From: Shinella zoogloeoides
GTDB taxonomy: Bacteria > Pseudomonadota > Alphaproteobacteria > Rhizobiales > Rhizobiaceae
Assembly (NCBI RefSeq): GCF_030733845.1
Contig: NZ_CP132311.1
Coordinates: 2,173,501-2,237,500, forward strand
Reading direction: 5' to 3'
Length of the DNA stretch: 64,000 nt
Under the pieces are notes generated by a model, which did no database searches, was not told the DNA's origin, and saw only the letters and a list, made by a program, of their open reading frames with translations. This document shows positions 1-64,000 of the stretch, piece after piece (the stretch's first letter is position 1; each line of letters opens with the position of its first letter). A program made the position numbers and the translations under genes.

Positions 1-39
1 AGAGATCGCCAAGAGACCAAACAACCGCAGGGAACAGAC

Positions 40-1119
40 GTGACATCCGCCCCAACGAACGACATCGAGTTCCGTTCGGTGACCAAGCGCTATGGCGCGG
101 TGACCGCGGTCTCCGACATCAATCTCGCGGTTCCGAAAGGCGCTTTCGTCGCCCTTCTCGGCCCCTCGGGCTGCGGCAAGACGACCTGCCTTCGCATGAT
201 CGGCGGCTTCGAGCAGCCGAGTGACGGCGAGGTGCTGATAGCAGGCAAGGTGGCCAACGGCGTGCCGGCCTATCGCCGCCCGGTCAACATGGTGTTCCAG
301 CAATATGCGCTGTTCCCGCATTTCGACGTGGAGAGCAATGTCGCCTACGGCCTGAAGCAGCTTCGGCCGCGGCTGCCGGCGGCGGAGATCGCCCGCCGCG
401 TCGGCGAGGCGCTGGACATGGTGCGCCTTTCAGGCTTTGCAAAACGCCGCATCCACGAAATGTCCGGCGGCCAGCAGCAGCGCGTGGCGCTGGCCCGCGC
501 CTTAGTCAACAAGCCCTCCGTCCTGCTGCTCGACGAGCCGCTCGCCGCCCTCGACAAGAAGCTGCGCACCGCCATGCAGATCGAGTTGCAGACGCTCCAG
601 CGCGACCTCGGCATCACCTTCGTGCTCGTCACCCACGACCAGGAGGAGGCGCTGTCGATGAGCGACCTCGTCTGCGTGATGAGCGCCGGCCGCATCCGCC
701 AGCTTGCCACGCCGCAGGAGGTCTACGACCGTCCCGCCGATCTCTTCGTCGCCGATTTCGTCGGCAAGACGAACCGTTTCGACGGCATGCTGGAAGCAGG
801 CGGCACCGTGCGCCTCGGCAACGGCTCGGCACTCGCCTCCCCGCGCGGCGATCTCGCGCCGGGCGCCGTCACCGTGGCGCTGCGCCCCGAAGCGATCCGC
901 CTTTCGCGCGTCGGTAGCGGGACGGCGACGCTGGAGGGCACGGTCACGCACCGCATCTTCCTCGGCTCGGCCGCGGAATATTCCGTCGCCGTCGACGGGC
1001 TCGGGGACATCCTCGTCACCGCCGAACGCCACAGCCAATCCAATAACGACCTCGTCGCGCCGGGCGAGCGGGTCGCCATAAGCTTCGATCCCGGTCAAAC
1101 GCATATCTTTCCGGCCTGA
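40..1119 (+). CDS. ABC importer ATP-binding protein, PotA type
   Basis: This is the ATPase of a polyamine-type (CUT1/PotA) importer and acts on the cytoplasmic face of the membrane. The 359-residue protein shows Walker A GPSGCGKTT (41-49), signature MSGGQQQ (141-147), Walker B VLLLDEP (161-167) and the H-loop His199. A TOBE-like regulatory region fills roughly 270-355. The start is a GTG with an AGGGA-like site ahead of it. It leads an operon with a binding protein, two permeases and a dehydrogenase. PotA homologues serve spermidine, putrescine and other cationic amines, so the substrate here is open. The operon may begin before the window. Confidence 0.93.
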   Translation: MTSAPTNDIEFRSVTKRYGAVTAVSDINLAVPKGAFVALLGPSGCGKTTCLRMIGGFEQPSDGEVLIAGKVANGVPAYRRPVNMVFQQYALFPHFDVESNVAYGLKQLRPRLPAAEIARRVGEALDMVRLSGFAKRRIHEMSGGQQQRVALARALVNKPSVLLLDEPLAALDKKLRTAMQIELQTLQRDLGITFVLVTHDQEEALSMSDLVCVMSAGRIRQLATPQEVYDRPADLFVADFVGKTNRFDGMLEAGGTVRLGNGSALASPRGDLAPGAVTVALRPEAIRLSRVGSGTATLEGTVTHRIFLGSAAEYSVAVDGLGDILVTAERHSQSNNDLVAPGERVAISFDPGQTHIFPA

Positions 1120-1156
1120 GGGGAAACAGGCCTCACAACAACAAGGGAACAGCGTG

Positions 1157-2320
1157 ATGTCGAAATGGTTCAGAGAGAATAGCCCGATCAGTGCCCATGA
1201 CCTGACGGAAGAATTCATGCGCTTGAAGCGTGGCTCGGTCACCCGCCGCCACTTCCTCGGCGTTACCGGCCTCGGCCTCGCCGCCGCCGTGCTCGCCCGC
1301 CAGCCCGGCCTCTTCACTTCGGAAGCCTATGCGCAGGAAGACCTCGGCTCGACCATGTCGCTCGCCACCTGGCCGAACTACCACGATCCCGCGAGCTTCG
1401 AGGCTTTCACCGCCGCGACCGGCGTCGCCGTCGAGGTGAACGTCTTCGGCTCGAACGAGGAGATGCTCGCCAAGCTTCAGGCCGGCGGCACCGGCTGGGA
1501 CCTCTTCGTGCCCACCAACTACACGATCTCCACCTATGCCGGCCTCGGGCTGATCGATCCGCTCGATGTTTCCAAAGTGCCGAATTTCGACCCGAAGACC
1601 CAGAACACCCGCTTCACCAACGAAGGCACGGTGGACGGCAAGGTCTATGCACTGCCGAAGAACTGGGGCACGACGGGCATCGCCTTCAATTCCGACAAGG
1701 TGAAGTCGAAGGTGACGAGCTGGAAGGAGTTCTTCGAGGTCGCCATGACCGAGGCGGACGGCCGTGCCATGGTGCACGACTACCAGCTCACCACCATCGG
1801 CAACGCCCTCGTCTCGCTCGGCTTTTCCTTCAACTCGGTCAAGCCCGAGGAGCTGGCGAAGGCCGAGGAACTGCTGATCAAGGTCAAGCCGCACCTCTAT
1901 GCCATCAACAGCGACTACCAGCCGTCCATGCGCGCCACCGATGCCTGGATGACCATGTGCTGGACGAACGACGGCGCACAGCTCAACCGCGACATCCCGG
2001 AAATCCAGTTCGTGCTCGGCTCCGACGGCGGCGAGATCTGGTCGGATTTCTACGCGATCCCCAAGAGCGCCGCCAACAAGCCGGCCGGCTACGCCCTGCT
2101 CAACTTCCTGATGGACCCGCAGAACGCGGTGAAGGAGCACGTCGCCAACGGCGCGCCGACCACCGACAGCCGCGTCATCTCCCTGCTGCCGGCCGAAATC
2201 ACCGGCAACAAGATCGTCTACCCGGACGAGGCCGCCCTGACCCCGCTCGAATTCGGCGCGGCCGTGACGCTGACCGACCCGGCCCGCGCGGAGCTGATGG
2301 CGCGGTTCAAGTCGGCGTAA
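1157..2320 (+). CDS. Periplasmic substrate-binding protein, PotD type
   Basis: This is the solute receptor of the PotABCD-type importer in which it is embedded. A twin-arginine-like export signal (TRRHFLGVTGLG followed by a hydrophobic stretch and an AYAQ cleavage region, about residues 30-60) suggests Tat export. The mature part has the SBP_bac_8-like body, with SLATWPNYHDP near its start and TTDSRV and TGNKIVYPD near its end. A GTG lies three bases upstream of the chosen ATG; the AGGGA site at 1144-1148 is better spaced for the ATG. A palindromic repeat separates this gene from the permease genes. Substrate not determined. Confidence 0.9.
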   Translation: MSKWFRENSPISAHDLTEEFMRLKRGSVTRRHFLGVTGLGLAAAVLARQPGLFTSEAYAQEDLGSTMSLATWPNYHDPASFEAFTAATGVAVEVNVFGSNEEMLAKLQAGGTGWDLFVPTNYTISTYAGLGLIDPLDVSKVPNFDPKTQNTRFTNEGTVDGKVYALPKNWGTTGIAFNSDKVKSKVTSWKEFFEVAMTEADGRAMVHDYQLTTIGNALVSLGFSFNSVKPEELAKAEELLIKVKPHLYAINSDYQPSMRATDAWMTMCWTNDGAQLNRDIPEIQFVLGSDGGEIWSDFYAIPKSAANKPAGYALLNFLMDPQNAVKEHVANGAPTTDSRVISLLPAEITGNKIVYPDEAALTPLEFGAAVTLTDPARAELMARFKSA

Positions 2321-2322
2321 TA

Positions 2323-2475
2323 CCCCCCTCTGCCCTGCCGGCCATCTCCCCCTCAAGTGGGGAGATCAGCAGGGGGCGGGAACCCTGCTTCATCATCGAC
2401 GCTGGAGATGGGCGGAGCATCGCCACATCCAATCTCCCCCCTTGAGGGGGAGATGGCCGGCAGGCCAGAGGGGGG
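2323..2475. repeat. RIME-like palindromic intergenic repeat, family A
   Basis: This is a large imperfect inverted repeat. Its left end reads CCCCTCTGCCCTGCCGGCC and its right end is the complement. An inner hairpin is made of CTCCCC and GGGGAG arms on each side of a non-conserved centre. A closely related copy lies at 20242-20359. The form matches the Rhizobium intergenic mosaic elements (RIME) known in rhizobia. It sits between the binding-protein gene and the permease genes of one operon. Confidence 0.8.
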
Positions 2476-2523
2476 CGCCACACCCACCTCTCCCGGTCCA
2501 CTATTCGCAAGAGGACAAACGCA

Positions 2524-3390
2524 ATGCCCCTGACGATGACGACGAAAAGACGGCTGGTGACGACGGCGCTGCTGGCGCCCGCGTCCCTCTGGCTGTTCGT
2601 CTTCCTCGTGCTGCCCTTCATCGCCATGTTGGTCTTTTCCGTCGGCGAGCGCGGACCGGCGGGCGGCTATCAGGCGGCGTTCACCTTCGCGCAATACGCC
2701 AACCTGCCGGCCCGTTCCGCCGCCTACTGGAACACGCTGATGCTGGCGCCGGCGGGCGCCTTCCTCTGCCTGCTGGTCGCCTATCCGACCGCCTATTACC
2801 TCGCCGTCAAGGCAAGCCCACGCCACCGGCTGCTACTTGTCTCGCTGGTCGTGGTGCCCTTCTGGACGAGCCTTCTCGTGCGCACCTATGCCTGGATGTA
2901 CATCCTCGGCTCGCGCGGCATCCCGAGCCTCCTCGACATGATCGGCATTGCGGACGTACGCCTGCTCAACACGCCGGGCGCCGTGCTGCTCGGCATCGTC
3001 TACGGCTACCTGCCGCTGATGATCATGCCGATCTATGTCAGCCTCGAAAAGCTCGACCGCCGTCTGCTCGAAGCCTCGGCCGATCTCGGCGCGAAGCCGG
3101 TCTCGACCTTCTTCTCGGTCACCCTGCCGCTCTCGCTGCCGGGCGTCATGACGGGCGTCGCGCTCGTCACCATCCTGCTGCTCGGCGAATATCTCATCCC
3201 GCAGCTTCTCGGGGGCGGCAAGGTGTTCTTCATCGGCAACGCGCTGGTCGATCTCTTCCTGCAATCGCGCAACTGGCCGTTCGGCTCGGCCATCGCCGTT
3301 ACGCTGGTCGCCATTGTCGTGGTGGTGCTAATGGTCGCCATGCGCATCGCCTGGCGCATTTCCGGCACGAGACAGGTGGACCTCGTCTGA
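2524..3390 (+). CDS. ABC importer permease, PotB type
   Basis: This is the first inner-membrane permease of the PotABCD-type system, 288 residues with about six membrane segments. The first lies at roughly 15-40 (SLWLFVFLVLPFIAMLVFS). The coupling-helix EAA motif reads EASADLGAKPVSTF near residue 180 and contacts the ATPase. The stop overlaps the start of the next permease gene (ATGA), as expected for translational coupling. The ATG follows the repeat element by about 50 bases. Confidence 0.92.
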   Translation: MPLTMTTKRRLVTTALLAPASLWLFVFLVLPFIAMLVFSVGERGPAGGYQAAFTFAQYANLPARSAAYWNTLMLAPAGAFLCLLVAYPTAYYLAVKASPRHRLLLVSLVVVPFWTSLLVRTYAWMYILGSRGIPSLLDMIGIADVRLLNTPGAVLLGIVYGYLPLMIMPIYVSLEKLDRRLLEASADLGAKPVSTFFSVTLPLSLPGVMTGVALVTILLLGEYLIPQLLGGGKVFFIGNALVDLFLQSRNWPFGSAIAVTLVAIVVVVLMVAMRIAWRISGTRQVDLV

Positions 3391-4211
3391 TGCGCGCCCT
3401 GATCACCGCCGTCTATCTCTTCCTCTACGCGCCGATCGCGCTGGTCGTGCTGTTCTCCTTCAATGCGGGACGCAGTGCCAGCGAGTTCACCGGCTTCTCG
3501 ACGCAATGGTACGGCAAGGCGCTCGCCAATCCGTTCCTCGTCACGGCGCTGCAGAACAGCCTGATCATCGCCGTCGTCAGCGCCACACTCGCCGCCGTCT
3601 TTGGCACCATGGCCGCCCTCGGCCTCGAACGGCTAGGCGCGCGCACCCGCGCCGTCTTCGACGGCCTGCTCGCCGCCGCCATCGTCGTGCCGGGCGTCGT
3701 CATCGGCATCGCGACGCTGGTCGCGCTGGTCGCCGTCTTCGGCATCGTCAATCCGGCCATCGCCGGCCTCTGGCCGGGCGACAAGCCGCCGCAGCTCGGC
3801 CTCGGCTACGGCTCGATCATCGCCGCGCACGGCCTCTTCACCATGGCGCTCGTAACCATGATCGTGAAGGCACGCATCGCCACGCTCGGGCGCGACATCG
3901 TCGAGGCCTCCGCCGATCTCTACGCGACGCCGCTCACCACCTTCCGCGATATCGTGCTGCCGCAGATCCTGCCCTCGGTGCTGGCCGGGTTCCTGCTCGC
4001 CTTCACCTTCTCCTTCGACGATTTCATCGTGGCCTTCTTCGTCGCGGGCTCGAAGACGACGCTGCCGATCTACGTCTTCGCCTCCATCCGCCGCGGCGTG
4101 ACGCCGGAGGTCAACGCCATCGCGACCATGGTGCTCGTCGCCTCGCTGCTGCTAATCCTCATTGCCCGCCTGCTGATGCGGGAAAAGACGAAATCCCCTG
4201 CCGGAGAATAA
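3390..4211 (+). CDS. ABC importer permease, PotC type
   Basis: This is the second permease of the same importer, 273 residues, with N-terminal membrane segment ALITAVYLFLYAPIALVVL and further segments to the end. The EAA loop (EASADLYATPLTTFRDI) and the following SFSFDDFIVAFF segment are typical of PotC. The ATG at 3390 overlaps the previous stop codon. The reading frame is open further upstream, but that stretch overlaps the repeat and the potB-type gene in another frame and is not coding. Three bases separate it from the dehydrogenase gene. Confidence 0.92.
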   Translation: MRALITAVYLFLYAPIALVVLFSFNAGRSASEFTGFSTQWYGKALANPFLVTALQNSLIIAVVSATLAAVFGTMAALGLERLGARTRAVFDGLLAAAIVVPGVVIGIATLVALVAVFGIVNPAIAGLWPGDKPPQLGLGYGSIIAAHGLFTMALVTMIVKARIATLGRDIVEASADLYATPLTTFRDIVLPQILPSVLAGFLLAFTFSFDDFIVAFFVAGSKTTLPIYVFASIRRGVTPEVNAIATMVLVASLLLILIARLLMREKTKSPAGE

Positions 4212-4214
4212 CCG

Positions 4215-4976
4215 ATGATCCTGAAGAACCGCGTCGCCATCGTCACCGGAGCAGGCTCCGGCATCGGCCGGGCGGGTGCGCGCATCATGGCGCGCGAGGG
4301 CGCGACTGTGTGCGTCGCCGATCTCGACGAGACGCGGGCGGGCGAGACCGTCGATTTCATCCGCGCCGACGGCGGCAAGGCGGAGGCCGTCATCGTCGAC
4401 GTCACCGACGACGTGGAACTGAAGATGGCGGTGGCCGCGGTGCTTTCCCGCCACGGGCGCATCGACATCCTGCACAACCACGCCGGCGCGCAGGTCGCAG
4501 GCGATCTTGAAAACGTGCCGCTCGACGGGCTGGACCTGTCCTGGAACCTCAATGTGCGCGCCCATCTGATGGCCGCCCGCCTCGTCATGCCGGCCATGCG
4601 GGCGCAGGGCAAGGGCGTCATCCTCAACACCGCCTCCTCCTCCGGCGTGCTCTACGACCGCGAGATGATCGCCTACACGACCACGAAGCATGCGGTCATC
4701 GCCATGACGCGGCAGATGGCCGGCGACTATGCCGGGCTCGGCATCCGCGTCAACGCGCTCTGCCCCGGCTGGGTCGATACGCCCTTCAACGCGCCCTTCA
4801 TCGAGCAGATGGGCGGGCGCGGGGCGATCGAGGCCTATATCAGGGAGAAGGTGCCCATGGGGCGATGGGCGGATGTGGAGGAGATCGCCGAACCGATCCT
4901 CTTCCTCGTCTCCGACCGGTCAAGCTACATGACCGGCCAGATCCTCGTGGTCGACGGCGGGGAGACCGTGGTCTAG
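4215..4976 (+). CDS. Short-chain dehydrogenase/reductase (SDR)
   Basis: This is an NAD(P)-dependent classical SDR of 253 residues. It has the Rossmann motif TGAGSGIGRAG near 11-21, and the catalytic Ser (NTASSSG) and YTTTKHA (Tyr-x3-Lys) of the active site at about 138-160. The C-terminal TGQILVVDGG is typical. One odd point is HNHAGAQ at the position where most classical SDRs have NNAG. It follows the importer genes by three bases and so probably oxidises or reduces the imported compound or a product of it. It is convergent with the next gene, leaving one base between them. Confidence 0.88.
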   Translation: MILKNRVAIVTGAGSGIGRAGARIMAREGATVCVADLDETRAGETVDFIRADGGKAEAVIVDVTDDVELKMAVAAVLSRHGRIDILHNHAGAQVAGDLENVPLDGLDLSWNLNVRAHLMAARLVMPAMRAQGKGVILNTASSSGVLYDREMIAYTTTKHAVIAMTRQMAGDYAGLGIRVNALCPGWVDTPFNAPFIEQMGGRGAIEAYIREKVPMGRWADVEEIAEPILFLVSDRSSYMTGQILVVDGGETVV

Positions 4977-4977
4977 C

Positions 4978-5694
4978 TCAAACAGACGGCGACATCGCCC
5001 CCTGATGCACCACGATGCGCGCGTGATAGGGCACGCGCTTGTAGAGATCGAGCACATCCTGGTTGATGAGCCGCACGCAGCCCGAGGAGGTCGCCTTGCC
5101 GATCGACTTCCAGTCCGGCGAGCCGTGCAGGCGGTAGAGCGTGTCCTTGCCGTTCTGGAAGATATAGAGCGCCCGCGCGCCGAGCGGGTTCTTTATACCC
5201 GGCTCCATGCCGCCGTTCTCGACGGAGTATTTCGCAAGGCTCGGCGTGCGCGCGATCATGTCCGCCGGCACCTTCCAGCGCGGCCAGGGCTGGCGCCAGT
5301 GGATGATGCCCTCGCCTTCCCAGGCAAAGCCTTCGCGGCCGATGCCGACGCCGTAGCGCATCGCCGTGCCGCCCGGCTCCACGACATAGAGGAAGCGGCC
5401 GGGCGTATCGACGACCACCGTGCCAGGCGTCTCGCCGGTCGGATCCTTCACGCGCTGGCGGTAGTATTTCGGATCGATTTCCCTGTAGGGAATGGCCGGA
5501 ATGAGATGGCCGCCATCTTCCACCGCGGCATAGCGCACCGCCAGTTCATCGTCCGTTGCCGGCACGATCGGATAGCTGACCTTCTGGGGAACCGGTGCAT
5601 TCTTGACCGAAGTCTCCGTGGTTGCGCATCCCGCGAGCGTCGCGGCGGCGCCAAGGAAAAAGGCTCTGCGCGACAATGTGCACACCGTAGGCAT
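4978..5694 (-). CDS. L,D-transpeptidase (YkuD family) lipoprotein
   Basis: This periplasmic enzyme would form 3-3 peptidoglycan crosslinks or attach proteins to the wall. The 238-residue protein starts at the ATG at 5694, because an N-terminal Arg pair, hydrophobic stretch and lipobox LAGC (20-23) follow at once. A longer in-frame extension upstream is hydrophilic and Cys-rich and looks non-coding. The catalytic signature is intact: HGS at 190-192 and SSGCVR at 203-208 with Cys206 as nucleophile. Rhizobiales use L,D-transpeptidases heavily in polar growth and carry many copies, so the specific role is open. Confidence 0.9.
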   Translation of the reverse strand: MPTVCTLSRRAFFLGAAATLAGCATTETSVKNAPVPQKVSYPIVPATDDELAVRYAAVEDGGHLIPAIPYREIDPKYYRQRVKDPTGETPGTVVVDTPGRFLYVVEPGGTAMRYGVGIGREGFAWEGEGIIHWRQPWPRWKVPADMIARTPSLAKYSVENGGMEPGIKNPLGARALYIFQNGKDTLYRLHGSPDWKSIGKATSSGCVRLINQDVLDLYKRVPYHARIVVHQGAMSPSV

Positions 5695-5702
5695 TCTCGA
5701 TA

Positions 5703-5795
5703 CTACTCCATGGAAAAACCGTTGAGGCCGATGGCTAGCCAAAGCGCAAGCAGGCTGGCAAGAAGCAGGAGCATCACATCTTCGGCATCGGCCAC
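5703..5795 (-). CDS. Possible 30-residue membrane microprotein
   Basis: A GTG-initiated frame encodes an acidic N-terminus (MADAEDV), one hydrophobic segment (about residues 8-24) and a short polar tail ending SME. A purine-rich GGAAAG stretch precedes the GTG by about six bases. It lies just upstream of the transpeptidase gene on the same strand, in a different frame. It could be a small membrane peptide co-transcribed with that gene, or chance. Nothing identifies a function. Confidence 0.3.
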   Translation of the reverse strand: MADAEDVMLLLLASLLALWLAIGLNGFSME

Positions 5796-5855
5796 GCGTT
5801 CTTTCCGACAGATGCAAAGCAGTCACGCCCGGCCCGATATCCGGAGGAAAACACG

Positions 5856-6455
5856 ATGGCGCCTGTGGAAATCGACCCCGCCCATGTCCGCGAATTTCCC
5901 GATCAGGAAACCTTCTACCGCTGGCTCGGCGAGAACCACGACCGTGCGCCCGAGGTCTGGATCAAGGTCCACAAACGCGGCTCGGGCCTTGCGTCCATCA
6001 CGCCGGAAGAGGCGATCGAGGTGGTGCTCTGCTGGGGCTGGATCGATGGCATCCGCAAGGGGCTGGACGAGAAGAGCTTTTTCCAGCGCTACAGTCCGCG
6101 CGGACGCAAGAGCGTGTGGAGCAAGAAGAACGTCGAGACGGTCGGACGGCTGGTCGAGGACGGCCGGATGACCGCGCACGGAATGAAGCATGTCGAGGCC
6201 GCCAAGGTGGATGGCCGCTGGGACAAGGCCTATGGCAGCGGCAAGGACCTGGCGATACCGCCCGACCTTCAGGCCGCCATCGACGCGGAGCCGGCGGCGA
6301 AGGACATGCTCGGCAGGCTGACGGAGCAGAACCGCTTCGCCCTTGCCTTCCGCATCCACAACCTCAAGACGGAAGCTGCCCGCAAGCGCAGGATCGACGC
6401 CTTCGTGGAGATGCTGAAGCGCGGCGAAACGATCTACCCGCAAAAGCGGAAATAA
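5856..6455 (+). CDS. YdeI/OmpD-associated family protein
   Basis: This cytosolic protein of 199 residues belongs to the YdeI-type family annotated as bacteriocin protection or OmpD-associated. Family hallmarks are FYRWLGENHDRAPEVWIK near the N-terminus, the CWGWIDG segment at about 63-69, QRYSPRGRKSVWSKKN, and a basic C-terminal helix after LAFRIHNLKTEAARKRRI. The biochemical function of the family is unknown. A strong ribosome site (GGAGGAAA) precedes the ATG. The gene stands alone and diverges from the transpeptidase gene. Confidence 0.85.
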   Translation: MAPVEIDPAHVREFPDQETFYRWLGENHDRAPEVWIKVHKRGSGLASITPEEAIEVVLCWGWIDGIRKGLDEKSFFQRYSPRGRKSVWSKKNVETVGRLVEDGRMTAHGMKHVEAAKVDGRWDKAYGSGKDLAIPPDLQAAIDAEPAAKDMLGRLTEQNRFALAFRIHNLKTEAARKRRIDAFVEMLKRGETIYPQKRK

Positions 6456-6471
6456 ACCGCCTCTCGCGCGC

Positions 6472-7497
6472 TCAGGACTGGCCGTTCAGCCAGTTGTGCC
6501 AGTCGTTGACGCTGCCCGAGAAGACATTGAGGTCGATCTTGCCGTCGACGCCGTGCGACAGGCCCGATCCCGAATACTGCCAGAACAGCCAGCGGCGGTT
6601 CGGATAGCGCTTGGAGGGATGGGCGGCGACGGAGCGCAGCCAGAACGGATGGTTCTTGAGTTCACCCGAAAGGTTGTCTGCATAGAAGTCTGGCGCCGTA
6701 TAGATGATCGGCCGCTTGCCGTAGTGGCGTTCCAGCATATCGGAGAAGACCTGAATCTTCTCGACATACTGTGCGCGCGTCAGCCGCTTTTTGCAGCTCG
6801 ATTCGCCGTTGTATTCGGCGTCGATGACCGGCGGCAGCGCATCGGGATCCTTCGGCACGTTGCGGATGAACCATTCGGCCTGCGAGCTTGCGACGCGGCA
6901 CCAGTAGAAGAAATGGTAGGCGCCCCGCCTGATGCCCGCCTCCTTGGCCCGACGCCAGTTCTTCTGGAACATCGGGTCGAGATGGTCGCCGCCGTCGGTC
7001 GCCTTGATGAAAGCGAAGTTGGCGCCCTGCGTGCGCAGCTTCATCCAGTCGATGTCGCCCTGCCAGCGCGAGACGTCGACGCCGTGCACCTGGTAGTGCT
7101 TCGGCGCGCGCTTGCCGAAATTGATGGGGTGGGCATCGCGGAACCGCTGGCTGTAGACGCGAGAGCCCTTGCGCGAACGGCCTTCCGTCAACGGCTCATC
7201 CCCGATCACCGCCTCGGCGGGACGGTCTGCCGGGATCGCCGCCTTCTTGGCCACGCTTTCGAAAACCTGGGTTTCCGGCACCGGCCCGGCCCAGGCGAGC
7301 ATTTCCTGCGCATCGTCCGCCTTCACCTGGCTTTGGCCGACCGCGACTTCGGGAACCGGGCCGCCGCCCTTGGTGACCGAACTCGTCGTCTCGCGCGATG
7401 GCTTGATCGCAAGGACGGTTTCCGGGCTCGAGCTCGAGGCGCACCCAACGAGGGAAGCGCAACCGAGGAGGACCGCTGTAAGGACCGAAAGACGCAT
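6472..7497 (-). CDS. GH25-family lysozyme-like lipoprotein
   Basis: This is an exported muramidase-like protein of 341 residues. It has a short basic N-terminus, a lipobox candidate LVGC at 16-19, a low-complexity linker to about residue 130, then a glycoside hydrolase family 25 domain (about 138-335). GH25 landmarks are GVDVSRWQG (Asp141), FIKATDGGD, GAYHFF and the catalytic DAEY pair (Asp226 and Glu228). GH25 enzymes cut the MurNAc-GlcNAc bond. An in-frame GTG four codons upstream is possible, but the ATG at 7497 fits the signal peptide better. It may serve wall remodelling with the nearby transpeptidase. Confidence 0.87.
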   Translation of the reverse strand: MRLSVLTAVLLGCASLVGCASSSSPETVLAIKPSRETTSSVTKGGGPVPEVAVGQSQVKADDAQEMLAWAGPVPETQVFESVAKKAAIPADRPAEAVIGDEPLTEGRSRKGSRVYSQRFRDAHPINFGKRAPKHYQVHGVDVSRWQGDIDWMKLRTQGANFAFIKATDGGDHLDPMFQKNWRRAKEAGIRRGAYHFFYWCRVASSQAEWFIRNVPKDPDALPPVIDAEYNGESSCKKRLTRAQYVEKIQVFSDMLERHYGKRPIIYTAPDFYADNLSGELKNHPFWLRSVAAHPSKRYPNRRWLFWQYSGSGLSHGVDGKIDLNVFSGSVNDWHNWLNGQS

Positions 7498-7635
7498 AGG
7501 CACTCGCACGCAAAACTAACCGAAGCCCCGCCCTTTCGACACATGGACGGAATTACTAACGGAAGATTACCGCGAAATGTTAAATGCAAAGTTTACGGCC
7601 GACCTCGACATTTCAGGTAGTTAGGCTCGGCGAGT

Positions 7636-8208
7636 TCATGTTCCTTGACGATTGCCATCAAGGAACGCCCGTCCGCGCGGCGAAAGCCGGTAGCCGGCGG
7701 CAAGGCTTTCCGTCAGCCCCAAATCCTTGAGCTGCCTGATCTTTCGCTTGAGCACCAGCTTCTCCACGCCGAGCCGTTCCGCCATCTCGGTGGCGGTGTG
7801 CCCGTCCCTTTCGGCGATCAGGGAAAGAACGGCGCGGGTCCAGGGCTTCGTGCGGTCGAGCCGCGCAAGCTGCCCTTCGAGGGCAGCGGTTTCGGCCGCA
7901 TCGAGCGTATCGTTTTCGCGCAGTTTTTCCCGCGGATCCTCGCCCGCGACATGAAAGGCGATGCGGTACAGCGAACCCTCCGGCCGAAGGTCGCGCTCCA
8001 GCGCCGCGCGGGAGGCATAGCCGGCCGCGCGGATGTCGGTGTTGGAAATGGCTTCAAGCGGAAGGGTCTCGACGCTGTCAATGGCAAGAACGCCCACGGC
8101 GGTCCGCAAGGTGCCGCCGGCCCGGACGGTCGGCCTGGTCCACCGCCGAAAGGCGACCGTCACCGCGCCGCTCGCGATCCCTTCAAGCACTTTCGCCTTG
8201 AACAGCAT
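7636..8208 (-). CDS. ASCH-like domain plus winged-helix protein
   Basis: This 190-residue protein has two parts. Residues 1-110 (MLFKAKVLEG, then TRPTVRAGGTLRT and VGVLAIDSVETL) look like an ASCH/PUA-type nucleic-acid-binding fold. Residues 120-190 look like a winged helix (TATEMAERLGVEKLVLKRKIRQL, then a beta wing ending in LSPRGRAFL). It begins eight bases after the urocanase-like gene and so closes that operon. It may regulate the operon or act on RNA; I do not know a characterised member. The ATG at 8208 is preferred over an upstream in-frame start. Confidence 0.6.
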   Translation of the reverse strand: MLFKAKVLEGIASGAVTVAFRRWTRPTVRAGGTLRTAVGVLAIDSVETLPLEAISNTDIRAAGYASRAALERDLRPEGSLYRIAFHVAGEDPREKLRENDTLDAAETAALEGQLARLDRTKPWTRAVLSLIAERDGHTATEMAERLGVEKLVLKRKIRQLKDLGLTESLAAGYRLSPRGRAFLDGNRQGT

Positions 8209-8216
8209 TCCGCCTC

Positions 8217-9884
8217 TCAAGCATTGCCGATCTTCACGTAGCCGATGCCCTTCTTCTCGATCTCGTCGAACGAATCCTCGTAGCCCGCATCCGCATAGCG
8301 GATGACGCCGAGCGACGTGTCGTTCGTCAGAGCGTGCTCCAGCCGCTCCGCGCCGTCAGCCGTGCCGTCGGCGACCAGCGTCACGCCGCAGCTCGTCATG
8401 TAGCCTGCATAGCCGCCGCCGCCGGAATGGACGACGACGAGATCGGCCATGGAGGAGGAAAGCAGCATGGCGTCGAGCAGCGGCCAATCGGCGATGGCGT
8501 CCGAGCCGTCCTTCATGCGCTCCGTCATGATGTTGGGATGCGCCATCGCGCCGGCATCGAGATGGTCGCGCGAAAAGGCGATCGGCCCGTTCAGCTCGCC
8601 CGCCGCGACCAGCTTGTTGACCGCCAGCGCCAGCGCCGTGCGCTCGCCATGGCCGAGCCAGGCGATGCGTGCCGGCAGGCCCTCGAACGGCACATTCTCG
8701 CGCGCAAGCCGGATCCAGTTGGTGACGATGCGGTTGTCGGGGAACATCTCCAGCACGAGATCGTCGATGCGGGCGATGTCGCTCTCTTCGCCCGACAGCG
8801 CCATCCAGCGGAACGGGCCGATGGCGCGCGCGAAGAGCGGCCGCAGATAGGCCTCGGTGAAGATCGGGATGTCGAAGGCATTGTCGACGCCGCCTTCCCG
8901 CGCCTGGGTGCGGATGAGGTTGCCGTTGTCGAAGACTTCCGAACCCCTTTTCTGGAACTCCAGCATGGCCGAGACATGCTCGACGATGGAGGCGCGGCTC
9001 GCCGCCATCAACTGCCCCTGCCCGTCGTCGCGCAGGCCCTTCACCTGATCGAGGCTCATGCCCTTCGGCACGTAGCCGTAGACGAGGTCGTGCGCCGACG
9101 TCTGGTCGGTGACGATGTCGGGCACGATGCCGCGCCGGGCGATCTCCGGGTAGATTTCCGCCGCGTTGCCGACAAGGCCGATCGAGGTGGCGCGCTTTTC
9201 GTTCACCGCCTCATCGATCATCGAAAGCGCCGTATCGAGGTCCGGAGCGACATGTTCGAGATAGCCGACGGCCTTGCGGGCCGCCGCGCGCGCCGGGTCG
9301 ATATCGACGCAGAGGATCGCCGCGCCCGCCATACGGCCGGCAAGCGGCTGCGCACCACCCATGCCGCCAAGGCCGGCGGTCAGGATGAAGCGGCCGGCAA
9401 GGCTGCCATCGAAGCGCTTTTCCGCGATGCGCATGAAGATTTCATAGGTGCCCTGGATGACGCCCTGGCTGCCGATATACTGCCAGGCACCGGCCGTCAG
9501 CCCGCCCCAGCAGATCAGCCCCTTGCGCTGGAGCTCGTAGAACACCTCAGCCTTCGCCCACTGCCCGACGATGTTGCAGTTCGCCATGATGACCAGCGGC
9601 GCCTTCGCATGGGTCTTGAGCAGGCCGACCGGCTTGCCGGACTGGATGACCAGCGTCTGGTCCTCGTCCATCTCCGTGAGCGCCTTGACGATGGCTTTGT
9701 GCGCCGCCCAGTTGCGCGCCGCCTTGCCGAGCGCGGCATAGACGATGAGATTGTCCGGGTCCTCGCCGACCGACAGCACGTTTTCCAGCAGGCGCAGCAA
9801 CGCCTCCTGCCGCCAGCCTTTTGCGCGCAGCACCGGGCCGCTCGGGATCGGGTAGTTCGGGTGACGCGGGTTCGGTCTGGGCAT
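8217..9884 (-). CDS. Urocanase-family hydratase lacking the conserved Cys; thiourocanate hydratase candidate
   Basis: This 555-residue protein is full length for urocanate hydratase (HutU). It has the NAD-binding GLGGMGGAQP (171-180), TDQTSAHD (259-266) and SRDHLDAGAMA. It departs from HutU at the active site. The usual GLPARICW segment reads GLPARIAW, so the conserved Cys is Ala408, and the HHGGGVGMGFSQHSG region reads VHSGGGGYAGYMTSCG. HutU enzymes hydrate urocanate with tightly bound NAD. These changes, and an operon with no HutI or HutG, suggest a modified substrate such as thiourocanate. The start at 9884 has a GGAGAC site. A repeat separates it from the DUF917 gene. Confidence 0.85.
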   Translation of the reverse strand: MPRPNPRHPNYPIPSGPVLRAKGWRQEALLRLLENVLSVGEDPDNLIVYAALGKAARNWAAHKAIVKALTEMDEDQTLVIQSGKPVGLLKTHAKAPLVIMANCNIVGQWAKAEVFYELQRKGLICWGGLTAGAWQYIGSQGVIQGTYEIFMRIAEKRFDGSLAGRFILTAGLGGMGGAQPLAGRMAGAAILCVDIDPARAAARKAVGYLEHVAPDLDTALSMIDEAVNEKRATSIGLVGNAAEIYPEIARRGIVPDIVTDQTSAHDLVYGYVPKGMSLDQVKGLRDDGQGQLMAASRASIVEHVSAMLEFQKRGSEVFDNGNLIRTQAREGGVDNAFDIPIFTEAYLRPLFARAIGPFRWMALSGEESDIARIDDLVLEMFPDNRIVTNWIRLARENVPFEGLPARIAWLGHGERTALALAVNKLVAAGELNGPIAFSRDHLDAGAMAHPNIMTERMKDGSDAIADWPLLDAMLLSSSMADLVVVHSGGGGYAGYMTSCGVTLVADGTADGAERLEHALTNDTSLGVIRYADAGYEDSFDEIEKKGIGYVKIGNA

Positions 9885-9913
9885 GGTCGTCTCCTGTTCG
9901 TTTCGCGGGGCGC

Positions 9914-9976
9914 TGCCCCTCATCCGCCTGCCGGCACCTTCTCCCCGCAAGCGGGGAGAAGGTTAGGGTGAGGGGC
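9914..9976. repeat. Palindromic intergenic repeat, family B
   Basis: Left arm CCCCTCATCCGCCTGCCGGC, inner hairpin CTTCTCCCCGC-AA-GCGGGGAGAAG, then GGTTAGGGTGAGGGG. Related copies lie at 18574, 30060 and 34871. It sits between two genes of the same operon (DUF917 and urocanase-like). Confidence 0.75.
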
Positions 9977-9983
9977 AACGCAC

Positions 9984-11075
9984 TTAGCTGCCAAGCGCAT
10001 ACCGCGCCAGCTCGATCCCCATCGCCTTTTCCACGGACGGATAGACCGTCGGGTCGAGCACGCTGGAGGCGAGCGGAATGATCGTCTTGGGGACGTGCAG
10101 CACGAAGATCTTCATGCCGACTTCGAGCTGGCCGACGCTGAGCGGTTCGCCCTCCGGCGAGAGCGTGGTGATGACGTCGGGGAACGTGGCAAGGCGCCTG
10201 CCGTCTGCCGATTCCACCGCCATATATTCGTTCATGACATGCAGCACCGTCGCGCTGTCGCCCGTGCCGAGCGTCACCGTGCCGATGTCGAAGGCTTCCT
10301 TGGTATAGACCACCGACTTGTCGGTGATCGTGCCCTCGGAAAGGATCGAGCCGCCGGTCGTCTCGACGATGGCGTCGATGATCGCCGAACCGCCCCTGCC
10401 CTCGGCCGCGATGATCGCCTCGCCGAGCTTCAACGCGAGCGAGATGCCGCCGAGCGCCGCATTCTTGCGCACATAGCAGGCGCGCAGCGGGTTGCGGCAG
10501 GAGGCGATGAAGCCGCCGGACATGTCGGACGCCGTGCGCAGGATCGGCGAGACCTTCGCGGTCGCGCCGCGCACCACAAGCTCGATATAGCGGTTCTCCT
10601 CGCGGTTTCCGCCGACGGCCGTCTGGATCATCTGCTCGGGCGAGCCCGCCATGCCGATCGAACCCATGTCGCCGGTCGGATGCGCGCGCATGTCGCCGAC
10701 GGCATCCAGCACCTTGGTGCCGAGGATGGCCGACGGCAGCCAGCCGTTCAGCGTCGAGGACTTGCCGTTCTGCCCCACCATCAGCGCGGCGACCTTCTCG
10801 CCCAGCGCCTCCTGCAGAAGCTCCACCGCCTTCACATAGTCGACGCCGCGCATTTCCCAGGGCGTGGTCGAGGCCGGCGCGCCGATGGCCGCCGCCGTCG
10901 CCACCCAGTCGTCATCGGAAAGCTCGTCGATGGAGACCAGCTCCGGCTTGCCGATAGAGACCGCGGCATAGCCGAGCATGCGGCCATGGTCCGCCCAGCC
11001 GCCGCCGCCGGCCGCATAGACCGAGCCGCCCTTGACCGCGGCCTCGACGTCTTTTTCCTTTAGAATCCGGCCCAT
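9984..11075 (-). CDS. DUF917 family protein, possible thiohydantoin desulfurase
   Basis: This cytosolic protein of 363 residues matches the DUF917 family, whose members adjoin hydantoinase genes. Visible landmarks are YAAGGGGWADHGRMLG near residue 20-36, PTGDMGSIGMAGSPEQMIQ, and a C-terminal LSVGQLEVGMKIFVLHVPK. It starts at 11075, sharing one base with the stop of the carbamoylase gene (TGATG), so the two are coupled. If the operon degrades ergothioneine, the one step without an obvious enzyme is replacing sulfur by oxygen on thiohydantoin-propionate, and this protein is the candidate by elimination. That role is inference. Confidence 0.75.
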   Translation of the reverse strand: MGRILKEKDVEAAVKGGSVYAAGGGGWADHGRMLGYAAVSIGKPELVSIDELSDDDWVATAAAIGAPASTTPWEMRGVDYVKAVELLQEALGEKVAALMVGQNGKSSTLNGWLPSAILGTKVLDAVGDMRAHPTGDMGSIGMAGSPEQMIQTAVGGNREENRYIELVVRGATAKVSPILRTASDMSGGFIASCRNPLRACYVRKNAALGGISLALKLGEAIIAAEGRGGSAIIDAIVETTGGSILSEGTITDKSVVYTKEAFDIGTVTLGTGDSATVLHVMNEYMAVESADGRRLATFPDVITTLSPEGEPLSVGQLEVGMKIFVLHVPKTIIPLASSVLDPTVYPSVEKAMGIELARYALGS

Positions 11076-12352
11076 CAGGCGCCCTCCTGAATCACTTTTT
11101 GAAGTTTTCCGTCGAGTTGAATCACTGCGCTGAGAAGCACCGCCGCGCCGAGTGCGATGTCGTCCGTCTCGGCGAACTCTTCCGGCGCATGGCTGCGCCC
11201 GCCAAGGCACGGCACGAAGATCATCGCCGCCCGCGTCACCTTGGCCATGAAGGCCGTGTCGTGTCCGGCACCGGAGGCCATACGACGGTGACTCGCGCCC
11301 GCCGTCTCGCAGGCGGCGTCCAGCACGTCGAGCAGCAGCGCATCACCCGGCGTCGGCATGTTGTCGGAGATGCGGCGCGGCGGCGCGATGACGGTTCCCG
11401 TCTCGCGCGCGGTCTGCTCCGCCAGTTGCTCCACGGAGGCGGCGAAGACATCCATGGTCGTGCGCTCTTCCGCCCGCGCATCGATCAGCAGGCGCGCGCG
11501 GGAGGGAACCACATTGGCGGCGTTCGGCTCGATGGAGAACTCGCCCACCGTCGCGGTGAAATGCCCCGCCCCTTCGGAAAACGATTTCGCCAGCGCCTCG
11601 ATGCCCGTCACCAGCCGCGCCGCGGCGGCGAGCGCATCGGCCCGATTTCCCATCGGCGTCGTGCCGGCATGATCGGCCCGGCCCTCGACGACGATCTCGA
11701 TGCGCGTGATCCCGGCGATTGCAGTCACAACGCCGATGTCGCGCTTTTCCGTCTCCAGCACCGGCCCCTGCTCGATATGCAGTTCGAGGAAGGCCGCGAT
11801 ATCCTTGCGCGCCTCGGCGGCAATACGCGCGGGATCGCCGCCCGCGTCGCGAATGCCCTGTTCCAGCGTCAGGCCGCCGCTCTCGCGCGTCAGCCATTCC
11901 TGCGGCAAAACGCCGGCCATGCCGCGGCTGCCGATGCAGGAGACGCCGAAGATCGACACTTCCTCAGCAAGGAAATCGACCACTTCGAGATCGTGATCGA
12001 GTTCGATGCCCTGGTCCGACAGCGCGCGCGCCACCTCCAGCGCCACCGCGACGCCGGCAATGCCGTCGTAGCGACCGCCGTCCGGCACTGTGTCGGAATG
12101 CGAGCCGAGCATGATCGTGCCGAGGCCCGGCTTCCGGCCCGGCCGCCGGGCGACGAGATTGCCCGCCGCGTCGATGCGCGTCTCGAGCCCCGCGGCCTGA
12201 AACCTGTCGCGGAGAAAATCCCGCCCCGCCGGGAATTGAGCGGTGAAGGCACGCCGCGTATAGGGCCGGCCCGGCTCGGTGAGCCCGGCGAGCCCGTCGA
12301 TCACATCCCCGATACGGGCGGGATCGACCGGCAGGTTGCTTGCGCGGGCCAT
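11075..12352 (-). CDS. M20-family N-carbamoyl-amino-acid hydrolase
   Basis: This Zn-dependent amidohydrolase of 425 residues belongs to the hydantoinase/carbamoylase branch that includes allantoate amidohydrolase. Metal-site residues are in place: SHSDTVPDGGRYDG (His85 and Asp96), FLAEEVS (Glu130-131), LHIEQGPVLE (His192) and a late SGAGHD. The dimerisation region has ITRIEIVVEGRADHAGTTPMG. The likely reaction is N-carbamoyl-L-glutamate to glutamate, ammonia and CO2. The start at 12352 overlaps the upstream stop by one base, and the stop overlaps the DUF917 start, so three genes are translationally coupled. Confidence 0.88.
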   Translation of the reverse strand: MARASNLPVDPARIGDVIDGLAGLTEPGRPYTRRAFTAQFPAGRDFLRDRFQAAGLETRIDAAGNLVARRPGRKPGLGTIMLGSHSDTVPDGGRYDGIAGVAVALEVARALSDQGIELDHDLEVVDFLAEEVSIFGVSCIGSRGMAGVLPQEWLTRESGGLTLEQGIRDAGGDPARIAAEARKDIAAFLELHIEQGPVLETEKRDIGVVTAIAGITRIEIVVEGRADHAGTTPMGNRADALAAAARLVTGIEALAKSFSEGAGHFTATVGEFSIEPNAANVVPSRARLLIDARAEERTTMDVFAASVEQLAEQTARETGTVIAPPRRISDNMPTPGDALLLDVLDAACETAGASHRRMASGAGHDTAFMAKVTRAAMIFVPCLGGRSHAPEEFAETDDIALGAAVLLSAVIQLDGKLQKVIQEGA

Positions 12353-13731
12353 CAGCGCGCACCGGCGCAAACGAGCGTCGGCAACGGCCGCACGAAGGCG
12401 CCGGTGCCCGGCTCGGCAAGCACGTCCTTGCCGTCGAAAGCGAGCTTTCCGCGCAGCCAGGTCGCCGAGACGCGCCACGGCAGGCGAATGCCCTGATAGG
12501 GCGACCAGCCGACGACGTTGTGGCCGCTTTCCGCAGCGTCGTAGGTGTAGGGCTCAGGCGTCAGCACGGTGATGTCGGCATCCTTGCCGACCTCCAGCGC
12601 GCCCTTGACGTGATCCAGCCGGAAGTGGCGGGCGGGATTCAGTGTCATCAGCTCGGCGGCGCGCGTCAGCGGAATGCCGCGCTCCAGCGCGCCCTTGACG
12701 AAGAGCGGCACCATGACCTCCAGCCCCGGCACGCCCGATGCATTGGCCAGCATGTCCGGATTGGTCTTGCGGTCCTCCGACCAGCTTACATGGTCGGTGG
12801 AAACCAGCGTGACATTGCCCTCGGCGACATGCCGCCAGAGCTTTTCCACCTCGGCGCGCGGGCGGATCGGCGGATTGATCTTCGCCTTGCCGCCGAGCCG
12901 CGCGACGTCGTTCTCCTCGTCGAGCGTCAGGTAGTGGATGCAGCATTCGATGGTCGCGCGAAAACCCTGCGCCCGGTAGGCGCTCGCGATCTCGTAGCCA
13001 CGGCCGAGCGAGCAATGCACCACATGCGCCGGGCACCCGGTCTGCGCGCCCGTCTCGTAGATCTGGTTGGAGGCGAGCAGTTCCGTCAGCGGCGGGCGCG
13101 ACAGGCCGTGCGCGCGGTAATCCGTGATGCCGGCGGCCTTCACCTTGGCTATCGCCGCGCGCACCGCCTCGTCGTCCTCGTTGTGCACGCCGGCCGTCAG
13201 CCCGGTCGGCGCGATGGCGCGGAAGCAATCCTCCAGCAGCGCGGCGGGAATGCGCGGAAAACGCTTCGGGTCCGTGCCGAAGGTGGAGAACTTGAAGGCC
13301 GCGACGCCCGCCTCGACCATCTCGCCGATGCGCGCCGGCCCCTCCTCCGGGTCGACCGTGCCGTAGAGCGCGAAATCGACGCGCGCCTGCGGCGAAGCGT
13401 GGTCGACCTTGCGCTTCACGGCTTCCGCCGATGAGACGAGATTGCCCTCGTCATAGGGCATGTCGACGATGGTCGTCACGCCGCCGGCCGCGGCCGAGCG
13501 CGTCGACCAGAGGAAATCCTCCTGGTTCTTCTGCGACAGGGAATGGACCTGCGCATCGATGGCGCCCGGCAGGATCAGTGCGCCGGAAAGGTCGTGCCGT
13601 TCCCTGGCGGCCGGCATCACGCCCTGCCCGACATGCACCACCTTGCCGTCCCGAACCACGACATGGCCGCCTTCGACGATGCGGTCCGCAAGGACCACTG
13701 TGCCTTTGAGAACGAGATCGAAATCGGCCAT
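12352..13731 (-). CDS. Cyclic amidohydrolase (hydantoinase/dihydroorotase family) with H-to-Q metal-site change
   Basis: This 459-residue amidohydrolase would open a cyclic ureide such as hydantoin-5-propionate to N-carbamoylglutamate. The TIM-barrel metal centre is mostly intact: bridging Lys147 (AAFKFST), His183 (GVHNEDD), His239 (VVHCSLG) and Asp313 (STDHVSW). The first strand, however, reads DAQVHSLSQ (59-67), so the usual first His of the HxH pair is Gln61. A GGAG site stands seven bases before the ATG. It is the second gene of the lyase operon. Confidence 0.86.
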   Translation of the reverse strand: MADFDLVLKGTVVLADRIVEGGHVVVRDGKVVHVGQGVMPAARERHDLSGALILPGAIDAQVHSLSQKNQEDFLWSTRSAAAGGVTTIVDMPYDEGNLVSSAEAVKRKVDHASPQARVDFALYGTVDPEEGPARIGEMVEAGVAAFKFSTFGTDPKRFPRIPAALLEDCFRAIAPTGLTAGVHNEDDEAVRAAIAKVKAAGITDYRAHGLSRPPLTELLASNQIYETGAQTGCPAHVVHCSLGRGYEIASAYRAQGFRATIECCIHYLTLDEENDVARLGGKAKINPPIRPRAEVEKLWRHVAEGNVTLVSTDHVSWSEDRKTNPDMLANASGVPGLEVMVPLFVKGALERGIPLTRAAELMTLNPARHFRLDHVKGALEVGKDADITVLTPEPYTYDAAESGHNVVGWSPYQGIRLPWRVSATWLRGKLAFDGKDVLAEPGTGAFVRPLPTLVCAGAR

Positions 13732-13743
13732 TGCCTGTCTCCG

Positions 13744-15282
13744 TCAGGGCTTGAGGGCAAAGAAAGCGTCGAAATCCGCCATGGGCGCGGCCGCGACGAA
13801 GGCGGCAAGCGCCTCGGGGCTGGCAAGGTCGCGGTCGAGCGCCTCGATCTCGGCCGAAAGCGGCCGGTCCTTGCGGTAGAACGGGCTGATCGCCCGCGTG
13901 CGCTGGTAGGCGACAAGCGCTACCCCCTCGACATTGTCGCCGGCCAGGTCGATCGCCTGTGCGGACAGCATGGCTTCGAGCGCGGCGAGCTGGCGCAGGT
14001 CCCGCACCTGGCTTTCCATGCGCTCGACGATGAGCGGCAGGAAGGTCGCCTCCTCTTCCAGCCCGCCGGCGACGACGATGGACTGCGCCGAGATCGGCAC
14101 GGCCAGCGACTGGATGCGCATGTAGAGCTCGACGGCGAGCTTGAGGAGCGGCCCGAAGCCGGTCGCCGCCTCGCCGGGCGCGACGAGATTGACCGGCAGG
14201 TTGCGGCGAACGCCGTTGGCAAGCAGCACGCAGCGGTTCAGCACGTTGCGGGCGAGATGGGCAAAGCCGGTCTGTGCCGCCTCGACATAGAGCGTGGTCG
14301 ACAGCGGCAGCGAGCCGCCGGACGCCATGACGTGATTGTCCAGCACGACCGGATTGTCGTCCGACTGCGCCGTCGCCTCGACGATGCGCTCGGCCGCATT
14401 CATCAGCGTGTCGAGGCAGGCGCCGAAGACCTGCGCGGTCATGCGCAGGCTGAGCGGATCGTGGATCGCCGAGGGTTTGGGCCAATTGCCCGAGGCGGCC
14501 TGTGCCTCGAACCAGGTGCCGGCCAGCGCCTCGCCATGGGCGGAGAGCCGCGCGGCGACCCGCCACGGATCGGCCGAGGCGCCGAGCGCCAGCGAGGACA
14601 GCACGCCCGTCACCATGAGGTTGCGGATCGCCTTGGCCGCCTCGCGCACCACATTGGCGGCGGCGGCGTGCGAGATGGCGTTGACGCTGAGCGCAGCCAG
14701 CGCGTCGCGCGGCTGCATGCGGTAGGGGTTGAGGCCGGCGCGCTTCAGCGCTTCCGTCGCCGGCAGGCGTTCGCCGCCGTACCACGCCTCGCCCTCGCCG
14801 GTCAGCACCGCCGCGATCTGCCCCATCAGGCCGATATCGGCGCAGCCCATCGAACCATGGCGCCGCACGACCGGCACGACATCCTTTTCCAGCAGCGCCA
14901 GGAAGGCGTCGATCAGCTCCGGGCTGCAGCCCGAATAGCCGCCGAGCGCGGTGTTGATGCGGATGGCCATCGCCTTGCGCACGATCGGCAGGTTGAAAGG
15001 TTCGCCGGTGCCGAAATGATGCGCCTTGACGAGGTTGTTGTTGAATTCGAGCAGGTCGTCCGCCGTCCAGAGCTTGTCCTTCATCGAGCCGACGCCGGTA
15101 TTGGCGCCGTAGATCGGCAGGCCGGTGGCGAGGCGGTCGGTGATGACATGGCGCGCCGTATCGACACGCCCCATGCCGATCTCGCAGGCGACGGCGCGCC
15201 GCGTTCCCGCGCCGATCGCTTCGAGGGTCGCGAAGTCGAGCGGTTGACCGGTGAGATAGAGCATGTCGGCGGAAGCGAGCAT
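13744..15282 (-). CDS. HAL-family lyase without MIO tripeptide; ergothionase candidate
   Basis: This 512-residue protein has the histidine/phenylalanine ammonia-lyase fold: YGANTGVGS (58-66) with the conserved Tyr58, NLVKAHHFGTGEP and RINTALGGYSG. In true HAL the tripeptide ASG after GSVG forms the electrophilic MIO group. Here GSMG (143-146) is followed by CAD (147-149), so MIO cannot form. The QDxYSLR motif is HDPLSLR (274-280), losing another catalytic Tyr. A non-MIO elimination fits ergothionase, which expels trimethylamine from ergothioneine to leave thiourocanate. It is the first gene of the operon and diverges from a LysR gene. Confidence 0.82.
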   Translation of the reverse strand: MLASADMLYLTGQPLDFATLEAIGAGTRRAVACEIGMGRVDTARHVITDRLATGLPIYGANTGVGSMKDKLWTADDLLEFNNNLVKAHHFGTGEPFNLPIVRKAMAIRINTALGGYSGCSPELIDAFLALLEKDVVPVVRRHGSMGCADIGLMGQIAAVLTGEGEAWYGGERLPATEALKRAGLNPYRMQPRDALAALSVNAISHAAAANVVREAAKAIRNLMVTGVLSSLALGASADPWRVAARLSAHGEALAGTWFEAQAASGNWPKPSAIHDPLSLRMTAQVFGACLDTLMNAAERIVEATAQSDDNPVVLDNHVMASGGSLPLSTTLYVEAAQTGFAHLARNVLNRCVLLANGVRRNLPVNLVAPGEAATGFGPLLKLAVELYMRIQSLAVPISAQSIVVAGGLEEEATFLPLIVERMESQVRDLRQLAALEAMLSAQAIDLAGDNVEGVALVAYQRTRAISPFYRKDRPLSAEIEALDRDLASPEALAAFVAAAPMADFDAFFALKP

Positions 15283-15348
15283 TTTGGGAAAGCCTGTTTT
15301 TCAACGTGGATGTTATGCGGAACGCGCGCCGAGCGTATATCCCAAAAT
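15281..15348. promoter_or_regulatory. Divergent promoter region with 9-base inverted repeat
   Basis: The gap between the lyase and LysR genes holds ATTTTGGGA at 15281-15289 and its exact complement TCCCAAAAT at 15340-15348. The first arm includes the start of the lyase gene. The palindrome CCGTACGG follows at 15349-15356. LysR proteins bind such dyads in divergent promoters; the assignment is inferred. Confidence 0.35.
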
Positions 15349-15400
15349 CCGTACGGTTCATGCTACAAGCCGAACAGACGAGAAAACCCTAGGCCCCGCC

Positions 15401-16570
15401 ATGGATCTATCCACCCTTTGCCTTGTGCACAGCATTCTGGAGGAACGCGGCATCCGCAGGGCGGCCTCGGCGGCCGGCCGCCCGGCCTCCAGCGCCAGCG
15501 CCGCGCTTCGTCGTGTCGAGGCCGTGCTGTCCGTGCCGCTGGTGCGGCGCGACGGACAGGCCCTCGTGCCGACGCTCGACGCCGAGGGCCGCCTGCCGCG
15601 CTTTGCCGAGATCGCCCGCGCCGCCGCGGCGCTCACCGCGCTCGGCGATGCCTCGCGGGCGCCGCCCGCCATATCGCTCGCCGCCCTCGCCCGCTTCGTC
15701 ACGGCGGCGCGGGCCGGCAGCATCAACGCCGCGGCAAAAACCCTCGGCCTCGGCCAGCCGCAGCTCACGCGCCAGCTCAGCCATCTGGAGGAGGCGGTCG
15801 GCTGCAAGCTGCTCGCCCGTTCTGCGGCCGGCATAAGCTGCACGCCGGCGGGCCTGGAGGCCCTCGGCCTTGCCGAGCGTATCGGCGTGGCCTGGGATGC
15901 GCTTTCGGCCGCCGCCGCCGAGCGCTTCCGCCGCAGCGCCGCCACCTGGCGGCTCGGCACGGTCATTCCCTTCGGCCATGAAAGCGAGATCGCCGCCACG
16001 CTCGCCCGCCTTGCCGTCGAGTGGCGCGCGGTACGGCCCCGCCAGCCGCTCTTCCTGTCCTCCACCACGGCGGACGAGCTCGTCTCCGGCCTCAAGAACC
16101 GCCGGTTCGACCTGATCCTGCTCGACACCGACCACTATCCCGCCGAGTTCGAGGGCAGCCTGATCGGCCGCTCACAACTGGCGCTCGCCGCCCCGCGCAC
16201 CCTCGGCGAGGCCGGGCCGCAGGATTTGGCCGCCCTGCTGTGCCGCCATCCCATCGCCGTACCGAGCCCGCGCAGCGGCCTGCGGCAGATGACGGACCGC
16301 TTCCTGGAGGCGACGCTCTCCCCAGCCGAGCGGGCGCGGCTGACGCTGGTCGAGGTCGATTCGATCCCCGTTATCATCAACCTCGTGCTGGACCACGGCC
16401 ATCTCTCGGTCCTGCCCGAACATTCCGTCGCCAATATCAGCCCTCCGCCGACCTTGCTGCCGCTCGACCCGGCATACCAGCAATCGCTCAGCCTCGTCTG
16501 GCCGCGCGATGCCCTGTCGCGGCAGGCTGCCGAGACGATGATGCGGCTGCTTGGGAAAACTAGTTCTTAG
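15401..16570 (+). CDS. LysR-family regulator with two tandem HTH domains
   Basis: This 389-residue transcription factor has an unusual duplication. Residues 1-65 form one LysR winged helix (GIRRAASAAGRPASSASAAL, then LVRRDGQALVPT). Residues about 90-155 form a second (GSINAAAKTLGLGQPQLTRQ, then LLARSAAGISCTPAG). A LysR substrate-binding domain follows to the end. Standard LysR proteins have one HTH and about 300 residues. It diverges from the lyase operon and is its probable regulator. It overlaps the convergent GlxA-type gene by 11 bases. Confidence 0.85.
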   Translation: MDLSTLCLVHSILEERGIRRAASAAGRPASSASAALRRVEAVLSVPLVRRDGQALVPTLDAEGRLPRFAEIARAAAALTALGDASRAPPAISLAALARFVTAARAGSINAAAKTLGLGQPQLTRQLSHLEEAVGCKLLARSAAGISCTPAGLEALGLAERIGVAWDALSAAAAERFRRSAATWRLGTVIPFGHESEIAATLARLAVEWRAVRPRQPLFLSSTTADELVSGLKNRRFDLILLDTDHYPAEFEGSLIGRSQLALAAPRTLGEAGPQDLAALLCRHPIAVPSPRSGLRQMTDRFLEATLSPAERARLTLVEVDSIPVIINLVLDHGHLSVLPEHSVANISPPPTLLPLDPAYQQSLSLVWPRDALSRQAAETMMRLLGKTSS

Positions 16571-17534
16571 CGCCGGTCCGCAGCCGCCGCCGCGTCTCCG
16601 TCGGGCTTTCGTGATAGTGCGCGCGATAGCTGCGCGAGAAGGCGGAGGAGGAATTGAAGCCGGTGAGCGCGGCGATATCGGCGAATTCGGACCTGGTCTC
16701 GATGACCTTGCGCCGCGCCGCGTTGAGGCGGAGCGCCAGATAGTGCTGGTGCGGGGCGACGCCCATCGATTCCTGGAAAAGGTCCTGGAGGTGCCGGGCG
16801 CTGATCCCGACGCGCCTTGCCAGCCGCGTCAGCGTCAGCGGCGCATCCACCGTCTCCTCCATCAGCCGCACGGCCTGGCCGACGCGCTGGTCGGCGACGC
16901 GCATGTTGCCGAGCGCCGGCACCTGCAGAAGGCCGCCGGTACGCTCGTGCTCGTAGATGAAGAGGCGCGAGACCTCCAGCGCCAGCGAATAGCCCTGCCG
17001 CCGGCGGATGATCTCCAGCATCAGGTCGAGCGTCGGCAGCGAGCCGCCGGTGGTGACGCGCTTGCCGTCGATGACGTAGCGCTCGCGCATCACGGCGATC
17101 TGCGGATAGCGGGAGGCGAATTCCTCCATGTCCTCCCAGTGGATCGTCACCGAATGGCCGTCGAGCAGGCTCGCCTCGGCCAGCAGCCAGCTGCCCGATT
17201 CGATGCCGGCCATCATCGTGCGGTGACGCGCCGTCTGCGAAAGCTGGCGCCGCAACAGAGGCGTCGCACTCATCTGCCATTGATAGGACGAGAGCACGAA
17301 GAGCGGGAAAACCTCCTTCTCCGGCCGGAACACACCGTCGACCGGAACGGGAATACGGCTGCGCGTCTCGATCGGCTGGCCGTCCGGCGAAAAGATGCGC
17401 CAGCGGTATAGGTCCTGGCCGGAGATGCGGTTGGCCGCGCGCAGGGGTTCGATGACCGAGGCGACGAGGATGAGGTTCGTCTCGGGCAGCACGAGAATGT
17501 CGATGTCGAGCGTATCGGAAGAGGGATCGAGCAT
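16560..17534 (-). CDS. GlxA-type AraC-family regulator (CdhR/GbdR-like)
   Basis: This 324-residue activator has an N-terminal DJ-1/PfpI-like sensing domain (about 8-190; DILVLPETNLILVASVIEPLRAAN) and a C-terminal AraC DNA-binding domain (about 220-315; LTRLARRVGISARHLQDLF and FNSSSAFSRSYRAHY). Proteins of this build control carnitine and glycine betaine catabolism in Pseudomonas (CdhR and GbdR). The gene diverges from carnitine genes, supporting that role. The ATG at 17534 has an AGGA site; an in-frame TTG 12 codons upstream is less likely. Confidence 0.85.
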   Translation of the reverse strand: MLDPSSDTLDIDILVLPETNLILVASVIEPLRAANRISGQDLYRWRIFSPDGQPIETRSRIPVPVDGVFRPEKEVFPLFVLSSYQWQMSATPLLRRQLSQTARHRTMMAGIESGSWLLAEASLLDGHSVTIHWEDMEEFASRYPQIAVMRERYVIDGKRVTTGGSLPTLDLMLEIIRRRQGYSLALEVSRLFIYEHERTGGLLQVPALGNMRVADQRVGQAVRLMEETVDAPLTLTRLARRVGISARHLQDLFQESMGVAPHQHYLALRLNAARRKVIETRSEFADIAALTGFNSSSAFSRSYRAHYHESPTETRRRLRTGAKN

Positions 17535-17648
17535 GGCGCAATCCTGCTTTTCTATCTCTCGAATTGTCAAGGATGGATCCGAAAAGTGAAAGCACTACGC
17601 CTTCTCTTGGCTCGTAATGGTTCCAACGAGAATACCGGGAGAACGACA

Positions 17649-18563
17649 ATGCCCTTAGCCATGAACCGTGACGTCTTCATCACCTGCGCCGTCACCGGCT
17701 CCGGCGACACCGCCGGCAAATCCCCCCATGTGCCGCGCTCGCCGAAACAGATCGCCGAATCGGCCATCGAGGCCGCAAAGGCCGGCGCCGCCGTCGTGCA
17801 CTGCCACGTCCGCGATCCGGAAACCGGTGCGCCGAGCCGGCGCAACAACCTCTACCGCGAGGTGACCGAGCGCATTCGCGACGCCGAGGTGGACGTCGTG
17901 CTCAACCTCACCGCCGGCATGGGCGGCGACATGATCTTCGGCAACACCGAGCAGCCCCTGCCGCTGAACCCCAACGGCACCGACATGGCCGGCGCCACTG
18001 AGCGCGTGTCCCACGTCGCCGAATGTCTGCCGGAAATCTGCACGCTCGACTGCGGCACGATGAACTTCTCGCTCGGCGACTACGTGATGACCAACACGCC
18101 GTCCATGCTGCGCGCCATGGCCAAGATGATGACGGACCTTGGCGTGCGGCCCGAGATCGAAGCCTTCGACACCGGCCATCTCTGGTTCGCCAAGCAGCTC
18201 GTGGAAGAAGGCCTGATCGAGGACCCGGTGCTGATTCAGCTCTGCATGGGCATTCCGTGGGGCGCGCCCGACGATCTCAACACCTATATGGCGATGGTCA
18301 ACAACGTGCCCGCCAACTGGACCTTCTCGGCCTTCTCCATCGGCCGCAACGCCATGGCCTATCCGGCCGCGGCCGTGCTTGCCGGCGGCAATGTCCGCGT
18401 CGGTCTCGAGGACAACCTCTATGTCGGCAAGGGCCAGCTCGCCACCAATGCGCAGCTCGTCGACAAGGCCGTCAACATCATCGAAAGCATGGGCGCCCGC
18501 GTCATCGGCCCGGCCGAAGTGCGCGAGAAGCTGAAACTGACAAAGCGCGCGCCGCGCGGCTGA
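17649..18563 (+). CDS. cdhC: Beta-keto acid cleavage enzyme (BKACE/DUF849), dehydrocarnitine cleavage
   Basis: This 304-residue Zn-dependent enzyme would combine 3-dehydrocarnitine with acetyl-CoA to give betainyl-CoA and acetoacetate. BKACE landmarks are ITCAVTGSGDT (11-21), the metal motif HCHVRDPETG (51-60), EAFDTGHLWF and the C-terminal VGLEDNLYVGKGQLA. A GGGAGA site precedes the ATG at 17649; an upstream in-frame start lacks one. The next gene encodes carnitine dehydrogenase fused to a thioesterase, which is what fixes the substrate as dehydrocarnitine rather than another beta-keto acid. Confidence 0.88.
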   Translation: MPLAMNRDVFITCAVTGSGDTAGKSPHVPRSPKQIAESAIEAAKAGAAVVHCHVRDPETGAPSRRNNLYREVTERIRDAEVDVVLNLTAGMGGDMIFGNTEQPLPLNPNGTDMAGATERVSHVAECLPEICTLDCGTMNFSLGDYVMTNTPSMLRAMAKMMTDLGVRPEIEAFDTGHLWFAKQLVEEGLIEDPVLIQLCMGIPWGAPDDLNTYMAMVNNVPANWTFSAFSIGRNAMAYPAAAVLAGGNVRVGLEDNLYVGKGQLATNAQLVDKAVNIIESMGARVIGPAEVREKLKLTKRAPRG

Positions 18564-18573
18564 CGGACGAGAG

Positions 18574-18692
18574 CCCCCCTCATCCGCCCTTCGGGCACCT
18601 TCTCCCCGCTGGGGAGAAGGGAGAAAGGCCGGGGCTTTGCCACAAGTCCCTTCTCCCCTCGGGGAGAAGGTGCCGGCAGGCAGATGAGGGGG
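18574..18692. repeat. Palindromic intergenic repeat, family B
   Basis: Inverted arms CCCCCTCATCCGCCCTTCGG and the complement-like TGCCGGCAGGCAGATGAGGGGG enclose two CTTCTCCCC/GGGGAGAAG hairpins. It lies between two carnitine genes on the same strand. Confidence 0.75.
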
Positions 18693-18727
18693 AGCCGCCC
18701 CACACCGAGAAAAATACGAGGGAACGC

Positions 18728-20227
18728 ATGAGCATGAGCACCATCAACAAGGCAGCCTGTGTCGGCGGCGGCGTCATCGGGGGGGCGTGGGTCGCGCGCT
18801 TCGCGCTCGCCGGCATCGACGTCAAGGTCTTCGATCCGCATCCGGAAGCCGAGCGTATCATCGGCGAGGTCATGGCCAATGCGGAGCGCGCCTATGGCAT
18901 GCTCACCATGGCGCCGCTGCCGCCGAAAGGCAAGGTCATCTTCTGCAAGAGCTTGGAAGAGGCCGTGCAAGACGCTGACTGGATTCAGGAAAGCGTGCCC
19001 GAGCGGCTGGAGCTGAAGCGCGGCGTGCTCACCCAGATCGACGCGGCCGCAAGACCCGATGCGCTGATCGGTTCCTCCACGTCGGGCCTGATGCCGACCG
19101 ATCTCCAGCGCGACATGAAGCACCCCGAGCGCCTGTTCGTGGCCCATCCCTACAACCCCGTCTACCTGCTGCCGCTCGCCGAGCTCGTCGGAGGCCAGAA
19201 GACCTCCCGTGCCGTGCTGGAAGACGCCAAGGCCAAGCTCGCCCCCATCGGCATGAAGGGCGTGATCATCAACAAGGAAATCGAGGCCTTCGTCGGCGAC
19301 CGCCTGCTCGAAGCCGTCTGGCGCGAAGGCCTGTGGCTGATCAAGGACGACATCTGCGACACGGAAACGCTGGATGACGTGATCCGCTATTCCTTCGGCA
19401 TGCGCTGGGCGCAGATGGGCATGTTCGAGACCTACCGCATCGCTGGCGGCGAGGCGGGCATGCGCCACTTCCTCGCCCAGTTCGGCCCCTGCCTCTCCTG
19501 GCCCTGGACCAAGCTCACCGACGTCGTAGACCTCGACGACGCGCTGGTGGAGAAGATCGCCGGTCAGTCCGATGCCCAGTCCGGCGCGCGCGGCATCCGC
19601 GAGCTGGAGCGCATCCGCGACCAGAACCTCGTCGGCATCATGCACGCGCTGAAGGCCGGCGACGAAGGCCGCGGCTGGGGCTCGGGCAAGCTGCTCGCCG
19701 AATTCGAGGAACACCTCTGGGCCAAGGCCGGCAAGGCGAAAGTCGAGGTCTCCGCTTCGGAGCCGCTGCGTCTCGTCGACACCAAGGTCAACGCGGCGTG
19801 GGTCGACTACAACGGCCACATGACGGAGCACCGCTACCTCCAGCTCTTCGGCGACACGTCGGACGCGCTGCTCCGCCTCATCGGCGTCGATTTCGCCTAT
19901 GTCGAGGCCGGCCACAGCTACTACACGGTGGAAACCCACATCCGCCATCTCGGCGAAGGCAAGCTCGGCCAGGCGCTCTACACGACGCTCCAGCTCCTTT
20001 CCTCGGACAGGAAGCGCCTGCACTTCTTCACCCGCATCCACGACGCCGCCACCGGCGACGTCATCGCGACGGCGGAGCAGATGATGGTCCATGTGGACTC
20101 CAAGGCCGGCAAGAGCGCCGATGCGCCCGCAGAGGTGCTGGCGAAGATCGCGCCGATCGCCGAGGCCCATGCGAAGCTGGCCCTGCCGGAAGGTGCGGGC
20201 CGCAGCGTCGGGCAGAGGAAAGCGTAA
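18728..20227 (+). CDS. cdhA: L-carnitine dehydrogenase fused to betainyl-CoA thioesterase
   Basis: This is a bifunctional 499-residue enzyme. Residues 5-320 are a 3-hydroxyacyl-CoA dehydrogenase-type carnitine 3-dehydrogenase, with NAD Rossmann motif GGGVIGGAW (13-21), HPYNP (140-144) in place of HFFNP, and the DRLLEAVWREGLWL helix. Residues about 345-480 are a 4-hydroxybenzoyl-CoA-thioesterase hotdog domain (WVDYNGHM, 359-366). Together they would oxidise carnitine and release glycine betaine from betainyl-CoA, the two ends of the CdhABC route. In Pseudomonas these are separate proteins. The ATG at 18728 follows a repeat element. Confidence 0.9.
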   Translation: MSMSTINKAACVGGGVIGGAWVARFALAGIDVKVFDPHPEAERIIGEVMANAERAYGMLTMAPLPPKGKVIFCKSLEEAVQDADWIQESVPERLELKRGVLTQIDAAARPDALIGSSTSGLMPTDLQRDMKHPERLFVAHPYNPVYLLPLAELVGGQKTSRAVLEDAKAKLAPIGMKGVIINKEIEAFVGDRLLEAVWREGLWLIKDDICDTETLDDVIRYSFGMRWAQMGMFETYRIAGGEAGMRHFLAQFGPCLSWPWTKLTDVVDLDDALVEKIAGQSDAQSGARGIRELERIRDQNLVGIMHALKAGDEGRGWGSGKLLAEFEEHLWAKAGKAKVEVSASEPLRLVDTKVNAAWVDYNGHMTEHRYLQLFGDTSDALLRLIGVDFAYVEAGHSYYTVETHIRHLGEGKLGQALYTTLQLLSSDRKRLHFFTRIHDAATGDVIATAEQMMVHVDSKAGKSADAPAEVLAKIAPIAEAHAKLALPEGAGRSVGQRKA

Positions 20228-20241
20228 GGCGCAAGCCTCCA

Positions 20242-20359
20242 CCCCCCTCTGCCCTGCCGGGCATCTCCCCCTCAAGGGGGGAGATCGGCAGGAGGCAAGG
20301 CGGTGCCACAACCAATCTCCCCCCTTGAGGGGGAGATGCCCGGCAGGGCAGAGGGGGGG
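20242..20359. repeat. RIME-like palindromic intergenic repeat, family A
   Basis: This is a near-perfect inverted repeat. CCCCCCTCTGCCCTGCCGGG opens it and the exact complement closes it, with CTCCCCCTCAAGG/CCTTGAGGGGGAG arms inside. It is the best-preserved copy in the window and lies between carnitine dehydrogenase and acyl-CoA dehydrogenase genes. Confidence 0.85.
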
Positions 20360-20408
20360 TAGCCACAACACGCACCTCCCGTAAAAGACATACCGGGAGG
20401 ACTTTTCA

Positions 20409-21569
20409 ATGAATTTCGCACTCACCGACGAACAGCAGATGATCGTGGATACGGTCCGCTCCTTCGTCGAAACGGAAATCTATCCGCATGAGAACGAGGT
20501 CGAGCGCACCGGCCATGTGCCGCCGGAACTCGGCCAGGAGATCGCCCGCAAGTGCAAGGAGATCGGCTTCTTCGGCTGCAACATGCCCGAAGAGGTCGGC
20601 GGCGCGGGCCTCGACCATACCTCCTTCACGCTGGTGGAGCGCGAGCTCGGCCGCGGCTCGATGGCGCTGACGGTCTTCTTCGGCCGCCCCTCGGGCATCC
20701 TGATGGCCTGCAACGACGAGCAGCGCGAGCGTTACCTGCTGCCGGCCGTCAGCGGCGAGAAGTTCGACGCGCTTGCCATGACCGAGCCGGACGCGGGCTC
20801 GGACGTGCGCGGCATGAAGTGTTTTGCGAGGCAGGACGGCGACGACTGGGTCGTCAACGGCACCAAGCATTTCATCAGCCATGCCAACATCGCCGATTTC
20901 GTCATCGTCTTCATCGCGACGGGCGAGGAGGATACGCCGCGCGGCAAGAAGAAGCTGATCACCTGCTTCCTCGTCGACCGCGGCACGCCGGGCTTCGATA
21001 TCCGCGACGGCTACAATTCCGTCTCGCACCGCGGCTACAAGAACTGCATCCTCAATTTCGACGAATGCCGCCTGCCCTCCTCGCAGATCCTCGGCGAGGT
21101 GCACAAGGGCTTCGACATCGCCAACGACTGGCTCTACGCGACGCGCCTCACCGTCGCCGCCACCTCCGTCGGCAGAGCTCGCCGCGCCTTCGACTATGCC
21201 CTCAACTACGCCGCCGAGCGCAAACAGTTCGGCAAGCCGATCGGCGCGAACCAGGGCGTCTCCTTCAAGCTCGCCGACATGATCACCGAGATCGACGCAG
21301 CCGACCTGCTGACGCTCTCGGCCGCCTGGCGGCTCGACCAGGGCCTGCCGTCGAACCGCGAGATCGCCTCGGCCAAGGTCTATGCCACGGAAATGCTCGC
21401 CCGCGTCACCGACGAAGCGATCCAGATCTTCGGCGGCATGGGCCTGATGGACGACCTGCCGCTCGCCCGCTTCTGGCGCGACGCCCGCGTCGAGCGCATC
21501 TGGGACGGCACCTCTGAAATCCAGCGCCACATCATCAGCCGCGACCTGCTCCGGCCGCTGGGGGCTTGA
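20409..21569 (+). CDS. Acyl-CoA dehydrogenase, probable gamma-butyrobetainyl-CoA dehydrogenase
   Basis: This FAD flavoprotein of 386 residues has the standard acyl-CoA dehydrogenase layout: N-terminal helical domain, MTEPDAGSDVRG (FAD and substrate loop, about 123-134), then a C-terminal helical domain with RKQFGKPIG and EIQRHIISR. Where most members have catalytic Glu in YEGTSEI, this one has WDGTSEI (Asp366). Flanking carnitine genes and a CaiD-like hydratase suggest oxidation of gamma-butyrobetainyl-CoA to crotonobetainyl-CoA. A GGGAGGA site precedes the ATG. Confidence 0.85.
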   Translation: MNFALTDEQQMIVDTVRSFVETEIYPHENEVERTGHVPPELGQEIARKCKEIGFFGCNMPEEVGGAGLDHTSFTLVERELGRGSMALTVFFGRPSGILMACNDEQRERYLLPAVSGEKFDALAMTEPDAGSDVRGMKCFARQDGDDWVVNGTKHFISHANIADFVIVFIATGEEDTPRGKKKLITCFLVDRGTPGFDIRDGYNSVSHRGYKNCILNFDECRLPSSQILGEVHKGFDIANDWLYATRLTVAATSVGRARRAFDYALNYAAERKQFGKPIGANQGVSFKLADMITEIDAADLLTLSAAWRLDQGLPSNREIASAKVYATEMLARVTDEAIQIFGGMGLMDDLPLARFWRDARVERIWDGTSEIQRHIISRDLLRPLGA

Positions 21570-21588
21570 GGATGGGGATGGCGATGAA

Positions 21589-21749
21589 GACCCCTCCCCA
21601 ACCCCTCCTCACAAGGGGGAGGGACTTAACCTGCCGCTCCGCTTCATTCCATCTAGACGGTACCGCTGGCAGCGGCGCTTTTTTCAAGCCGTCAACGGCG
21701 CGGCACCGTAAGCCCCTCCCCCTTGTGGGGAGAGGTTGGGGAGGGGTCC
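21589..21749. repeat. Palindromic intergenic repeat, family C
   Basis: Inverted ends ACCCCTCCCCAACCCCTCC and GGAGAGGTTGGGGAGGGGT, with inner CACAAGGGGGAGGG and CCCCTCCCCCTTGTG arms. It is unlike families A and B in sequence. It fills the gap before the ligase gene and appears to provide that gene's purine-rich ribosome site. Confidence 0.75.
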
Positions 21750-21753
21750 TCCC

Positions 21754-23814
21754 ATGACCCGCTCCCTCGACCGCCTCATCCGCCCGAAATCCATCGCCGT
21801 CTTCGGCGGCAAGGAGGCGCGGCGGGTCATCTACCAGTGCGACAAGATGGGCTTTGCCGGCGAGATCTGGCCGGTTCATCCGCGCGAGGACGAAATCCTC
21901 GGCCGCAAGTGCTACCGCTCCGTCGCGGACCTGCCCGGCGCGCCGGATGCCTCCTTCGTCGGCGTCAACCGCGAGCTGACCATCGGCATCATCCGCGATC
22001 TCGCGGCCCGCGGCGCCGGCGGCGCGGTCTGTTATGCCTCGGGCTTTCGCGAAGCCATCAGCGAGCTGGCCGATGGCGACGATCTCCAGAAGGCGCTGGT
22101 GGAGGCGGCGGGCGACATGCCGATCCTCGGGCCCAACTGCTACGGCTTCATCAACATGCTGGACGGCGCCCTGCTCTGGCCCGACCAGCACGGCATGCTG
22201 CGCGTCGAAAAGGGCGTCGCCGTCCTCACGCAGTCCTCCAACATCGCCTGCAACATCTCCATGCAGCAGCGCGGCCTGCCGCTCGCCTATATCCTGACCG
22301 CCGGCAACCAGGCGCAGACCGGCCTTGCCGACCTTGCCTGCGCGGTTTTAGAAGATCCGCGCGTCACCGCCGTCGGCCTGCATATCGAGGGCTTCGACAG
22401 CCTCGCCTCGCTGGAACGGCTCGGCCTTCGCGCCCGCGAGCTGAAAAAACCCGTCGTCACGCTGAAGGTCGGCAAGTCCGAACAGGCGCAGCTCGCCACC
22501 GTCTCGCACACCGCCTCACTTGCTGGCAACGACGCGGTCTCCTCGGCGCTGCTTGCCCGCCTCGGCATCGGCCGGGTCGAGACGCTGCCGGAACTGCTCG
22601 AAACGCTAAAATTGCTGCATGTCGCCGGCCCGCTGCCGAACTTCGACATCTCCTCTATGTCCTGTTCGGGCGGCGAGGCCTCGCTGATGGCGGATGCGGG
22701 CGTGAAGCGGAAGGTCGTCTACCGCGACCTGAAGCCCGAGCAGCGCCAGCCGCTGCGCGAGACGCTCGGCCAGATGGTGACCATCTCCAACCCGCTCGAC
22801 TACCACACCTTCGTCTGGGGCAACCGCGAGAAGCAGACCGCCGCCTTCACGACGATGATGCAGGGCGGTTACGGCCTGAACCTCCTGGTGCTCGATTTCC
22901 CCCGCCTCGACCGCTGCGATCCCGCCGACTGGACCACCACCTGCCATGCCGTCATCGACGCCGCGAAGGCAGCGGGAGCGAATGCGGGCATCGTCGCCAG
23001 CATGGGCGAGAACATGCCCGAAGCGACCGCCGAGATGCTGATCGCAAACGGCGTCGTACCCTTCTACGGCATCGAGGAGGCGCTCGCCGCCGCGGACGCC
23101 GCCGCCGGCATCGGCGAAGCCTGGGAAAAACCCCTGCCCGCCCCGCTGCTCAAAACCACGCAAGGCGCAGGCGAAGCGGTCACGCTCACCGAGCACGAGG
23201 CCAAGCAGGCGCTCGCCGCCCATGGCCTGCCCGTTCCGAAGGGCATGACGGCCGCCACGGCGGAAGCCGCCGCCGACGCCGCCGAACGGCTCGGCTTCCC
23301 CGTCGTGCTCAAGGGCCTCGGCATCGCGCACAAGACGGAAGCCGGCGCGGTGAAGCTGAACCTTGCCGACCGCAAGGCCGTGCTGGATGCGGCGGAAGCC
23401 ATGGCCGGGGTCGCGTCCGGCTTCCTCGTGGAAAAGATGGTGGGGAAACCGGTCGCCGAGCTGATCGTCGGCGCGATGCGCGATCCCGTCGCCGGCACGG
23501 TGCTGACCATCGGCGCCGGCGGCATCCTCGTCGAATTGCTGGAGGATTCGGCGATCCTGACCCTGCCGACCGACGAAAAGGCGATCCGCGAGGCGATCTG
23601 CGGCCTCAAGGTTGCAAGGCTGCTCGGCGGCTATCGCGGCGGCCCGAAAGGGGATATCGACGCCCTTGTCGCCGCCGTCGCATCAGCGGCATCCTATGTC
23701 GTTTCAAACGCTTCAATAATCGAAGAACTGGACGTTAATCCCATAATGGTGCTGCCGGAAGGCGACGGTGTCGTCGCAGCCGACGCACTGATCCGTCTGA
23801 GGAAGAACCCATGA
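21754..23814 (+). CDS. Acyl-CoA synthetase, NDP-forming (acetate-CoA ligase type)
   Basis: This single-chain 686-residue ligase joins a CoA-binding domain (about 1-130, RPKSIAVFGGKEARR), succinyl-CoA-ligase-like domains (about 145-450, with SHTASLAGND, the phospho-His loop) and a C-terminal ATP-grasp domain (about 465-686, TLTEHEAKQALAAHGLPVPKG). The reaction is carboxylate plus CoA plus ATP to acyl-CoA plus ADP. In context it would activate butyrobetaine, carnitine or crotonobetaine, the job done in E. coli by the unrelated AMP-forming CaiC. Its stop overlaps the hydratase start (ATGA). Confidence 0.88.
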   Translation: MTRSLDRLIRPKSIAVFGGKEARRVIYQCDKMGFAGEIWPVHPREDEILGRKCYRSVADLPGAPDASFVGVNRELTIGIIRDLAARGAGGAVCYASGFREAISELADGDDLQKALVEAAGDMPILGPNCYGFINMLDGALLWPDQHGMLRVEKGVAVLTQSSNIACNISMQQRGLPLAYILTAGNQAQTGLADLACAVLEDPRVTAVGLHIEGFDSLASLERLGLRARELKKPVVTLKVGKSEQAQLATVSHTASLAGNDAVSSALLARLGIGRVETLPELLETLKLLHVAGPLPNFDISSMSCSGGEASLMADAGVKRKVVYRDLKPEQRQPLRETLGQMVTISNPLDYHTFVWGNREKQTAAFTTMMQGGYGLNLLVLDFPRLDRCDPADWTTTCHAVIDAAKAAGANAGIVASMGENMPEATAEMLIANGVVPFYGIEEALAAADAAAGIGEAWEKPLPAPLLKTTQGAGEAVTLTEHEAKQALAAHGLPVPKGMTAATAEAAADAAERLGFPVVLKGLGIAHKTEAGAVKLNLADRKAVLDAAEAMAGVASGFLVEKMVGKPVAELIVGAMRDPVAGTVLTIGAGGILVELLEDSAILTLPTDEKAIREAICGLKVARLLGGYRGGPKGDIDALVAAVASAASYVVSNASIIEELDVNPIMVLPEGDGVVAADALIRLRKNP

Positions 23815-24593
23815 CCGGACCGATCCTGCAACGCCGCGAAGGCGGCATCCTGGAAGTCACGATCGATCGCCCCAAGGCGAACGCCATAGACCTCGTGACC
23901 AGTCGCATCATGGGCAAGATCTTTGCCGATTTCCGCGACGACGACAGCCTGCGCGTCGCCATCATCACCGGCGCGGGTGAAAAATTCTTCTGTCCGGGAT
24001 GGGACCTCAAGGCCGCTGCCGCGGGCGATGCGGTCGATGGCGACTACGGCGTCGGCGGCTTCGGCGGCATGCAGGAACTGCGCGACCTCAATAAGCCGAT
24101 CATCGCGGCGGTCAATGGCATCTGCTGCGGCGGCGGCCTCGAAATCGCGCTCTCGACCGACCTCATCCTCGCCGCCGAGCACGCCACCTTCGCGCTGCCG
24201 GAAATCCGCTCCGGCACCGTCGCGGACGCCGCCTCGATCAAGCTGCCGAAGCGCATCCCCTATCACATCGCCATGGACATGCTGCTGACCGGCCGCTGGC
24301 TGGACGTGCAGGAGGCGCACCGCTGGGGTTTCGTCAACGAGATTCTGCCCGCCGGCAAGCTGATGGAACGGGCCTGGGAACTTGCCCGCCTGCTCGAAAG
24401 CGGCCCGCCGCTCGTCTACGCCGCCATCAAGGAAGTGGTGCGCGCCGCCGAGGGCGAAACCTTCCAGACGACCATGAACAGGATCACCCGCCGGCAGTTC
24501 CGGACGGTCGATATCCTTTATTCCAGCGAGGATCAGCTCGAAGGCGCCCGCGCCTTCGCGGAAAAGCGCGATCCCGTCTGGAAGGGACAATGA
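23811..24593 (+). CDS. Enoyl-CoA hydratase, CaiD-like (crotonobetainyl-CoA hydratase)
   Basis: This crotonase-fold protein of 260 residues has oxyanion-hole segments ITGAGEKFFCPGWDLKA (about 52-68) and AAVNGICCGGGLEIALSTD (about 99-117), then FALPEIRSGTVAD around the catalytic Glu. The stretch KPIIAAVNG..GGG.E.AL..D through RWGFVNE follows E. coli CaiD closely. It would hydrate crotonobetainyl-CoA to carnitinyl-CoA, feeding carnitine to the dehydrogenase upstream. It is coupled to the ligase gene. A 7-bp hairpin follows the stop. Confidence 0.85.
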   Translation: MTGPILQRREGGILEVTIDRPKANAIDLVTSRIMGKIFADFRDDDSLRVAIITGAGEKFFCPGWDLKAAAAGDAVDGDYGVGGFGGMQELRDLNKPIIAAVNGICCGGGLEIALSTDLILAAEHATFALPEIRSGTVADAASIKLPKRIPYHIAMDMLLTGRWLDVQEAHRWGFVNEILPAGKLMERAWELARLLESGPPLVYAAIKEVVRAAEGETFQTTMNRITRRQFRTVDILYSSEDQLEGARAFAEKRDPVWKGQ

Positions 24594-24596
24594 CCA

Positions 24597-24617
24597 GGCG
24601 CCCCTGCATCGGGCGCC
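24597..24617 (+). terminator. Weak terminator-like hairpin
   Basis: GGCGCCC pairs with GGGCGCC across a seven-base loop just after the hydratase stop. No long T run follows, so termination would be weak or partial. The next 250 bases to 24869 are much more A+T-rich than the surroundings, hold no gene I can support, and probably carry the promoter of the importer operon. Confidence 0.4.
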
Positions 24618-24869
24618 CTTCGCGAGTTTCCATAAGCCTGACTTGTGGAAGATATAGGTAAATTAGGGCGTTACAGCCGCCTTGTGCCTGGTTAAATTAT
24701 AGGAAAAACGCCGACCGGCGGCGGAAAGGGGAGGCTTTCGAAAAACGGAAAATACGCTTCTGGGGGCATAAAAACCGATCGTAAGGTTGCCTTAGAGGCG
24801 AAAACCAGAAATTCTGCCAATCATAACGACAAATGCTCAAAAAATTGGGCCAGCAAAGGGAACAGGGGA

Positions 24870-26459
24870 ATGACGGACTACACAAAATACCTCACCAGCC
24901 AGGTCTCGCTCGGCAAGATGAACCGCCGCGAGTTCATGGGCCGCGCCGCAGCCTTCGGCATCACGCTCGCCGTCGCCGGCACCATGTTCGACACCGCCGC
25001 CAAGGCACAGGAGCCCAAGCGCGGCGGCCATCTCAAGCTCGGCCTCGAAGGCGGCTCGGCGACGGACTCCAACGATCCCGCGAAGTTCCTGTCGCAGGTC
25101 ATGTTCTGCATCGGCCGTTGCTGGGGCGACATGCTGGTGGAATCCGAGCCGCTGACCGGTCAGCCCGTGCCGGCGCTTGCCGAATCCTGGGAGCCGTCCG
25201 CCGACGCCTCCACCTGGACCTTCAAGATCCGCAAGGGCGTGAAGTTCCACGACGGCAAGGACCTCACCCTCGACGACGTCATCAAGACTCTGCAGCGCCA
25301 TACCGACGAGAAATCGGAATCGGGCGCGCTCGGCGTCATGAAGTCGATCAAGGAGATCAAGGCCGACGGCGAGAACCTCGTGCTGACGCTGACGGAAGGC
25401 AATGCCGACCTGCCGCTGCTTCTGACCGACTATCACCTCGTCATCCAGCCGAACGGCGGCTATGACGACCCGACCTCGGCCAACGGCACCGGCCCCTACA
25501 AGATGACGAGCTTCGAGCCCGGCGTGCGCGCCACGTTCGAGCGCAACCAGAACGACTGGCGCCAGGATCGCGGCTTCGTCGACAGCATCGAAATCATCAA
25601 CATGAACGACGCGACGGCGCGCATCGCCGCGCTTTCCTCCGGCCAGGTGCACTACATCAACCGCGTCGATCCCAAGACCGTCGATCTCCTGAAGCGCGCG
25701 CCGACCGTGGAGATTCTCTCCACCTCGGGCCGCGGCCACTACGTGTTCATCATGCATTGCAACACGGCGCCGTTCGACAATGTCGACCTGCGCCTTGCGC
25801 TGAAATACGCGATGGACCGCGAGACCATGCTGGAAAAGGTGCTCGGCGGCTACGGCAAGATCGGCAACGACTTCCCGATCAACGAGACCTATGCCCTCTT
25901 CCCGGAAGGCATGGAGCAGCGCGCCTACGATCCCGACAAGGCCGCCTTCCACTACAAGAAGTCCGGCCATAGCGGCTCCGTGCTGCTGCGCACGTCGGAC
26001 GTCGCTTTCCCCGGCGCGGTGGACGCCGCCGTCCTCTACCAGGAGAGCGCCAAGAAGGCCGGCATCGAGATCGAGGTGAAGCGCGAACCCGGCGACGGCT
26101 ACTGGTCGAACGTCTGGAACGTGCAGCCCTTCTCGACCTCCTACTGGGGCGGTCGCCCGACGCAGGATCAGATGTATTCCACCGCCTATCTCTCGACGGC
26201 GGACTGGAACGACACGCGCTTCCTGCGGCCGGACTTCGACAAGCTGCTGCTCGAGGCCCGCTCGGAACTCGACGAGGCCAAGCGCAAGGACATGTACCGC
26301 ACCATGGCCACGATGGTGCGTGATGAAGGTGGCCTCATCCTGCCGATGTTCAACGACTTCGTGAACGCCTGCTCCAAGCAGGTGAAGGGCTACGTGCACG
26401 ACATCGGCAACGACATGTCGAACGGCTATGTCGCAACCCGCGTGTGGCTGGAAGCCTGA
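24870..26459 (+). CDS. Dpp/Opp-type periplasmic binding protein
   Basis: This is a family 5 extracellular solute receptor of 529 residues. Export is probably by Tat: NRREFMGRAAAFGITLAVAGT at about 18-38 and cleavage after AAKA. Mature landmarks are PALAESWEPSADASTWTFKIRKGVKFHDGK and NGTGPYKM, then DNVDLRLALKYAMDRE. It opens an importer operon with two permeases and a double ATPase. The operon follows carnitine and butyrobetaine genes on the same strand, so a betaine is a reasonable substrate guess. Families of this type also carry peptides and opines. Confidence 0.9.
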   Translation: MTDYTKYLTSQVSLGKMNRREFMGRAAAFGITLAVAGTMFDTAAKAQEPKRGGHLKLGLEGGSATDSNDPAKFLSQVMFCIGRCWGDMLVESEPLTGQPVPALAESWEPSADASTWTFKIRKGVKFHDGKDLTLDDVIKTLQRHTDEKSESGALGVMKSIKEIKADGENLVLTLTEGNADLPLLLTDYHLVIQPNGGYDDPTSANGTGPYKMTSFEPGVRATFERNQNDWRQDRGFVDSIEIINMNDATARIAALSSGQVHYINRVDPKTVDLLKRAPTVEILSTSGRGHYVFIMHCNTAPFDNVDLRLALKYAMDRETMLEKVLGGYGKIGNDFPINETYALFPEGMEQRAYDPDKAAFHYKKSGHSGSVLLRTSDVAFPGAVDAAVLYQESAKKAGIEIEVKREPGDGYWSNVWNVQPFSTSYWGGRPTQDQMYSTAYLSTADWNDTRFLRPDFDKLLLEARSELDEAKRKDMYRTMATMVRDEGGLILPMFNDFVNACSKQVKGYVHDIGNDMSNGYVATRVWLEA

Positions 26460-27568
26460 TGGCCGGCGGCGGACCGGCGCACGGTCCGGAACTGACGGCG
26501 ACGGCGGCTGCGGGCGATAGCCCGCAGTCTGCCGGCGCTGCCGGGTCGGTTGCGTCCACGGGAATCCCAGCCACCGAAGGCTCGCCTTCGTTCTGGGCGA
26601 AACTCAGCAAGAAGAGCCCCCTCGCCGCGCTCATCCTGCAACGCCTCGCGCTCAGCGTGGCCTTGCTCTTCGCCGTGTCGCTGATGATCTTCGGCGGCGT
26701 GGAGGCCCTGCCCGGCGACTTCGCGACGACCTATCTCGGCCAGTCCGCGACCCCGCAGGCCGTGGAGAACATCCGCAAGGACCTCGGCCTCGACCAACCG
26801 GCCACCACCCGCTACTTCAACTGGCTCGGCGGCGCCATCCAGGGCGATTTCGGCAAATCCTGGGCCTCGAAGAATTCGGTCAGCGAACAGATCGGCAAGC
26901 GCCTCGGCAATTCGCTGTTCCTCGCCTTCTTCGCGGCGATCATCTCCGTGCCGCTCGCCGTCGGCCTCGGCATGCTCGCGGTGCAATACAGGAACCGCCT
27001 GCCGGACAAGATCATCAACGTCATCTCGCTGGCGGCGATTTCCCTGCCGGAATTCTTCGTCGGCTACCTGCTGATCCTGTTCTTCGCCGTGCAGATGGGC
27101 GTCGCGACCTTCCCGGCGACGGTCTACGACTCGATGACGATCGGCCAGCGGCTGTCGGCCATCGCGCTGCCCACGGCAACGCTCGTCCTCGTCGTGCTCG
27201 CCCACATGATGCGCATGACGCGGGCCGCCATCCTCAACGTCATGTCGTCTGCCTATGTCGAGACGGCGGAGCTGAAGGGCCTGTCGAGCCTGCGCATCAT
27301 CGCCAAGCACGCCGCGCCGAACGCCGTCGCCCCGGTCATCAACGTCATCGCGCTGAACCTTGCCTATCTCGTGGTCGGCGTCGTCGTCGTGGAAGTGGTC
27401 TTCGTCTATCCCGGCATGGGCCAGTACATGGTCGACGCCGTGACGGTGCGCGACATGCCGGTGGTACAGGCCTGCGGCCTGATCTTCGCCGCCTTCTACA
27501 TCTTCCTCAACATGTTCGCCGATATCCTTGCGATCATCGCGAACCCCAGATTGAGGCATCCGCGATGA
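26459..27568 (+). CDS. ABC importer permease, DppB type, with long N-terminal tail
   Basis: This 369-residue inner-membrane permease has the DppB body (ILQRLALSVALLFAVSLMIF, later VEVVFVYPGMGQYMVDAV) and an EAA-type loop (ETAELKGLSSLRIIAKHAAPNA). About 58 residues of Ala-, Gly- and Ser-rich hydrophilic sequence precede the first membrane segment, which is unusual; DppB proteins normally start at it. The ATG at 26459 overlaps the preceding stop. An internal start closer to the membrane segment cannot be excluded. Confidence 0.9.
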   Translation: MAGGGPAHGPELTATAAAGDSPQSAGAAGSVASTGIPATEGSPSFWAKLSKKSPLAALILQRLALSVALLFAVSLMIFGGVEALPGDFATTYLGQSATPQAVENIRKDLGLDQPATTRYFNWLGGAIQGDFGKSWASKNSVSEQIGKRLGNSLFLAFFAAIISVPLAVGLGMLAVQYRNRLPDKIINVISLAAISLPEFFVGYLLILFFAVQMGVATFPATVYDSMTIGQRLSAIALPTATLVLVVLAHMMRMTRAAILNVMSSAYVETAELKGLSSLRIIAKHAAPNAVAPVINVIALNLAYLVVGVVVVEVVFVYPGMGQYMVDAVTVRDMPVVQACGLIFAAFYIFLNMFADILAIIANPRLRHPR

Positions 27569-28392
27569 GACTTTCCACCATTCCCGTCAGCGCGTGGATC
27601 GGCATGCTGGGCATCGTGCTCGCCGTGTTCTGCGCCATCTTCGCCCCCCTCATCGCGCCCTATGGCGAGAGCGAGATCGTCGGTGCCGTCTGGCTGCCGA
27701 TGGGCGGCGACTACCTGCTCGGTACCGACAATCTCGGCCGCGACCTCTTCTCGCGGCTGATCTTCGGCGCCCGCACCACGATCTTCGTGGCCTTGGCGGC
27801 GACCGTACTTTCCTTCTCGCTCGGCATGCTGCTGTCCTTCACCGCGGCCGTGACGGGCGGGCTGGTCGACCAGGCCTTCTCGCGCTTCAACGACCTGATG
27901 ATGGCGATCCCGACGCTGATCTTCGCCCTCGTCGTGCTGGCGGTTCTGCCCCAGCAGCTCTGGATCCTCATCCTCGTCATGGCGATCCTCGACTCGACGC
28001 GCGTCTACCGCATCGGCCGCGCCGTGGCGCTCGACGTGGCGGTCATGGAGTTCGTGGAGGCCGCGCGGCTGCGCGGCGAAGGCACGGGGTGGATCATCTT
28101 CCGGGAGATCCTGCCCAACACGCTCTCGCCGCTGCTTGCCGAATTCGGCCTGCGCTTCGCCTTCTCGATCCTGTTCCTCTCCACCCTCTCCTTCCTCGGC
28201 CTCGGCATCCAGCCGCCGGCTGCCGACTGGGGCGGCATGGTCAAGGACAACAAGGACGGCATCATCTTCGGCATTTCGGCCGCCCTCATTCCGGGCGGCG
28301 CGATCGCGGGGCTGGCCATCTGCGTCAACCTTGTCGTCGACTGGCTGATGAAACGCACCTCGAGCCTGAAAGGGGGACGCGGCGATGCCTGA
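27565..28392 (+). CDS. ABC importer permease, DppC type
   Basis: This is the second permease of the importer, 275 residues. GTDNLGRDLFSRLIFGARTT near residue 52-71 is the classic DppC/OppC signature, and EAARLRGEGTGWIIFREILPN is the EAA loop that meets the ATPase. The ATG overlaps the previous stop (ATGA), and the stop overlaps the next start by eight bases. It is longer by none of the usual N-terminal extensions seen in many DppC proteins. Confidence 0.92.
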   Translation: MRLSTIPVSAWIGMLGIVLAVFCAIFAPLIAPYGESEIVGAVWLPMGGDYLLGTDNLGRDLFSRLIFGARTTIFVALAATVLSFSLGMLLSFTAAVTGGLVDQAFSRFNDLMMAIPTLIFALVVLAVLPQQLWILILVMAILDSTRVYRIGRAVALDVAVMEFVEAARLRGEGTGWIIFREILPNTLSPLLAEFGLRFAFSILFLSTLSFLGLGIQPPAADWGGMVKDNKDGIIFGISAALIPGGAIAGLAICVNLVVDWLMKRTSSLKGGRGDA

Positions 28393-30016
28393 TCTTCTCT
28401 CCGTCCGCGACCTCAAGATCGAGGCAACCAGCTATCCGCCCGGCGAGCCGCCGCGCACCGTGACCCTCGTCGAGGGCGTGAACTTCGACGTCGAGAAGGG
28501 CAAGGTGCTCGGCCTCATCGGCGAATCCGGCGCCGGCAAGTCCACCATCGGCCTCACCGCGCTCGCCTACGGGCGCGGCGGGGTGCGCATCACCGGCGGC
28601 GAGGTCAAGCTCAACGGCGAGGACCTGCTGAAGCTCTCGCCCTCCGGCATCCGCAAGGTGCGCGGCTGCAAGGTCTGCTACGTCGCCCAGTCGGCGGCCG
28701 CCGCCTTCAACCCCGCCCACCGGCTCGGCGAACAGGTGATAGAGGCCTCGCTGAAACACGGCATCATGAGCCGCGCTGAAGCGGAAAAGCGTGCGCTCTA
28801 CCTCTTCAAGGTGCTCGGCCTGCCGAACCCGGAAACCTTCGGCCAGCGCTATCCCCACCAGGTCTCGGGCGGCCAGTTGCAGCGCGCCATGACAGCCATG
28901 GCGCTCTGCCCCAATCCCGAGCTCATCGTCTTCGACGAGCCGACGACGGCGCTCGACGTGACCACGCAGATCGACGTGCTCGCCGCGATCAAGCATGCCA
29001 TCGAGGAGACCCACACCGCCGCGCTCTACATCACCCACGACCTTGCCGTCGTGGCGCAGATCACGGACGACATCCTCGTGCTCCGGCACGGCAAGATGGT
29101 GGAATACGGCCCGGTCAAGCAGATCATCGAGGCGCCGAGGGAGGACTATACCCGCGCATTGGTCAATGTGCGCGGCACGAAGCGCGACGAGGCGCCCGAC
29201 CAGACGGACACGCTCCTGAAGGTCGAGAACATCACGGCCGGCTACGGCAACGGCTTCAGGGTACTGGAGAACGTCTCGCTGCACCTTCCCAAAGGCCAGA
29301 CGCTGGCGGTGGTGGGCGAATCGGGCTCGGGCAAATCCACCCTCGCCCGCGTCATCACCGGCCTGCTGCCACCGCAGGAGGGCACGATCGGCTTCGACGG
29401 CAAGCCCCTGCCGAAGGCGCTGAAGGGCCGGGCGAACGACGAACTGCGCCGCGTCCAGATGATCTACCAGATGGCCGATACCGCGATGAACCCGCGCCAG
29501 ACGGTGCGCGACATCATCGGCCGTCCGCTCACCTTCTACTACGGCATGCGCGGCGCCAAAAAGACGGAGCGGGTGAAGGAACTCTTGGAGCAGATCGAGA
29601 TGGGCGGCCGCTTCGCCGACCGCTATCCCGCCGAGCTCTCGGGCGGCCAGAAGCAGCGCGTGGCGATCGCCAGGGCGCTGGCGGCCCAGCCGGAACTCAT
29701 CCTCTGCGACGAGCCGACCTCCGCGCTCGACCCGCTGGTGGCGGAAGGCATCCTGAAGCTTCTCATGAAGCTGCAGGAGGAGACGCAGGTCTCCTACATG
29801 TTCATCACCCACGACATCGCCATCGTGCGCGCGATCGCCGACAGCGTGGCCGTGATGCACAGGGGACGGCTCGTGCGCTTCGGGCCGAAATCCAAGGTGC
29901 TCTCGCCGCCGTTCGACGACTACACGGACCTCCTGCTGAAATCCGTTCCCGAAATGGAGATCGGCTGGCTGGAACGGGTGCTGACGACGCGGCGCATGGA
30001 AAGCGCGGGGAACTGA
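28385..30016 (+). CDS. Duplicated ABC ATPase (DppD-DppF fusion)
   Basis: This 543-residue protein carries two nucleotide-binding domains that are separate proteins in E. coli Dpp. Walker A motifs are GESGAGKST (46-54) and GESGSGKST (about 311-319). Signatures are VSGGQLQR and LSGGQKQR; Walker B motifs are LIVFDEPTTALD and LILCDEPTSALD. Both halves look catalytically complete. It closes the importer operon; a strong hairpin follows at 30023. Confidence 0.93.
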   Translation: MPDLLSVRDLKIEATSYPPGEPPRTVTLVEGVNFDVEKGKVLGLIGESGAGKSTIGLTALAYGRGGVRITGGEVKLNGEDLLKLSPSGIRKVRGCKVCYVAQSAAAAFNPAHRLGEQVIEASLKHGIMSRAEAEKRALYLFKVLGLPNPETFGQRYPHQVSGGQLQRAMTAMALCPNPELIVFDEPTTALDVTTQIDVLAAIKHAIEETHTAALYITHDLAVVAQITDDILVLRHGKMVEYGPVKQIIEAPREDYTRALVNVRGTKRDEAPDQTDTLLKVENITAGYGNGFRVLENVSLHLPKGQTLAVVGESGSGKSTLARVITGLLPPQEGTIGFDGKPLPKALKGRANDELRRVQMIYQMADTAMNPRQTVRDIIGRPLTFYYGMRGAKKTERVKELLEQIEMGGRFADRYPAELSGGQKQRVAIARALAAQPELILCDEPTSALDPLVAEGILKLLMKLQEETQVSYMFITHDIAIVRAIADSVAVMHRGRLVRFGPKSKVLSPPFDDYTDLLLKSVPEMEIGWLERVLTTRRMESAGN

Positions 30017-30022
30017 AACAAG

Positions 30023-30042
30023 CGGGCGGCTCCGGCCGCCCG
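30023..30042 (+). terminator. Hairpin after the importer operon
   Basis: A perfect 8-bp stem, CGGGCGGC and GCCGCCCG, with a TCCG tetraloop begins seven bases after the ATPase stop. The following GTTG is a poor T tract, so it may stabilise the transcript end as much as terminate. Confidence 0.5.
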
Positions 30043-30059
30043 TTGCCATGCGCAAAACG

Positions 30060-30198
30060 CCCCTCATCCGGCCTGCCGGCCACCTTCTCCCCGCAAGCGG
30101 GGAGAAGGAAATTTGCCGCACCGGTTTCCCAAACCTTCACCGTTGCGTGGGGCGCGTCCCCTCTCCGCGATTGCGGGGAGAGGGTTAGGGTGAGGGGC
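30060..30198. repeat. Palindromic intergenic repeat, family B
   Basis: CCCCTCATCCGGCCTGCCGG opens it and GAGGGTTAGGGTGAGGGG closes it, with two CTCCCCGC/GCGGGGAG hairpins inside. It lies between convergent operons, unlike most copies here. Confidence 0.75.
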
Positions 30199-30219
30199 AA
30201 ACTCCCTCCTCCCCGCGCT

Positions 30220-30570
30220 TCAATTCTGCGTGCAGGCCACATCCCCGAGGCGGCTGGCGGATTCGCCTTCGACGCTCACCGTCTCCTCGCCGCGCGCCGT
30301 GCAATTGCCCTTCTCGCCGACGCCGGTGCGGAACTTCACCATGGGCTGGCCCTCGATCATGACGCTCGGCACGATCTCGTAGAGTTCCGGCGGGCAGTTG
30401 ACGACATCGGACAGGCGCAAAGCCGGCGCGCCGCCGATGAAGACGCTCTTCGAACCCGACAGGGCGCAGGCCGGAATGGGGGCCGGAGCGTCCTCGGCCG
30501 ACGCAACCGACGGCAGCCCGGCCATCAGGCCGACGATCAGCACCGCACCTGCAAATTGCCCTGATATCAT
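30220..30570 (-). CDS. Secreted PAAR-like protein
   Basis: This 116-residue protein has a signal peptide (about 1-25, cleavage near ASA). It carries three short repeats of the PAAR type: SVFIGGAPALRLSD, SVMIEGQPMVKF and SVEGESASRLGD. Each resembles the V-x-I-x-G-x-P-A-x-R-x-G-D strand of PAAR spike tips. Four Cys in the mature part suggest disulfides. PAAR proteins normally cap type VI spikes and lack signal peptides, and no type VI genes are visible here. A GGAG site favours the ATG at 30570. The gene is coupled to the ACT-protein gene. Confidence 0.6.
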   Translation of the reverse strand: MISGQFAGAVLIVGLMAGLPSVASAEDAPAPIPACALSGSKSVFIGGAPALRLSDVVNCPPELYEIVPSVMIEGQPMVKFRTGVGEKGNCTARGEETVSVEGESASRLGDVACTQN

Positions 30571-30986
30571 CACGCATCTCCTTTTTCACGCGCTGTGCGG
30601 GATAGATCCCGCAGCGTTTCGAGCGCCCGTTCTGCATCTATTTCCGGCACGAATATATGGTCGTGATGGTAGCCGGCAACCACGTTGGCGCTGATGCCCG
30701 CTTTGGTCAGTGCCGTCGCGAAGGCCGCCGTCAGCCCGACCGCCTCCAGCGAGGAATGCACGGTGAGCGTGAGCATGCGCATCGGCGCGCTGGCGGCAAG
30801 CCCCTCCGCGGCGTCGGCCGGCAGGATCAGCGTGATGCCCTCCTCCTCGCGGAACAGGCCGATCGGCCCGCGGGCGAGATGCGCGGCGAGATCGGCCGCC
30901 GGCACGCTCGCATAGACGAAGCTGCCCTCCGTGAGCGCCGGCTCCATCGTCGCCAGCAATTCGGCGAGATCGGTGACGCCGCTCAT
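30570..30986 (-). CDS. ACT-domain protein
   Basis: This cytosolic protein of 138 residues has the double ACT-like layout of small regulators. The N-terminal half contains FVYASVPAADLAAHLARGPIGLFREEEGITLILP. The C-terminal half has a typical ACT strand-helix (LTVHSSLEAVGLTAAFATALTKAGISANVVAGYHHDHIFVP, seen at about 72-112). Such proteins bind amino acids. The start at 30986 overlaps the stop of the esterase gene, and its stop overlaps the PAAR-like start. An earlier in-frame start would overlap the esterase further. Confidence 0.75.
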   Translation of the reverse strand: MSGVTDLAELLATMEPALTEGSFVYASVPAADLAAHLARGPIGLFREEEGITLILPADAAEGLAASAPMRMLTLTVHSSLEAVGLTAAFATALTKAGISANVVAGYHHDHIFVPEIDAERALETLRDLSRTAREKGDA

Positions 30987-31894
30987 GGATTGGCCATCCG
31001 TCGCACGGCATCGCACAGCGCCGCAAAGCCGGCCTTCGCCCCCTCGCTCATGAAGCGGGCGCGCAGCCAGGCATGGATCATCTGCTTCTCCTCGCGGAAT
31101 TCCACGGGCACGCCGGAAAGCGCGAGCCGCGCCGCATAGGCGCGCGCATCGTCGCGCAGCGGATCGAAATATGCGCCGGTGATGAAGGCCGGCGGCAGGC
31201 CGGCAAGGTTTTCCGCCCGCAGCGGATAGGCGTGCACCGCGTCTTCCGGCGCCTTATAGATCTCGCGATAGTAGGCGACGTCGGCGGTCGAAAGACCCGG
31301 CGCTCGCGCCATATCCACATAGGAGCCGGAGACGAGGTCGCCGCCAAGGCCCGGATAGACCAGCGCCTGCCCGGCAATGCCCTTCAGCCCCTCATCGCGC
31401 GCCTTCAGCACGATGCCGGCCGCCAGATTGCCGCCGGCGCTGTCGCCGATCACCACAACCGGATGGTTCTCCAGAAGAAGCTCGACCAGCACGGCCCAGC
31501 AATCGTCGAAGGCGGCGGGCCAGACGTGTTCCGGCGAAAGGCGGTAGTCGATGGAGACAAGTTCGGCGCCGGCCGCCTGCGATATCTCGGCGCAGATGGC
31601 GTCGTGGCTCTCCAGCGAGCCGACGACGAAGCCGCCGCCGTGGATGTAGAAGAGGCGCGTTTGGGAAGTGACCTCCGCCGGCCTGTAACGGCGGACCGGG
31701 ATGCGCCCTGCGACCAGCCCGCCCGCCTTGGCCATTCCGGCCGGCGGCGGCGCATCGAAGGCGGCGCAGAGCGCATCGTACCAGGCGCGCTGCTGGACGA
31801 TATCCGCATCGACGGCATCGGCCGGATAGAAATCCTCGCAACGCTTGTGGAAGGCCAGAATACCCTCCTCGGTCGGCATGGGACGTTCGGTCAT
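30983..31894 (-). CDS. Alpha/beta-hydrolase (HSL-type esterase)
   Basis: This carboxylesterase-like enzyme of 303 residues belongs to the hormone-sensitive-lipase family. Its oxyanion motif is HGGGFV (85-90) and its nucleophile elbow is GDSAGG (150-155, Ser152). The acid and base probably lie near YFDPLRDD and MIHAW in the last 70 residues. Substrate unknown; HSL enzymes favour short acyl esters. It lies downstream of the LysE-type gene and is coupled to the ACT gene. Confidence 0.88.
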   Translation of the reverse strand: MTERPMPTEEGILAFHKRCEDFYPADAVDADIVQQRAWYDALCAAFDAPPPAGMAKAGGLVAGRIPVRRYRPAEVTSQTRLFYIHGGGFVVGSLESHDAICAEISQAAGAELVSIDYRLSPEHVWPAAFDDCWAVLVELLLENHPVVVIGDSAGGNLAAGIVLKARDEGLKGIAGQALVYPGLGGDLVSGSYVDMARAPGLSTADVAYYREIYKAPEDAVHAYPLRAENLAGLPPAFITGAYFDPLRDDARAYAARLALSGVPVEFREEKQMIHAWLRARFMSEGAKAGFAALCDAVRRMANP

Positions 31895-31911
31895 GGTGGG
31901 TTCCGTTCGGA

Positions 31912-32547
31912 TCAGGTCTTCTGGAAGGCGAGGTTGAGGCCGAGCCCGACAAGGATCGTGCCGCCGACCCGCTGCATCGTCTTTTGCACCCGCGCGGAGC
32001 CTTTCAGCCGCGTGGCGATCGCGCCGGCCAGCAGCACGCAGACGATGTCCGCGGAAGTGAACATCAGATTTACCACCGTGCCGAGGACGAGGAGCTGCGC
32101 CCAGACCGGCAGCGCCGCCGACGGATCGACGAATTGCGGCAGGAAGGCGAGGAAGAAGATCGCCGTCTTGGGATTGAGCACCTCGACGGAAACGCTTTCG
32201 ACGAAGGCACGCCGGCCGCTTTTACGCGCCTGTTCGCCGGATGCCAGCGCCGGCGCCTCGGCCTTTGCCCGGAACATGGCGATGCCGAGCCAGATGAGGT
32301 AGAGGGCGCCGAGCAGCTTGACCGCGAGATAGAGCGCGGGAACGGCGTGGAAAAGCGCCGTCAAGCCGGCGGCGGCGGCAAGCACATGGGCATAGCCGCC
32401 GAGATGAATGCCAAGGCTCGCCATCAGCCCCGAGCGGCGTCCGCGCGCGATGGTCTGCGCCGCGGCATAGAGCATGGCCGGTCCCGGCATATAGGCGAAG
32501 ACCGCCGTCGTCACGAAAAAGGCAAGCATCATCTCGAACGGGGGCAT
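31912..32547 (-). CDS. LysE/RhtB-family exporter
   Basis: This inner-membrane translocator of 211 residues has about six hydrophobic segments and the family N-terminus MLAFFVTTAVFAYMPGPAMLYA, where the Pro-Gly-Pro turn is characteristic. It then has GLMASLGIHLGGYAHVLAA. Members export amino acids or homoserine lactones. It diverges from a LysR gene, a common pairing in which the regulator senses the exported compound. Substrate unknown. Confidence 0.88.
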   Translation of the reverse strand: MPPFEMMLAFFVTTAVFAYMPGPAMLYAAAQTIARGRRSGLMASLGIHLGGYAHVLAAAAGLTALFHAVPALYLAVKLLGALYLIWLGIAMFRAKAEAPALASGEQARKSGRRAFVESVSVEVLNPKTAIFFLAFLPQFVDPSAALPVWAQLLVLGTVVNLMFTSADIVCVLLAGAIATRLKGSARVQKTMQRVGGTILVGLGLNLAFQKT

Positions 32548-32676
32548 GTCCTCTCCTGCAGGTCGCGCATCGGTTGCCGGAGCTTATCCCAGGAACCGAG
32601 GGCGGGGAATGCCTGGCGATGCCCATCCGCAGCCATTCGCCTTGCGTCGCGCCCGCGGCGCATATTAACTGCCGCC

Positions 32677-33585
32677 ATGGCATTCACCTTCCGGCAACTG
32701 CAGTATTTCGTCGCCGTCGCAGAGCAGGGTTCTGTAACGCGCGCGGCGCAGAATCTCTCGATCTCGCAATCCTCGATCACCGAGGCGATCAAGGAACTCG
32801 AATCGGATCTCGGCGTGGAGCTCTTCGACCGCCATCCGCGCGGCCTGACGACGACCCACAACGGCCACCAGTTCCTGCGCCACGCGACGAAGATCCTCGC
32901 CGACGTCTCGGATGCGCGCCGCTCCTTCTCGGACAACCGCACGGCGGAAAAGGGCCAGCTCAACCTCGGCGTCACCTCGCTGGTCGCCGGCTACGTGCTC
33001 TCCGACCTCCTCTCGCGCTACCGCCGCGCCTTCCCCGGCATCGATGTCAGCGCCATCGAGGACAACGGCTCCTATCTGGAACACCTGCTGGTGGGCGGCG
33101 AACTGGACGTCGCAGTCATGGTCATCTCGAACCTGCGCGACCGCATGGCGCTGCAGGCGGAAATCATCGAGACTTCGCCCTACCGGCTCTGGCTGCCGAT
33201 CGGCCACCCCCTCGTCTCGGCGGACATCATCTCCGTCAGCGACATCGCGAAAGAACCGCTGATCATGCTGACGGTGGACGAAATCGAGGAGAACACCGGC
33301 AAGCTCCTGAGCGCCCTCGGCGCGCGCCCACATGTCGCCTTCCGCACCCGCTCGGTGGAAGCGGTGCGCAGCCTCGTCGCCACCGGCGCGGGCATCGCGC
33401 TGCTCCCCGATCTCGTCTATCGCCCCTGGTCGCTGGAAGGCGACCGCATCGAAAGCCGCGACGTCTCCGGCGCGCTGCCGGTCGTCCAGGTCGGCATGGT
33501 CTGGCGCAAGGGCTCCAGCCTGCCGCAGGCCGCGCGCGATTTCGTGGGACTGGCAGAGGCATTGCGGAGCGGGCGGGGACGGTAG
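32677..33585 (+). CDS. LysR-family transcriptional regulator
   Basis: This 302-residue DNA-binding regulator has the LysR HTH at about 4-63 (RQLQYFVAVAEQGSVTRAAQ and SQSSITEAIKELE) and a substrate-binding domain of usual length after it. It diverges from the LysE gene and precedes the putrescine-type operon on the same strand, so it could control either. The frame is open far upstream, but that part is antisense to the exporter gene and not coding. Confidence 0.88.
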   Translation: MAFTFRQLQYFVAVAEQGSVTRAAQNLSISQSSITEAIKELESDLGVELFDRHPRGLTTTHNGHQFLRHATKILADVSDARRSFSDNRTAEKGQLNLGVTSLVAGYVLSDLLSRYRRAFPGIDVSAIEDNGSYLEHLLVGGELDVAVMVISNLRDRMALQAEIIETSPYRLWLPIGHPLVSADIISVSDIAKEPLIMLTVDEIEENTGKLLSALGARPHVAFRTRSVEAVRSLVATGAGIALLPDLVYRPWSLEGDRIESRDVSGALPVVQVGMVWRKGSSLPQAARDFVGLAEALRSGRGR

Positions 33586-33588
33586 GTT

Positions 33589-33601
33589 TCGGAATTTCCG
33601 A
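33589..33601. promoter_or_regulatory. Small palindrome upstream of ydcS-type gene
   Basis: TCGGAA-T-TTCCGA is a perfect dyad four bases after the LysR stop, in the 118-base gap before the importer operon. An A+T-rich stretch follows. It could be an operator; nothing more can be said. Confidence 0.25.
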
Positions 33602-33703
33602 TAACGACATTCTGATTAATGAATTTGCGAAAGCGGCGAAATCGCGGCACCTTTTCATCCGGGAACAATACCGCCTTGAAGCGGATCAAACCGGGAGACT
33701 GTC

Positions 33704-34864
33704 ATGAAGCGACTTCTGCATTCCTGCACCGCGCTTACCCTTTCGCTCGCCTTCACTACCGCCGCCATCGCCCAGGAGCCGCTGAAGGAGCTTGGCGCGG
33801 GCGAAGGCGAAGTGTCGATCGTCGCCTGGGCCGGCTATATCGAGCGCGGCGAAACGGACAAGAATTACGACTGGGTCACCGAATTCGAGAAGAAGACGAG
33901 CTGCAAGGTGACGGTCAAGACCGCGGCGACCTCTGACGAAATGGTTGCGCTGATGAACGAGGGCGGCTTCGACCTCGTCACCGCCTCGGGCGACGCCTCG
34001 CTCCGCCTCGTCGCTGGAAAGCGCATCCAGCCGATCAACACCGACCTCATCCCGAGCTGGAAAACCATCGACGAGCGCCTGCAGAACGCGCCCTGGCATA
34101 CCGTGAACGGCGTCCACTACGGCACGCCCTATCTCTGGGGGCCGAACGTGCTGATGTACAACACCGAAGCCTTCAAGGGCGAGGCGCCGAAGAGCTGGAA
34201 GGTCGTCTTCGAGGAGATGACGCTGCCGGACGGCAAGTCCAACAAGGGCCGCGTGCAGGCCTATGACGGCCCGATCCATATTGCCGACGCCGCCCAGTAC
34301 CTGATGGCGCACAAGCCGGACCTCGGCATCAAGAACCCCTACGAACTCAACGAAGACCAGTACAAGGCCGCGCTCGATCTGCTGCGCGTCCAGCGCACGC
34401 TCGTCGGCCGCTACTGGCACGACGCCATGATCCAGATCGACGACTTCAAGAACGAGGGCGTCGTCGCCTCCGGTTCCTGGCCCTTCCAGGTCAACCTGAT
34501 GCAGGCGGAAAAGCAGCCGATCGCCTCGACCTTCCCGGAAGAGGGCGTGACGGGCTGGTCGGACACGACCATGCTGCATGCCGAAAGCCAGCACCCGAAC
34601 TGCGCCTATATGTGGATGGAACACTCGCTGTCCGCCAAGGTGCAGGGCGATGCGGCCGCCTGGTTCGGCGCCGTTCCCTCGGTCCCGGCCGCCTGCAAGG
34701 GCAATGCGCTCCTGACCGACGAAGGCTGCAAGACCAACGGCTTCGAGAACTTCGACAAGATCGCCTTCTGGCGCACGCCCGTCACCAAGTGCGAAAGCCA
34801 GGGCGAATGCGTGCCGTATCACCGCTGGGTCTCCGACTATATCGGCGTGATCGGCGGGCGCTGA
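33704..34864 (+). CDS. ydcS: Putrescine-type binding protein, YdcS-like
   Basis: This 386-residue periplasmic receptor has a Sec signal peptide (1-23, cleavage after AIA) and is strikingly like E. coli YdcS along its length. Examples are WAGYIERGETDKNYDWVTEF, VKTAATSDEMVALM, LVTASGDASLRL, LPDGKSNKGRVQAYDGPI and DTTMLHAESQHP. It leads an operon in the ydcS-T-U-V-W order known from E. coli. That system is linked to putrescine uptake, with PatD oxidising aminobutyraldehyde. A repeat separates it from the ATPase gene. Confidence 0.9.
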   Translation: MKRLLHSCTALTLSLAFTTAAIAQEPLKELGAGEGEVSIVAWAGYIERGETDKNYDWVTEFEKKTSCKVTVKTAATSDEMVALMNEGGFDLVTASGDASLRLVAGKRIQPINTDLIPSWKTIDERLQNAPWHTVNGVHYGTPYLWGPNVLMYNTEAFKGEAPKSWKVVFEEMTLPDGKSNKGRVQAYDGPIHIADAAQYLMAHKPDLGIKNPYELNEDQYKAALDLLRVQRTLVGRYWHDAMIQIDDFKNEGVVASGSWPFQVNLMQAEKQPIASTFPEEGVTGWSDTTMLHAESQHPNCAYMWMEHSLSAKVQGDAAAWFGAVPSVPAACKGNALLTDEGCKTNGFENFDKIAFWRTPVTKCESQGECVPYHRWVSDYIGVIGGR

Positions 34865-34870
34865 AAACAG

Positions 34871-35023
34871 CCCCTCACCCTAGCCCTCTCCCCGCAAGCG
34901 GGGAGAGGGAACGTGCCCCGCGACAGGTTTCGCTTCGACGGCAGAATGCCACAGCGGAGAACGCCTCTTCGTGCCTCCTTCTCCCCGCCTGCGGGGAGAA
35001 GGTGCCGGCAGGCGGATGAGGGG
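34871..35023. repeat. Palindromic intergenic repeat, family B
   Basis: CCCCTCACCCTAGCCCTCTCC opens it. TGCCGGCAGGCGGATGAGGGG closes it. CTCCCCGC-AA-GCGGGGAG and CTTCTCCCCGC/GCGGGGAGAAG hairpins lie inside. It sits between the binding-protein gene and the ATPase gene of one operon. Confidence 0.8.
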
Positions 35024-35048
35024 CAGGCAACATACACCGGGAGCCCCC

Positions 35049-36044
35049 ATGACCGCCGTCCTGTTCCAGCAAGTATCCCGCCATTTCGGCACTGTCCGCG
35101 CCGTCGACAGCGTGGATCTCGCCATTGCCGAGGGCGAGTTCTTCGCCATGCTCGGGCCGTCCGGTTCCGGCAAGACGACGTGTCTGCGCCTGATGGCCGG
35201 CTTCGAGCAGCCGACGGCGGGCCATATCGAGATCTTCGGCGAGACGGCGGAGGGCGTGCCGCCCTATCGGCGCAACGTCAACACGGTGTTCCAGGACTAC
35301 GCTCTCTTCCCGCATCTCTCGATCCTCGAAAACGTCGCCTACGGCCTGATGGTCAAGGGCGTCGGCAAGGCGGAGCGCCTGAAGGCGGCGGAGGATGCGC
35401 TCGCCATGGTCAAGCTGCCTGGCTACGGCGCGCGCCGGCCCGGCCAGCTCTCCGGCGGCCAGCGCCAGCGCGTGGCGCTCGCCCGCGCCCTCGTCAACCG
35501 CCCCCGCGTGCTCCTCCTCGACGAGCCACTCGGCGCGCTCGACCTGAAACTGCGCGAGCAGATGCAGGAAGAACTGAAGTCCCTGCAGAAATCCCTCGGC
35601 ATCACCTTCGTCTTCGTTACCCACGACCAGGGCGAGGCGCTGTCGATGGCCGACCGCATCGCCGTCTTCAGCGACGGCAGGATACAGCAGCTCGGCACGC
35701 CCGAAGACGTCTACAAGCGGCCGCAGACGCGCTTCGTCGCCGATTTCGTCGGCTCCTCCAACGTGCTGCCGCCCGATTTCGTGGAAAGCCTCGGCTTCGG
35801 CAAGCACTATGCGAGCCTGAGGCCCGAGGCGGTCACGCTCGGCGACGGCCCCGGCCGCAAGCCGTTCTCCGGCCGCGTGACAGCGGCAAGCTTCCTCGGC
35901 GCGGCCAATCGCGTGACGGTCGAGGCGAACGGGTCGCGGGTCGCCGCCATGCTGCCGGCCTCGATCGCGGTGCCGGCGCAGGGCGAGACGGTCACCCTCT
36001 CCTTCCTACCGGAAGACCTGCACACCATGGATGGCGCGCAATGA
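35049..36044 (+). CDS. ydcT: ABC importer ATP-binding protein, YdcT/PotA type
   Basis: This is the ATPase for the YdcS-type receptor, 331 residues. It has Walker A GPSGSGKTT (36-44), signature LSGGQRQR, Walker B VLLLDEPLGALD and a TOBE-like C-terminal region that is shorter than usual. The ATG at 35049 begins a normal PotA N-terminus; upstream in-frame sequence belongs to the repeat. Its stop overlaps the next start (ATGA). Confidence 0.92.
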   Translation: MTAVLFQQVSRHFGTVRAVDSVDLAIAEGEFFAMLGPSGSGKTTCLRLMAGFEQPTAGHIEIFGETAEGVPPYRRNVNTVFQDYALFPHLSILENVAYGLMVKGVGKAERLKAAEDALAMVKLPGYGARRPGQLSGGQRQRVALARALVNRPRVLLLDEPLGALDLKLREQMQEELKSLQKSLGITFVFVTHDQGEALSMADRIAVFSDGRIQQLGTPEDVYKRPQTRFVADFVGSSNVLPPDFVESLGFGKHYASLRPEAVTLGDGPGRKPFSGRVTAASFLGAANRVTVEANGSRVAAMLPASIAVPAQGETVTLSFLPEDLHTMDGAQ

Positions 36045-36991
36045 GCACCGTCACGGACACCTCCATCCTCGATCACCGGCAAGGCGCCTCCGGGCGGCTT
36101 TCGGATTTCTTCTGGCGCAACCCGAAGATCCTCCTGCTCCTGATGCTGACGCCGCCGCTACTCTGGCTCGGCATCATCTATCTCGGCTCGCTCTTCGCGC
36201 TGCTGCTGCAGAGCTTCTTCTCGATCGACGATTTCTCCGGGCTGATCAATTACGAGTTCACCCTCGCCACCTACCGGCAGCTGCTCATCCCGTCGAACTT
36301 CGACATCATCATCCGCACCGTCACCATGGCCGTGCTGGTGACGCTGGCCTCCGCCGTCATCGCCTTCCCGATCGCCTACTATGCCGCGCGCTACGCCAGG
36401 GGAAAGTGGAAGGTCGTCTTCTATCTCGGCGTCATGCTGCCGCTCTGGTCGAGCTATCTGGTCAAGATCTACGCCTGGAAGCTGATCCTCGCCAAGGAGG
36501 GCATCGTCACCTGGGCGCTCGCCAAGCTGCACCTGCTCTGGCTGCTCGATGCATGGCTGGCGCTCCCCGTCGTCGGCGGTTCGTCGCTGTCGATCAGCTA
36601 TACCGGCACCTTCATCGTCTTCATCTATGTCTGGATGCCCTTCATGATCCTGCCCATCCAGGCCTCGCTGGAGCGCGTGCCGGGCAACCTGATCGAGGCA
36701 TCCGCCGACCTCGGCGGCCACCCCGGCCAGACCTTCCGCTACGTGCTCTTTCCGCTGGCGCTGCCCGGCATCATCGCCGGCTCGATCTTCACCTTCTCGC
36801 TGACACTGGGCGACTACATCATTCCGCAGATCATCGGCTCGTCGCGGTTGTTCATCGGCCAGGCGGTCTATGCCCAGCAGGGCACGGCCGGCAACATCCC
36901 GCTCGCCGCCGCCTTCTCCGTCGTGCCGATCGTCATCATGGGCCTCTATCTCTGGATGGCCAAGCGACAGGGGGCTTTCGATGCGCTCTGA
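36041..36991 (+). CDS. ydcU: ABC importer permease, YdcU type
   Basis: This is the first permease, 316 residues. A hydrophilic N-terminus of about 30 residues precedes the first membrane segment ([20 protein letters not shown]). The EAA loop is [17 protein letters not shown], and [15 protein letters not shown] is typical of PotB-class permeases. It overlaps both neighbours (4 bases before, 11 after), showing a tight operon. Confidence 0.92.
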
Positions 36992-37796
36992 CAGAAACAC
37001 CTCCGCCCCGCTCGGCCTGAAGATCGCTGCCGGCGCCGGCCTTGCCTTCCTGCACCTGCCGATCCTGCTCATCTTCCTCTATGCCTTCACCACGGAGGAA
37101 AAGAGCTACCAGTTCCCGCCGCCCGGCTATACGCTGCAATGGTTCGCCGTGACCTGGAACCGGCCGGATGTCTGGGAGGCGATGGGGCTTTCCGTGCGTG
37201 TCGCCGCCATCTCGACGGCCGTTGCGCTGGTGCTCGGCACGCTCTGCGCCGCCGCCGTTTCCCGCACCCGGTTCTTCGGCCGGGAGGCGGTCTCGCTGCT
37301 CGTCATCCTGCCGATCGCCCTGCCCGGCATCATCACCGGCATCGCGCTGCGCTCGGCCTTTTCCTTCGCGGATATTCCCTTTTCCTTCTGGACCATCGTG
37401 CTCGGCCACGCGACCTTCTGCGTCGTGGTCGTCTACAACAATGCCGTCGCCCGCTTCCGCCGCATCTCGGGCTCCTTGATCGAGGCCTCGATGGACCTCG
37501 GCGCCGACAGCTTCCAGACCTTCCGCTACATCATCCTGCCGAACATCGGCACGGCGCTTCTGGCCGGCGGCATGCTCGCCTTCGCGCTGTCCTTCGACGA
37601 GGTCATCGTGACCACCTTCACCGCCGGCCAGCAATCGACCCTGCCGATCTGGATGCTGGAGGAACTGGTGCGCCCCCGCCAGCGGCCGGTGACGAACGTC
37701 GTCGCCATGGTGGTCGTGCTCGTCACCTTCCTGCCGATCCTCGGCGCCTACTACCTCACCCGCGACGGCGACCAGGTCGCCGGTGCCGGCAAATGA
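36981..37796 (+). CDS. ydcV: ABC importer permease, YdcV type
   Basis: This is the second permease, 271 residues, with about six membrane segments and the PotC-type EAA loop [30 protein letters not shown] follows it. The ATG at 36981 lies inside the end of ydcU. The dehydrogenase gene begins 24 bases after its stop. Confidence 0.92.
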
Positions 37797-37819
37797 ACCA
37801 AACGACAAGGGAGAACGCC

Positions 37820-39247
37820 ATGGACACCCAGATGCTGATCGGCTCGCGCTTCGAGGCCGGCACCGAGGCCGAGGAACACATCCTGAACCCGAAGACCGGC
37901 GGCAAGATCGTCGACCTGCCGGAAGCGTCCCACGCACAGATCGACGCCGCCGTCGATGCCGCCGAAAAGGCCTTCGTCTCCTGGGCGACGACCACGCCCG
38001 CCGAGCGCTCCGGCTACCTCCTGAAGATCGCCGACGCCATCGAGAAGGACGCCGACGCCTTCGCCGCGCTGGAATCGCTGAACTGCGGCAAGCCGATCAA
38101 TGCCGCCCGCAACGACGAGCTGCCCGCCATCGTCGACTGCTGGCGCTTCTTCGCCGGCGCCATCCGCTCGCTGCACGCCCCCGTCGCTGCCGAATACCTT
38201 CCCGGCTTCACCTCCATGGTGCGCCGCGACCCGGTCGGCATCGTCGGCTCGATCGCGCCGTGGAACTATCCGCTGATGATGATGGCCTGGAAGCTGGCCC
38301 CCGCCATTGCCGGCGGCAACACCGTGGTCTTCAAGCCCTCCGAGCAGACGCCGCTGACGGCGCTGAAGATGGCGAAGCTCCTCGCCGACATCCTGCCGGA
38401 AGGCGTCGTCAACATCGTGCTCGGGCGCGGCGAGACGGTCGGCAACACGCTCATCAACCACCCGAAGATCAACATGGTCTCGATCACCGGCGACGTGGCG
38501 ACGGGCAAGAAGGTGCTGGCGGCAGCCGCCAAGACCGTCAAGCGCACGCATCTGGAACTCGGCGGCAAGGCGCCGGTCGTCGTCTTCGACGATGCCGACA
38601 TCGACGCCGTCGTGTCGGGCATCCGCGCCTTCGGCTACTACAATGCCGGCCAGGACTGCACCGCCGCCTGCCGCATCTACGCACAGGACGGCATCTACGA
38701 GAAGCTGGTCGCCGACCTCTCGGCCGCCGTCTCGACCATCAAGTACAACGACCCGGACGACACGCAGAACGAGATCGGCCCGCTGATCTCCAAGCGCCAG
38801 CGCGACCGCGTGGCGAGCTTCGTCGAGCGCGCCGCCGAGGTGAAGCATATCGAGATCACCACCGGCGGCCGGGCCGGCAGCGACGACGGCTACTTCTTCC
38901 AGCCGACCGTGGTGGCCGGCGCCACACAGGACGATGAGATCGTGCGCCGCGAGGTCTTCGGCCCCGTCGTCTCCGTCACCCGCTTTTCCGAGGCGGACCA
39001 GGCGATCACCTGGGCGAACGACAGCGACTATGGCCTCGCCTCCTCCGTCTGGACGAAGGACATCGGCAAGGCGATGACGGCAGCCGCCCGCCTGCAATAC
39101 GGCTGCACCTGGATCAACACGCATTTCATGCTGACCACCGAGATGCCGCATGGCGGCGTCAAGCAGTCGGGCTACGGCAAGGACATGTCGATTTATGCGC
39201 TGGAGGACTACACCGCCGTCCGGCACGTCATGATCAATCACGGGTGA
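37820..39247 (+). CDS. patD: Gamma-aminobutyraldehyde dehydrogenase, PatD/YdcW
   Basis: This NAD-dependent aldehyde dehydrogenase of 475 residues would oxidise 4-aminobutyraldehyde from putrescine to GABA. It follows E. coli PatD closely: [42 protein letters not shown] (catalytic Glu), [17 protein letters not shown] (catalytic Cys280) and [14 protein letters not shown]. The ATG at 37820 has a GGGAG site; an ATG at 37793 overlaps the permease stop and is less likely. PatD-type enzymes also accept other aminoaldehydes and betaine aldehyde. A strong terminator follows. Confidence 0.92.
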
Positions 39248-39276
39248 TCCTCCCCGCCGCAAAAGCGGCCACCTTG

Positions 39277-39307
39277 CCGGGGCGCACCAGCGTCCCGGAA
39301 CTTTTTT
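39277..39307 (+). terminator. Rho-independent terminator after patD
   Basis: CCGGGGCGC pairs with GCGTCCCGG (nine pairs, one G-U) around an ACCA loop, followed by AAC and TTTTTT. It ends the putrescine-type operon. The DUF1328 gene starts 44 bases later. Confidence 0.85.
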
Positions 39308-39350
39308 GCCTTCCGCGCGTCTTTCCCCGGACTGTATCGGAGGCTTCACC

Positions 39351-39524
39351 ATGCTGAAATGGGCACTGATTTTTCTCGTCATATCGCTGATCGCCGGCTT
39401 CCTCGGCTTCTCCGGCGTCTCGGCCGCCACGGCCACCATCGCTAAGGTGCTCTTCGCGATCGCGCTCGCCATCTTCCTGATTTTCCTGGTGCTTGCATTG
39501 ATGGCCGGCAGCCTCGCCTTCTGA
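39351..39524 (+). CDS. DUF1328 small membrane protein
   Basis: This 57-residue protein consists of two membrane segments (about 4-22 and 28-52). It matches the DUF1328/YtjA family by length and by [16 protein letters not shown] and the following GFSGVSAA. Function unknown; members are often stress-induced. A GGAGG site stands eight bases before the ATG. It is a single gene between the terminator and the iron operators. Confidence 0.85.
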
Positions 39525-39575
39525 GTGCAGCGCGTCCACATTTCCTGTTGCACCCCTGCAACAGGGGGAAAAACA

Positions 39576-39590
39576 TGACCGGAAGAGTCA
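39576..39590. promoter_or_regulatory. Iron-responsive operator (TGA-N9-TCA), copy 1
   Basis: TGA CCGGAAGAG TCA matches the TGA-N9-TCA motif bound by RirA in rhizobia. It lies 75 bases before the TonB-receptor start. RirA represses iron-uptake genes when iron is plentiful. Confidence 0.6.
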
Positions 39591-39617
39591 TATAATTTGT
39601 TGCGGCCCATATAATCC

Positions 39618-39632
39618 TGATGAAAACAGTCA
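39618..39632. promoter_or_regulatory. Iron-responsive operator (TGA-N9-TCA), copy 2
   Basis: TGA TGAAAACAG TCA is a second match 42 bases after the first and 33 before the receptor ATG. The pair, both ahead of an iron-uptake operon, is much stronger evidence than either alone. Confidence 0.6.
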
Positions 39633-39664
39633 TCTTATAGACTGGTCATCAGAAAGCGATCCGC

Positions 39665-41833
39665 ATGCAAAATCCTCTCCGCCCGATGCTTCGCCTTGCG
39701 CTTGCCGGCACCTCCCTCCTCACGCTGGCCACGATGGCGGCCGCGCAGGATCAGGCGGGCGCCGCGGCCGGCGGCACCACCGTCCTTGAGGACATCGTCG
39801 TCGATGGCGGCAGCGGCGGGGTGATCAACGCGGACGGCTATGTCGGCAAGAGCAGCGCGACGGGCGCGAAGATCGACACGCCGTTCATCGAGACGCCGCA
39901 GTCGATTTCCTCCGTCACCAAGCAGCAGCTCGAAGACCGCAACCCGCAGACCCTGCTCGACACGATCGCCTATACGCCCGGCACCCGCGTCGGCGGGTAC
40001 GGCTTCGATCCGCGCTTCGACAGTTTCACGGTCCGCGGCTTCGACGTGACCTACACCGGCGTCTTCCGCGACAACCTGCGCCAGCCGGGCGCCGGCTCCT
40101 CGCTGTTCAAGACCGAACCCTACGGCCTCGAGGGCGTCTCCATCCTGCGCGGCCCGTCCTCGGCGCTCTACGGCGCTTCCGGTGCGGGCGGCCTCTACAA
40201 CCTCATCAGCAAGCGCCCGACCGAGGAGGCGCTACGCGAGGTGCAGGTGCAGTACGGCAGCCATAATCGCTACCAGGGCCAGTTCGATTTCTCCGGCCCG
40301 GTCAATGACGACGACCCGTTCTACTATCGCCTGACCGGCCTTGCCCGCAGCGCCGATACGGAACAGGTCGGCGTTCCGGACGACCGTCTCTACCTCGCCC
40401 CGGCCTTCACCTGGAAGCCGGACGAGGACACGCGCCTGACCATCCTCGGCGAATATTCCCGCACCAAGACGGGTGGCACCGCCGCATATTATTTCGACGG
40501 CGTTACCGTCAGCGACTTCTTCGCCGGCAACCCGGCCTATAACGACTCCGTCCAGAGCCAGGGCCGCATCGGCTACGAATTCGAGCGCCGCCTGAACGAG
40601 ACCTTCACCTTCCGCCAGAACGCCCGCGCCTCCTGGCTGAACACCGATACCGACTGGACCTTCGCCTACGCGCCGAACGCCGTCGATCCGCTGCTGCTCG
40701 ACAACAGCGCCGGCACGTTCGAGGAATGGCTGAACACCTATACGATCGACAAACAGCTCGAAGCGAAATTCGATACCGGCGCCCTGGAACACACGCTCCT
40801 CGCCGGCATCGACTTCACCAAGCTCCGCTGGAAGTCGCTCGACGGCCGCGGCACGACGCCGCCGCTCGACAGCCGCAACCCGACGCTGGGCCGCCCGGTC
40901 GATCCGATCGCCTTCCAGACGAAGACGGTGCAGGACCAGTTCATCACCGGTCTCTACCTGCAGGACCAGGTCCGCTACGACGCGCTGACCTTCACGCTCG
41001 GCGGGCGCTACGACTGGGTCTCGACCGACACCGACAACACCGACCTTGCCAGCGGCGCCGTTAGTGCGATCTCCCAGGACGACCGCGCCTTCTCCTGGCG
41101 CGCCGGCCTGACTTACGAGACGGAATGGGGCGTCACGCCCTATGCCAGCTACTCGACCGCCTTCTCGCCGAATGCGGGCATCAACCTGGAAACCGGCAAT
41201 CCCTTCAAGCCGACGGAAAGCGAGCAGCAGGAAATCGGCGTGAAGTACCTGCTGCCGGACAGCAACACGCTGCTGACCGCCGCGCTCTTCAACATCGACC
41301 AGTCGAACGGCCTCTATTACGAGGTCGTCAACCTGCCCTCCGGCCCGGCGAACATCCAGGTGCAGCGCGGCAAGCTGCGCTCGCGCGGCCTCGAGCTCGA
41401 AGCCTCCACGAGCCTCGACAACGGCCTCTCGCTGATCGCGTCCTATACCTATACGCAGGCGAAGATCATCGAGGGGCCGGCCGCCACCCTCGGCCATGAC
41501 GTCTCCTCCGTGCCGCGCCACATGGCCTCGCTCTGGGCGCACTACACGATGCCGGAAGACGGCGCGCTCGCCGGCCTCGGCTTCGGCGCGGGCGTGCGCT
41601 TCACCGGCGCGAGCTACGGCAGCGACGAAAACACCACGAGGAACAATTCCCGCGCCCTGATCGACGCATCGATCGACTACGATTTCGGCGCGATCAACAA
41701 GGACTTCGAGGGCCTCAAGCTGCAAGTCAATGCCACGAACCTCTTCAACCGCCGCGATCCCGTATGCTCGGCCGGCTTCTGCTACCGTGACCAGGGCCGT
41801 ACGGTCATCGGCAGCTTGAAATATTCGTGGTAA
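39665..41833 (+). CDS. TonB-dependent siderophore receptor (FhuA-like)
   Basis: This outer-membrane receptor of 722 residues imports a ferric siderophore using TonB energy. A signal peptide (1-28, ending AAAQ) precedes a plug domain (about 60-170: TPQSISSVTKQQLEDR and GGLYNLISKRPTEE) and a 22-strand barrel ending in W (GSLKYSW), as outer-membrane proteins require. The plug sequence is of the hydroxamate/FhuA subclass. The FhuF gene follows by four bases, supporting a hydroxamate ligand. Two RirA-type boxes lie upstream. Confidence 0.92.
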   Translation: MQNPLRPMLRLALAGTSLLTLATMAAAQDQAGAAAGGTTVLEDIVVDGGSGGVINADGYVGKSSATGAKIDTPFIETPQSISSVTKQQLEDRNPQTLLDTIAYTPGTRVGGYGFDPRFDSFTVRGFDVTYTGVFRDNLRQPGAGSSLFKTEPYGLEGVSILRGPSSALYGASGAGGLYNLISKRPTEEALREVQVQYGSHNRYQGQFDFSGPVNDDDPFYYRLTGLARSADTEQVGVPDDRLYLAPAFTWKPDEDTRLTILGEYSRTKTGGTAAYYFDGVTVSDFFAGNPAYNDSVQSQGRIGYEFERRLNETFTFRQNARASWLNTDTDWTFAYAPNAVDPLLLDNSAGTFEEWLNTYTIDKQLEAKFDTGALEHTLLAGIDFTKLRWKSLDGRGTTPPLDSRNPTLGRPVDPIAFQTKTVQDQFITGLYLQDQVRYDALTFTLGGRYDWVSTDTDNTDLASGAVSAISQDDRAFSWRAGLTYETEWGVTPYASYSTAFSPNAGINLETGNPFKPTESEQQEIGVKYLLPDSNTLLTAALFNIDQSNGLYYEVVNLPSGPANIQVQRGKLRSRGLELEASTSLDNGLSLIASYTYTQAKIIEGPAATLGHDVSSVPRHMASLWAHYTMPEDGALAGLGFGAGVRFTGASYGSDENTTRNNSRALIDASIDYDFGAINKDFEGLKLQVNATNLFNRRDPVCSAGFCYRDQGRTVIGSLKYSW

Positions 41834-41837
41834 CCCC

Positions 41838-42596
41838 TTGAATACCCTTTCCTCCCAGGACGGCGAGACCGCCTTCAGGCCCAGCCTGAGGGCGGTCTTT
41901 ACCGGTGAGCATGCCTGGTGCGGCGAGAAGATGATGCTCTCGTCGGACCTCGAAGGCGCCATGCCGCTCGGCGAGTTCCTGGCGGGCGACGGGTTCGGCG
42001 AAACGCTCGACCGCTATGCGGCCAGCCATGGCAATGCGGACCGCCGGGCCGCCGCCTCGTTCTGGTCGCTCTATTATTTCTCGGCCCTGACCATTCCCTA
42101 TGTCGTCGCGCGCCGGGCGGAGATGACCCTTCCCGTCGCGTTCGACGAGATGACCATCGCCATAGGCGAGGACGGCCTGCCCCGCGCCTTCGGCCTGCCG
42201 CACGAGGGCGACTGGAGCGGCGGCGACAGCCTCGTCGATTTCGTGACGCCGCTGGTGGACTGCCACCTTTCGCGCGCCGTCGGCCTGCTCAAGGAGAAGT
42301 CCGGCATCGCCCCGAAGCTCGCCTGGAACAATGCGGCGGTCTATATCGATTATGCCTTCAACACGACCGACCGCTCCCCTGCCGAGGGCGACGACGACCA
42401 CTGGCCGTCCCGTCCGCTCTTCGACTGCCCGCTTCTCGCCAATGGCAGCCGCAATCCCTTCCACGGCTGCCTGCGCCACGAATTGGCGGAAGGCACCACC
42501 CACTGTCGCCGCAAGGTCTGCTGCCTGCGCTACATGCTGCCGGGCATTCCCGGCTGCGGCGAACTCTGCGCCCTGCCGGAACTGAGAAAACAATGA
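41838..42596 (+). CDS. fhuF: Ferric-siderophore reductase, FhuF family
   Basis: This cytosolic iron-sulfur protein of 252 residues would reduce the imported ferric siderophore and release iron. The C-terminal cysteine cluster, KVCCLRYMLPGIPGCGELC (about 226-244), is the [2Fe-2S] site of FhuF. The start is TTG at 41838, four bases after the receptor stop; no ATG upstream is available and the first internal ATG would cut conserved sequence. The stop overlaps the next start (ATGA). Confidence 0.85.
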   Translation: MNTLSSQDGETAFRPSLRAVFTGEHAWCGEKMMLSSDLEGAMPLGEFLAGDGFGETLDRYAASHGNADRRAAASFWSLYYFSALTIPYVVARRAEMTLPVAFDEMTIAIGEDGLPRAFGLPHEGDWSGGDSLVDFVTPLVDCHLSRAVGLLKEKSGIAPKLAWNNAAVYIDYAFNTTDRSPAEGDDDHWPSRPLFDCPLLANGSRNPFHGCLRHELAEGTTHCRRKVCCLRYMLPGIPGCGELCALPELRKQ

Positions 42597-43699
42597 CCCG
42601 TCTCCTCGCCTTCTTCACCGCCGCCTTCCTGCTGGCGGCAAGCCTTGCCGCCCGCGCCGAGGTCCAGTACCCGCTGACCGTGACTGATGCCCTCGGCCGC
42701 GAGGTGACCATCCCCGCCGAACCGAAGGCGATCCTGCTCGGCAGCGGCTTCAACCTCGTGGCGATCTCGCTCATCCATCCCGATCCGGTGAGCATCCTCG
42801 CCGGCTGGGCAAGCGACATGAAGGGCGACAACCCGGAAATCTTCGCCCGCTTCAAGGAGAAGTTCCCGAAGATCGAGGACGTGGCGATCATCGGCGACGG
42901 CATCACCGTCTCCTTCGAGGCGGCGCTGTCGCTGAAGGCAGACCTTGCCATTCTCGCCAACTGGCAGGCGGAAACGGAACTCGGCAAGCAGGCGATCGGC
43001 TATCTGGAGCAGACCGGCGTTCCGGTCGTGGTGGTCGATTTCAACAGCGACGCCCTCAACAACACCGCAGGCAACATGCGCCTGCTCGGCAAGGTGCTGA
43101 ACCGCGAGGAGCAGGCGAACGCCTTCGCCGACTTCTACGAGGCACGCGTCAAGCGCATCCGCGATCTCGTGGCAGAGCATCCCGAACCCGGCCCGACCGT
43201 GCTGATGGACGCCTTCCCGAACCCGGAAAAGTGCTGCTATGCCTATGGCACCGGCGGGCTCGGCGCCTTCATCGCCATCACCGGCAGCCGCAACATCGCC
43301 GAAAGCCTGCCGCCGCAGGGCGGCCTCGTCAATTCGGAGTTCATCGTCGCGGCAAACCCGGACGTCTATATCGCGACCGCCTCGCCGGGCGGCACCTACA
43401 GCACCTTCTCCGTCGGCCCCGGCGTCGATCCCGAGGAGGCGCGGGCGACCTTGAAGCGCGCGGTCTCCGCACCGATCCTCGCCGATATCAAGGCGGTGAA
43501 GGAGGAGCGCGTGCACGGTCTCTGGAACTTCTTCAACGCGGTGCCGCTCAACATCCTCGCCGCCGAGGCCTTCGCGCACTGGCTGCGCCCGGACATCTTC
43601 GCCGACATCGACCCGGACGCGACGCTGAAGGAAATCAACGAGCGCTTCGCCGCGGTGCCCTTCGACGGGGCCTACTGGATCAGCCTCAAGGCAAATTGA
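42593..43699 (+). CDS. Periplasmic iron-siderophore binding protein
   Basis: This FecB/FhuD-family receptor of 368 residues has a signal peptide (1-22, cleavage near ARA). Then come YPLTVTDALGREVTIPAEPKAI, a segment that opens many such proteins, and a PF01497-like fold to the end. It follows FhuF with a four-base overlap. No FhuB-type permease or FhuC-type ATPase follows, so it must use a transporter encoded elsewhere. Confidence 0.88.
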   Translation: MTRLLAFFTAAFLLAASLAARAEVQYPLTVTDALGREVTIPAEPKAILLGSGFNLVAISLIHPDPVSILAGWASDMKGDNPEIFARFKEKFPKIEDVAIIGDGITVSFEAALSLKADLAILANWQAETELGKQAIGYLEQTGVPVVVVDFNSDALNNTAGNMRLLGKVLNREEQANAFADFYEARVKRIRDLVAEHPEPGPTVLMDAFPNPEKCCYAYGTGGLGAFIAITGSRNIAESLPPQGGLVNSEFIVAANPDVYIATASPGGTYSTFSVGPGVDPEEARATLKRAVSAPILADIKAVKEERVHGLWNFFNAVPLNILAAEAFAHWLRPDIFADIDPDATLKEINERFAAVPFDGAYWISLKAN

Positions 43700-43758
43700 A
43701 CCGGGCAACCCTTCCGGCTGCCGGCTGCGCAGGCTATATCATGCCCAGGAGGACATGA

Positions 43759-44274
43759 ATGATCTGGGCATTTGCAGTCGTGGCGGCGGCCATTCTCTAT
43801 CTCGCACTACGCTTCCGGCGGTTCCAAAGCTGGGTTGAACCCGTCCTTACCATCGTGGTCGCGATCGGCCTCACCGCGGCGCTCCTCATCTGGTTCGTCG
43901 AGGAACGCGCGCCCTCGGGCGATGTAGCGGCGCCCGATGCCACGCCTCCGGCGCTCAGCGCCGACAATCTCGTGCTTTCCGGCATGCAGGCGAGCCTCGG
44001 ACAGACGAAGACGAGCTACCGCATCACCGGCCAACTCGCCAACAAGGGCGACGTGCCCCTGCAATCCTTCCGCCTCGACGTCGTGCTCTCCGACTGCCCG
44101 AACGGCACCTGCCGGGAGGTCGGCCGCGACAGCGCGCTGATCGTGCTGCGCGTGTTGCCCGGCCAAAGCCAGCCCTTCACCACCTTCGCCGTCTTCCCCG
44201 GCAGCGACCTCAACCCCGTCACCACCCCGCAATGGGATTTCGGCGTGCGCGACGTGCGGGCCGCCGGGCGGTGA
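43759..44274 (+). CDS. Membrane protein with FxLYD-like domain
   Basis: This 171-residue protein has two N-terminal membrane segments (about 1-18 and 28-46) and a periplasmic beta domain from about 70. The domain contains ITGQLANKGDVPLQSFRLDVVLSDCPNG and ends QWDFGVRDVRA. That resembles FxLYD-type immunoglobulin-like folds. Two Cys (DCPNGTC) may form a disulfide. Function unknown. It starts with GGAGG seven bases upstream and ends four bases from the convergent methyltransferase gene. Confidence 0.7.
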   Translation: MIWAFAVVAAAILYLALRFRRFQSWVEPVLTIVVAIGLTAALLIWFVEERAPSGDVAAPDATPPALSADNLVLSGMQASLGQTKTSYRITGQLANKGDVPLQSFRLDVVLSDCPNGTCREVGRDSALIVLRVLPGQSQPFTTFAVFPGSDLNPVTTPQWDFGVRDVRAAGR

Positions 44275-44277
44275 GCC

Positions 44278-45816
44278 TCAGAAATAGATCTTGAACTTCT
44301 CGCGCACCGCCTGGTCCGTCGCGAAATCGAAGAGCGGGCCGCCGGCTTCGGCAAGGATGCGGTTCTTGCGCTCGATGGCTTTCTGCACCAGGTCCGGCCG
44401 GCCGATCTCTGCCCATTCCTTCGGGCTCGTGCGGTCGGCGACGGCAGGGTAGACGTATTCCGTCTGCATCAGGGAGAGCGTCTGCGGGTCGCCGAGATAG
44501 TGGCCGGGGCCGTCGAGGCAGACGGAGCGCATGGTCTCCAGCGAAACCGAATCCTCCGTCACGTCGATACCGCGCACGCAGCGTTGCACCTGGCCGAGCA
44601 GGTCGTCGCCGAGCACGAGGCTTTCCAGGCAGAAGCCGAGTAGCGAGGCATGCATGCCGACCGCCTCGTAGACCATGTTGAGGCCGGAAAGGCCGGCCAT
44701 GACGTTGGAGATCGCCTGTTCCCAGCCGGCCTGCATGTCCGGCAGCTTGGAATCCGCGATGCCGGCGGCGGCGCCGCCCGGCAGGCCATAGAACTGGTGC
44801 ATCTGCGCGCAGCCGGCCGTCAGCAGCGCCTGCTCGCCCGAGCCGCCGGACATGGCGCCGGTGCGAAGATCCGAGACAAAGGGCCAGGTGCCGAAGATCG
44901 CCGGGTGGCCGGGCGCCATGGCGTTGACATAGACGACGCCTGCAAGGCACTCGGCGACGGCCTGGACGATGGCGGTGGCGAGCGGCGCGGGGGCCGTCGC
45001 GCCGGCCTGCCCTGCCGACAGCAGCAGGATGGGCATGCCGGCGCGGATGCAGGCCTCCATGGTGATGCAGCTCTCCTCCGCGAATTTCATCGGCGGCACG
45101 ACGAAGCAGTTGGAATTCGACACGAAGGGCCGCGCCCGCCACTTGTCCTCGCCGCCCGCCATCATGTGGATGAGGTCGAAGCAGCCGGCGACATGGGAGG
45201 GATCGGAGAAACTGGTGCCGACATGTTTCGACGTGCCGGCGCAGCAGCCGTAGAGCGTGTTGATGTCCATCAGGAAATTGTCGGGTACATCGCGGCAGAC
45301 CATCGCCCGCTGGAAGAAATGCACGTTGTCGAGATGATGGACGAGCTGCGCGGCGTTGAAGAGGTCCTTCGCCGTCGATTCGCGGTATTCGCGTTTCTCC
45401 ACGTCAACGATATGCACCGCCGCGCCCGCCGTGCCGTAATAGACGCGGGTGCCCGACAGTTCGAGATCGTATTTCGGATCGCGGCCATGGAGCGTGATGT
45501 CGCGCGCGGCAAGCGCCAGCATGTCCTCCACCAGCGCGCGCGGGAAACGCAGCCGCCCGTCGTCACCGAGGATCGCACCGGCGCCGGTCATGATCTCGAT
45601 GCCGGACTTCGGCGCATTGGCGAGGCCGATATTTTCCAGCGCGTCCAGCGCCGCCTCGTGGATGCGGCGAACGCCCGCCTCGCTCAAGGGCTTGTACTGG
45701 CCGCCGGGCAGGCCGGGGCGCACGGGCCGGACGTTTTCCGCCAGCGGCGCGGCGCGCATGGCGACGCGGGCGGCACGGCCGCCGGACCGCCGGGACAAGA
45801 CTGCCTGTTCACTCAT
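44278..45816 (-). CDS. MttB-superfamily methylamine methyltransferase, non-pyrrolysine
   Basis: This 512-residue protein belongs to the trimethylamine methyltransferase (MttB) superfamily: LSEAGVRRIHEAALDALENIG near 45-65, YYGTAGAAVHIVD and GHYLGDPQTLSLMQTEYVYP. The frame has no internal stop, so it does not encode pyrrolysine. Non-Pyl members such as MtgB demethylate glycine betaine, passing the methyl group to a corrinoid protein. No corrinoid protein is encoded in the window. Next to two dimethylglycine-dehydrogenase-like genes, glycine betaine or another betaine is the likely substrate. Confidence 0.85.
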   Translation of the reverse strand: MSEQAVLSRRSGGRAARVAMRAAPLAENVRPVRPGLPGGQYKPLSEAGVRRIHEAALDALENIGLANAPKSGIEIMTGAGAILGDDGRLRFPRALVEDMLALAARDITLHGRDPKYDLELSGTRVYYGTAGAAVHIVDVEKREYRESTAKDLFNAAQLVHHLDNVHFFQRAMVCRDVPDNFLMDINTLYGCCAGTSKHVGTSFSDPSHVAGCFDLIHMMAGGEDKWRARPFVSNSNCFVVPPMKFAEESCITMEACIRAGMPILLLSAGQAGATAPAPLATAIVQAVAECLAGVVYVNAMAPGHPAIFGTWPFVSDLRTGAMSGGSGEQALLTAGCAQMHQFYGLPGGAAAGIADSKLPDMQAGWEQAISNVMAGLSGLNMVYEAVGMHASLLGFCLESLVLGDDLLGQVQRCVRGIDVTEDSVSLETMRSVCLDGPGHYLGDPQTLSLMQTEYVYPAVADRTSPKEWAEIGRPDLVQKAIERKNRILAEAGGPLFDFATDQAVREKFKIYF

Positions 45817-46654
45817 GATCCGTCTCCCCCGCCCCGGCGGCAAGCATCTGGTTGATCCGGTCCCCCGACGCGGCGGCGGACAATCTGGCAAAACTGCCAT
45901 CCTTCACGATGGCCTCCATCTGCTCGGCGATGGCCGCATGGGTGACGCGGGCGATCATCGAGCCGAGCGAGATGCGGCGCACGCCGATGGCGGCGAACTG
46001 CGGCACGGTGAGCTGGCGCAGCGGCCCGGCGGCGAGCGCATTGACGGGCTTTGCGACTGACTGCACGACGCGTCGCAGCTCCGCCTCGCCCGGCGGCACC
46101 GGCACATAGACGAGGTCCGCGCCGGCCTTCTCGAAGGCCTGGATGCGCCGGATGGCCTCGTCGAGGTCGTAGACACCGTTCATCACGCCGTCGGCGCGGG
46201 CACAGAGGATGAAAGGGCGACCGAGCGAGCGGGCAGCGTCGGCGGCCGCGCGGATACGCTCGACGGCGAGGTCGAAACCATAGGCCGGGTTGCCGTCGAC
46301 CATCTGCGTGTCTTCGATCGAGCAGCCGGACAGACCCACTTCAGCGGCAAGCCGGATCGTCTCGGCGACATCGTCGGGCGCATCGGCAAAACCGTTCTCG
46401 AAATCGCCGGAAACGGGAAGCGCGGTCGCGCGTACGATATCCTCGGCGTGCTTCAAAGACTCATCCCGTGTCACCCGGCCCATATCCGGCCGGCCGAGCG
46501 TGAAGGCGAAGCCGGCGGAGGTGGTGGCGAGCGCCACGGCGCCGGAGGCCGCCATCATGCGGGCGGAACCCATGTCCCAAGGGTTCGGGATGACGAAGCA
46601 GCCCGACTGGTGCAAAGCGTGAAAACGTCGGTGGCGTTCGGCAAGCGTGGTCAT
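45809..46654 (-). CDS. Isocitrate lyase/PEP mutase family protein
   Basis: This TIM-barrel protein of 281 residues belongs to the PEP mutase/isocitrate lyase superfamily. It has PNPWDMGSARMMAASGAVAL (about 24-43), the metal motif SGDFENGFADAP (about 82-93) and SIEDTQ. The KKCG loop of isocitrate lyase is absent, so it is more likely a C-C lyase or decarboxylase acting on a small keto or carboxy acid. The stop overlaps the methyltransferase start by eight bases, and its start overlaps the flavoprotein gene stop by four, so it belongs to this operon. Role in it unknown. Confidence 0.82.
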   Translation of the reverse strand: MTTLAERHRRFHALHQSGCFVIPNPWDMGSARMMAASGAVALATTSAGFAFTLGRPDMGRVTRDESLKHAEDIVRATALPVSGDFENGFADAPDDVAETIRLAAEVGLSGCSIEDTQMVDGNPAYGFDLAVERIRAAADAARSLGRPFILCARADGVMNGVYDLDEAIRRIQAFEKAGADLVYVPVPPGEAELRRVVQSVAKPVNALAAGPLRQLTVPQFAAIGVRRISLGSMIARVTHAAIAEQMEAIVKDGSFARLSAAASGDRINQMLAAGAGETDHE

Positions 46655-49098
46655 GCCCGTACCCTCTCGGCCTTCGGATCGTACAGCGGCGCAAGCGAGG
46701 CTTCCGCCTTCACCCGCACGCCGGCAATCTCGATCTCGTAATTCGAGGCCAGCACATCCGCCTCGCTCTCGCCCTGGCAGGGTACATAGCCCATGCCGAT
46801 CGCGCCGCCGAGATAGTGACCGAAATTGCCGGAGGTGATGGTCGAGACGATCCTGCCGTCGCGCACCAGCGCCTCGTTGTGGAAGAGCAGCGGCTCGGGA
46901 TCGGAAAGCCTGAACTGCACCATGCGGCGCTTCAGGCCCTCCTCCTGCCTGCGCAGGACGGCATCGCGGCCGATGAAATCGCCCTTCTTGGTGCGCACGG
47001 CAAAGCCGAGGCCGGCTTCCAGCACATGGTCCTCGTCGGTAATGTCATGGCCGAAATGGCGGAAGGCCTTTTCGATGCGGCAACTGTCCAGCGTGTGCAG
47101 GCCGCAGAGCTTCAGGCCGACATCCGCCCCGGCTTCCTCCAGCGCCTCGAAGACATGGGCGGTCTGGTCGGTGGAGACGTAGAGCTCCCAGCCGAGCTCG
47201 CCGACATAGGTAACGCGGTGGGCGCGGGCGAGGCCCATGCCGATCTCGATCTCCCGCGCCGTCGCGAACGGGTGGTGCGCGTTGGAGAAGTCATTGGGGC
47301 TGACCTTCTGCATGAGGTCGCGCGCCTTCGGTCCCATGACGCAGAGCACGCTTTCGGCTGCCGTGACATCGGTGATGACGACGAACTCGTCCGTGAGATG
47401 CTTGCGCAGCCAGGCGAGGTCGCGCTGCAGCGTCGCGCCGGGCACGACGAGGAAGAAGGCGTTTTCCGAAAGGCGCGTCACCGTCAGGTCGCTCTCGATG
47501 CCGCCGCGGACGTTGAGCATCTGGGTATAGACGATCCTGCCGGGCCCGACGTCCATCTGGTTGGCGCAGAGCCTTTGCAGGAAGGCGAGCGCATCGCGGC
47601 CCTCCACGCGGATCTTGCCGAAGGAGGTCATGTCGAAAAGGCCGACGCCGTTTCGGACGGCAAGGTGCTCTTCCTTCTGGTTCTCGAACCAGTTCTGGCG
47701 CTTCCACGAATAGCGGTATTCCCGCTCCTGTCCTTCCTTGGAAAACCAGTTGGCGCGCTCCCAGCCCGCCACTTCACCGAACACCGCGCCGCGCGCCTTC
47801 AGGTGCTCGTGCAGCGGCGAGCGGCGCACGCCCCGCGCCGTCGCCATCTGGCGATAGGGGAAATGGTCGGCATAGAGCAGGCCGAGCGTTTCAGAGACGC
47901 GATCCTTCAGATAGGCGCGGTTCTTCTGGAACGGCTGGGCGCGGCGGATATCCACCTCCCAGAGGTCGAAGGGCGGCTCGCCGTCGTTCATCCATTGGGC
48001 GAGCGCCATGCCCGCACCGCCGGAGGAGACGATGCCGATGGAATTGTAGCCGGCGGCGACCCAGTAGCCCTTCAGTTCCGGCGCTTCGCCGAGATAGTAG
48101 CGGTCGTCGGGCGTAAAACTCTCCGGGCCATTGAAGAAGGTGTGGATGCCGGCCGTTTCCAGCATCGGCATGCGATTGATGGCGTTTTCGAGGATCGGCT
48201 GGAAGTGATCGAAATCCTCCGGCAGCTGGTCGAAGCAGAAATCTTCCGAAATGCCGTCCATGCCCCAGGGCTTGGCCTTCAGCTCGAAGGCGCCGATCAG
48301 CATCTTGCCGGCATCCTCCTTGTAATAGGTGCATTCGTCCGGCACGCGCAGCACCGGCAGGCGCTGAAGGTTCGGGATCGGCTCGGTGACGATGTAGAAA
48401 TGCTCGCAGGCATGGAGCGGCAGCGTGACGCCCGACATGTCTGCGAGCGTGCGCCCCCACATGCCGGCGGCATTAACGACATTCTCCGTCTCTATGGTGA
48501 AGCTCTCGCCGTTCTGCTCGCAGGCAACGCCCGTCACGCGGCCGTCCTTCGTCAGCACCGACGTCACCTTGACGCCCTCAATGACCGTCGCGCCGTTCTG
48601 CCGCGCGCCCTTGGCGAGCGCCATGGCGATATTGGCCGGATCGCACTGGCCGTCGAGCGGCAGGTGCACGGCAGCCTTCACATCCGCCGTGTTGAGGTGC
48701 GGATAGAGCGCCTTCACCTCGTCGACGGTGATCTCGCGCACATCGATGTCGAAGGCGCGGGCGAGCGAGGCCTGACGGTAGATCTCCTCCTTGCGCTCCT
48801 CGGTCAGCGCCACGGTCATCGAGCCGCACTGGCGCATGCCGGTGCCGATGCCCGTCTCGGCCTCGAGCTTGACGTAGAGGTCGGCGGAATATTTGGCGAG
48901 GCGCGTCATGTTCTGCGAGGCGCGCAGCTGGCCGATGAGGCCGGCGGCGTGCCATGTGGTGCCGCAGGTCAGCTGCTTGCGCTCCAGCAGCACCACATCC
49001 GTCCAGCCGAGTTTTGCCAGATGATACGCGACCGAGCAACCGGACACGCCGCCGCCGATGATGACGGCTCTCGCCTTGGAGGGAATGGGCTTGGTCAT
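46651..49098 (-). CDS. Dimethylglycine/sarcosine dehydrogenase-type flavoprotein (DAO-GcvT), copy 1
   Basis: This 815-residue enzyme has an FAD-binding DAO domain (about 8-370; VIIGGGVSGCSVAYHLAKLG, Rossmann) and a C-terminal GcvT-like folate domain (about 430-800; LGWELYVSTDQ and GRDAVLRRQEEG). The CGTTWHAAG segment near residue 45-53 contains the His to which FAD is covalently attached in dimethylglycine dehydrogenase. Family members oxidise N-methyl groups and hand formaldehyde to tetrahydrofolate. It overlaps both neighbours by four bases. The exact amine (dimethylglycine or sarcosine) cannot be read. Confidence 0.9.
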   Translation of the reverse strand: MTKPIPSKARAVIIGGGVSGCSVAYHLAKLGWTDVVLLERKQLTCGTTWHAAGLIGQLRASQNMTRLAKYSADLYVKLEAETGIGTGMRQCGSMTVALTEERKEEIYRQASLARAFDIDVREITVDEVKALYPHLNTADVKAAVHLPLDGQCDPANIAMALAKGARQNGATVIEGVKVTSVLTKDGRVTGVACEQNGESFTIETENVVNAAGMWGRTLADMSGVTLPLHACEHFYIVTEPIPNLQRLPVLRVPDECTYYKEDAGKMLIGAFELKAKPWGMDGISEDFCFDQLPEDFDHFQPILENAINRMPMLETAGIHTFFNGPESFTPDDRYYLGEAPELKGYWVAAGYNSIGIVSSGGAGMALAQWMNDGEPPFDLWEVDIRRAQPFQKNRAYLKDRVSETLGLLYADHFPYRQMATARGVRRSPLHEHLKARGAVFGEVAGWERANWFSKEGQEREYRYSWKRQNWFENQKEEHLAVRNGVGLFDMTSFGKIRVEGRDALAFLQRLCANQMDVGPGRIVYTQMLNVRGGIESDLTVTRLSENAFFLVVPGATLQRDLAWLRKHLTDEFVVITDVTAAESVLCVMGPKARDLMQKVSPNDFSNAHHPFATAREIEIGMGLARAHRVTYVGELGWELYVSTDQTAHVFEALEEAGADVGLKLCGLHTLDSCRIEKAFRHFGHDITDEDHVLEAGLGFAVRTKKGDFIGRDAVLRRQEEGLKRRMVQFRLSDPEPLLFHNEALVRDGRIVSTITSGNFGHYLGGAIGMGYVPCQGESEADVLASNYEIEIAGVRVKAEASLAPLYDPKAERVRA

Positions 49099-51545
49099 GC
49101 GCGCAGTCTTTCATTGTTGGGGTCGAAGAGCGGGCCGTCCGGCTGGACGGTCGCCTTGAAGCGGTCGCCGTAGATTTCCACCTCGATCTCGGTGCCTGCC
49201 ACCGCGAGGTCGGCGCGCAGCATGCCGAGCGCAATGGACTTGCCGGTGCGGTAGCCCCAGTTGCCGGAGGTCGTCTCGCCCACCACCTTGCCGCCATGCC
49301 AGAGCGTCGACATGTAGGGCGCGTCGCAATCGCCGGCCTCCACGGTCAGCAGCACGAAGCGCTTGGTCACGCCCTGCTGCTTCTCCCGCTCCAGCGCCGC
49401 CTTGCCCTTGAAATCGGGCTTCGCCCAGTCGACGAAGCGGTCGAGGCCACCTTGCAGGATGGTGTAGTCGGTCGAAAGATCGCCCTTCCAGGCGCGATAC
49501 CCCTTCTCGATGCGCAGGCTGTCGAGCGCTTCCATGCCGAAGGGTTTCAGGCCATGTTTCTGCCCGGCTTCCCAGACGGCGTCGAAGATGACGGCCGTAT
49601 CCTCCACCTTGCTGTGGATTTCCCAGCCGAGCTCGCCGGCGAAGGAGACGCGCACCAGCTGGCACCAGCGGCCGGCGATCTGGCAGGCCTGATGGGTGAG
49701 CCAGCCCTTCTGGAGATCGGCGTCGCTGACCTCGGCAAGGATGGCGCGGGAATTCGGGCCCGAGAGGATCTGGCAGGAGAAGTTCTCCGTCACGTCGTCC
49801 AGCGTGAAGGCGGCCCCCTCCGGCAAGTGCTTCTGCAGCCATTCGAAATCGTGCCACTGCGCCGTCGCGGCGGTGATGAGGAAGAAGAAGTCCTCCGCCA
49901 GCATCATGACCGACATTTCCGTAACGATGCGGCCCTTGTCGTCGGCAAAATAGGCAAGGCCGATGCGGCCCGGTTTCGGCACCTTGCCAGTGATGAGCGA
50001 GGAGAGCCACGCCGTCGCACCCTCCCCCTTGACGCGGAAGCGCGAGAAGCCGGGAAGGTCGAGGATGCCGGCGGCCTCGGTGACGGCGCGGCACTCTTCC
50101 TCGATGCGCGGCCGCCACGGCCCCTCGCGGTTCCAGGTCTGCGTCGCCTCTTCCGAAACGTCGTCGCCGGGCTGGGCGTACCAGTTGGCCCGCTCCCAGC
50201 CGTTGTAGGGCTTGAACTGCGCGCCGAGTCCCTTGATGCGGTCGTGGATCGGCGAAAGCTTTCGGTCCCGGCCCGCCGGCCAGGCGTGTTTCGGGAAATG
50301 CATGGCATATTCGTGGCCGTAGACTTCCATGCCCTTGGCGACGCAATAGTCCTTGTCGGCGGCAAAGGCGGTGTAGCGGCGCGGGTCGCAGGACCACATG
50401 TCCCATTCCGTCTCGCCCTCCGTCACCCATTCCGCCAGCACCTTGCCGGCCCCGCCCGCCTGGCAGATGCCGAAGGTGAAGACGCAGGCCTCGAAGGCAT
50501 TCGGCACGCCGGGCATGGGGCCGAGCAGCGGGTTACCATCAGGCGCATAGGGGATTGGGCCGTTGATCATGCGCGACAGGCCCGCCGTGCCGAGGATCGG
50601 CACGCGCTCGACGGCATCGTTGAGATACCATTCGAGCCGGTCGAGATCGTCGGGGAAGAGCTGGAACGAAAAGTCGTCCGGCATCGGATCGTCGGGCGTC
50701 ACCCAATGCGCCTTGCAATTGCGCTCGTAGGGGCCGAGATTCATGCCCGTCTTCTCCTGCCGGAGATAGTAGGAGCTGTCGACGTCGCGCAGCAGCGGCA
50801 GCTTGTGGCCGGCCTCCTTCGACCAGGCGGCAAGCTCGGGGATTTCCTCGAACAGCATGTATTGATGGCTCATCACCATCATCGGCACGTCGCGGCCGAA
50901 CCACTTGCCGACCTCGCGGGCATAGTAGCCGGCAGCGTTGACGACCTTCTCGCAGCGGATCTCGCCCTGCGGCGTCGAGATCACCCATTCCTCGCCCTCG
51001 CGCCGCGCGCCGGTCGCCGGACAGAAGCGGAAGATCTTCGCGCCCATGTCGCGCGCGCCCTTCGCCAGTGCCTGCGTCAGCTGCGCGGGGTCGATGTCGC
51101 CGTCATAGGGGTCGTAGAGCGCGCCGGTGAGGTCATGCGTTTCGAGGAACGGGTATTTCGAGCGCATCTCGTCGGGCGTCAGGATGTCGAGGTCCATGCC
51201 CTGGTAGCGGCCCATGCCGACGACGCGCTTGAACTCCTGCAGCCGCTCCTTGGAGTGGCCGAGGCGGATCGAGCCCGTTACGTGGTAGTTCATGGGATAA
51301 TCGACCAGAGCGCCCAACTCGCGGTAGAGCGAGGCGGAATAGCGCTGCATGTTCATGAGCGACCAGGAGGAGGAGAAGGTCGGCACGTTGCCGGCGGCGT
51401 GCCAGGTGGAGCCGGCCGTCAGCTCGTTCTTTTCGAGCAGCACGCAATCCGTCCATCCGGCCTTGGCCAGATGATAGAGCGCCGACGCCCCCACGGCGCC
51501 TCCGCCGATGATGACGACACGGGCATGGCTTGGCAGTGCGGACAT
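49095..51545 (-). CDS. Dimethylglycine/sarcosine dehydrogenase-type flavoprotein (DAO-GcvT), copy 2
   Basis: This is a paralogue of the next gene, 816 residues, with the same two domains: VVIIGGGAVGASALYHLAKAG at about 10-30, AGSTWHAAG with the FAD-linking His, then the GcvT part (SFAGELGWEIHSKVED and TTSGNWGYRTGKSIALGML). It is the first gene of the operon and diverges from a LysR gene. Two tandem copies suggest successive demethylations, for example dimethylglycine to sarcosine to glycine. The ATG at 51545 gives the normal Rossmann N-terminus; an upstream in-frame start is less likely. Confidence 0.9.
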   Translation of the reverse strand: MSALPSHARVVIIGGGAVGASALYHLAKAGWTDCVLLEKNELTAGSTWHAAGNVPTFSSSWSLMNMQRYSASLYRELGALVDYPMNYHVTGSIRLGHSKERLQEFKRVVGMGRYQGMDLDILTPDEMRSKYPFLETHDLTGALYDPYDGDIDPAQLTQALAKGARDMGAKIFRFCPATGARREGEEWVISTPQGEIRCEKVVNAAGYYAREVGKWFGRDVPMMVMSHQYMLFEEIPELAAWSKEAGHKLPLLRDVDSSYYLRQEKTGMNLGPYERNCKAHWVTPDDPMPDDFSFQLFPDDLDRLEWYLNDAVERVPILGTAGLSRMINGPIPYAPDGNPLLGPMPGVPNAFEACVFTFGICQAGGAGKVLAEWVTEGETEWDMWSCDPRRYTAFAADKDYCVAKGMEVYGHEYAMHFPKHAWPAGRDRKLSPIHDRIKGLGAQFKPYNGWERANWYAQPGDDVSEEATQTWNREGPWRPRIEEECRAVTEAAGILDLPGFSRFRVKGEGATAWLSSLITGKVPKPGRIGLAYFADDKGRIVTEMSVMMLAEDFFFLITAATAQWHDFEWLQKHLPEGAAFTLDDVTENFSCQILSGPNSRAILAEVSDADLQKGWLTHQACQIAGRWCQLVRVSFAGELGWEIHSKVEDTAVIFDAVWEAGQKHGLKPFGMEALDSLRIEKGYRAWKGDLSTDYTILQGGLDRFVDWAKPDFKGKAALEREKQQGVTKRFVLLTVEAGDCDAPYMSTLWHGGKVVGETTSGNWGYRTGKSIALGMLRADLAVAGTEIEVEIYGDRFKATVQPDGPLFDPNNERLRA

Positions 51546-51619
51546 TCTCGTTTCCCTTCTTTGCCCCGGATTTGTGGCAACCAAAGCGCCTTGCGGCAAG
51601 CGGGCGGAATTCGCTTTAT

Positions 51620-51638
51620 TAATCGGAAATCTCGATTA
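51620..51638. promoter_or_regulatory. LysR-type operator candidate
   Basis: TAATCG-GAAATCT-CGATTA is a perfect 6+6 dyad containing a T-N11-A core (51623-51635). It lies 37 bases before the LysR start and 75 from the flavoprotein start, the usual place for LysR autoregulation and activation. Confidence 0.5.
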
Positions 51639-51674
51639 CATTGCCGTCAAACATTGGAAAAATACGGCGCGTTC

Positions 51675-52523
51675 ATGCAAATTGTCCTGATTGAGACATT
51701 CCTGGACCTGATGGAAACCCGCAATTTCAACCGCACGGCGGAGCGGCTGAACATCACGCAATCGACGGTCACCCACCGCATCAACGCGCTGGAGGCGATG
51801 TTCGCGCGAAAGCTCTTCGCGCGCAACAAGGGCGGCACCCAGCCGACCGCCGCGGGCCTGCGTTTCCTCGATCACGCCAAGGCGCTCCAGCATCAGTGGC
51901 ACGAGGCGACGAGGGCGGTGGAGACGGCCGGCGCCTACGAGCGTTCCATGCGCATCGGTCTGCAGCACGACCTCGCCGCCCACTATGCCGGCGACTGGCT
52001 GGCGGCAGTGCGCAAGGAACTGCCGGCGACCTCCATCTACTTGGAAGTCGACTATTCCAGCCAGATGAACCGCGACCTCGGCGCAGGTGATCTCGACCTC
52101 GCCATCCTCTTCACGCCGCATTACCTGCCGGACCTGCATTACGAGCGCATCGGCGAGGTGCATTACGAGATGGTGAGCAGCAGGGTGACGCGCATCGAGG
52201 ACGTGAAGCCGGAGGACTATATCCAGGCCGTCTATTCTCCCGCCTTCGACCGGCTGCACCGGCAGGCCCATCCCGCCCTCTCGACCGCGCCGATCGCCAG
52301 CGGCGAGACGACCGCCATCCTTGCGCTGATGCAGAAGCTCGGCGGCGCGGCCTTCGTGATGGCGGCGGATGCGAAGCGGCTGCTGCGCACGGGCGCGGCG
52401 AGCCGGGTGGCCGGGGCCGAGCCGATCGCGCAGGCCGTCTACGCCGCCGTCAACGTGCGCACCCGCCATGCCCACCAGCATCGGCGGATCATCGCAATCC
52501 TGCAGGCCCTGCTTGCCGCCTGA
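51675..52523 (+). CDS. LysR-family regulator of the demethylation operon
   Basis: This 282-residue regulator has its HTH at about 1-62 (MQIVLIETFLDLMETRNFNR and TQSTVTHRINALE) and a short effector domain (LQHDLAAHYAGDWLAAVRKE onward). It diverges from the flavoprotein-methyltransferase operon, with a dyad between them, and is the obvious regulator. The effector is probably a methylated amine. The long open frame upstream is antisense to the flavoprotein gene. Confidence 0.88.
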   Translation: MQIVLIETFLDLMETRNFNRTAERLNITQSTVTHRINALEAMFARKLFARNKGGTQPTAAGLRFLDHAKALQHQWHEATRAVETAGAYERSMRIGLQHDLAAHYAGDWLAAVRKELPATSIYLEVDYSSQMNRDLGAGDLDLAILFTPHYLPDLHYERIGEVHYEMVSSRVTRIEDVKPEDYIQAVYSPAFDRLHRQAHPALSTAPIASGETTAILALMQKLGGAAFVMAADAKRLLRTGAASRVAGAEPIAQAVYAAVNVRTRHAHQHRRIIAILQALLAA

Positions 52524-52588
52524 ATCCTTGAAACCGGCCGGAGCCATGCCTATTAACGGCAAACCCGATTCCGACGAAGGAGACGCCC

Positions 52589-52843
52589 ATGGCCGCCCGC
52601 GACCGCTACTCGCGCAAACTCGAATGCGCCATGTGCGGCAATTCCGGCTATGCCGAGGTCTCCGAGGACGACATGCCGACCCGCAAGAACCCCGACTTCA
52701 CGGTGGATTCCCTGCCGCGCGGCTTCCTGACCGAACGTCCCTCGAAATATCCGGACAAGCACATGATCCGCTGCCGCTGCGGCCATGTCTTCAAGTTCCA
52801 GCAGAAGACGGTCTATGCCGAGGGCGGCGAGCCCCGGCGCTAG
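52589..52843 (+). CDS. Small zinc-ribbon-like protein
   Basis: This 84-residue protein has ECAMCGNSGYAEVSEDD near the start and IRCRCGHVFKFQ near residue 60-71. The CxxC and CxC pairs suggest one bound zinc. No characterised family recognised. A GGAGA site precedes the ATG. It ends four bases from the convergent SDR gene. Possibly co-transcribed with the LysR gene (65-base gap). Confidence 0.65.
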   Translation: MAARDRYSRKLECAMCGNSGYAEVSEDDMPTRKNPDFTVDSLPRGFLTERPSKYPDKHMIRCRCGHVFKFQQKTVYAEGGEPRR

Positions 52844-52846
52844 GCC

Positions 52847-53623
52847 CTACCCCCGCCCGACGAACGGCATCGTCGTCGCCATCACCGTCATGGTCAGCAC
52901 GTTGGCATCGAGCGGCAGGCTTGCCATGTAGATCACCGCATCGGCGACGTGCTTGACCGACATGGTCGGCTCGCTGGCGATTTCGCCGTTTGCCTGCAGC
53001 ACGCCGGCGTTCATCCTCGCCGTCATGTCCGTCGCGGCATTGCCGATATCGATCTGGCCGCAGGCGATGTCGTATTTGCGCCCGTCGAGCGCGGTCGATT
53101 TGGTGAGGCCGGTGATGGCGTGTTTCGTTGCGGTGTAGGGCGCGGAGTTCGGCCGCGGCGCCGTCGCCGAAATCGAGCCGTTGTTGATGATGCGCCCGCC
53201 CCGTGGGCTCTGGTCCTTCATGATCCTGAAGGCCTGCTGGGTGCAGAGAAAGGCGCCGGTAAGGTTCGCGGCGAGAATGCTCGACCACTCCTCGAAGGGA
53301 ATGTCCTCCAGGAGCGCCGGCGAGACATTGGAGCCGGCATTGTTGACGAGCAGGTCGAGCCGGCCGAATTCCTGCTTCACCTCGGCAAAGACCGCCGCCA
53401 CCTGCAAAGGATCGCCGACATCGCAGGCAATTCCCCGGACGGGATGCCCCGTCCCGGCGGAAATCTCCCCGGCCGCCTTTTCCAGAACGCCAGGCCGGCG
53501 GCCGGTGATGACGACTGTATAGCCCTCGGCGCTGAGACCCCGCGCGACCGCGAGCCCGATGCCCGTGCCGCCGCCCGTCACCAGTGCGATCTTGCCTTTG
53601 CCGGTGCTGCCCCAATCCGTCAT
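52847..53623 (-). CDS. Short-chain dehydrogenase/reductase (SDR)
   Basis: This NAD(P)-dependent oxidoreductase of 258 residues is a classical SDR. It has [14 protein letters not shown] near 18-31, NNAGSN, the catalytic Ser (NNGSISATA) and Tyr-x3-Lys (YTATKHA). Substrate unknown. The start at 53623 follows a GGGAGGGACC site; an in-frame start 11 codons earlier has none. Nothing around it ties it to a pathway. Confidence 0.87.
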
Positions 53624-53756
53624 GTCGGTCCCTCCCAGAATCGTCTTCGCGCGCAAGGTGCATATACGACCTATCGCGACGAGCCGGGAAAGTCATCCAT
53701 GGAGCACGGGACGGCCACCCCGAAGCGGGGCGGACGCGCCGTGCGGCCAAGCCATG

Positions 53757-53978
53757 TCAGGAGTGCAGGTGAATGCGCTCACGGCGTTCACGCACCGCCG
53801 CAAGCTCCTGTTCGATATGAATTTTCCGCGCGTCGTCCATCGCCGCGGCAATGGTGTCGGTGATGACGCGAAGGCTGTCGTCGGACACGAGCGGCGATAC
53901 CCCTCGGCACTCCGCCGCGTGCAGTTTGCAAAGCGTGCTGGCAAGCAGCCGCGCATAGTCTTCCGGTTTGCGACCCAT
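53757..53978 (-). CDS. Small hypothetical helical protein
   Basis: This 73-residue, charged, mostly helical protein (MGRKPEDYARLLASTLCKLH, later RKIHIEQELAAVRERRERI) is not recognised. An ATG nine bases upstream lies on top of the AGGA site, whereas the ATG at 53978 has that site at normal spacing, so I prefer it. The upstream 170 bases are A+T-rich for this window and contain TACCCACA and its complement TGTGGGTA about 60 bases apart. Confidence 0.5.
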   Translation of the reverse strand: MGRKPEDYARLLASTLCKLHAAECRGVSPLVSDDSLRVITDTIAAAMDDARKIHIEQELAAVRERRERIHLHS

Positions 53979-54151
53979 GTTCCCCATCCTTTTTGTTTAT
54001 ACCCACAGAAAACCACACAATGCGGCATAAAGCCACACCTTTCTCACAAGCTAATGGAAAAAATTGTGGGTAATCCCGCCGCCCCTCCGAGCGTGGAATG
54101 CTGAAAACCGAGACTGTTCGGAAAGGGGACAGGCGGTGGGCGCGCCCTGTG

Positions 54152-55495
54152 TCAACCTGCAGCAGGAAACACGATCTCTGCCTCGAAACCGTCAACACGC
54201 CCCGGGATAGGCGACGTCAGGACAAGGCTTGCCCGCATCTGCGCCAGCAGGCGTTCGGCAATGGAAAGCCCGAGGCCGGAGCCCGGCGCGAGCGACTTGC
54301 CGCGGGAGAACCGCTTGCGCACGGCGGCAAGCTCCGCCTCGGACAGGCGGGCGGCGGCGTTGCGGATGCGGACATTGCCCGTTTCGCTGACAAGAATCTC
54401 GACCGGTTCGCCCGCCCGGCCGTGCAAAAGCGCATTTTCGATGAGGTTTCGCAGCACGATGGCGAAGGCATCCGCCGTGCCCTCGCGCAGCGCCGGCCCG
54501 GCAAGGTCGCTCTGCAGGCGGATGCGCGCCGGATCCTGCGAGGCGCACTGGAAATCCGTGACCACTACCCTCACGACATCGGCGACGTCGAACGTGGTTT
54601 CCGCCACGCCGATCCCGGCCTCCGCGCGGGCGAGCTGGAGGAGCTTTTCCGTGAGCCTCGCCAGCTTCTGCAAGGAAGCCTCGATCTGCTGGGCGCGCGG
54701 GCGCGTCGGCGCGTCCCTCAGTTCGGACAGAAGAAGCTGGGTCTGCGCCAGCACGCCGGCGATCGGCGTTCGCAGCTCGTGCGCGCTGTTGGCGGTGAAT
54801 TCCCGCTCGGCGGCGAGCACGGCGCGCAGGCGCGCAAGCAGGAGATTGACCGAACGCAGGATCGGCTTCAGCTCCAGCGGCAGGTCGGCCGCAGCGATGG
54901 CCGCGAGATTGCCGCCGTCCTTCTCGCCGATCGCCGCGCGCAGCGTTTCGACCGGCGAAAGCACCCGCCGCACGACGAACCACACGGCCGCGATGGTGAC
55001 GGGAACGATCAGCAGCACCGGCAGCAGCAAGGCGAGCGAGCCTTCCACCATCGCCTCCCGCCGCTCCGCGGCGGAATCCTGAACCTGTACGAAGATCGTG
55101 CCGTCAGGGGTGGCGGCGGTGTAGATGCGGCCGGTTTCTCCCTGCCAGAAACCGACGTCCAAGGGTGCATTAAAGGCTTCCGCCGCCGCGGTGTGCGAGT
55201 GCAGCAGCACCCGGCCCGCCGCATCGCGCACCTGATAGGTCAGGTATTCCTCCTCGGAGGGCGCGCGGGCGGCCTCGATGCGGCGCGGCATGGTGAGGTC
55301 GTCGCGCCGCTGGAGGTCGTCGGCAACGAGCGGCACCAGCCGTTCGGCCGTCTCCTGCAAGGCGCTGTCGAAGATCTCGCCGAACTCGTCGTGCATGACG
55401 AAGGCGCCGAAACCGACCGCCACCAGCCACAACAGGGTGATGGTCGCCGTAATCCACAGCATGAGCTGGCCGGCAAGGCTCCTGAACCCGCTCAT
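54152..55495 (-). CDS. Sensor histidine kinase, BasS/QseC type
   Basis: This membrane sensor of 447 residues has a membrane segment at about 10-33, a periplasmic domain (34-152), a second segment (153-174), a HAMP-like region and the kinase core. The phospho-accepting His239 lies in NSAHELRTPIAGVLA. The ATPase has NLIENALLHG (N box) and SGLGLSIAERL (G box). Its start overlaps the stop of the response-regulator gene. It is the last gene of an eptA-regulator-kinase operon, so the signal is probably envelope damage, metals or cationic peptides. Confidence 0.9.
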   Translation of the reverse strand: MSGFRSLAGQLMLWITATITLLWLVAVGFGAFVMHDEFGEIFDSALQETAERLVPLVADDLQRRDDLTMPRRIEAARAPSEEEYLTYQVRDAAGRVLLHSHTAAAEAFNAPLDVGFWQGETGRIYTAATPDGTIFVQVQDSAAERREAMVEGSLALLLPVLLIVPVTIAAVWFVVRRVLSPVETLRAAIGEKDGGNLAAIAAADLPLELKPILRSVNLLLARLRAVLAAEREFTANSAHELRTPIAGVLAQTQLLLSELRDAPTRPRAQQIEASLQKLARLTEKLLQLARAEAGIGVAETTFDVADVVRVVVTDFQCASQDPARIRLQSDLAGPALREGTADAFAIVLRNLIENALLHGRAGEPVEILVSETGNVRIRNAAARLSEAELAAVRKRFSRGKSLAPGSGLGLSIAERLLAQMRASLVLTSPIPGRVDGFEAEIVFPAAG

Positions 55496-56148
55496 CTGCC
55501 CAACCTGTAGCCGATGCCGCGCAGCGTCTCCACGCAGTCCTTGCCGAGCTTCTTGCGCAGCCGGCTGACATAGACCTCCACCGTGTTGCTCTCGATCTCC
55601 GAGCCGAAGGCGTAAAGCGCCTCCTCGATCTGGTTCTTCGAGACGATGGCCTCCGGACGGGCGGCAAGCCGCGCCAGCACCGCCCATTCGCGGCTGGAAA
55701 GGTCGACCGGCTCGCCGGCGCGCAGCACCCGGCGGTCGGCAAGCTGGATCGTCAGCGGCCCGGCCTCCAGCACCGCCGCCGCCGCGCCGGCATAGCGCCG
55801 GGCGACCGCCAGCATGCGCGCGCCAAGCTCGCCGAGGTTGAACGGCTTGACGAGATAGTCGTCCGCTCCGCTGTTCAGCCCCTCGATGCGATCGGAGATC
55901 TGGTCATGCGCCGTCAGGATGATGACCGGCGTCACGGCCCCGGCGCGGCGCAGCTCCGTCAGCAGCGAAAGCCCGCTGCCGTCGGGCAGGCGCAGGTCGA
56001 GCAGGATGAGGTCGTAGCCGACCGCGCCGGCCGCGCCGCGGCCGTCGTCCAGCGTCTGCATCCAGTCGACGGCGTGGCCGAGCCCGGCCACATAATCGCG
56101 CACCGCCTCGCCCAGAACGGCATCGTCCTCGATCAGCAGAACCCTCAA
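55492..56148 (-). CDS. OmpR-family response regulator, BasR/QseB type
   Basis: This 218-residue DNA-binding regulator has a receiver with acidic pocket EDD at 7-9, phospho-acceptor Asp51 (LILLDLRLPDGSG) and the conserved Lys in YLVKPFNLGEL. It has an OmpR-type winged helix (about 125-215; VEVYVSRLRKKLG). It probably activates the upstream eptA-type gene and its own operon. It is coupled to the kinase gene by a four-base overlap. Confidence 0.92.
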   Translation of the reverse strand: MRVLLIEDDAVLGEAVRDYVAGLGHAVDWMQTLDDGRGAAGAVGYDLILLDLRLPDGSGLSLLTELRRAGAVTPVIILTAHDQISDRIEGLNSGADDYLVKPFNLGELGARMLAVARRYAGAAAAVLEAGPLTIQLADRRVLRAGEPVDLSSREWAVLARLAARPEAIVSKNQIEEALYAFGSEIESNTVEVYVSRLRKKLGKDCVETLRGIGYRLGR

Positions 56149-56239
56149 CGGCCGTTTCCCCGCATCCCGGCGGCCTGAAAGCCGCCTTCCGAATCCGGAG
56201 GATACAGGACGCCGGCCCCGCCTGTCACCGCCCGCCCGC

Positions 56240-57877
56240 TCAGGACGACGCGCCGAGCCGGCAGGGCGACACGAGGTCGAGCGCCGGCGCGCGGACCTTC
56301 GTCTCCACCCGCATCATGCCGAGCACGGTATGGAACAGGTTGTCGTGCGACTGCGGCTCCCTTGTCTTGCCTTCCAGGCACGTCGCCGAATAGGCCGCCT
56401 TCTCCCCCTTGCCGAGCCACAGCACGAAGGGCACGTGGGTCTGCTGGCTCGGCGCGATCATGTAGGGCGCGCCGTGCAGGTAGAGGCCGAGCTCGCCGAG
56501 CGATTCGCCATGGTCGGACATGTAGATCATGGAGACGTCGAGGCGGTCCTCCTGCTTCCGTAGCCGGTCGATTACGCTCGCAAGGATATGGTCCGTATAG
56601 GCGATCGTGTTGTCATAGGCGTTGACGATCTCCTCCCTGGTGCAGGCGGAAAATTCGGCGCTGCGGCATTCCGGCTGGAAGCGGCGGAACGCTTCCGGAT
56701 AGCGCTGGTAATAGGCCGGGCCATGGCTGCCGATCTGGTGCAGCACCAGCACGGTGTCCCTGTTCACCGAGCCGATCCAGCCGTCCAGCGCGTCGATCAG
56801 CACTTGGTCCTGGCATTCGCCGCCCGAGCAATAGGCCGGGTTGCCGCTGTCAATCAGCGAATGCACCTTCAAAAGCCTGGCGATCCCCTTGTCGCCGGTA
56901 TTGTTGTCCCACCATTCGACCTGGATGCCGGCATGGGAGAGCACCCAGAGCAGGCTCTGCGTCGCGAGCCCCTTGCGGTGCGTATATTCGGAGCGAGTAT
57001 AGACGGAGAACATGCAGGGCAGCGAGACGGCGGTCGCCGTGCCGCAGCTCGTCGTGTCGGGGAAGTAGAGGATGTCCTCCTTCGCCAGTTCCGGATTGGT
57101 ATCGCGCCCGTAGCCGCCGAGCGAGAAATTGGCGGCGCGCGCCGTCTCGCCGGCGACGACGATCATCAGGCGCGGCTTGCGCTGGCCGACCGGCGCATCG
57201 CTCACATGCGCATCCTCGCCGAGCGGCGCGGCAACCACGTTGACATCGACCGACTGGCCGGCGGCGAACTGCACCGCAGTGACCAGCGGCACGAACGGGT
57301 TGAGCGTCTCGAACCAGTCATGGTGCTCCCGCACGGCCGCGGCATAGACGCGGGCATGGGAAAGGCCCGCGACGAGCGCGATGACGAGCGCCGGCACGAT
57401 GACGGCGAGATTGCCGCGCACCTTGCCGAGGAACGGGCGGTGGCGGACCTTCACCCACACCAGCAGCAGGCAAGACAGCACGCCATAGAAAAGCATATGC
57501 AGGATGAAGCCGGCCGTGACCAGGTGACCGGCCTCGGCGCTGTTCGTCTCCGCGGCATTGCGGATCATCTCGATGTCGATGACGACGCCGAACCGGTCCA
57601 TGAACCAGGCGCCGGCCGCGCTCGCGAGGATGAGCAGGATGAAGACCGGCTTCATCACATATTTCAGCGAAACGGCGACGCAGAGCGCGATGTAGAGGCA
57701 GGCGATGCCGAGGGCGATGGAGGCGAAGGTGGTCGGCCTGCCCTCCAGATAGTGCCAGCCCTTCGACCAAAAGCTCCCGTTGGTGAGGGCGAGCAGGTAC
57801 AGCGCCGTCAGCGTGCTGACGGTGACGCTGCCGAGTTCGGGCCGCCACAGGGCGATACGGCCGGTTCCTTCGCGCAT
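56240..57877 (-). CDS. eptA: Lipid A phosphoethanolamine transferase, EptA family
   Basis: This inner-membrane enzyme of 545 residues adds phosphoethanolamine to lipid A, lowering surface charge and sensitivity to cationic peptides. Five membrane segments (about 17-180) precede a periplasmic sulfatase-fold domain. Metal and nucleophile residues are present: GETAR (Glu244), DTTSCGTATAVSLPCMFS (nucleophile Thr280) and YMSDHGESLGE. The ATG at 57877 has an AAAGGAC site. The order eptA-regulator-kinase matches pmrCAB/eptA-basRS of enterobacteria. Confidence 0.9.
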   Translation of the reverse strand: MREGTGRIALWRPELGSVTVSTLTALYLLALTNGSFWSKGWHYLEGRPTTFASIALGIACLYIALCVAVSLKYVMKPVFILLILASAAGAWFMDRFGVVIDIEMIRNAAETNSAEAGHLVTAGFILHMLFYGVLSCLLLVWVKVRHRPFLGKVRGNLAVIVPALVIALVAGLSHARVYAAAVREHHDWFETLNPFVPLVTAVQFAAGQSVDVNVVAAPLGEDAHVSDAPVGQRKPRLMIVVAGETARAANFSLGGYGRDTNPELAKEDILYFPDTTSCGTATAVSLPCMFSVYTRSEYTHRKGLATQSLLWVLSHAGIQVEWWDNNTGDKGIARLLKVHSLIDSGNPAYCSGGECQDQVLIDALDGWIGSVNRDTVLVLHQIGSHGPAYYQRYPEAFRRFQPECRSAEFSACTREEIVNAYDNTIAYTDHILASVIDRLRKQEDRLDVSMIYMSDHGESLGELGLYLHGAPYMIAPSQQTHVPFVLWLGKGEKAAYSATCLEGKTREPQSHDNLFHTVLGMMRVETKVRAPALDLVSPCRLGASS

Positions 57878-58040
57878 GGATTGTCCTTTCAGGCATGTCC
57901 GGCGATGCCGCATAGCCGCATCGCCCTTGCGCCGTCCCTGCCGGGGCAAGCTGACAGCCGCCTGAACGCATCCCGGCGCCGGCATTCAGCGCGGCTTCAG
58001 GTTCGCGGCGCATGATCGGCCGCGGAACATGAGGTGATGC

Positions 58041-58184
58041 GTGAAATCGAGGTTCTTTCATCCGGGCACGCTGTTCGTCGCGGCCCTGGTCTTCCTGGTC
58101 CTGGCCATCCCTCTCGCCCAGGCCCAGCTTTCCCGCCAGCACAACGAGGGCCTCCACCGGGCCTTCCTCGGCAGAGCCGGTTAG
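58041..58184 (+). CDS. Small secreted or membrane peptide (47 residues)
   Basis: A GTG start with a GAGG site six bases upstream opens a 47-residue frame. It has a basic N-terminus (MKSRFFHPG), a hydrophobic core (about 11-25) and a cleavage-like AQAQ, then a short polar tail ending FLGRAG. That is a textbook signal peptide with a tiny mature part, or one membrane segment. It lies between the divergent eptA and glutathione-transferase genes. Not recognised; could be chance, but base use and layout look coding. Confidence 0.5.
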   Translation: MKSRFFHPGTLFVAALVFLVLAIPLAQAQLSRQHNEGLHRAFLGRAG

Positions 58185-58209
58185 CGGCGCGTCTCGGCGC
58201 GTCGGCACA

Positions 58210-58238
58210 AAATCCGATTGCATTTTGCAATCAGATTT
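58210..58238. promoter_or_regulatory. Long inverted repeat upstream of the GST gene
   Basis: AAATCcGATTGCA and TGCAATCaGATTT form 13-base arms with one mismatch pair around TTT. The A+T content and lack of a following T run argue for an operator rather than a terminator. It is 33 bases before the GST ATG. Confidence 0.45.
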
Positions 58239-58270
58239 GCGACCATCGGTCAACAAACGCGGAGGTCGCC

Positions 58271-58930
58271 ATGAAGCCGGTTCTCTATGCCCATCCCTTT
58301 TCGAGCTACTGCCAGAAGGCGCTGACGGCGCTTTACGAAAACCACATCGATTTCGAATACCGCCTGCTCGACCACAACGATCCCGAGACGCTGGCCGACT
58401 TCGAGGCGCGCTGGCCGATCAAGCGCTTCCCGATCCTCGTCGATGGGGACCGCACGGTGATGGAGGCATCGATCATCGTCGAATATCTCGGGCTTCACTA
58501 TCCCGGCCCGGTCAAGCTCATCCCGGACGACCCGCAGATGGCGATCGAGGTGCGCATGCTCGACCGCTTCTTCGACAACTACATCTCGACGCCGCAGCAG
58601 AAGATCGTCTTCAACGCCATCCGGTCGGAAGCCGACCGTGATCCCTACGGCGAGAAAGAGGCCCGGAGCATGCTGGAGCGTGCCTATGCCTGGCTCGAGC
58701 AGCATATGGAAGGCCGCCTCTGGGCGTCGGGCGACGCCTTCACACTTGCCGATTGCGGCGCCGGCCCGTTCCTCTTCTATGCCGACTGGACGCACGCCAT
58801 CGACCCGGCCTTCAAGCATGTGCATGCCTATCGCCGCCGCCTGCTCGCCCGCCCGTCCTTCGCCCGCGCAGTCGACGAGGCCCGGCCCTTCCGGAAGTTC
58901 TTCCCGCTCGGCGCGCCAGACCGCGACTAG
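58271..58930 (+). CDS. Glutathione S-transferase family protein
   Basis: This cytosolic protein of 219 residues has a thioredoxin-fold GST N-domain (1-80; YAHPFSSYCQKALTALYEN with Ser/Cys near the glutathione thiol, then DGDRTVMEASIIVEYL with the glutathione-binding Glu-Ser-like turn as EAS). An all-helical C-domain follows (95-205). GGAGG stands seven bases before the ATG. Substrate unknown. It overlaps the convergent next gene by four bases. Confidence 0.88.
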   Translation: MKPVLYAHPFSSYCQKALTALYENHIDFEYRLLDHNDPETLADFEARWPIKRFPILVDGDRTVMEASIIVEYLGLHYPGPVKLIPDDPQMAIEVRMLDRFFDNYISTPQQKIVFNAIRSEADRDPYGEKEARSMLERAYAWLEQHMEGRLWASGDAFTLADCGAGPFLFYADWTHAIDPAFKHVHAYRRRLLARPSFARAVDEARPFRKFFPLGAPDRD

Positions 58931-59289
58931 CCTTTCGGGCACTCACGTCGTTCGGCGGCCTTCGCCTCGCGCAGTATGCCGGTGACGACAAGGATGGGAG
59001 GCCCCTTGGCCTGCCTTTCGACATGCCCGCGAACGACGAGACGGCCGTAGTAAAGCGCATCCGTCTCCTGGATGCGCTGCCGGTCCGCCTCCGAAAGCCG
59101 GCTGATATCGGGCGAAACGCTCCGCCACGCCTTGCCGGTGGCAAGGTCGCGAACCGTGGAGGACGGGCACGGCGCCTTCACGCAGCGCAGGCCGTTGTCG
59201 CAGGCGACATAGGCGGCATCCCCTGCCAGCGATGGCAACGTTGCGGCGAGAACCAGACAGGCGGCGAGAGCGGGAATCGTTGAGCGCAT
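58927..59289 (-). CDS. Small exported hypothetical protein
   Basis: This 120-residue protein has a signal peptide (1-22, cleavage near LAG). The mature part has two close Cys (YVACDNGLRCVKAPCPSS) and DALYYGRLVVRGHVERQ. No domain recognised; the motif CxxxxxCVxAPCPS resembles exported small proteins of rhizobia with disulfides. Convergent with the GST gene. Confidence 0.7.
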   Translation of the reverse strand: MRSTIPALAACLVLAATLPSLAGDAAYVACDNGLRCVKAPCPSSTVRDLATGKAWRSVSPDISRLSEADRQRIQETDALYYGRLVVRGHVERQAKGPPILVVTGILREAKAAERRECPKG

Positions 59290-59318
59290 GGGAGCAGTCT
59301 AAGCCGATCCGCAAAACG

Positions 59319-59343
59319 GAAAAACCCCGGCATCGGTGCCGGG
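59319..59343 (-). terminator. Rho-independent terminator for the FixJ-type regulator operon
   Basis: On the minus strand CCCGGCA-CCGA-TGCCGGG forms a perfect 7-bp stem with a tetraloop, followed by GTTTTT and further T-rich sequence. It is 25 bases past the regulator stop. Confidence 0.85.
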
Positions 59344-59367
59344 AGCAGGCCGTCGGCAAATGGGTCT

Positions 59368-59964
59368 TTACGAAGCCTGCCCGATGAGCGCGAGGCGCGC
59401 GAACTCGGCGACGGAGGTCGTGCCGAGTTTCTGCGCGATATTCGCCCGGTGCGTATCGACCGTGCGGGGCGACAATTGCAGGCTTTCCGCGATCTCGCGC
59501 GTCGACCAGCCGCGCCCCACCATATCAAGCACCTCGCGCTCGCGGTCGGTGAGCTGTGCCACGAGCTTTACCGCCTCCGCCTTCTCCGCATGCACATCGA
59601 GCGCGCCGGAGGCCTGCTGCAGCGCCTCGACCAGCACCTGCTCGTCGATGGGCTTGGTCAGGAAATCGACGACGCCGGCCTTGAAGGCACGCCGGCAGGC
59701 GTGCACATCGCCATGGCCGGTACAGATGATGGTGGGCCAGTCGCAGCCGATGGCGACGAGCTTCTCATGCAGTTGCAGGCCGGTGATCGCCGGCATGCGC
59801 AGGTCGAGCAGCAGCACGCCCGGCTTCAGCTTCGGCGCGCGGGCGAGGAATGCGGTCGGATCGCCGAAGGTCTCGATGCGGATGCCATAGGTGCCGAGCA
59901 GCAGCGACAGGGCGCTGCGCACCCCCTCGTCGTCGTCGACCAGATAGACCGGCGCCATCGTCAT
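59368..59964 (-). CDS. FixJ/NarL-type response regulator
   Basis: This 198-residue regulator has a receiver (about 5-120; Asp54 in VLLLDLRMPA, Lys in FLTKPID) and a LuxR-type HTH (about 133-195; LTDREREVLDMVGRGWSTRE and SPRTVDTHRANIAQKLG). The start at 59964 overlaps the kinase stop, and the ATG two codons further in is an alternative. It is the partner of the adjacent kinase. Confidence 0.9.
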   Translation of the reverse strand: MTMAPVYLVDDDEGVRSALSLLLGTYGIRIETFGDPTAFLARAPKLKPGVLLLDLRMPAITGLQLHEKLVAIGCDWPTIICTGHGDVHACRRAFKAGVVDFLTKPIDEQVLVEALQQASGALDVHAEKAEAVKLVAQLTDREREVLDMVGRGWSTREIAESLQLSPRTVDTHRANIAQKLGTTSVAEFARLALIGQAS

Positions 59965-61589
59965 TCCGCTGCTTCCTCTCGTTCGTGGGCGTCGCGCGCC
60001 GCCGGCAGCCGCACGGTGAAGACCGCGCCACCCTCTGCCCGGTTCTTCGCCGAGATCTCGCCGTCGAAGCGCTCGACGATGCTTTCGCAAAGGCTGAGCC
60101 CGAGGCCCATGCCATCGGGCTTGCTGGAAAAGAACGGCTCGAAGAGGCGCGGCAGGATATCGGGTGGGATGCCGGCGCCGTTGTCGGAGACGGCAATCGC
60201 GTAGCTCGCCCCCTCGGGCTTCAGCGCGACCAGCACCCGGCCATCGGCCCTGCCCGCCTGCTCCACCGCATCGGCCGCATTGCGGATGAGATTGTGGATG
60301 ACCTGCTCGATCTCCACCGGGTCGATCCGCGCGATCGCGGGCGTATCCGGAACGTCGATGTCGAGCACGATGCCGCGCCGGTCGAGATCGATGCGCGACA
60401 GGGCGACGATATCCGCGACGTGGCGGCCGAGATCGTGCACGCCCGCTTCCGGCGCGCTCTTGCCGACATAGGCGCGCAGGCGCACGAGGATATCGGCGGC
60501 GCGCTTGGCCTGCTGCACATTGGCGGCGAGCACCGTGTCGATCGGTGTATCCGCGAGGTCGTTCGCCGCCGCGATGCGCCGGCCGGCCTGGCTCTGGCTG
60601 AGCAGCGCCGTCAGCGGCTGGGTGAGCTCGTGGGCAATGCCGGAGGCCATCTCGCCCATGCTGTTGATGCGCAGCGCGTGGGCAAGCTTCGTCTCATGCT
60701 GCCGCAGCGCCTCGCGCCGTGCCGCCGCCTGCACCGCCTCGCGCGCGACCGCCGCTTCCTGCCGGTGGCGCAGCAGCGAGCGCACCAGCACCAGCCCGGC
60801 GAGCGAGAGGCCGGCGAACAAGGCGAAAGGCCCCGGCGGCAGGAGCTGCGCCAGCGTGACATGCCGTTGCAGCGAGAGCCGCAGCGGCTGCGTGGCGCTG
60901 GCGATGGGCGCATCGAAGACGATGGTCCGGGCGAGCAGGGACGAGGCGGCTGGCTGCCCTGCCCCCGCCTCCAGCAACGGCCCTGCCGCGGTCGAAAGTT
61001 TCAGCGCGGCCCAGCGCGGCAGTTCCTCGCCCTCGACGAGCCTTGCCCCGTCGATGTCCAGGCTGACCGCCATCGTGTCGTTCATGCGCTTCATCAGGCG
61101 GTAGTGCCCGGGCTTGGCATCCGGGCCGTAGGCCGCCTTGCCGGCTGTGAGCATTTCCACCGCCTTGAAGACCTCAGCGGGATCGGCCGTCGATCCGTCG
61201 GTGGATTTCGCCGTGCTCACCACGCGCGCCCCCTCACCGGCCGGCACGCCGATGAGGTCGATGGCGACGATGCGCGGATAGAAGCGCAGGATCGACCTGG
61301 CGACGAGATCGAAATCCTCAGAGGGCTGCGCCTGCGCGAGGCCGAGCGCGCTGAGGCTCGTCAGGTGCGCATCGTGCTGGGCGACACGCTGCGAGATCGC
61401 CCGTTGCAGCGCGCGGCCGCTTTCGGAGACCTCCTGCTCCAGCGCCTGCCGGTGGCTTGTCGCCGAATAGAGGCCGAAGGCGGCGAGCAGCAGCAGCCAG
61501 CCGCCGGCAAGGGCGGCCGAGGAGCGGAGAAAGGTCAGGCGTCGAGGCATGCGCGGTAGGGCCGGGTCAAGGAACGGGAAGAGCATCAT
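59961..61589 (-). CDS. Sensor histidine kinase, DctB-like
   Basis: This membrane sensor of 542 residues has a membrane segment at about 27-44, a large periplasmic ligand-binding region (45-250), a second segment (about 252-273) and a coiled linker. The kinase core has His320 in MASGIAHELTQPLTALL, NLIRNAADAV and GMGLGLSLCESIVERF. The layout matches C4-dicarboxylate (DctB) sensors, but its partner is FixJ-type rather than sigma-54 type. Two adjacent ATGs (61589 and 61586) are equally plausible. It may sense the substrate of the nearby transporter. Confidence 0.88.
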   Translation of the reverse strand: MMLFPFLDPALPRMPRRLTFLRSSAALAGGWLLLLAAFGLYSATSHRQALEQEVSESGRALQRAISQRVAQHDAHLTSLSALGLAQAQPSEDFDLVARSILRFYPRIVAIDLIGVPAGEGARVVSTAKSTDGSTADPAEVFKAVEMLTAGKAAYGPDAKPGHYRLMKRMNDTMAVSLDIDGARLVEGEELPRWAALKLSTAAGPLLEAGAGQPAASSLLARTIVFDAPIASATQPLRLSLQRHVTLAQLLPPGPFALFAGLSLAGLVLVRSLLRHRQEAAVAREAVQAAARREALRQHETKLAHALRINSMGEMASGIAHELTQPLTALLSQSQAGRRIAAANDLADTPIDTVLAANVQQAKRAADILVRLRAYVGKSAPEAGVHDLGRHVADIVALSRIDLDRRGIVLDIDVPDTPAIARIDPVEIEQVIHNLIRNAADAVEQAGRADGRVLVALKPEGASYAIAVSDNGAGIPPDILPRLFEPFFSSKPDGMGLGLSLCESIVERFDGEISAKNRAEGGAVFTVRLPAARDAHEREEAAE

Positions 61590-61622
61590 AGGGCTTCCCT
61601 CACGCCTTGGCGATCCGCAGCA

Positions 61623-63068
61623 TCACGGATGCGGCAGCACCGGCAGGGACAGCGGCGCCAGCGCTGATGCCGCCCGCCCGCGCGGATCGTTGGCCTGCAG
61701 GCGCCGCACCGCGAAATCCTGCACCGCCTGCAATTCCGCCAGCGCGCCGTCGTAGTCGACGCGCGTCGGGCGATCGTTCTCCATGACACAGGCCCCGTCG
61801 ACATAGACGGCGGCCACCGCCCGCTCGGCGGCGCAGTGCAGGAGATTGCGCAGCGGATCGTAGACCGGCTGCATGCCGGAATGCTTCAGGTCGACCAGCG
61901 AGAAATCCGCCTTGGCGCCCCTCGCGATGCGGCCGATATCGCTGCGGCCGAGCGCCTTCGCGCCGGCCAGCGTAGCCACGTCGAAAATATCGGCGGTCGA
62001 GACGTCGAACACCGTACCACCGGCGATGCGGGCGTTGATCAGCGCCGTGCGCATCTCCTCCAGCATGTTGAAGGGATAGCTGTCCGTGCCGAGCGCCACA
62101 TTGACGCCGCTTCTGCGGTAGCGGCCGACCGATTGCAGCACCATGCCGCTGCGCGCGAAGGTGACGGGGCAATGGGCGACGCTGGTTCCGCTTGCCGCAA
62201 GACGGCCGAGATCGTCCGCCGTGCGCTGGCGCGTCCAGCCATGGCTGTCGATGAAAATGCAATGGCCGAGGATAAGGTCTGGGCCGAGGACACCGAGTTT
62301 TTCCAGGTACTGCACGGCGGTGAGGCCATGGCGGCGCAGCAGCTCCTCGTGCTCGGCCATGGTCTGCGCGGCATGGATGGTGATCGGCACCTTGCGGCTG
62401 CGCGCCGCCTCCGCCGCTTCCTGCAGCAATTCGGGCGAGCAGGTCTCGACCTGCGCCGGCGCGACGATGCCGCCGAGGCGGCTGCAAGGGTGGGCCTCGG
62501 CCGCATCGACGGTTTCCAGCGCCCGCGCGAAGGCCTCGCGGCCACGCGCGGCATTCCAGCGGAAATCGAGGCGGCGGCTGTCTTCCACATGCCATTGCGC
62601 CTCGCGAAAGCCGGGGGCGACATAGGCGCGGGCGCCGCTTTCGGCAAGCGTCGGAAGCCAGCAGTCGTGCGGGCCGGCGATATCGACGAAGGTGGTGACG
62701 CCGCTGCGCAGGAGGTCGCCGAGCATGACGGTCAGTGCCGCCTTCACCGCATCGTCGCCGATCTCGATCAGCGTCGAATATTCGTACATCGCCTGCCCCC
62801 AGAGGGCGGCGGTGCCCTGGTCCTCGAAGAGGCTCTTGGAGACCGGCTCCTCGCCGGAATGGCAATGCACGTTGACGAAGCCCGGCAGGACCATGCGGTC
62901 GCGGCCGGAAATTTCGTCGGCGAACGGCCCCTCGTAGCGGCCGCCGACATGCAGGAAACCCGTCGCGTCAAAGGCGACGTCGGCATCTTCCAGATAGGCA
63001 TGGCCGCCGGTCGCGGCATTGTAGGCGACGACGGTGCGGGCGTTGCGGATGACGATGATGTCAGGCAT
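61623..63068 (-). CDS. Amidohydrolase/deaminase (TRZ/ATZ family)
   Basis: This metal-dependent hydrolase of 481 residues belongs to the chlorohydrolase/cytosine-deaminase group. It has HCH (68-70), ITIHAAQTMAEHEE, LGHCIFID and NVALGTDSYPFNM supplying the metal and base residues. Members deaminate purines, pyrimidines or triazines. It overlaps the amino-acid permease gene by eight bases, so it presumably acts on what that transporter brings in. Substrate not determined. Confidence 0.87.
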   Translation of the reverse strand: MPDIIVIRNARTVVAYNAATGGHAYLEDADVAFDATGFLHVGGRYEGPFADEISGRDRMVLPGFVNVHCHSGEEPVSKSLFEDQGTAALWGQAMYEYSTLIEIGDDAVKAALTVMLGDLLRSGVTTFVDIAGPHDCWLPTLAESGARAYVAPGFREAQWHVEDSRRLDFRWNAARGREAFARALETVDAAEAHPCSRLGGIVAPAQVETCSPELLQEAAEAARSRKVPITIHAAQTMAEHEELLRRHGLTAVQYLEKLGVLGPDLILGHCIFIDSHGWTRQRTADDLGRLAASGTSVAHCPVTFARSGMVLQSVGRYRRSGVNVALGTDSYPFNMLEEMRTALINARIAGGTVFDVSTADIFDVATLAGAKALGRSDIGRIARGAKADFSLVDLKHSGMQPVYDPLRNLLHCAAERAVAAVYVDGACVMENDRPTRVDYDGALAELQAVQDFAVRRLQANDPRGRAASALAPLSLPVLPHP

Positions 63069-64000
63069 GGGTCGTCCTGAAATGCTTTTCGAGGAAGCGG
63101 CTATAGGCGCCCAACAGGGCGCTGAAGGTGAAGTAGACGGCGGCGGCGACGAGATAGCCTTCCAGCACCGCGATGCCCTGCCATTCCGGATCGCGGATCG
63201 CCGAGCGCACCGTATCGAGGAAATCGACGAGGCCGACGATGGTGACGAGCGTCGTATCCTGGAAGAAGCCGATGAAGAGGCCGACCATCGGCGGAATGAC
63301 CTTCTTCAGCGCCTGCGGCAGCACGATCTTGCGCATGACCTGCCAGTAATGCAGGCCGAGCGACTTGCCCGCCTCGTATTGCCCGGCCGGCACGTCCTGC
63401 AGGCCCCCGCGCACGATCTCGGCGATATAGGCGGAGGCGAAGAGGATGATCGCCACCTGCGCGCGCAGCAGCTTGTCGATCGTCACGCCCTCGGGCATGA
63501 ACAGCGGCAGCATGACCGTCGCCATGAAGAGGATGCTGATCAGCGGCACGCCGCGCACGATCTCGATGAAGCCGACGGCGAGCACGCGGATCGCCGGCAG
63601 GTTGGAGGCGCGGGCCAGCGCCAGCACGATGCCGAGCGGCATGGCGAGCGTCAACCCGACGAAGGAGAGCGTGAAGGACAGCGGCAGGCCGCCCCAGCTC
63701 GTCGTCGGCACCGGCGTCAGGCTGAGGACGCCCCCGGCCATGAGGATGTAAAGCACCGGCAGGATGACGACGATCCAGGCAATCAGCAGGCTCCGGCTCC
63801 AGAAGCGCGGCATCATGGAGACGAGGAAAGCGGCGAAGAGCAGCAGAAGCGCCAGCATCGGCCGCCATTGTTCTTCATAGGGGTAGAAACCGAACAGCAT
63901 GTAGCGCAGCTTCTGCGCCACGAAGGGCCAGCAGGCGCCGCTCGCCGCCTTGCACACCGCGCCGTCGCCGGAAAACACCGCATCGACCACCAGCCAGCCG
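63061..64000 (-). CDS. aapM: Amino-acid ABC permease, AapM-like (5' end missing)
   Basis: This is the C-terminal 313 or so residues of a polar-amino-acid permease; the frame stays open to the window end (GWL before VVDAVF), so the start lies outside. Several membrane segments and the EAA loop GQYEAGKSLGLHYWQVMRKIVLPQALKK are present. The N-terminal region matches AapM of the rhizobial general amino-acid system (ACWPFVAQKLRYMLFGFYPYEEQWR). In the usual order the ATPase gene aapP follows; here an amidohydrolase gene does. Confidence 0.85.
   Translation of the reverse strand, partial: GWLVVDAVFSGDGAVCKAASGACWPFVAQKLRYMLFGFYPYEEQWRPMLALLLLFAAFLVSMMPRFWSRSLLIAWIVVILPVLYILMAGGVLSLTPVPTTSWGGLPLSFTLSFVGLTLAMPLGIVLALARASNLPAIRVLAVGFIEIVRGVPLISILFMATVMLPLFMPEGVTIDKLLRAQVAIILFASAYIAEIVRGGLQDVPAGQYEAGKSLGLHYWQVMRKIVLPQALKKVIPPMVGLFIGFFQDTTLVTIVGLVDFLDTVRSAIRDPEWQGIAVLEGYLVAAAVYFTFSALLGAYSRFLEKHFRTTHA

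Follow-up and report, generated by a model that had tools for sequence, protein, structure and literature searches.

The window, a 64,000-nucleotide stretch from the soil bacterium Shinella zoogloeoides to which all coordinates refer, carries five contiguous enzyme genes on the minus strand (8217–15282), arranged ertA-ertD-ertE-ertC-ertB; neighboring genes overlap by 1 bp or are separated by 12 or 99 bp. A divergent gene on the plus strand (15401–16570), for which we propose the name ertR, encodes a LysR-type regulator predicted to carry a tandem pair of winged helices. These reading frames confirm the initial annotation, which had described five enzyme genes on one strand and a divergent LysR gene. 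The ertR start was set at an MD conserved among relatives and the ertB start at a conserved MPRPNPRHP. Between ertA and ertR lies a conserved 40-bp element. A further minus-strand gene, 8 bp downstream of ertB (7636–8208), encodes a small winged-helix protein (Pfam HTH_20, 28.9 bits, cut-off 27); as it occurs at 6 of the 80 named-genome loci (the best 80 of 262), all from Shinella, its membership in the ert system is doubtful.

Family assignments of the five enzymes

Four of the five enzymes exceed the cut-offs of NCBIfam equivalog models. ErtB (8217–9884), a putative thiourocanate hydratase of the urocanase family, scores 1048.7 bits against NF058530 (cut-off 930) and has 7ned as its best PDB match (820 bits). 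ErtC (9984–11075), a DUF917/S-Me-THD-like protein with Pfam S-Me-THD_N and S-Me-THD_C domains, is assigned as a thiohydantoin desulfurase by NF058529 (603.5 bits, cut-off 440). ErtE (11075–12352), an M20 protein, matches the N-carbamyl-L-glutamate amidohydrolase model NF058540 (591.9 bits, cut-off 520), although it scores higher on the general Zn-hydrolase model PRK12893.1-5 (659.3 bits). ErtD (12352–13731; 459 amino acids) matches the hydantoin-5-propionate amidohydrolase model NF058538 (796.6 bits, cut-off 600). At the start of its HxH metal motif, ErtD has Gln in place of His in all 75 relatives compared; a limited search of the open-access literature found no mention of such a QxH site.

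The lyase ErtA (13744–15282; 512 amino acids; Pfam Lyase_aromatic) exceeded the cut-off of no NCBIfam model. Alignment and a predicted model indicate an aromatic-amino-acid-lyase fold without the MIO triad. In a sequence search of the PDB, ErtA matched ergothionase 6s7j, to which it is ∼29% identical, at 191.8 bits, versus 148.0 bits for the best ammonia-lyase, and the predicted model superimposes on 6s7j with an rmsd of 2.1–2.2 Å, versus 3.5 Å for Pseudomonas putida HutH. In a tree, HutH, 7tqr and a third homologue from the same genome split off at 96/96; the Treponema enzyme lies on a long branch and, because the branches are long, is not firmly grouped with ErtA. ErtA is a putative ergothionase, assigned by homology at this level of identity. 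A passage of PMC13405746 describes ergothionase as lacking MIO.

The initial annotation had claimed that both hut-like enzymes have lost hallmark catalytic residues, and the alignments bear this out. In ErtA, GS[IM]GCAD replaces the Ala-Ser-Gly triad of HutH at all 80 named-genome loci (the best 80 of 262), and the same loss is seen when ErtA is aligned with HutH from its own genome. Leu replaces the Tyr of the HutH QDPY motif at 72 of these 80 loci by pattern; of the other eight, the four that were read have QDALSLR, also with Leu. In ErtB the corresponding motif is GLPARIAW (74/74), where HutU of the same genome has Cys, which we take to be a urocanase hallmark. Residue counts took in 80 ErtA, 74 ErtB and 75 ErtD sequences.

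The proposed pathway and its alternatives

What we observe directly is the gene content, the family to which each protein belongs, the folds predicted for them, their conservation and the presence of a separate hut set; from the named families we infer all reactions, regulation and uptake. Working without an MIO cofactor, ErtA would eliminate trimethylamine from ergothioneine to give thiourocanate, which ErtB would hydrate to a thiohydantoin propionate. ErtC would exchange sulfur for oxygen, releasing sulfide and yielding hydantoin-5-propionate; ErtD would open this ring to form N-carbamoyl-glutamate, and ErtE would convert the latter to glutamate, CO2 and ammonia. The earlier proposal of ergothioneine degradation with one gene per step is thus supported, with four enzymes above equivalog cut-offs and a lyase nearest to ergothionase, and we regard it as very probable that the operon encodes a pathway from ergothioneine to glutamate. 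Among the results that count against this reading, no gamma-glutamylmethylamide synthetase, as might serve trimethylamine use, scored over the cut-off in this genome.

Could the operon instead be a second route for histidine, or for methylhistidine, for which a utilization route has been published, with ErtA deaminating some derivative of histidine and ErtB hydrating urocanate? ErtA and ErtB are homologous to HutH and HutU, and ErtB also scores above the cut-off of the general hutU model (686.9 bits versus 375). However, the MIO triad and the urocanase Cys are lost, the thiourocanate-hydratase model outscores hutU by far (1048.7 versus 686.9 bits), and the cassette includes a desulfurase. Moreover, the genome has a canonical hut set at another locus, ∼0.95 Mb away, where HutC, HutF, HutI, HutH, HutG and HutU all exceed their cut-offs; the reported absence of HutI, HutG and HutF therefore holds for the operon but not for the genome. 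Comparison with ergothioneine-pathway enzymes and with HutH and HutU, which the initial annotation had proposed, favors the ert models and 6s7j, and the lost residues, the model scores and the separate hut set led us to reject histidine utilization as the role of the operon; we give a histidine-type route hardly any credence.

Other forms of the substrate can also be envisioned. NCBIfam includes sister models for the breakdown of S-methyl-ergothioneine, and these match the same proteins. All three sister models, however, fall below their cut-offs (734.9 bits versus 880 for the hydratase, 287.2 versus 450 for the desulfurase, and 383.9 versus 650), which rules against this substrate and makes it extremely improbable. 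Yan et al. are said to have reconstituted, in 2022, a bacterial pathway for ergothioneine sulfonate, which raises the possibility that the operon acts on ergothioneine in a different oxidation state, for instance as the sulfonate. A passage of a review ties that work to Agrobacterium radiobacter, a related bacterium, but the thiohydantoin-desulfurase and thiourocanate-hydratase assignments suit unoxidized ergothioneine, and we consider an oxidized substrate very unlikely. It is also unlikely that the ergothioneine would be self-made, since egtD had no match in the genome, in a search that lacked a positive control because 14 control genomes likewise gave none over the cut-off.

A candidate two-headed regulator and its putative operator

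ErtR contains two HTH_1 stretches (Pfam; 35.9 bits for the first, 59.3 for the second) followed by a LysR substrate domain; of the 55 reading frames in the genome that match HTH_1 (150 of 160 candidates scored), it alone shows this tandem arrangement. Tandem stretches were found in all eight homologues tested. An HMM of the second HTH domain failed as proof of the first, with matches at E < 1e-3 to only 3 of the 52 N-terminal parts, so the two-headed claim rests on Pfam and the predicted model. ErtR is thus a predicted LysR-type regulator with an extra N-terminal winged helix, an arrangement that looks unusual. The 50 PDB chains listed have 279–326 residues (303–334 alignment columns), too few to accommodate another domain of this kind. 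A limited search of open-access papers turned up no LysR-type protein carrying a pair of HTH domains, nor do passages of PMC5882156 mention one.

The 40-bp element (15337–15376, minus strand) ends in TTTTGGGATAT (15337–15347). Among 46 gaps, comprising that of the window and those of loci L064–L112 with a divergent LysR match and a gap of 40–260 bp, this core is exact in 40 and the arrangement is retained in 33. The core occurs once in the 5.18-Mb genome. Judging from this conservation, the element is a probable operator of ErtR, through which the tandem-winged-helix protein would probably control the operon; a limited search of the open-access literature found no report of the element.

It is possible, although we lean against it, that the extra N-terminal winged helix has degenerated and has no part in DNA binding, so that ErtR works as an ordinary LysR regulator. 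The weaker score of the first HTH_1 stretch, the few N-terminal parts matched by the second-domain HMM and the pTM of the AlphaFold2 model (0.56) would all fit such a remnant. However, that model gives the first domain a complete winged-helix topology, the tandem arrangement recurs in every homologue tested, and the 40-bp element is itself conserved. The residues of the first domain are also conserved over 52 rows (the window plus LysR proteins of 340–440 residues from loci L064–L112), and none of 260 shuffles matched.

Uptake, distribution and relation to known systems

No importer gene adjoins the ert operon. At loci from the order, an OpuAC-type binding protein for quaternary amines lies near ErtA in 20 of 27 cases, versus none of six ert loci that lack ErtA; among named-genome loci (the best 80 of 262, with two from our own genome excluded), such a gene is found near ErtA in only five of 80. 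Cassettes without ertA tend to carry amino-acid ABC, TRAP or MFS transporters rather than a betaine-type importer, as expected if only the lyase meets a quaternary amine; this pattern was not found in a limited search of the open-access literature. Ergothioneine uptake in S. zoogloeoides would probably proceed through a betaine-type ABC importer encoded elsewhere. The only match in the genome to the importer of relatives, ABC genes at C2:2979396–2983199, is unlinked to the operon, is closer to OsmF (358.7 bits) than to EgtU (102.9 bits), hence not of EgtU type, and has no copy of the operator core. As candidate importer genes, the Pot-type ABC set at 79–4211 was rejected, since their permease is only 25%–34% like the cassette permease of relatives and, where linked, such genes accompany carnitine genes.

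Our neighborhood survey covered 82 loci, two of them (L062 and L063) from this genome. Near ertA at the 80 named-genome loci (the best 80 of 262), ErtD and ErtC were each found 76 times and ErtE and ErtB 75 times. Among the 397 genomes surveyed from the order, 28 encode the lyase, 32 a DUF917 protein and 26 both at the cut-offs used, an association that is not chance. In Paracoccus denitrificans, the ErtD-E-C-B genes adjoin a lyase that matches the Treponema ergothionase (279.0 bits, next best 149.8). Three genomes lack ErtC but have ErtD and the regulator together with another lyase and with a UbiD-like protein, so neither part is specific to ergothioneine.

Taken somewhat short of even odds, a wider reading is that alphaproteobacterial ergothioneine catabolism is a modular regulon, controlled by an undescribed LysR subclass whose tandem helices read a 40-bp operator, with an exchangeable front end. 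In one form, ErtA acting in the cytoplasm would be paired with an importer for quaternary amines, which some rhizobia have at a second site that carries a further copy of both regulator and operator. The other form would lack ErtA and import thiourocanate through amino-acid ABC, TRAP or MFS transporters, the thiourocanate coming from an exported lyase acting outside the cell or from neighbors.

Ergothioneine is a dietary antioxidant; bacteria that consume it take it away and would be expected to give off both trimethylamine and sulfide. Passages of PMC13405746 call ergothionase rare, while allowing for divergent homologs, and report that a search with one Burkholderia ergothionase found similarity to ammonia-lyases only; here, at the cut-off used, the lyase family occurs in 28 of the 397 genomes of a single order, 26 of them with the desulfurase. 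The operator and two-headed regulator would help to locate such regulons in genomes whose annotation calls the lyase a histidine ammonia-lyase.

The chemistry of ergothioneine breakdown is already known, and the pathway is not new. Beliaeva, Leisinger and Seebeck reportedly reconstituted five-step bacterial ergothioneine catabolism in vitro in 2021 (doi 10.1021/acschembio.0c00968), and the enzyme set of that pathway and of the NCBIfam ert models is the same as here, although no such model covers ErtA. By sequence and predicted fold, the closest solved relative of ErtA is the Treponema denticola ergothionase; both lack Ala-Ser-Gly and carry Leu where HutH has Tyr, but ErtA has GCAD where the Treponema enzyme has GEGD. 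L-hydantoinase (1gkr) has His where ErtD has Gln. The canonical hut lyase and hydratase are homologous to ErtA and ErtB, whereas the ert enzymes have lost their key residues and the later ert steps would fall to a hydantoinase and a carbamoylase. Finally, LysR-type regulators such as CbnR, BenM and OxyR share with ErtR the second winged helix, the linker helix and the effector domain, but not the predicted extra N-terminal winged helix.

Gene content, conservation and the histidine alternative

All of the genes claimed by the initial annotation are present: on the minus strand, a lyase (ertA), a cyclic amidohydrolase (ertD), an M20 hydrolase (ertE), a DUF917 thiohydantoin desulfurase (ertC) and a urocanase-like thiourocanate hydratase (ertB), together with a divergent LysR-type gene. 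The five enzyme genes are tightly spaced and are followed, directly 3′ of ertB, by a small winged-helix gene (7636–8208, minus strand), whose product appears ASCH-like in its N-terminal part (by eye only) and which occurs at six of eleven Shinella loci and at 0 of 69 other named loci. The genome is 5.18 Mb, with the window on contig 2, and the lyase shares 92–95% identity with its counterparts in eleven Shinella records, making the organism most likely a Shinella.

The assignment of this set to ergothioneine breakdown, a pathway that is itself already known, is very likely right. Four of the five enzymes score over the curated cut-offs of NCBIfam ergothioneine-pathway equivalogs and do not reach the sister S-methyl models. 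The M20 protein scores higher with a general Zn-hydrolase model than with its ergothioneine-pathway model, and ErtB also passes the general hutU cut-off. ErtA passes no NCBIfam cut-off (hutH, 220.8 bits vs cut-off 539); its closest solved relative is the Treponema denticola ergothionase (191.8 bits; top ammonia-lyase, 148.0). Could the operon instead serve histidine utilization? Very probably not; a separate hut set exists: HutC, HutF, HutI, HutH and HutG exceed their cut-offs at one other locus of the genome, where HutU scores 975.9 bits. A search of the genome for egtD, run without a positive control, gave no match. A third HAL homologue (L061 7094–8587; contig 2, 3136093–3137586; 458.5 bits vs hutH cut-off 539), in which the MIO triad is deleted in the alignment (GSVG---YLTH), closes an operon in which genes for a ProXWV-type ABC transporter were recognized by eye.

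Across an order-wide survey of 397 genomes, ErtA (E ≤ 1e-90) was found in 28, ErtC (E ≤ 1e-70) in 32 and both in 26. Among the top 80 of 262 loci from named genomes, ErtD and ErtC each lie near ErtA in 76 and ErtE and ErtB each in 75; 58 have a LysR relative nearby. Fifty of these 80 have a carnitine dehydrogenase gene in their flanks, a linkage that may simply be inherited, since the loci are from related rhizobia. In one case (L042, G359) the pathway is split: ErtA and its OpuAC-type importer share a contig with ErtC but lie ~94 kb away from it. The window contains a probable carnitine operon (16560–24593) encoding carnitine 3-dehydrogenase (901.8 bits; cut-off 592), a beta-keto acid cleavage-type enzyme, an acyl-CoA dehydrogenase, a ligase and an AraC regulator nearest GbdR, under its cut-off. 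In the region 44278–51545, an MttB-family protein (Pfam MTTB, 360.9 bits) adjoins two FAD oxidoreductase-like genes and does not reach the trimethylamine methyltransferase cut-off (331.7 vs 525).

A tandem regulator and its probable operator

The pathway is known; the features that merit pursuit are the regulator (proposed name ertR), its probable operator and an apparently exchangeable front end. Pfam detects two HTH_1 stretches in all eight LysR proteins compared (the window's and seven relatives). Scoring 150 of 160 candidates across the whole genome gave 56 HTH_1 matches distributed over 55 reading frames, the window regulator alone having two. Its model (pLDDT 88.9, pTM 0.56) repeats helix-helix-helix-strand-strand-helix at residues 5–82 and 95–183. 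Counting against the tandem reading, an HMM of the second winged-helix domain matched just 3 of 52 first domains.

Comparison of 46 gaps between ertA and the regulator gene revealed a conserved 40-bp element, a probable operator, whose whole arrangement is present in 33 and within which TTTGGGATAT is exact in 40. The pattern TTTTGGGATAT occurs once in the genome, at this gap in the window (reversed control pattern, 0). At 73 of 80 loci, the 300 bp upstream of ertA contain GGGATAT; among 4100 windows of 300 bp drawn at random from the fetched loci, 73 contain it. GGGATATCCC is found in several more distant relatives, including the ertA-less cassette L204. In the two Paracoccus records, GGGATAT stands 56 and 80 bp upstream of ertD, with further copies in the stretch. 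One Rhizobium (L213) has a LysR relative next to a betaine-type importer, with GGGATATC in between.

Three loci (L210, L211 and L212; G336, G050 and G087) combine a tandem-HTH LysR relative and ErtD with a UbiD-like protein and a lyase ~30% like ErtA that has the motif SVGASD and no complete Ala-Ser-Gly; L212 also encodes a UbiX-like flavoprotein. ErtB and ErtC were not found at these loci, nor GGGATAT in the corresponding gap of L210. They likely represent a different pathway sharing ErtD.

Importers and a possibly exchangeable front end

The fetched stretch encodes an OpuAC-type binding protein at 20 of the 27 ErtA loci from other genomes and at none of the six ert loci that lack ErtA; two of these six (L206 and L209) are limited to a single ert gene or a contig of 6 kb. 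A binding protein of the amino-acid type is present at three of the six and one of the TRAP type at one; Paracoccus aminophilus pAMI4 likewise has an amino-acid ABC transporter and no ErtA in the stretch. A strict rule is broken by L051, where ErtA accompanies both OpuAC and TRAP types, and is further argued against by the OpuAC type being near in only 5 of the top 80 of 262 loci from named genomes. The Shinella genome has a complete OpuAC-type importer set, unlinked to the operon and 66–76% identical to those of relatives, at which the operator core was not found.

In P. denitrificans (L217, NZ_CP141053.1), an MFS-like gene comes after ErtD-E-C-B and precedes a lyase (17154–18818) with a signal-peptide-like start (both by eye). 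This lyase, whose best match is the Treponema ergothionase (279.0 bits, against 149.8 for the runner-up), is possibly an exported ergothionase; its presence here links cassette and regulator with a protein related to a proven ergothionase. The ErtA-less pAMI4 cassette (L216) and a distant ErtD-E-C-B block (L214, G288) adjoin a CoA-transferase and two acyl-CoA dehydrogenase genes, which, we would guess, might return a reduced thiourocanate derivative to the pathway.

Active sites and comparison with known enzymes

Both hut-like enzymes have lost hallmark residues, as initially proposed. In all 80 named-genome loci the MIO triad of ErtA is replaced by GS[IM]GCAD; more distant ErtA proteins also lack the triad, and the Cys is not fixed there (GTAD, GAAD). 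The HutH Tyr position is Leu in 72 of 80 by pattern and in all four that were read of the remaining eight. In all 74 ErtB proteins, Ala replaces the urocanase Cys, and HSGGGGYAG is found where the genome's own HutU has HHGGGVGMG.

ErtA proteins form a single clade in the tree, from which HutH, 7tqr and the third HAL homologue branch away at 96/96; the position of the Treponema enzyme is uncertain because of long branches. In structure, the Treponema ergothionase is the top match to the ErtA AlphaFold2 model (pLDDT 89.9, pTM 0.91), with rmsd 2.1–2.2 Å and TM 0.88–0.89, whereas P. putida HutH fits more poorly (3.5 Å, 0.86). ErtD departs from its own best solved relative, an L-hydantoinase, in a feature absent from the initial annotation: all 75 proteins have Gln in place of the first His of the HxH metal motif, whereas the relative has His at this position.
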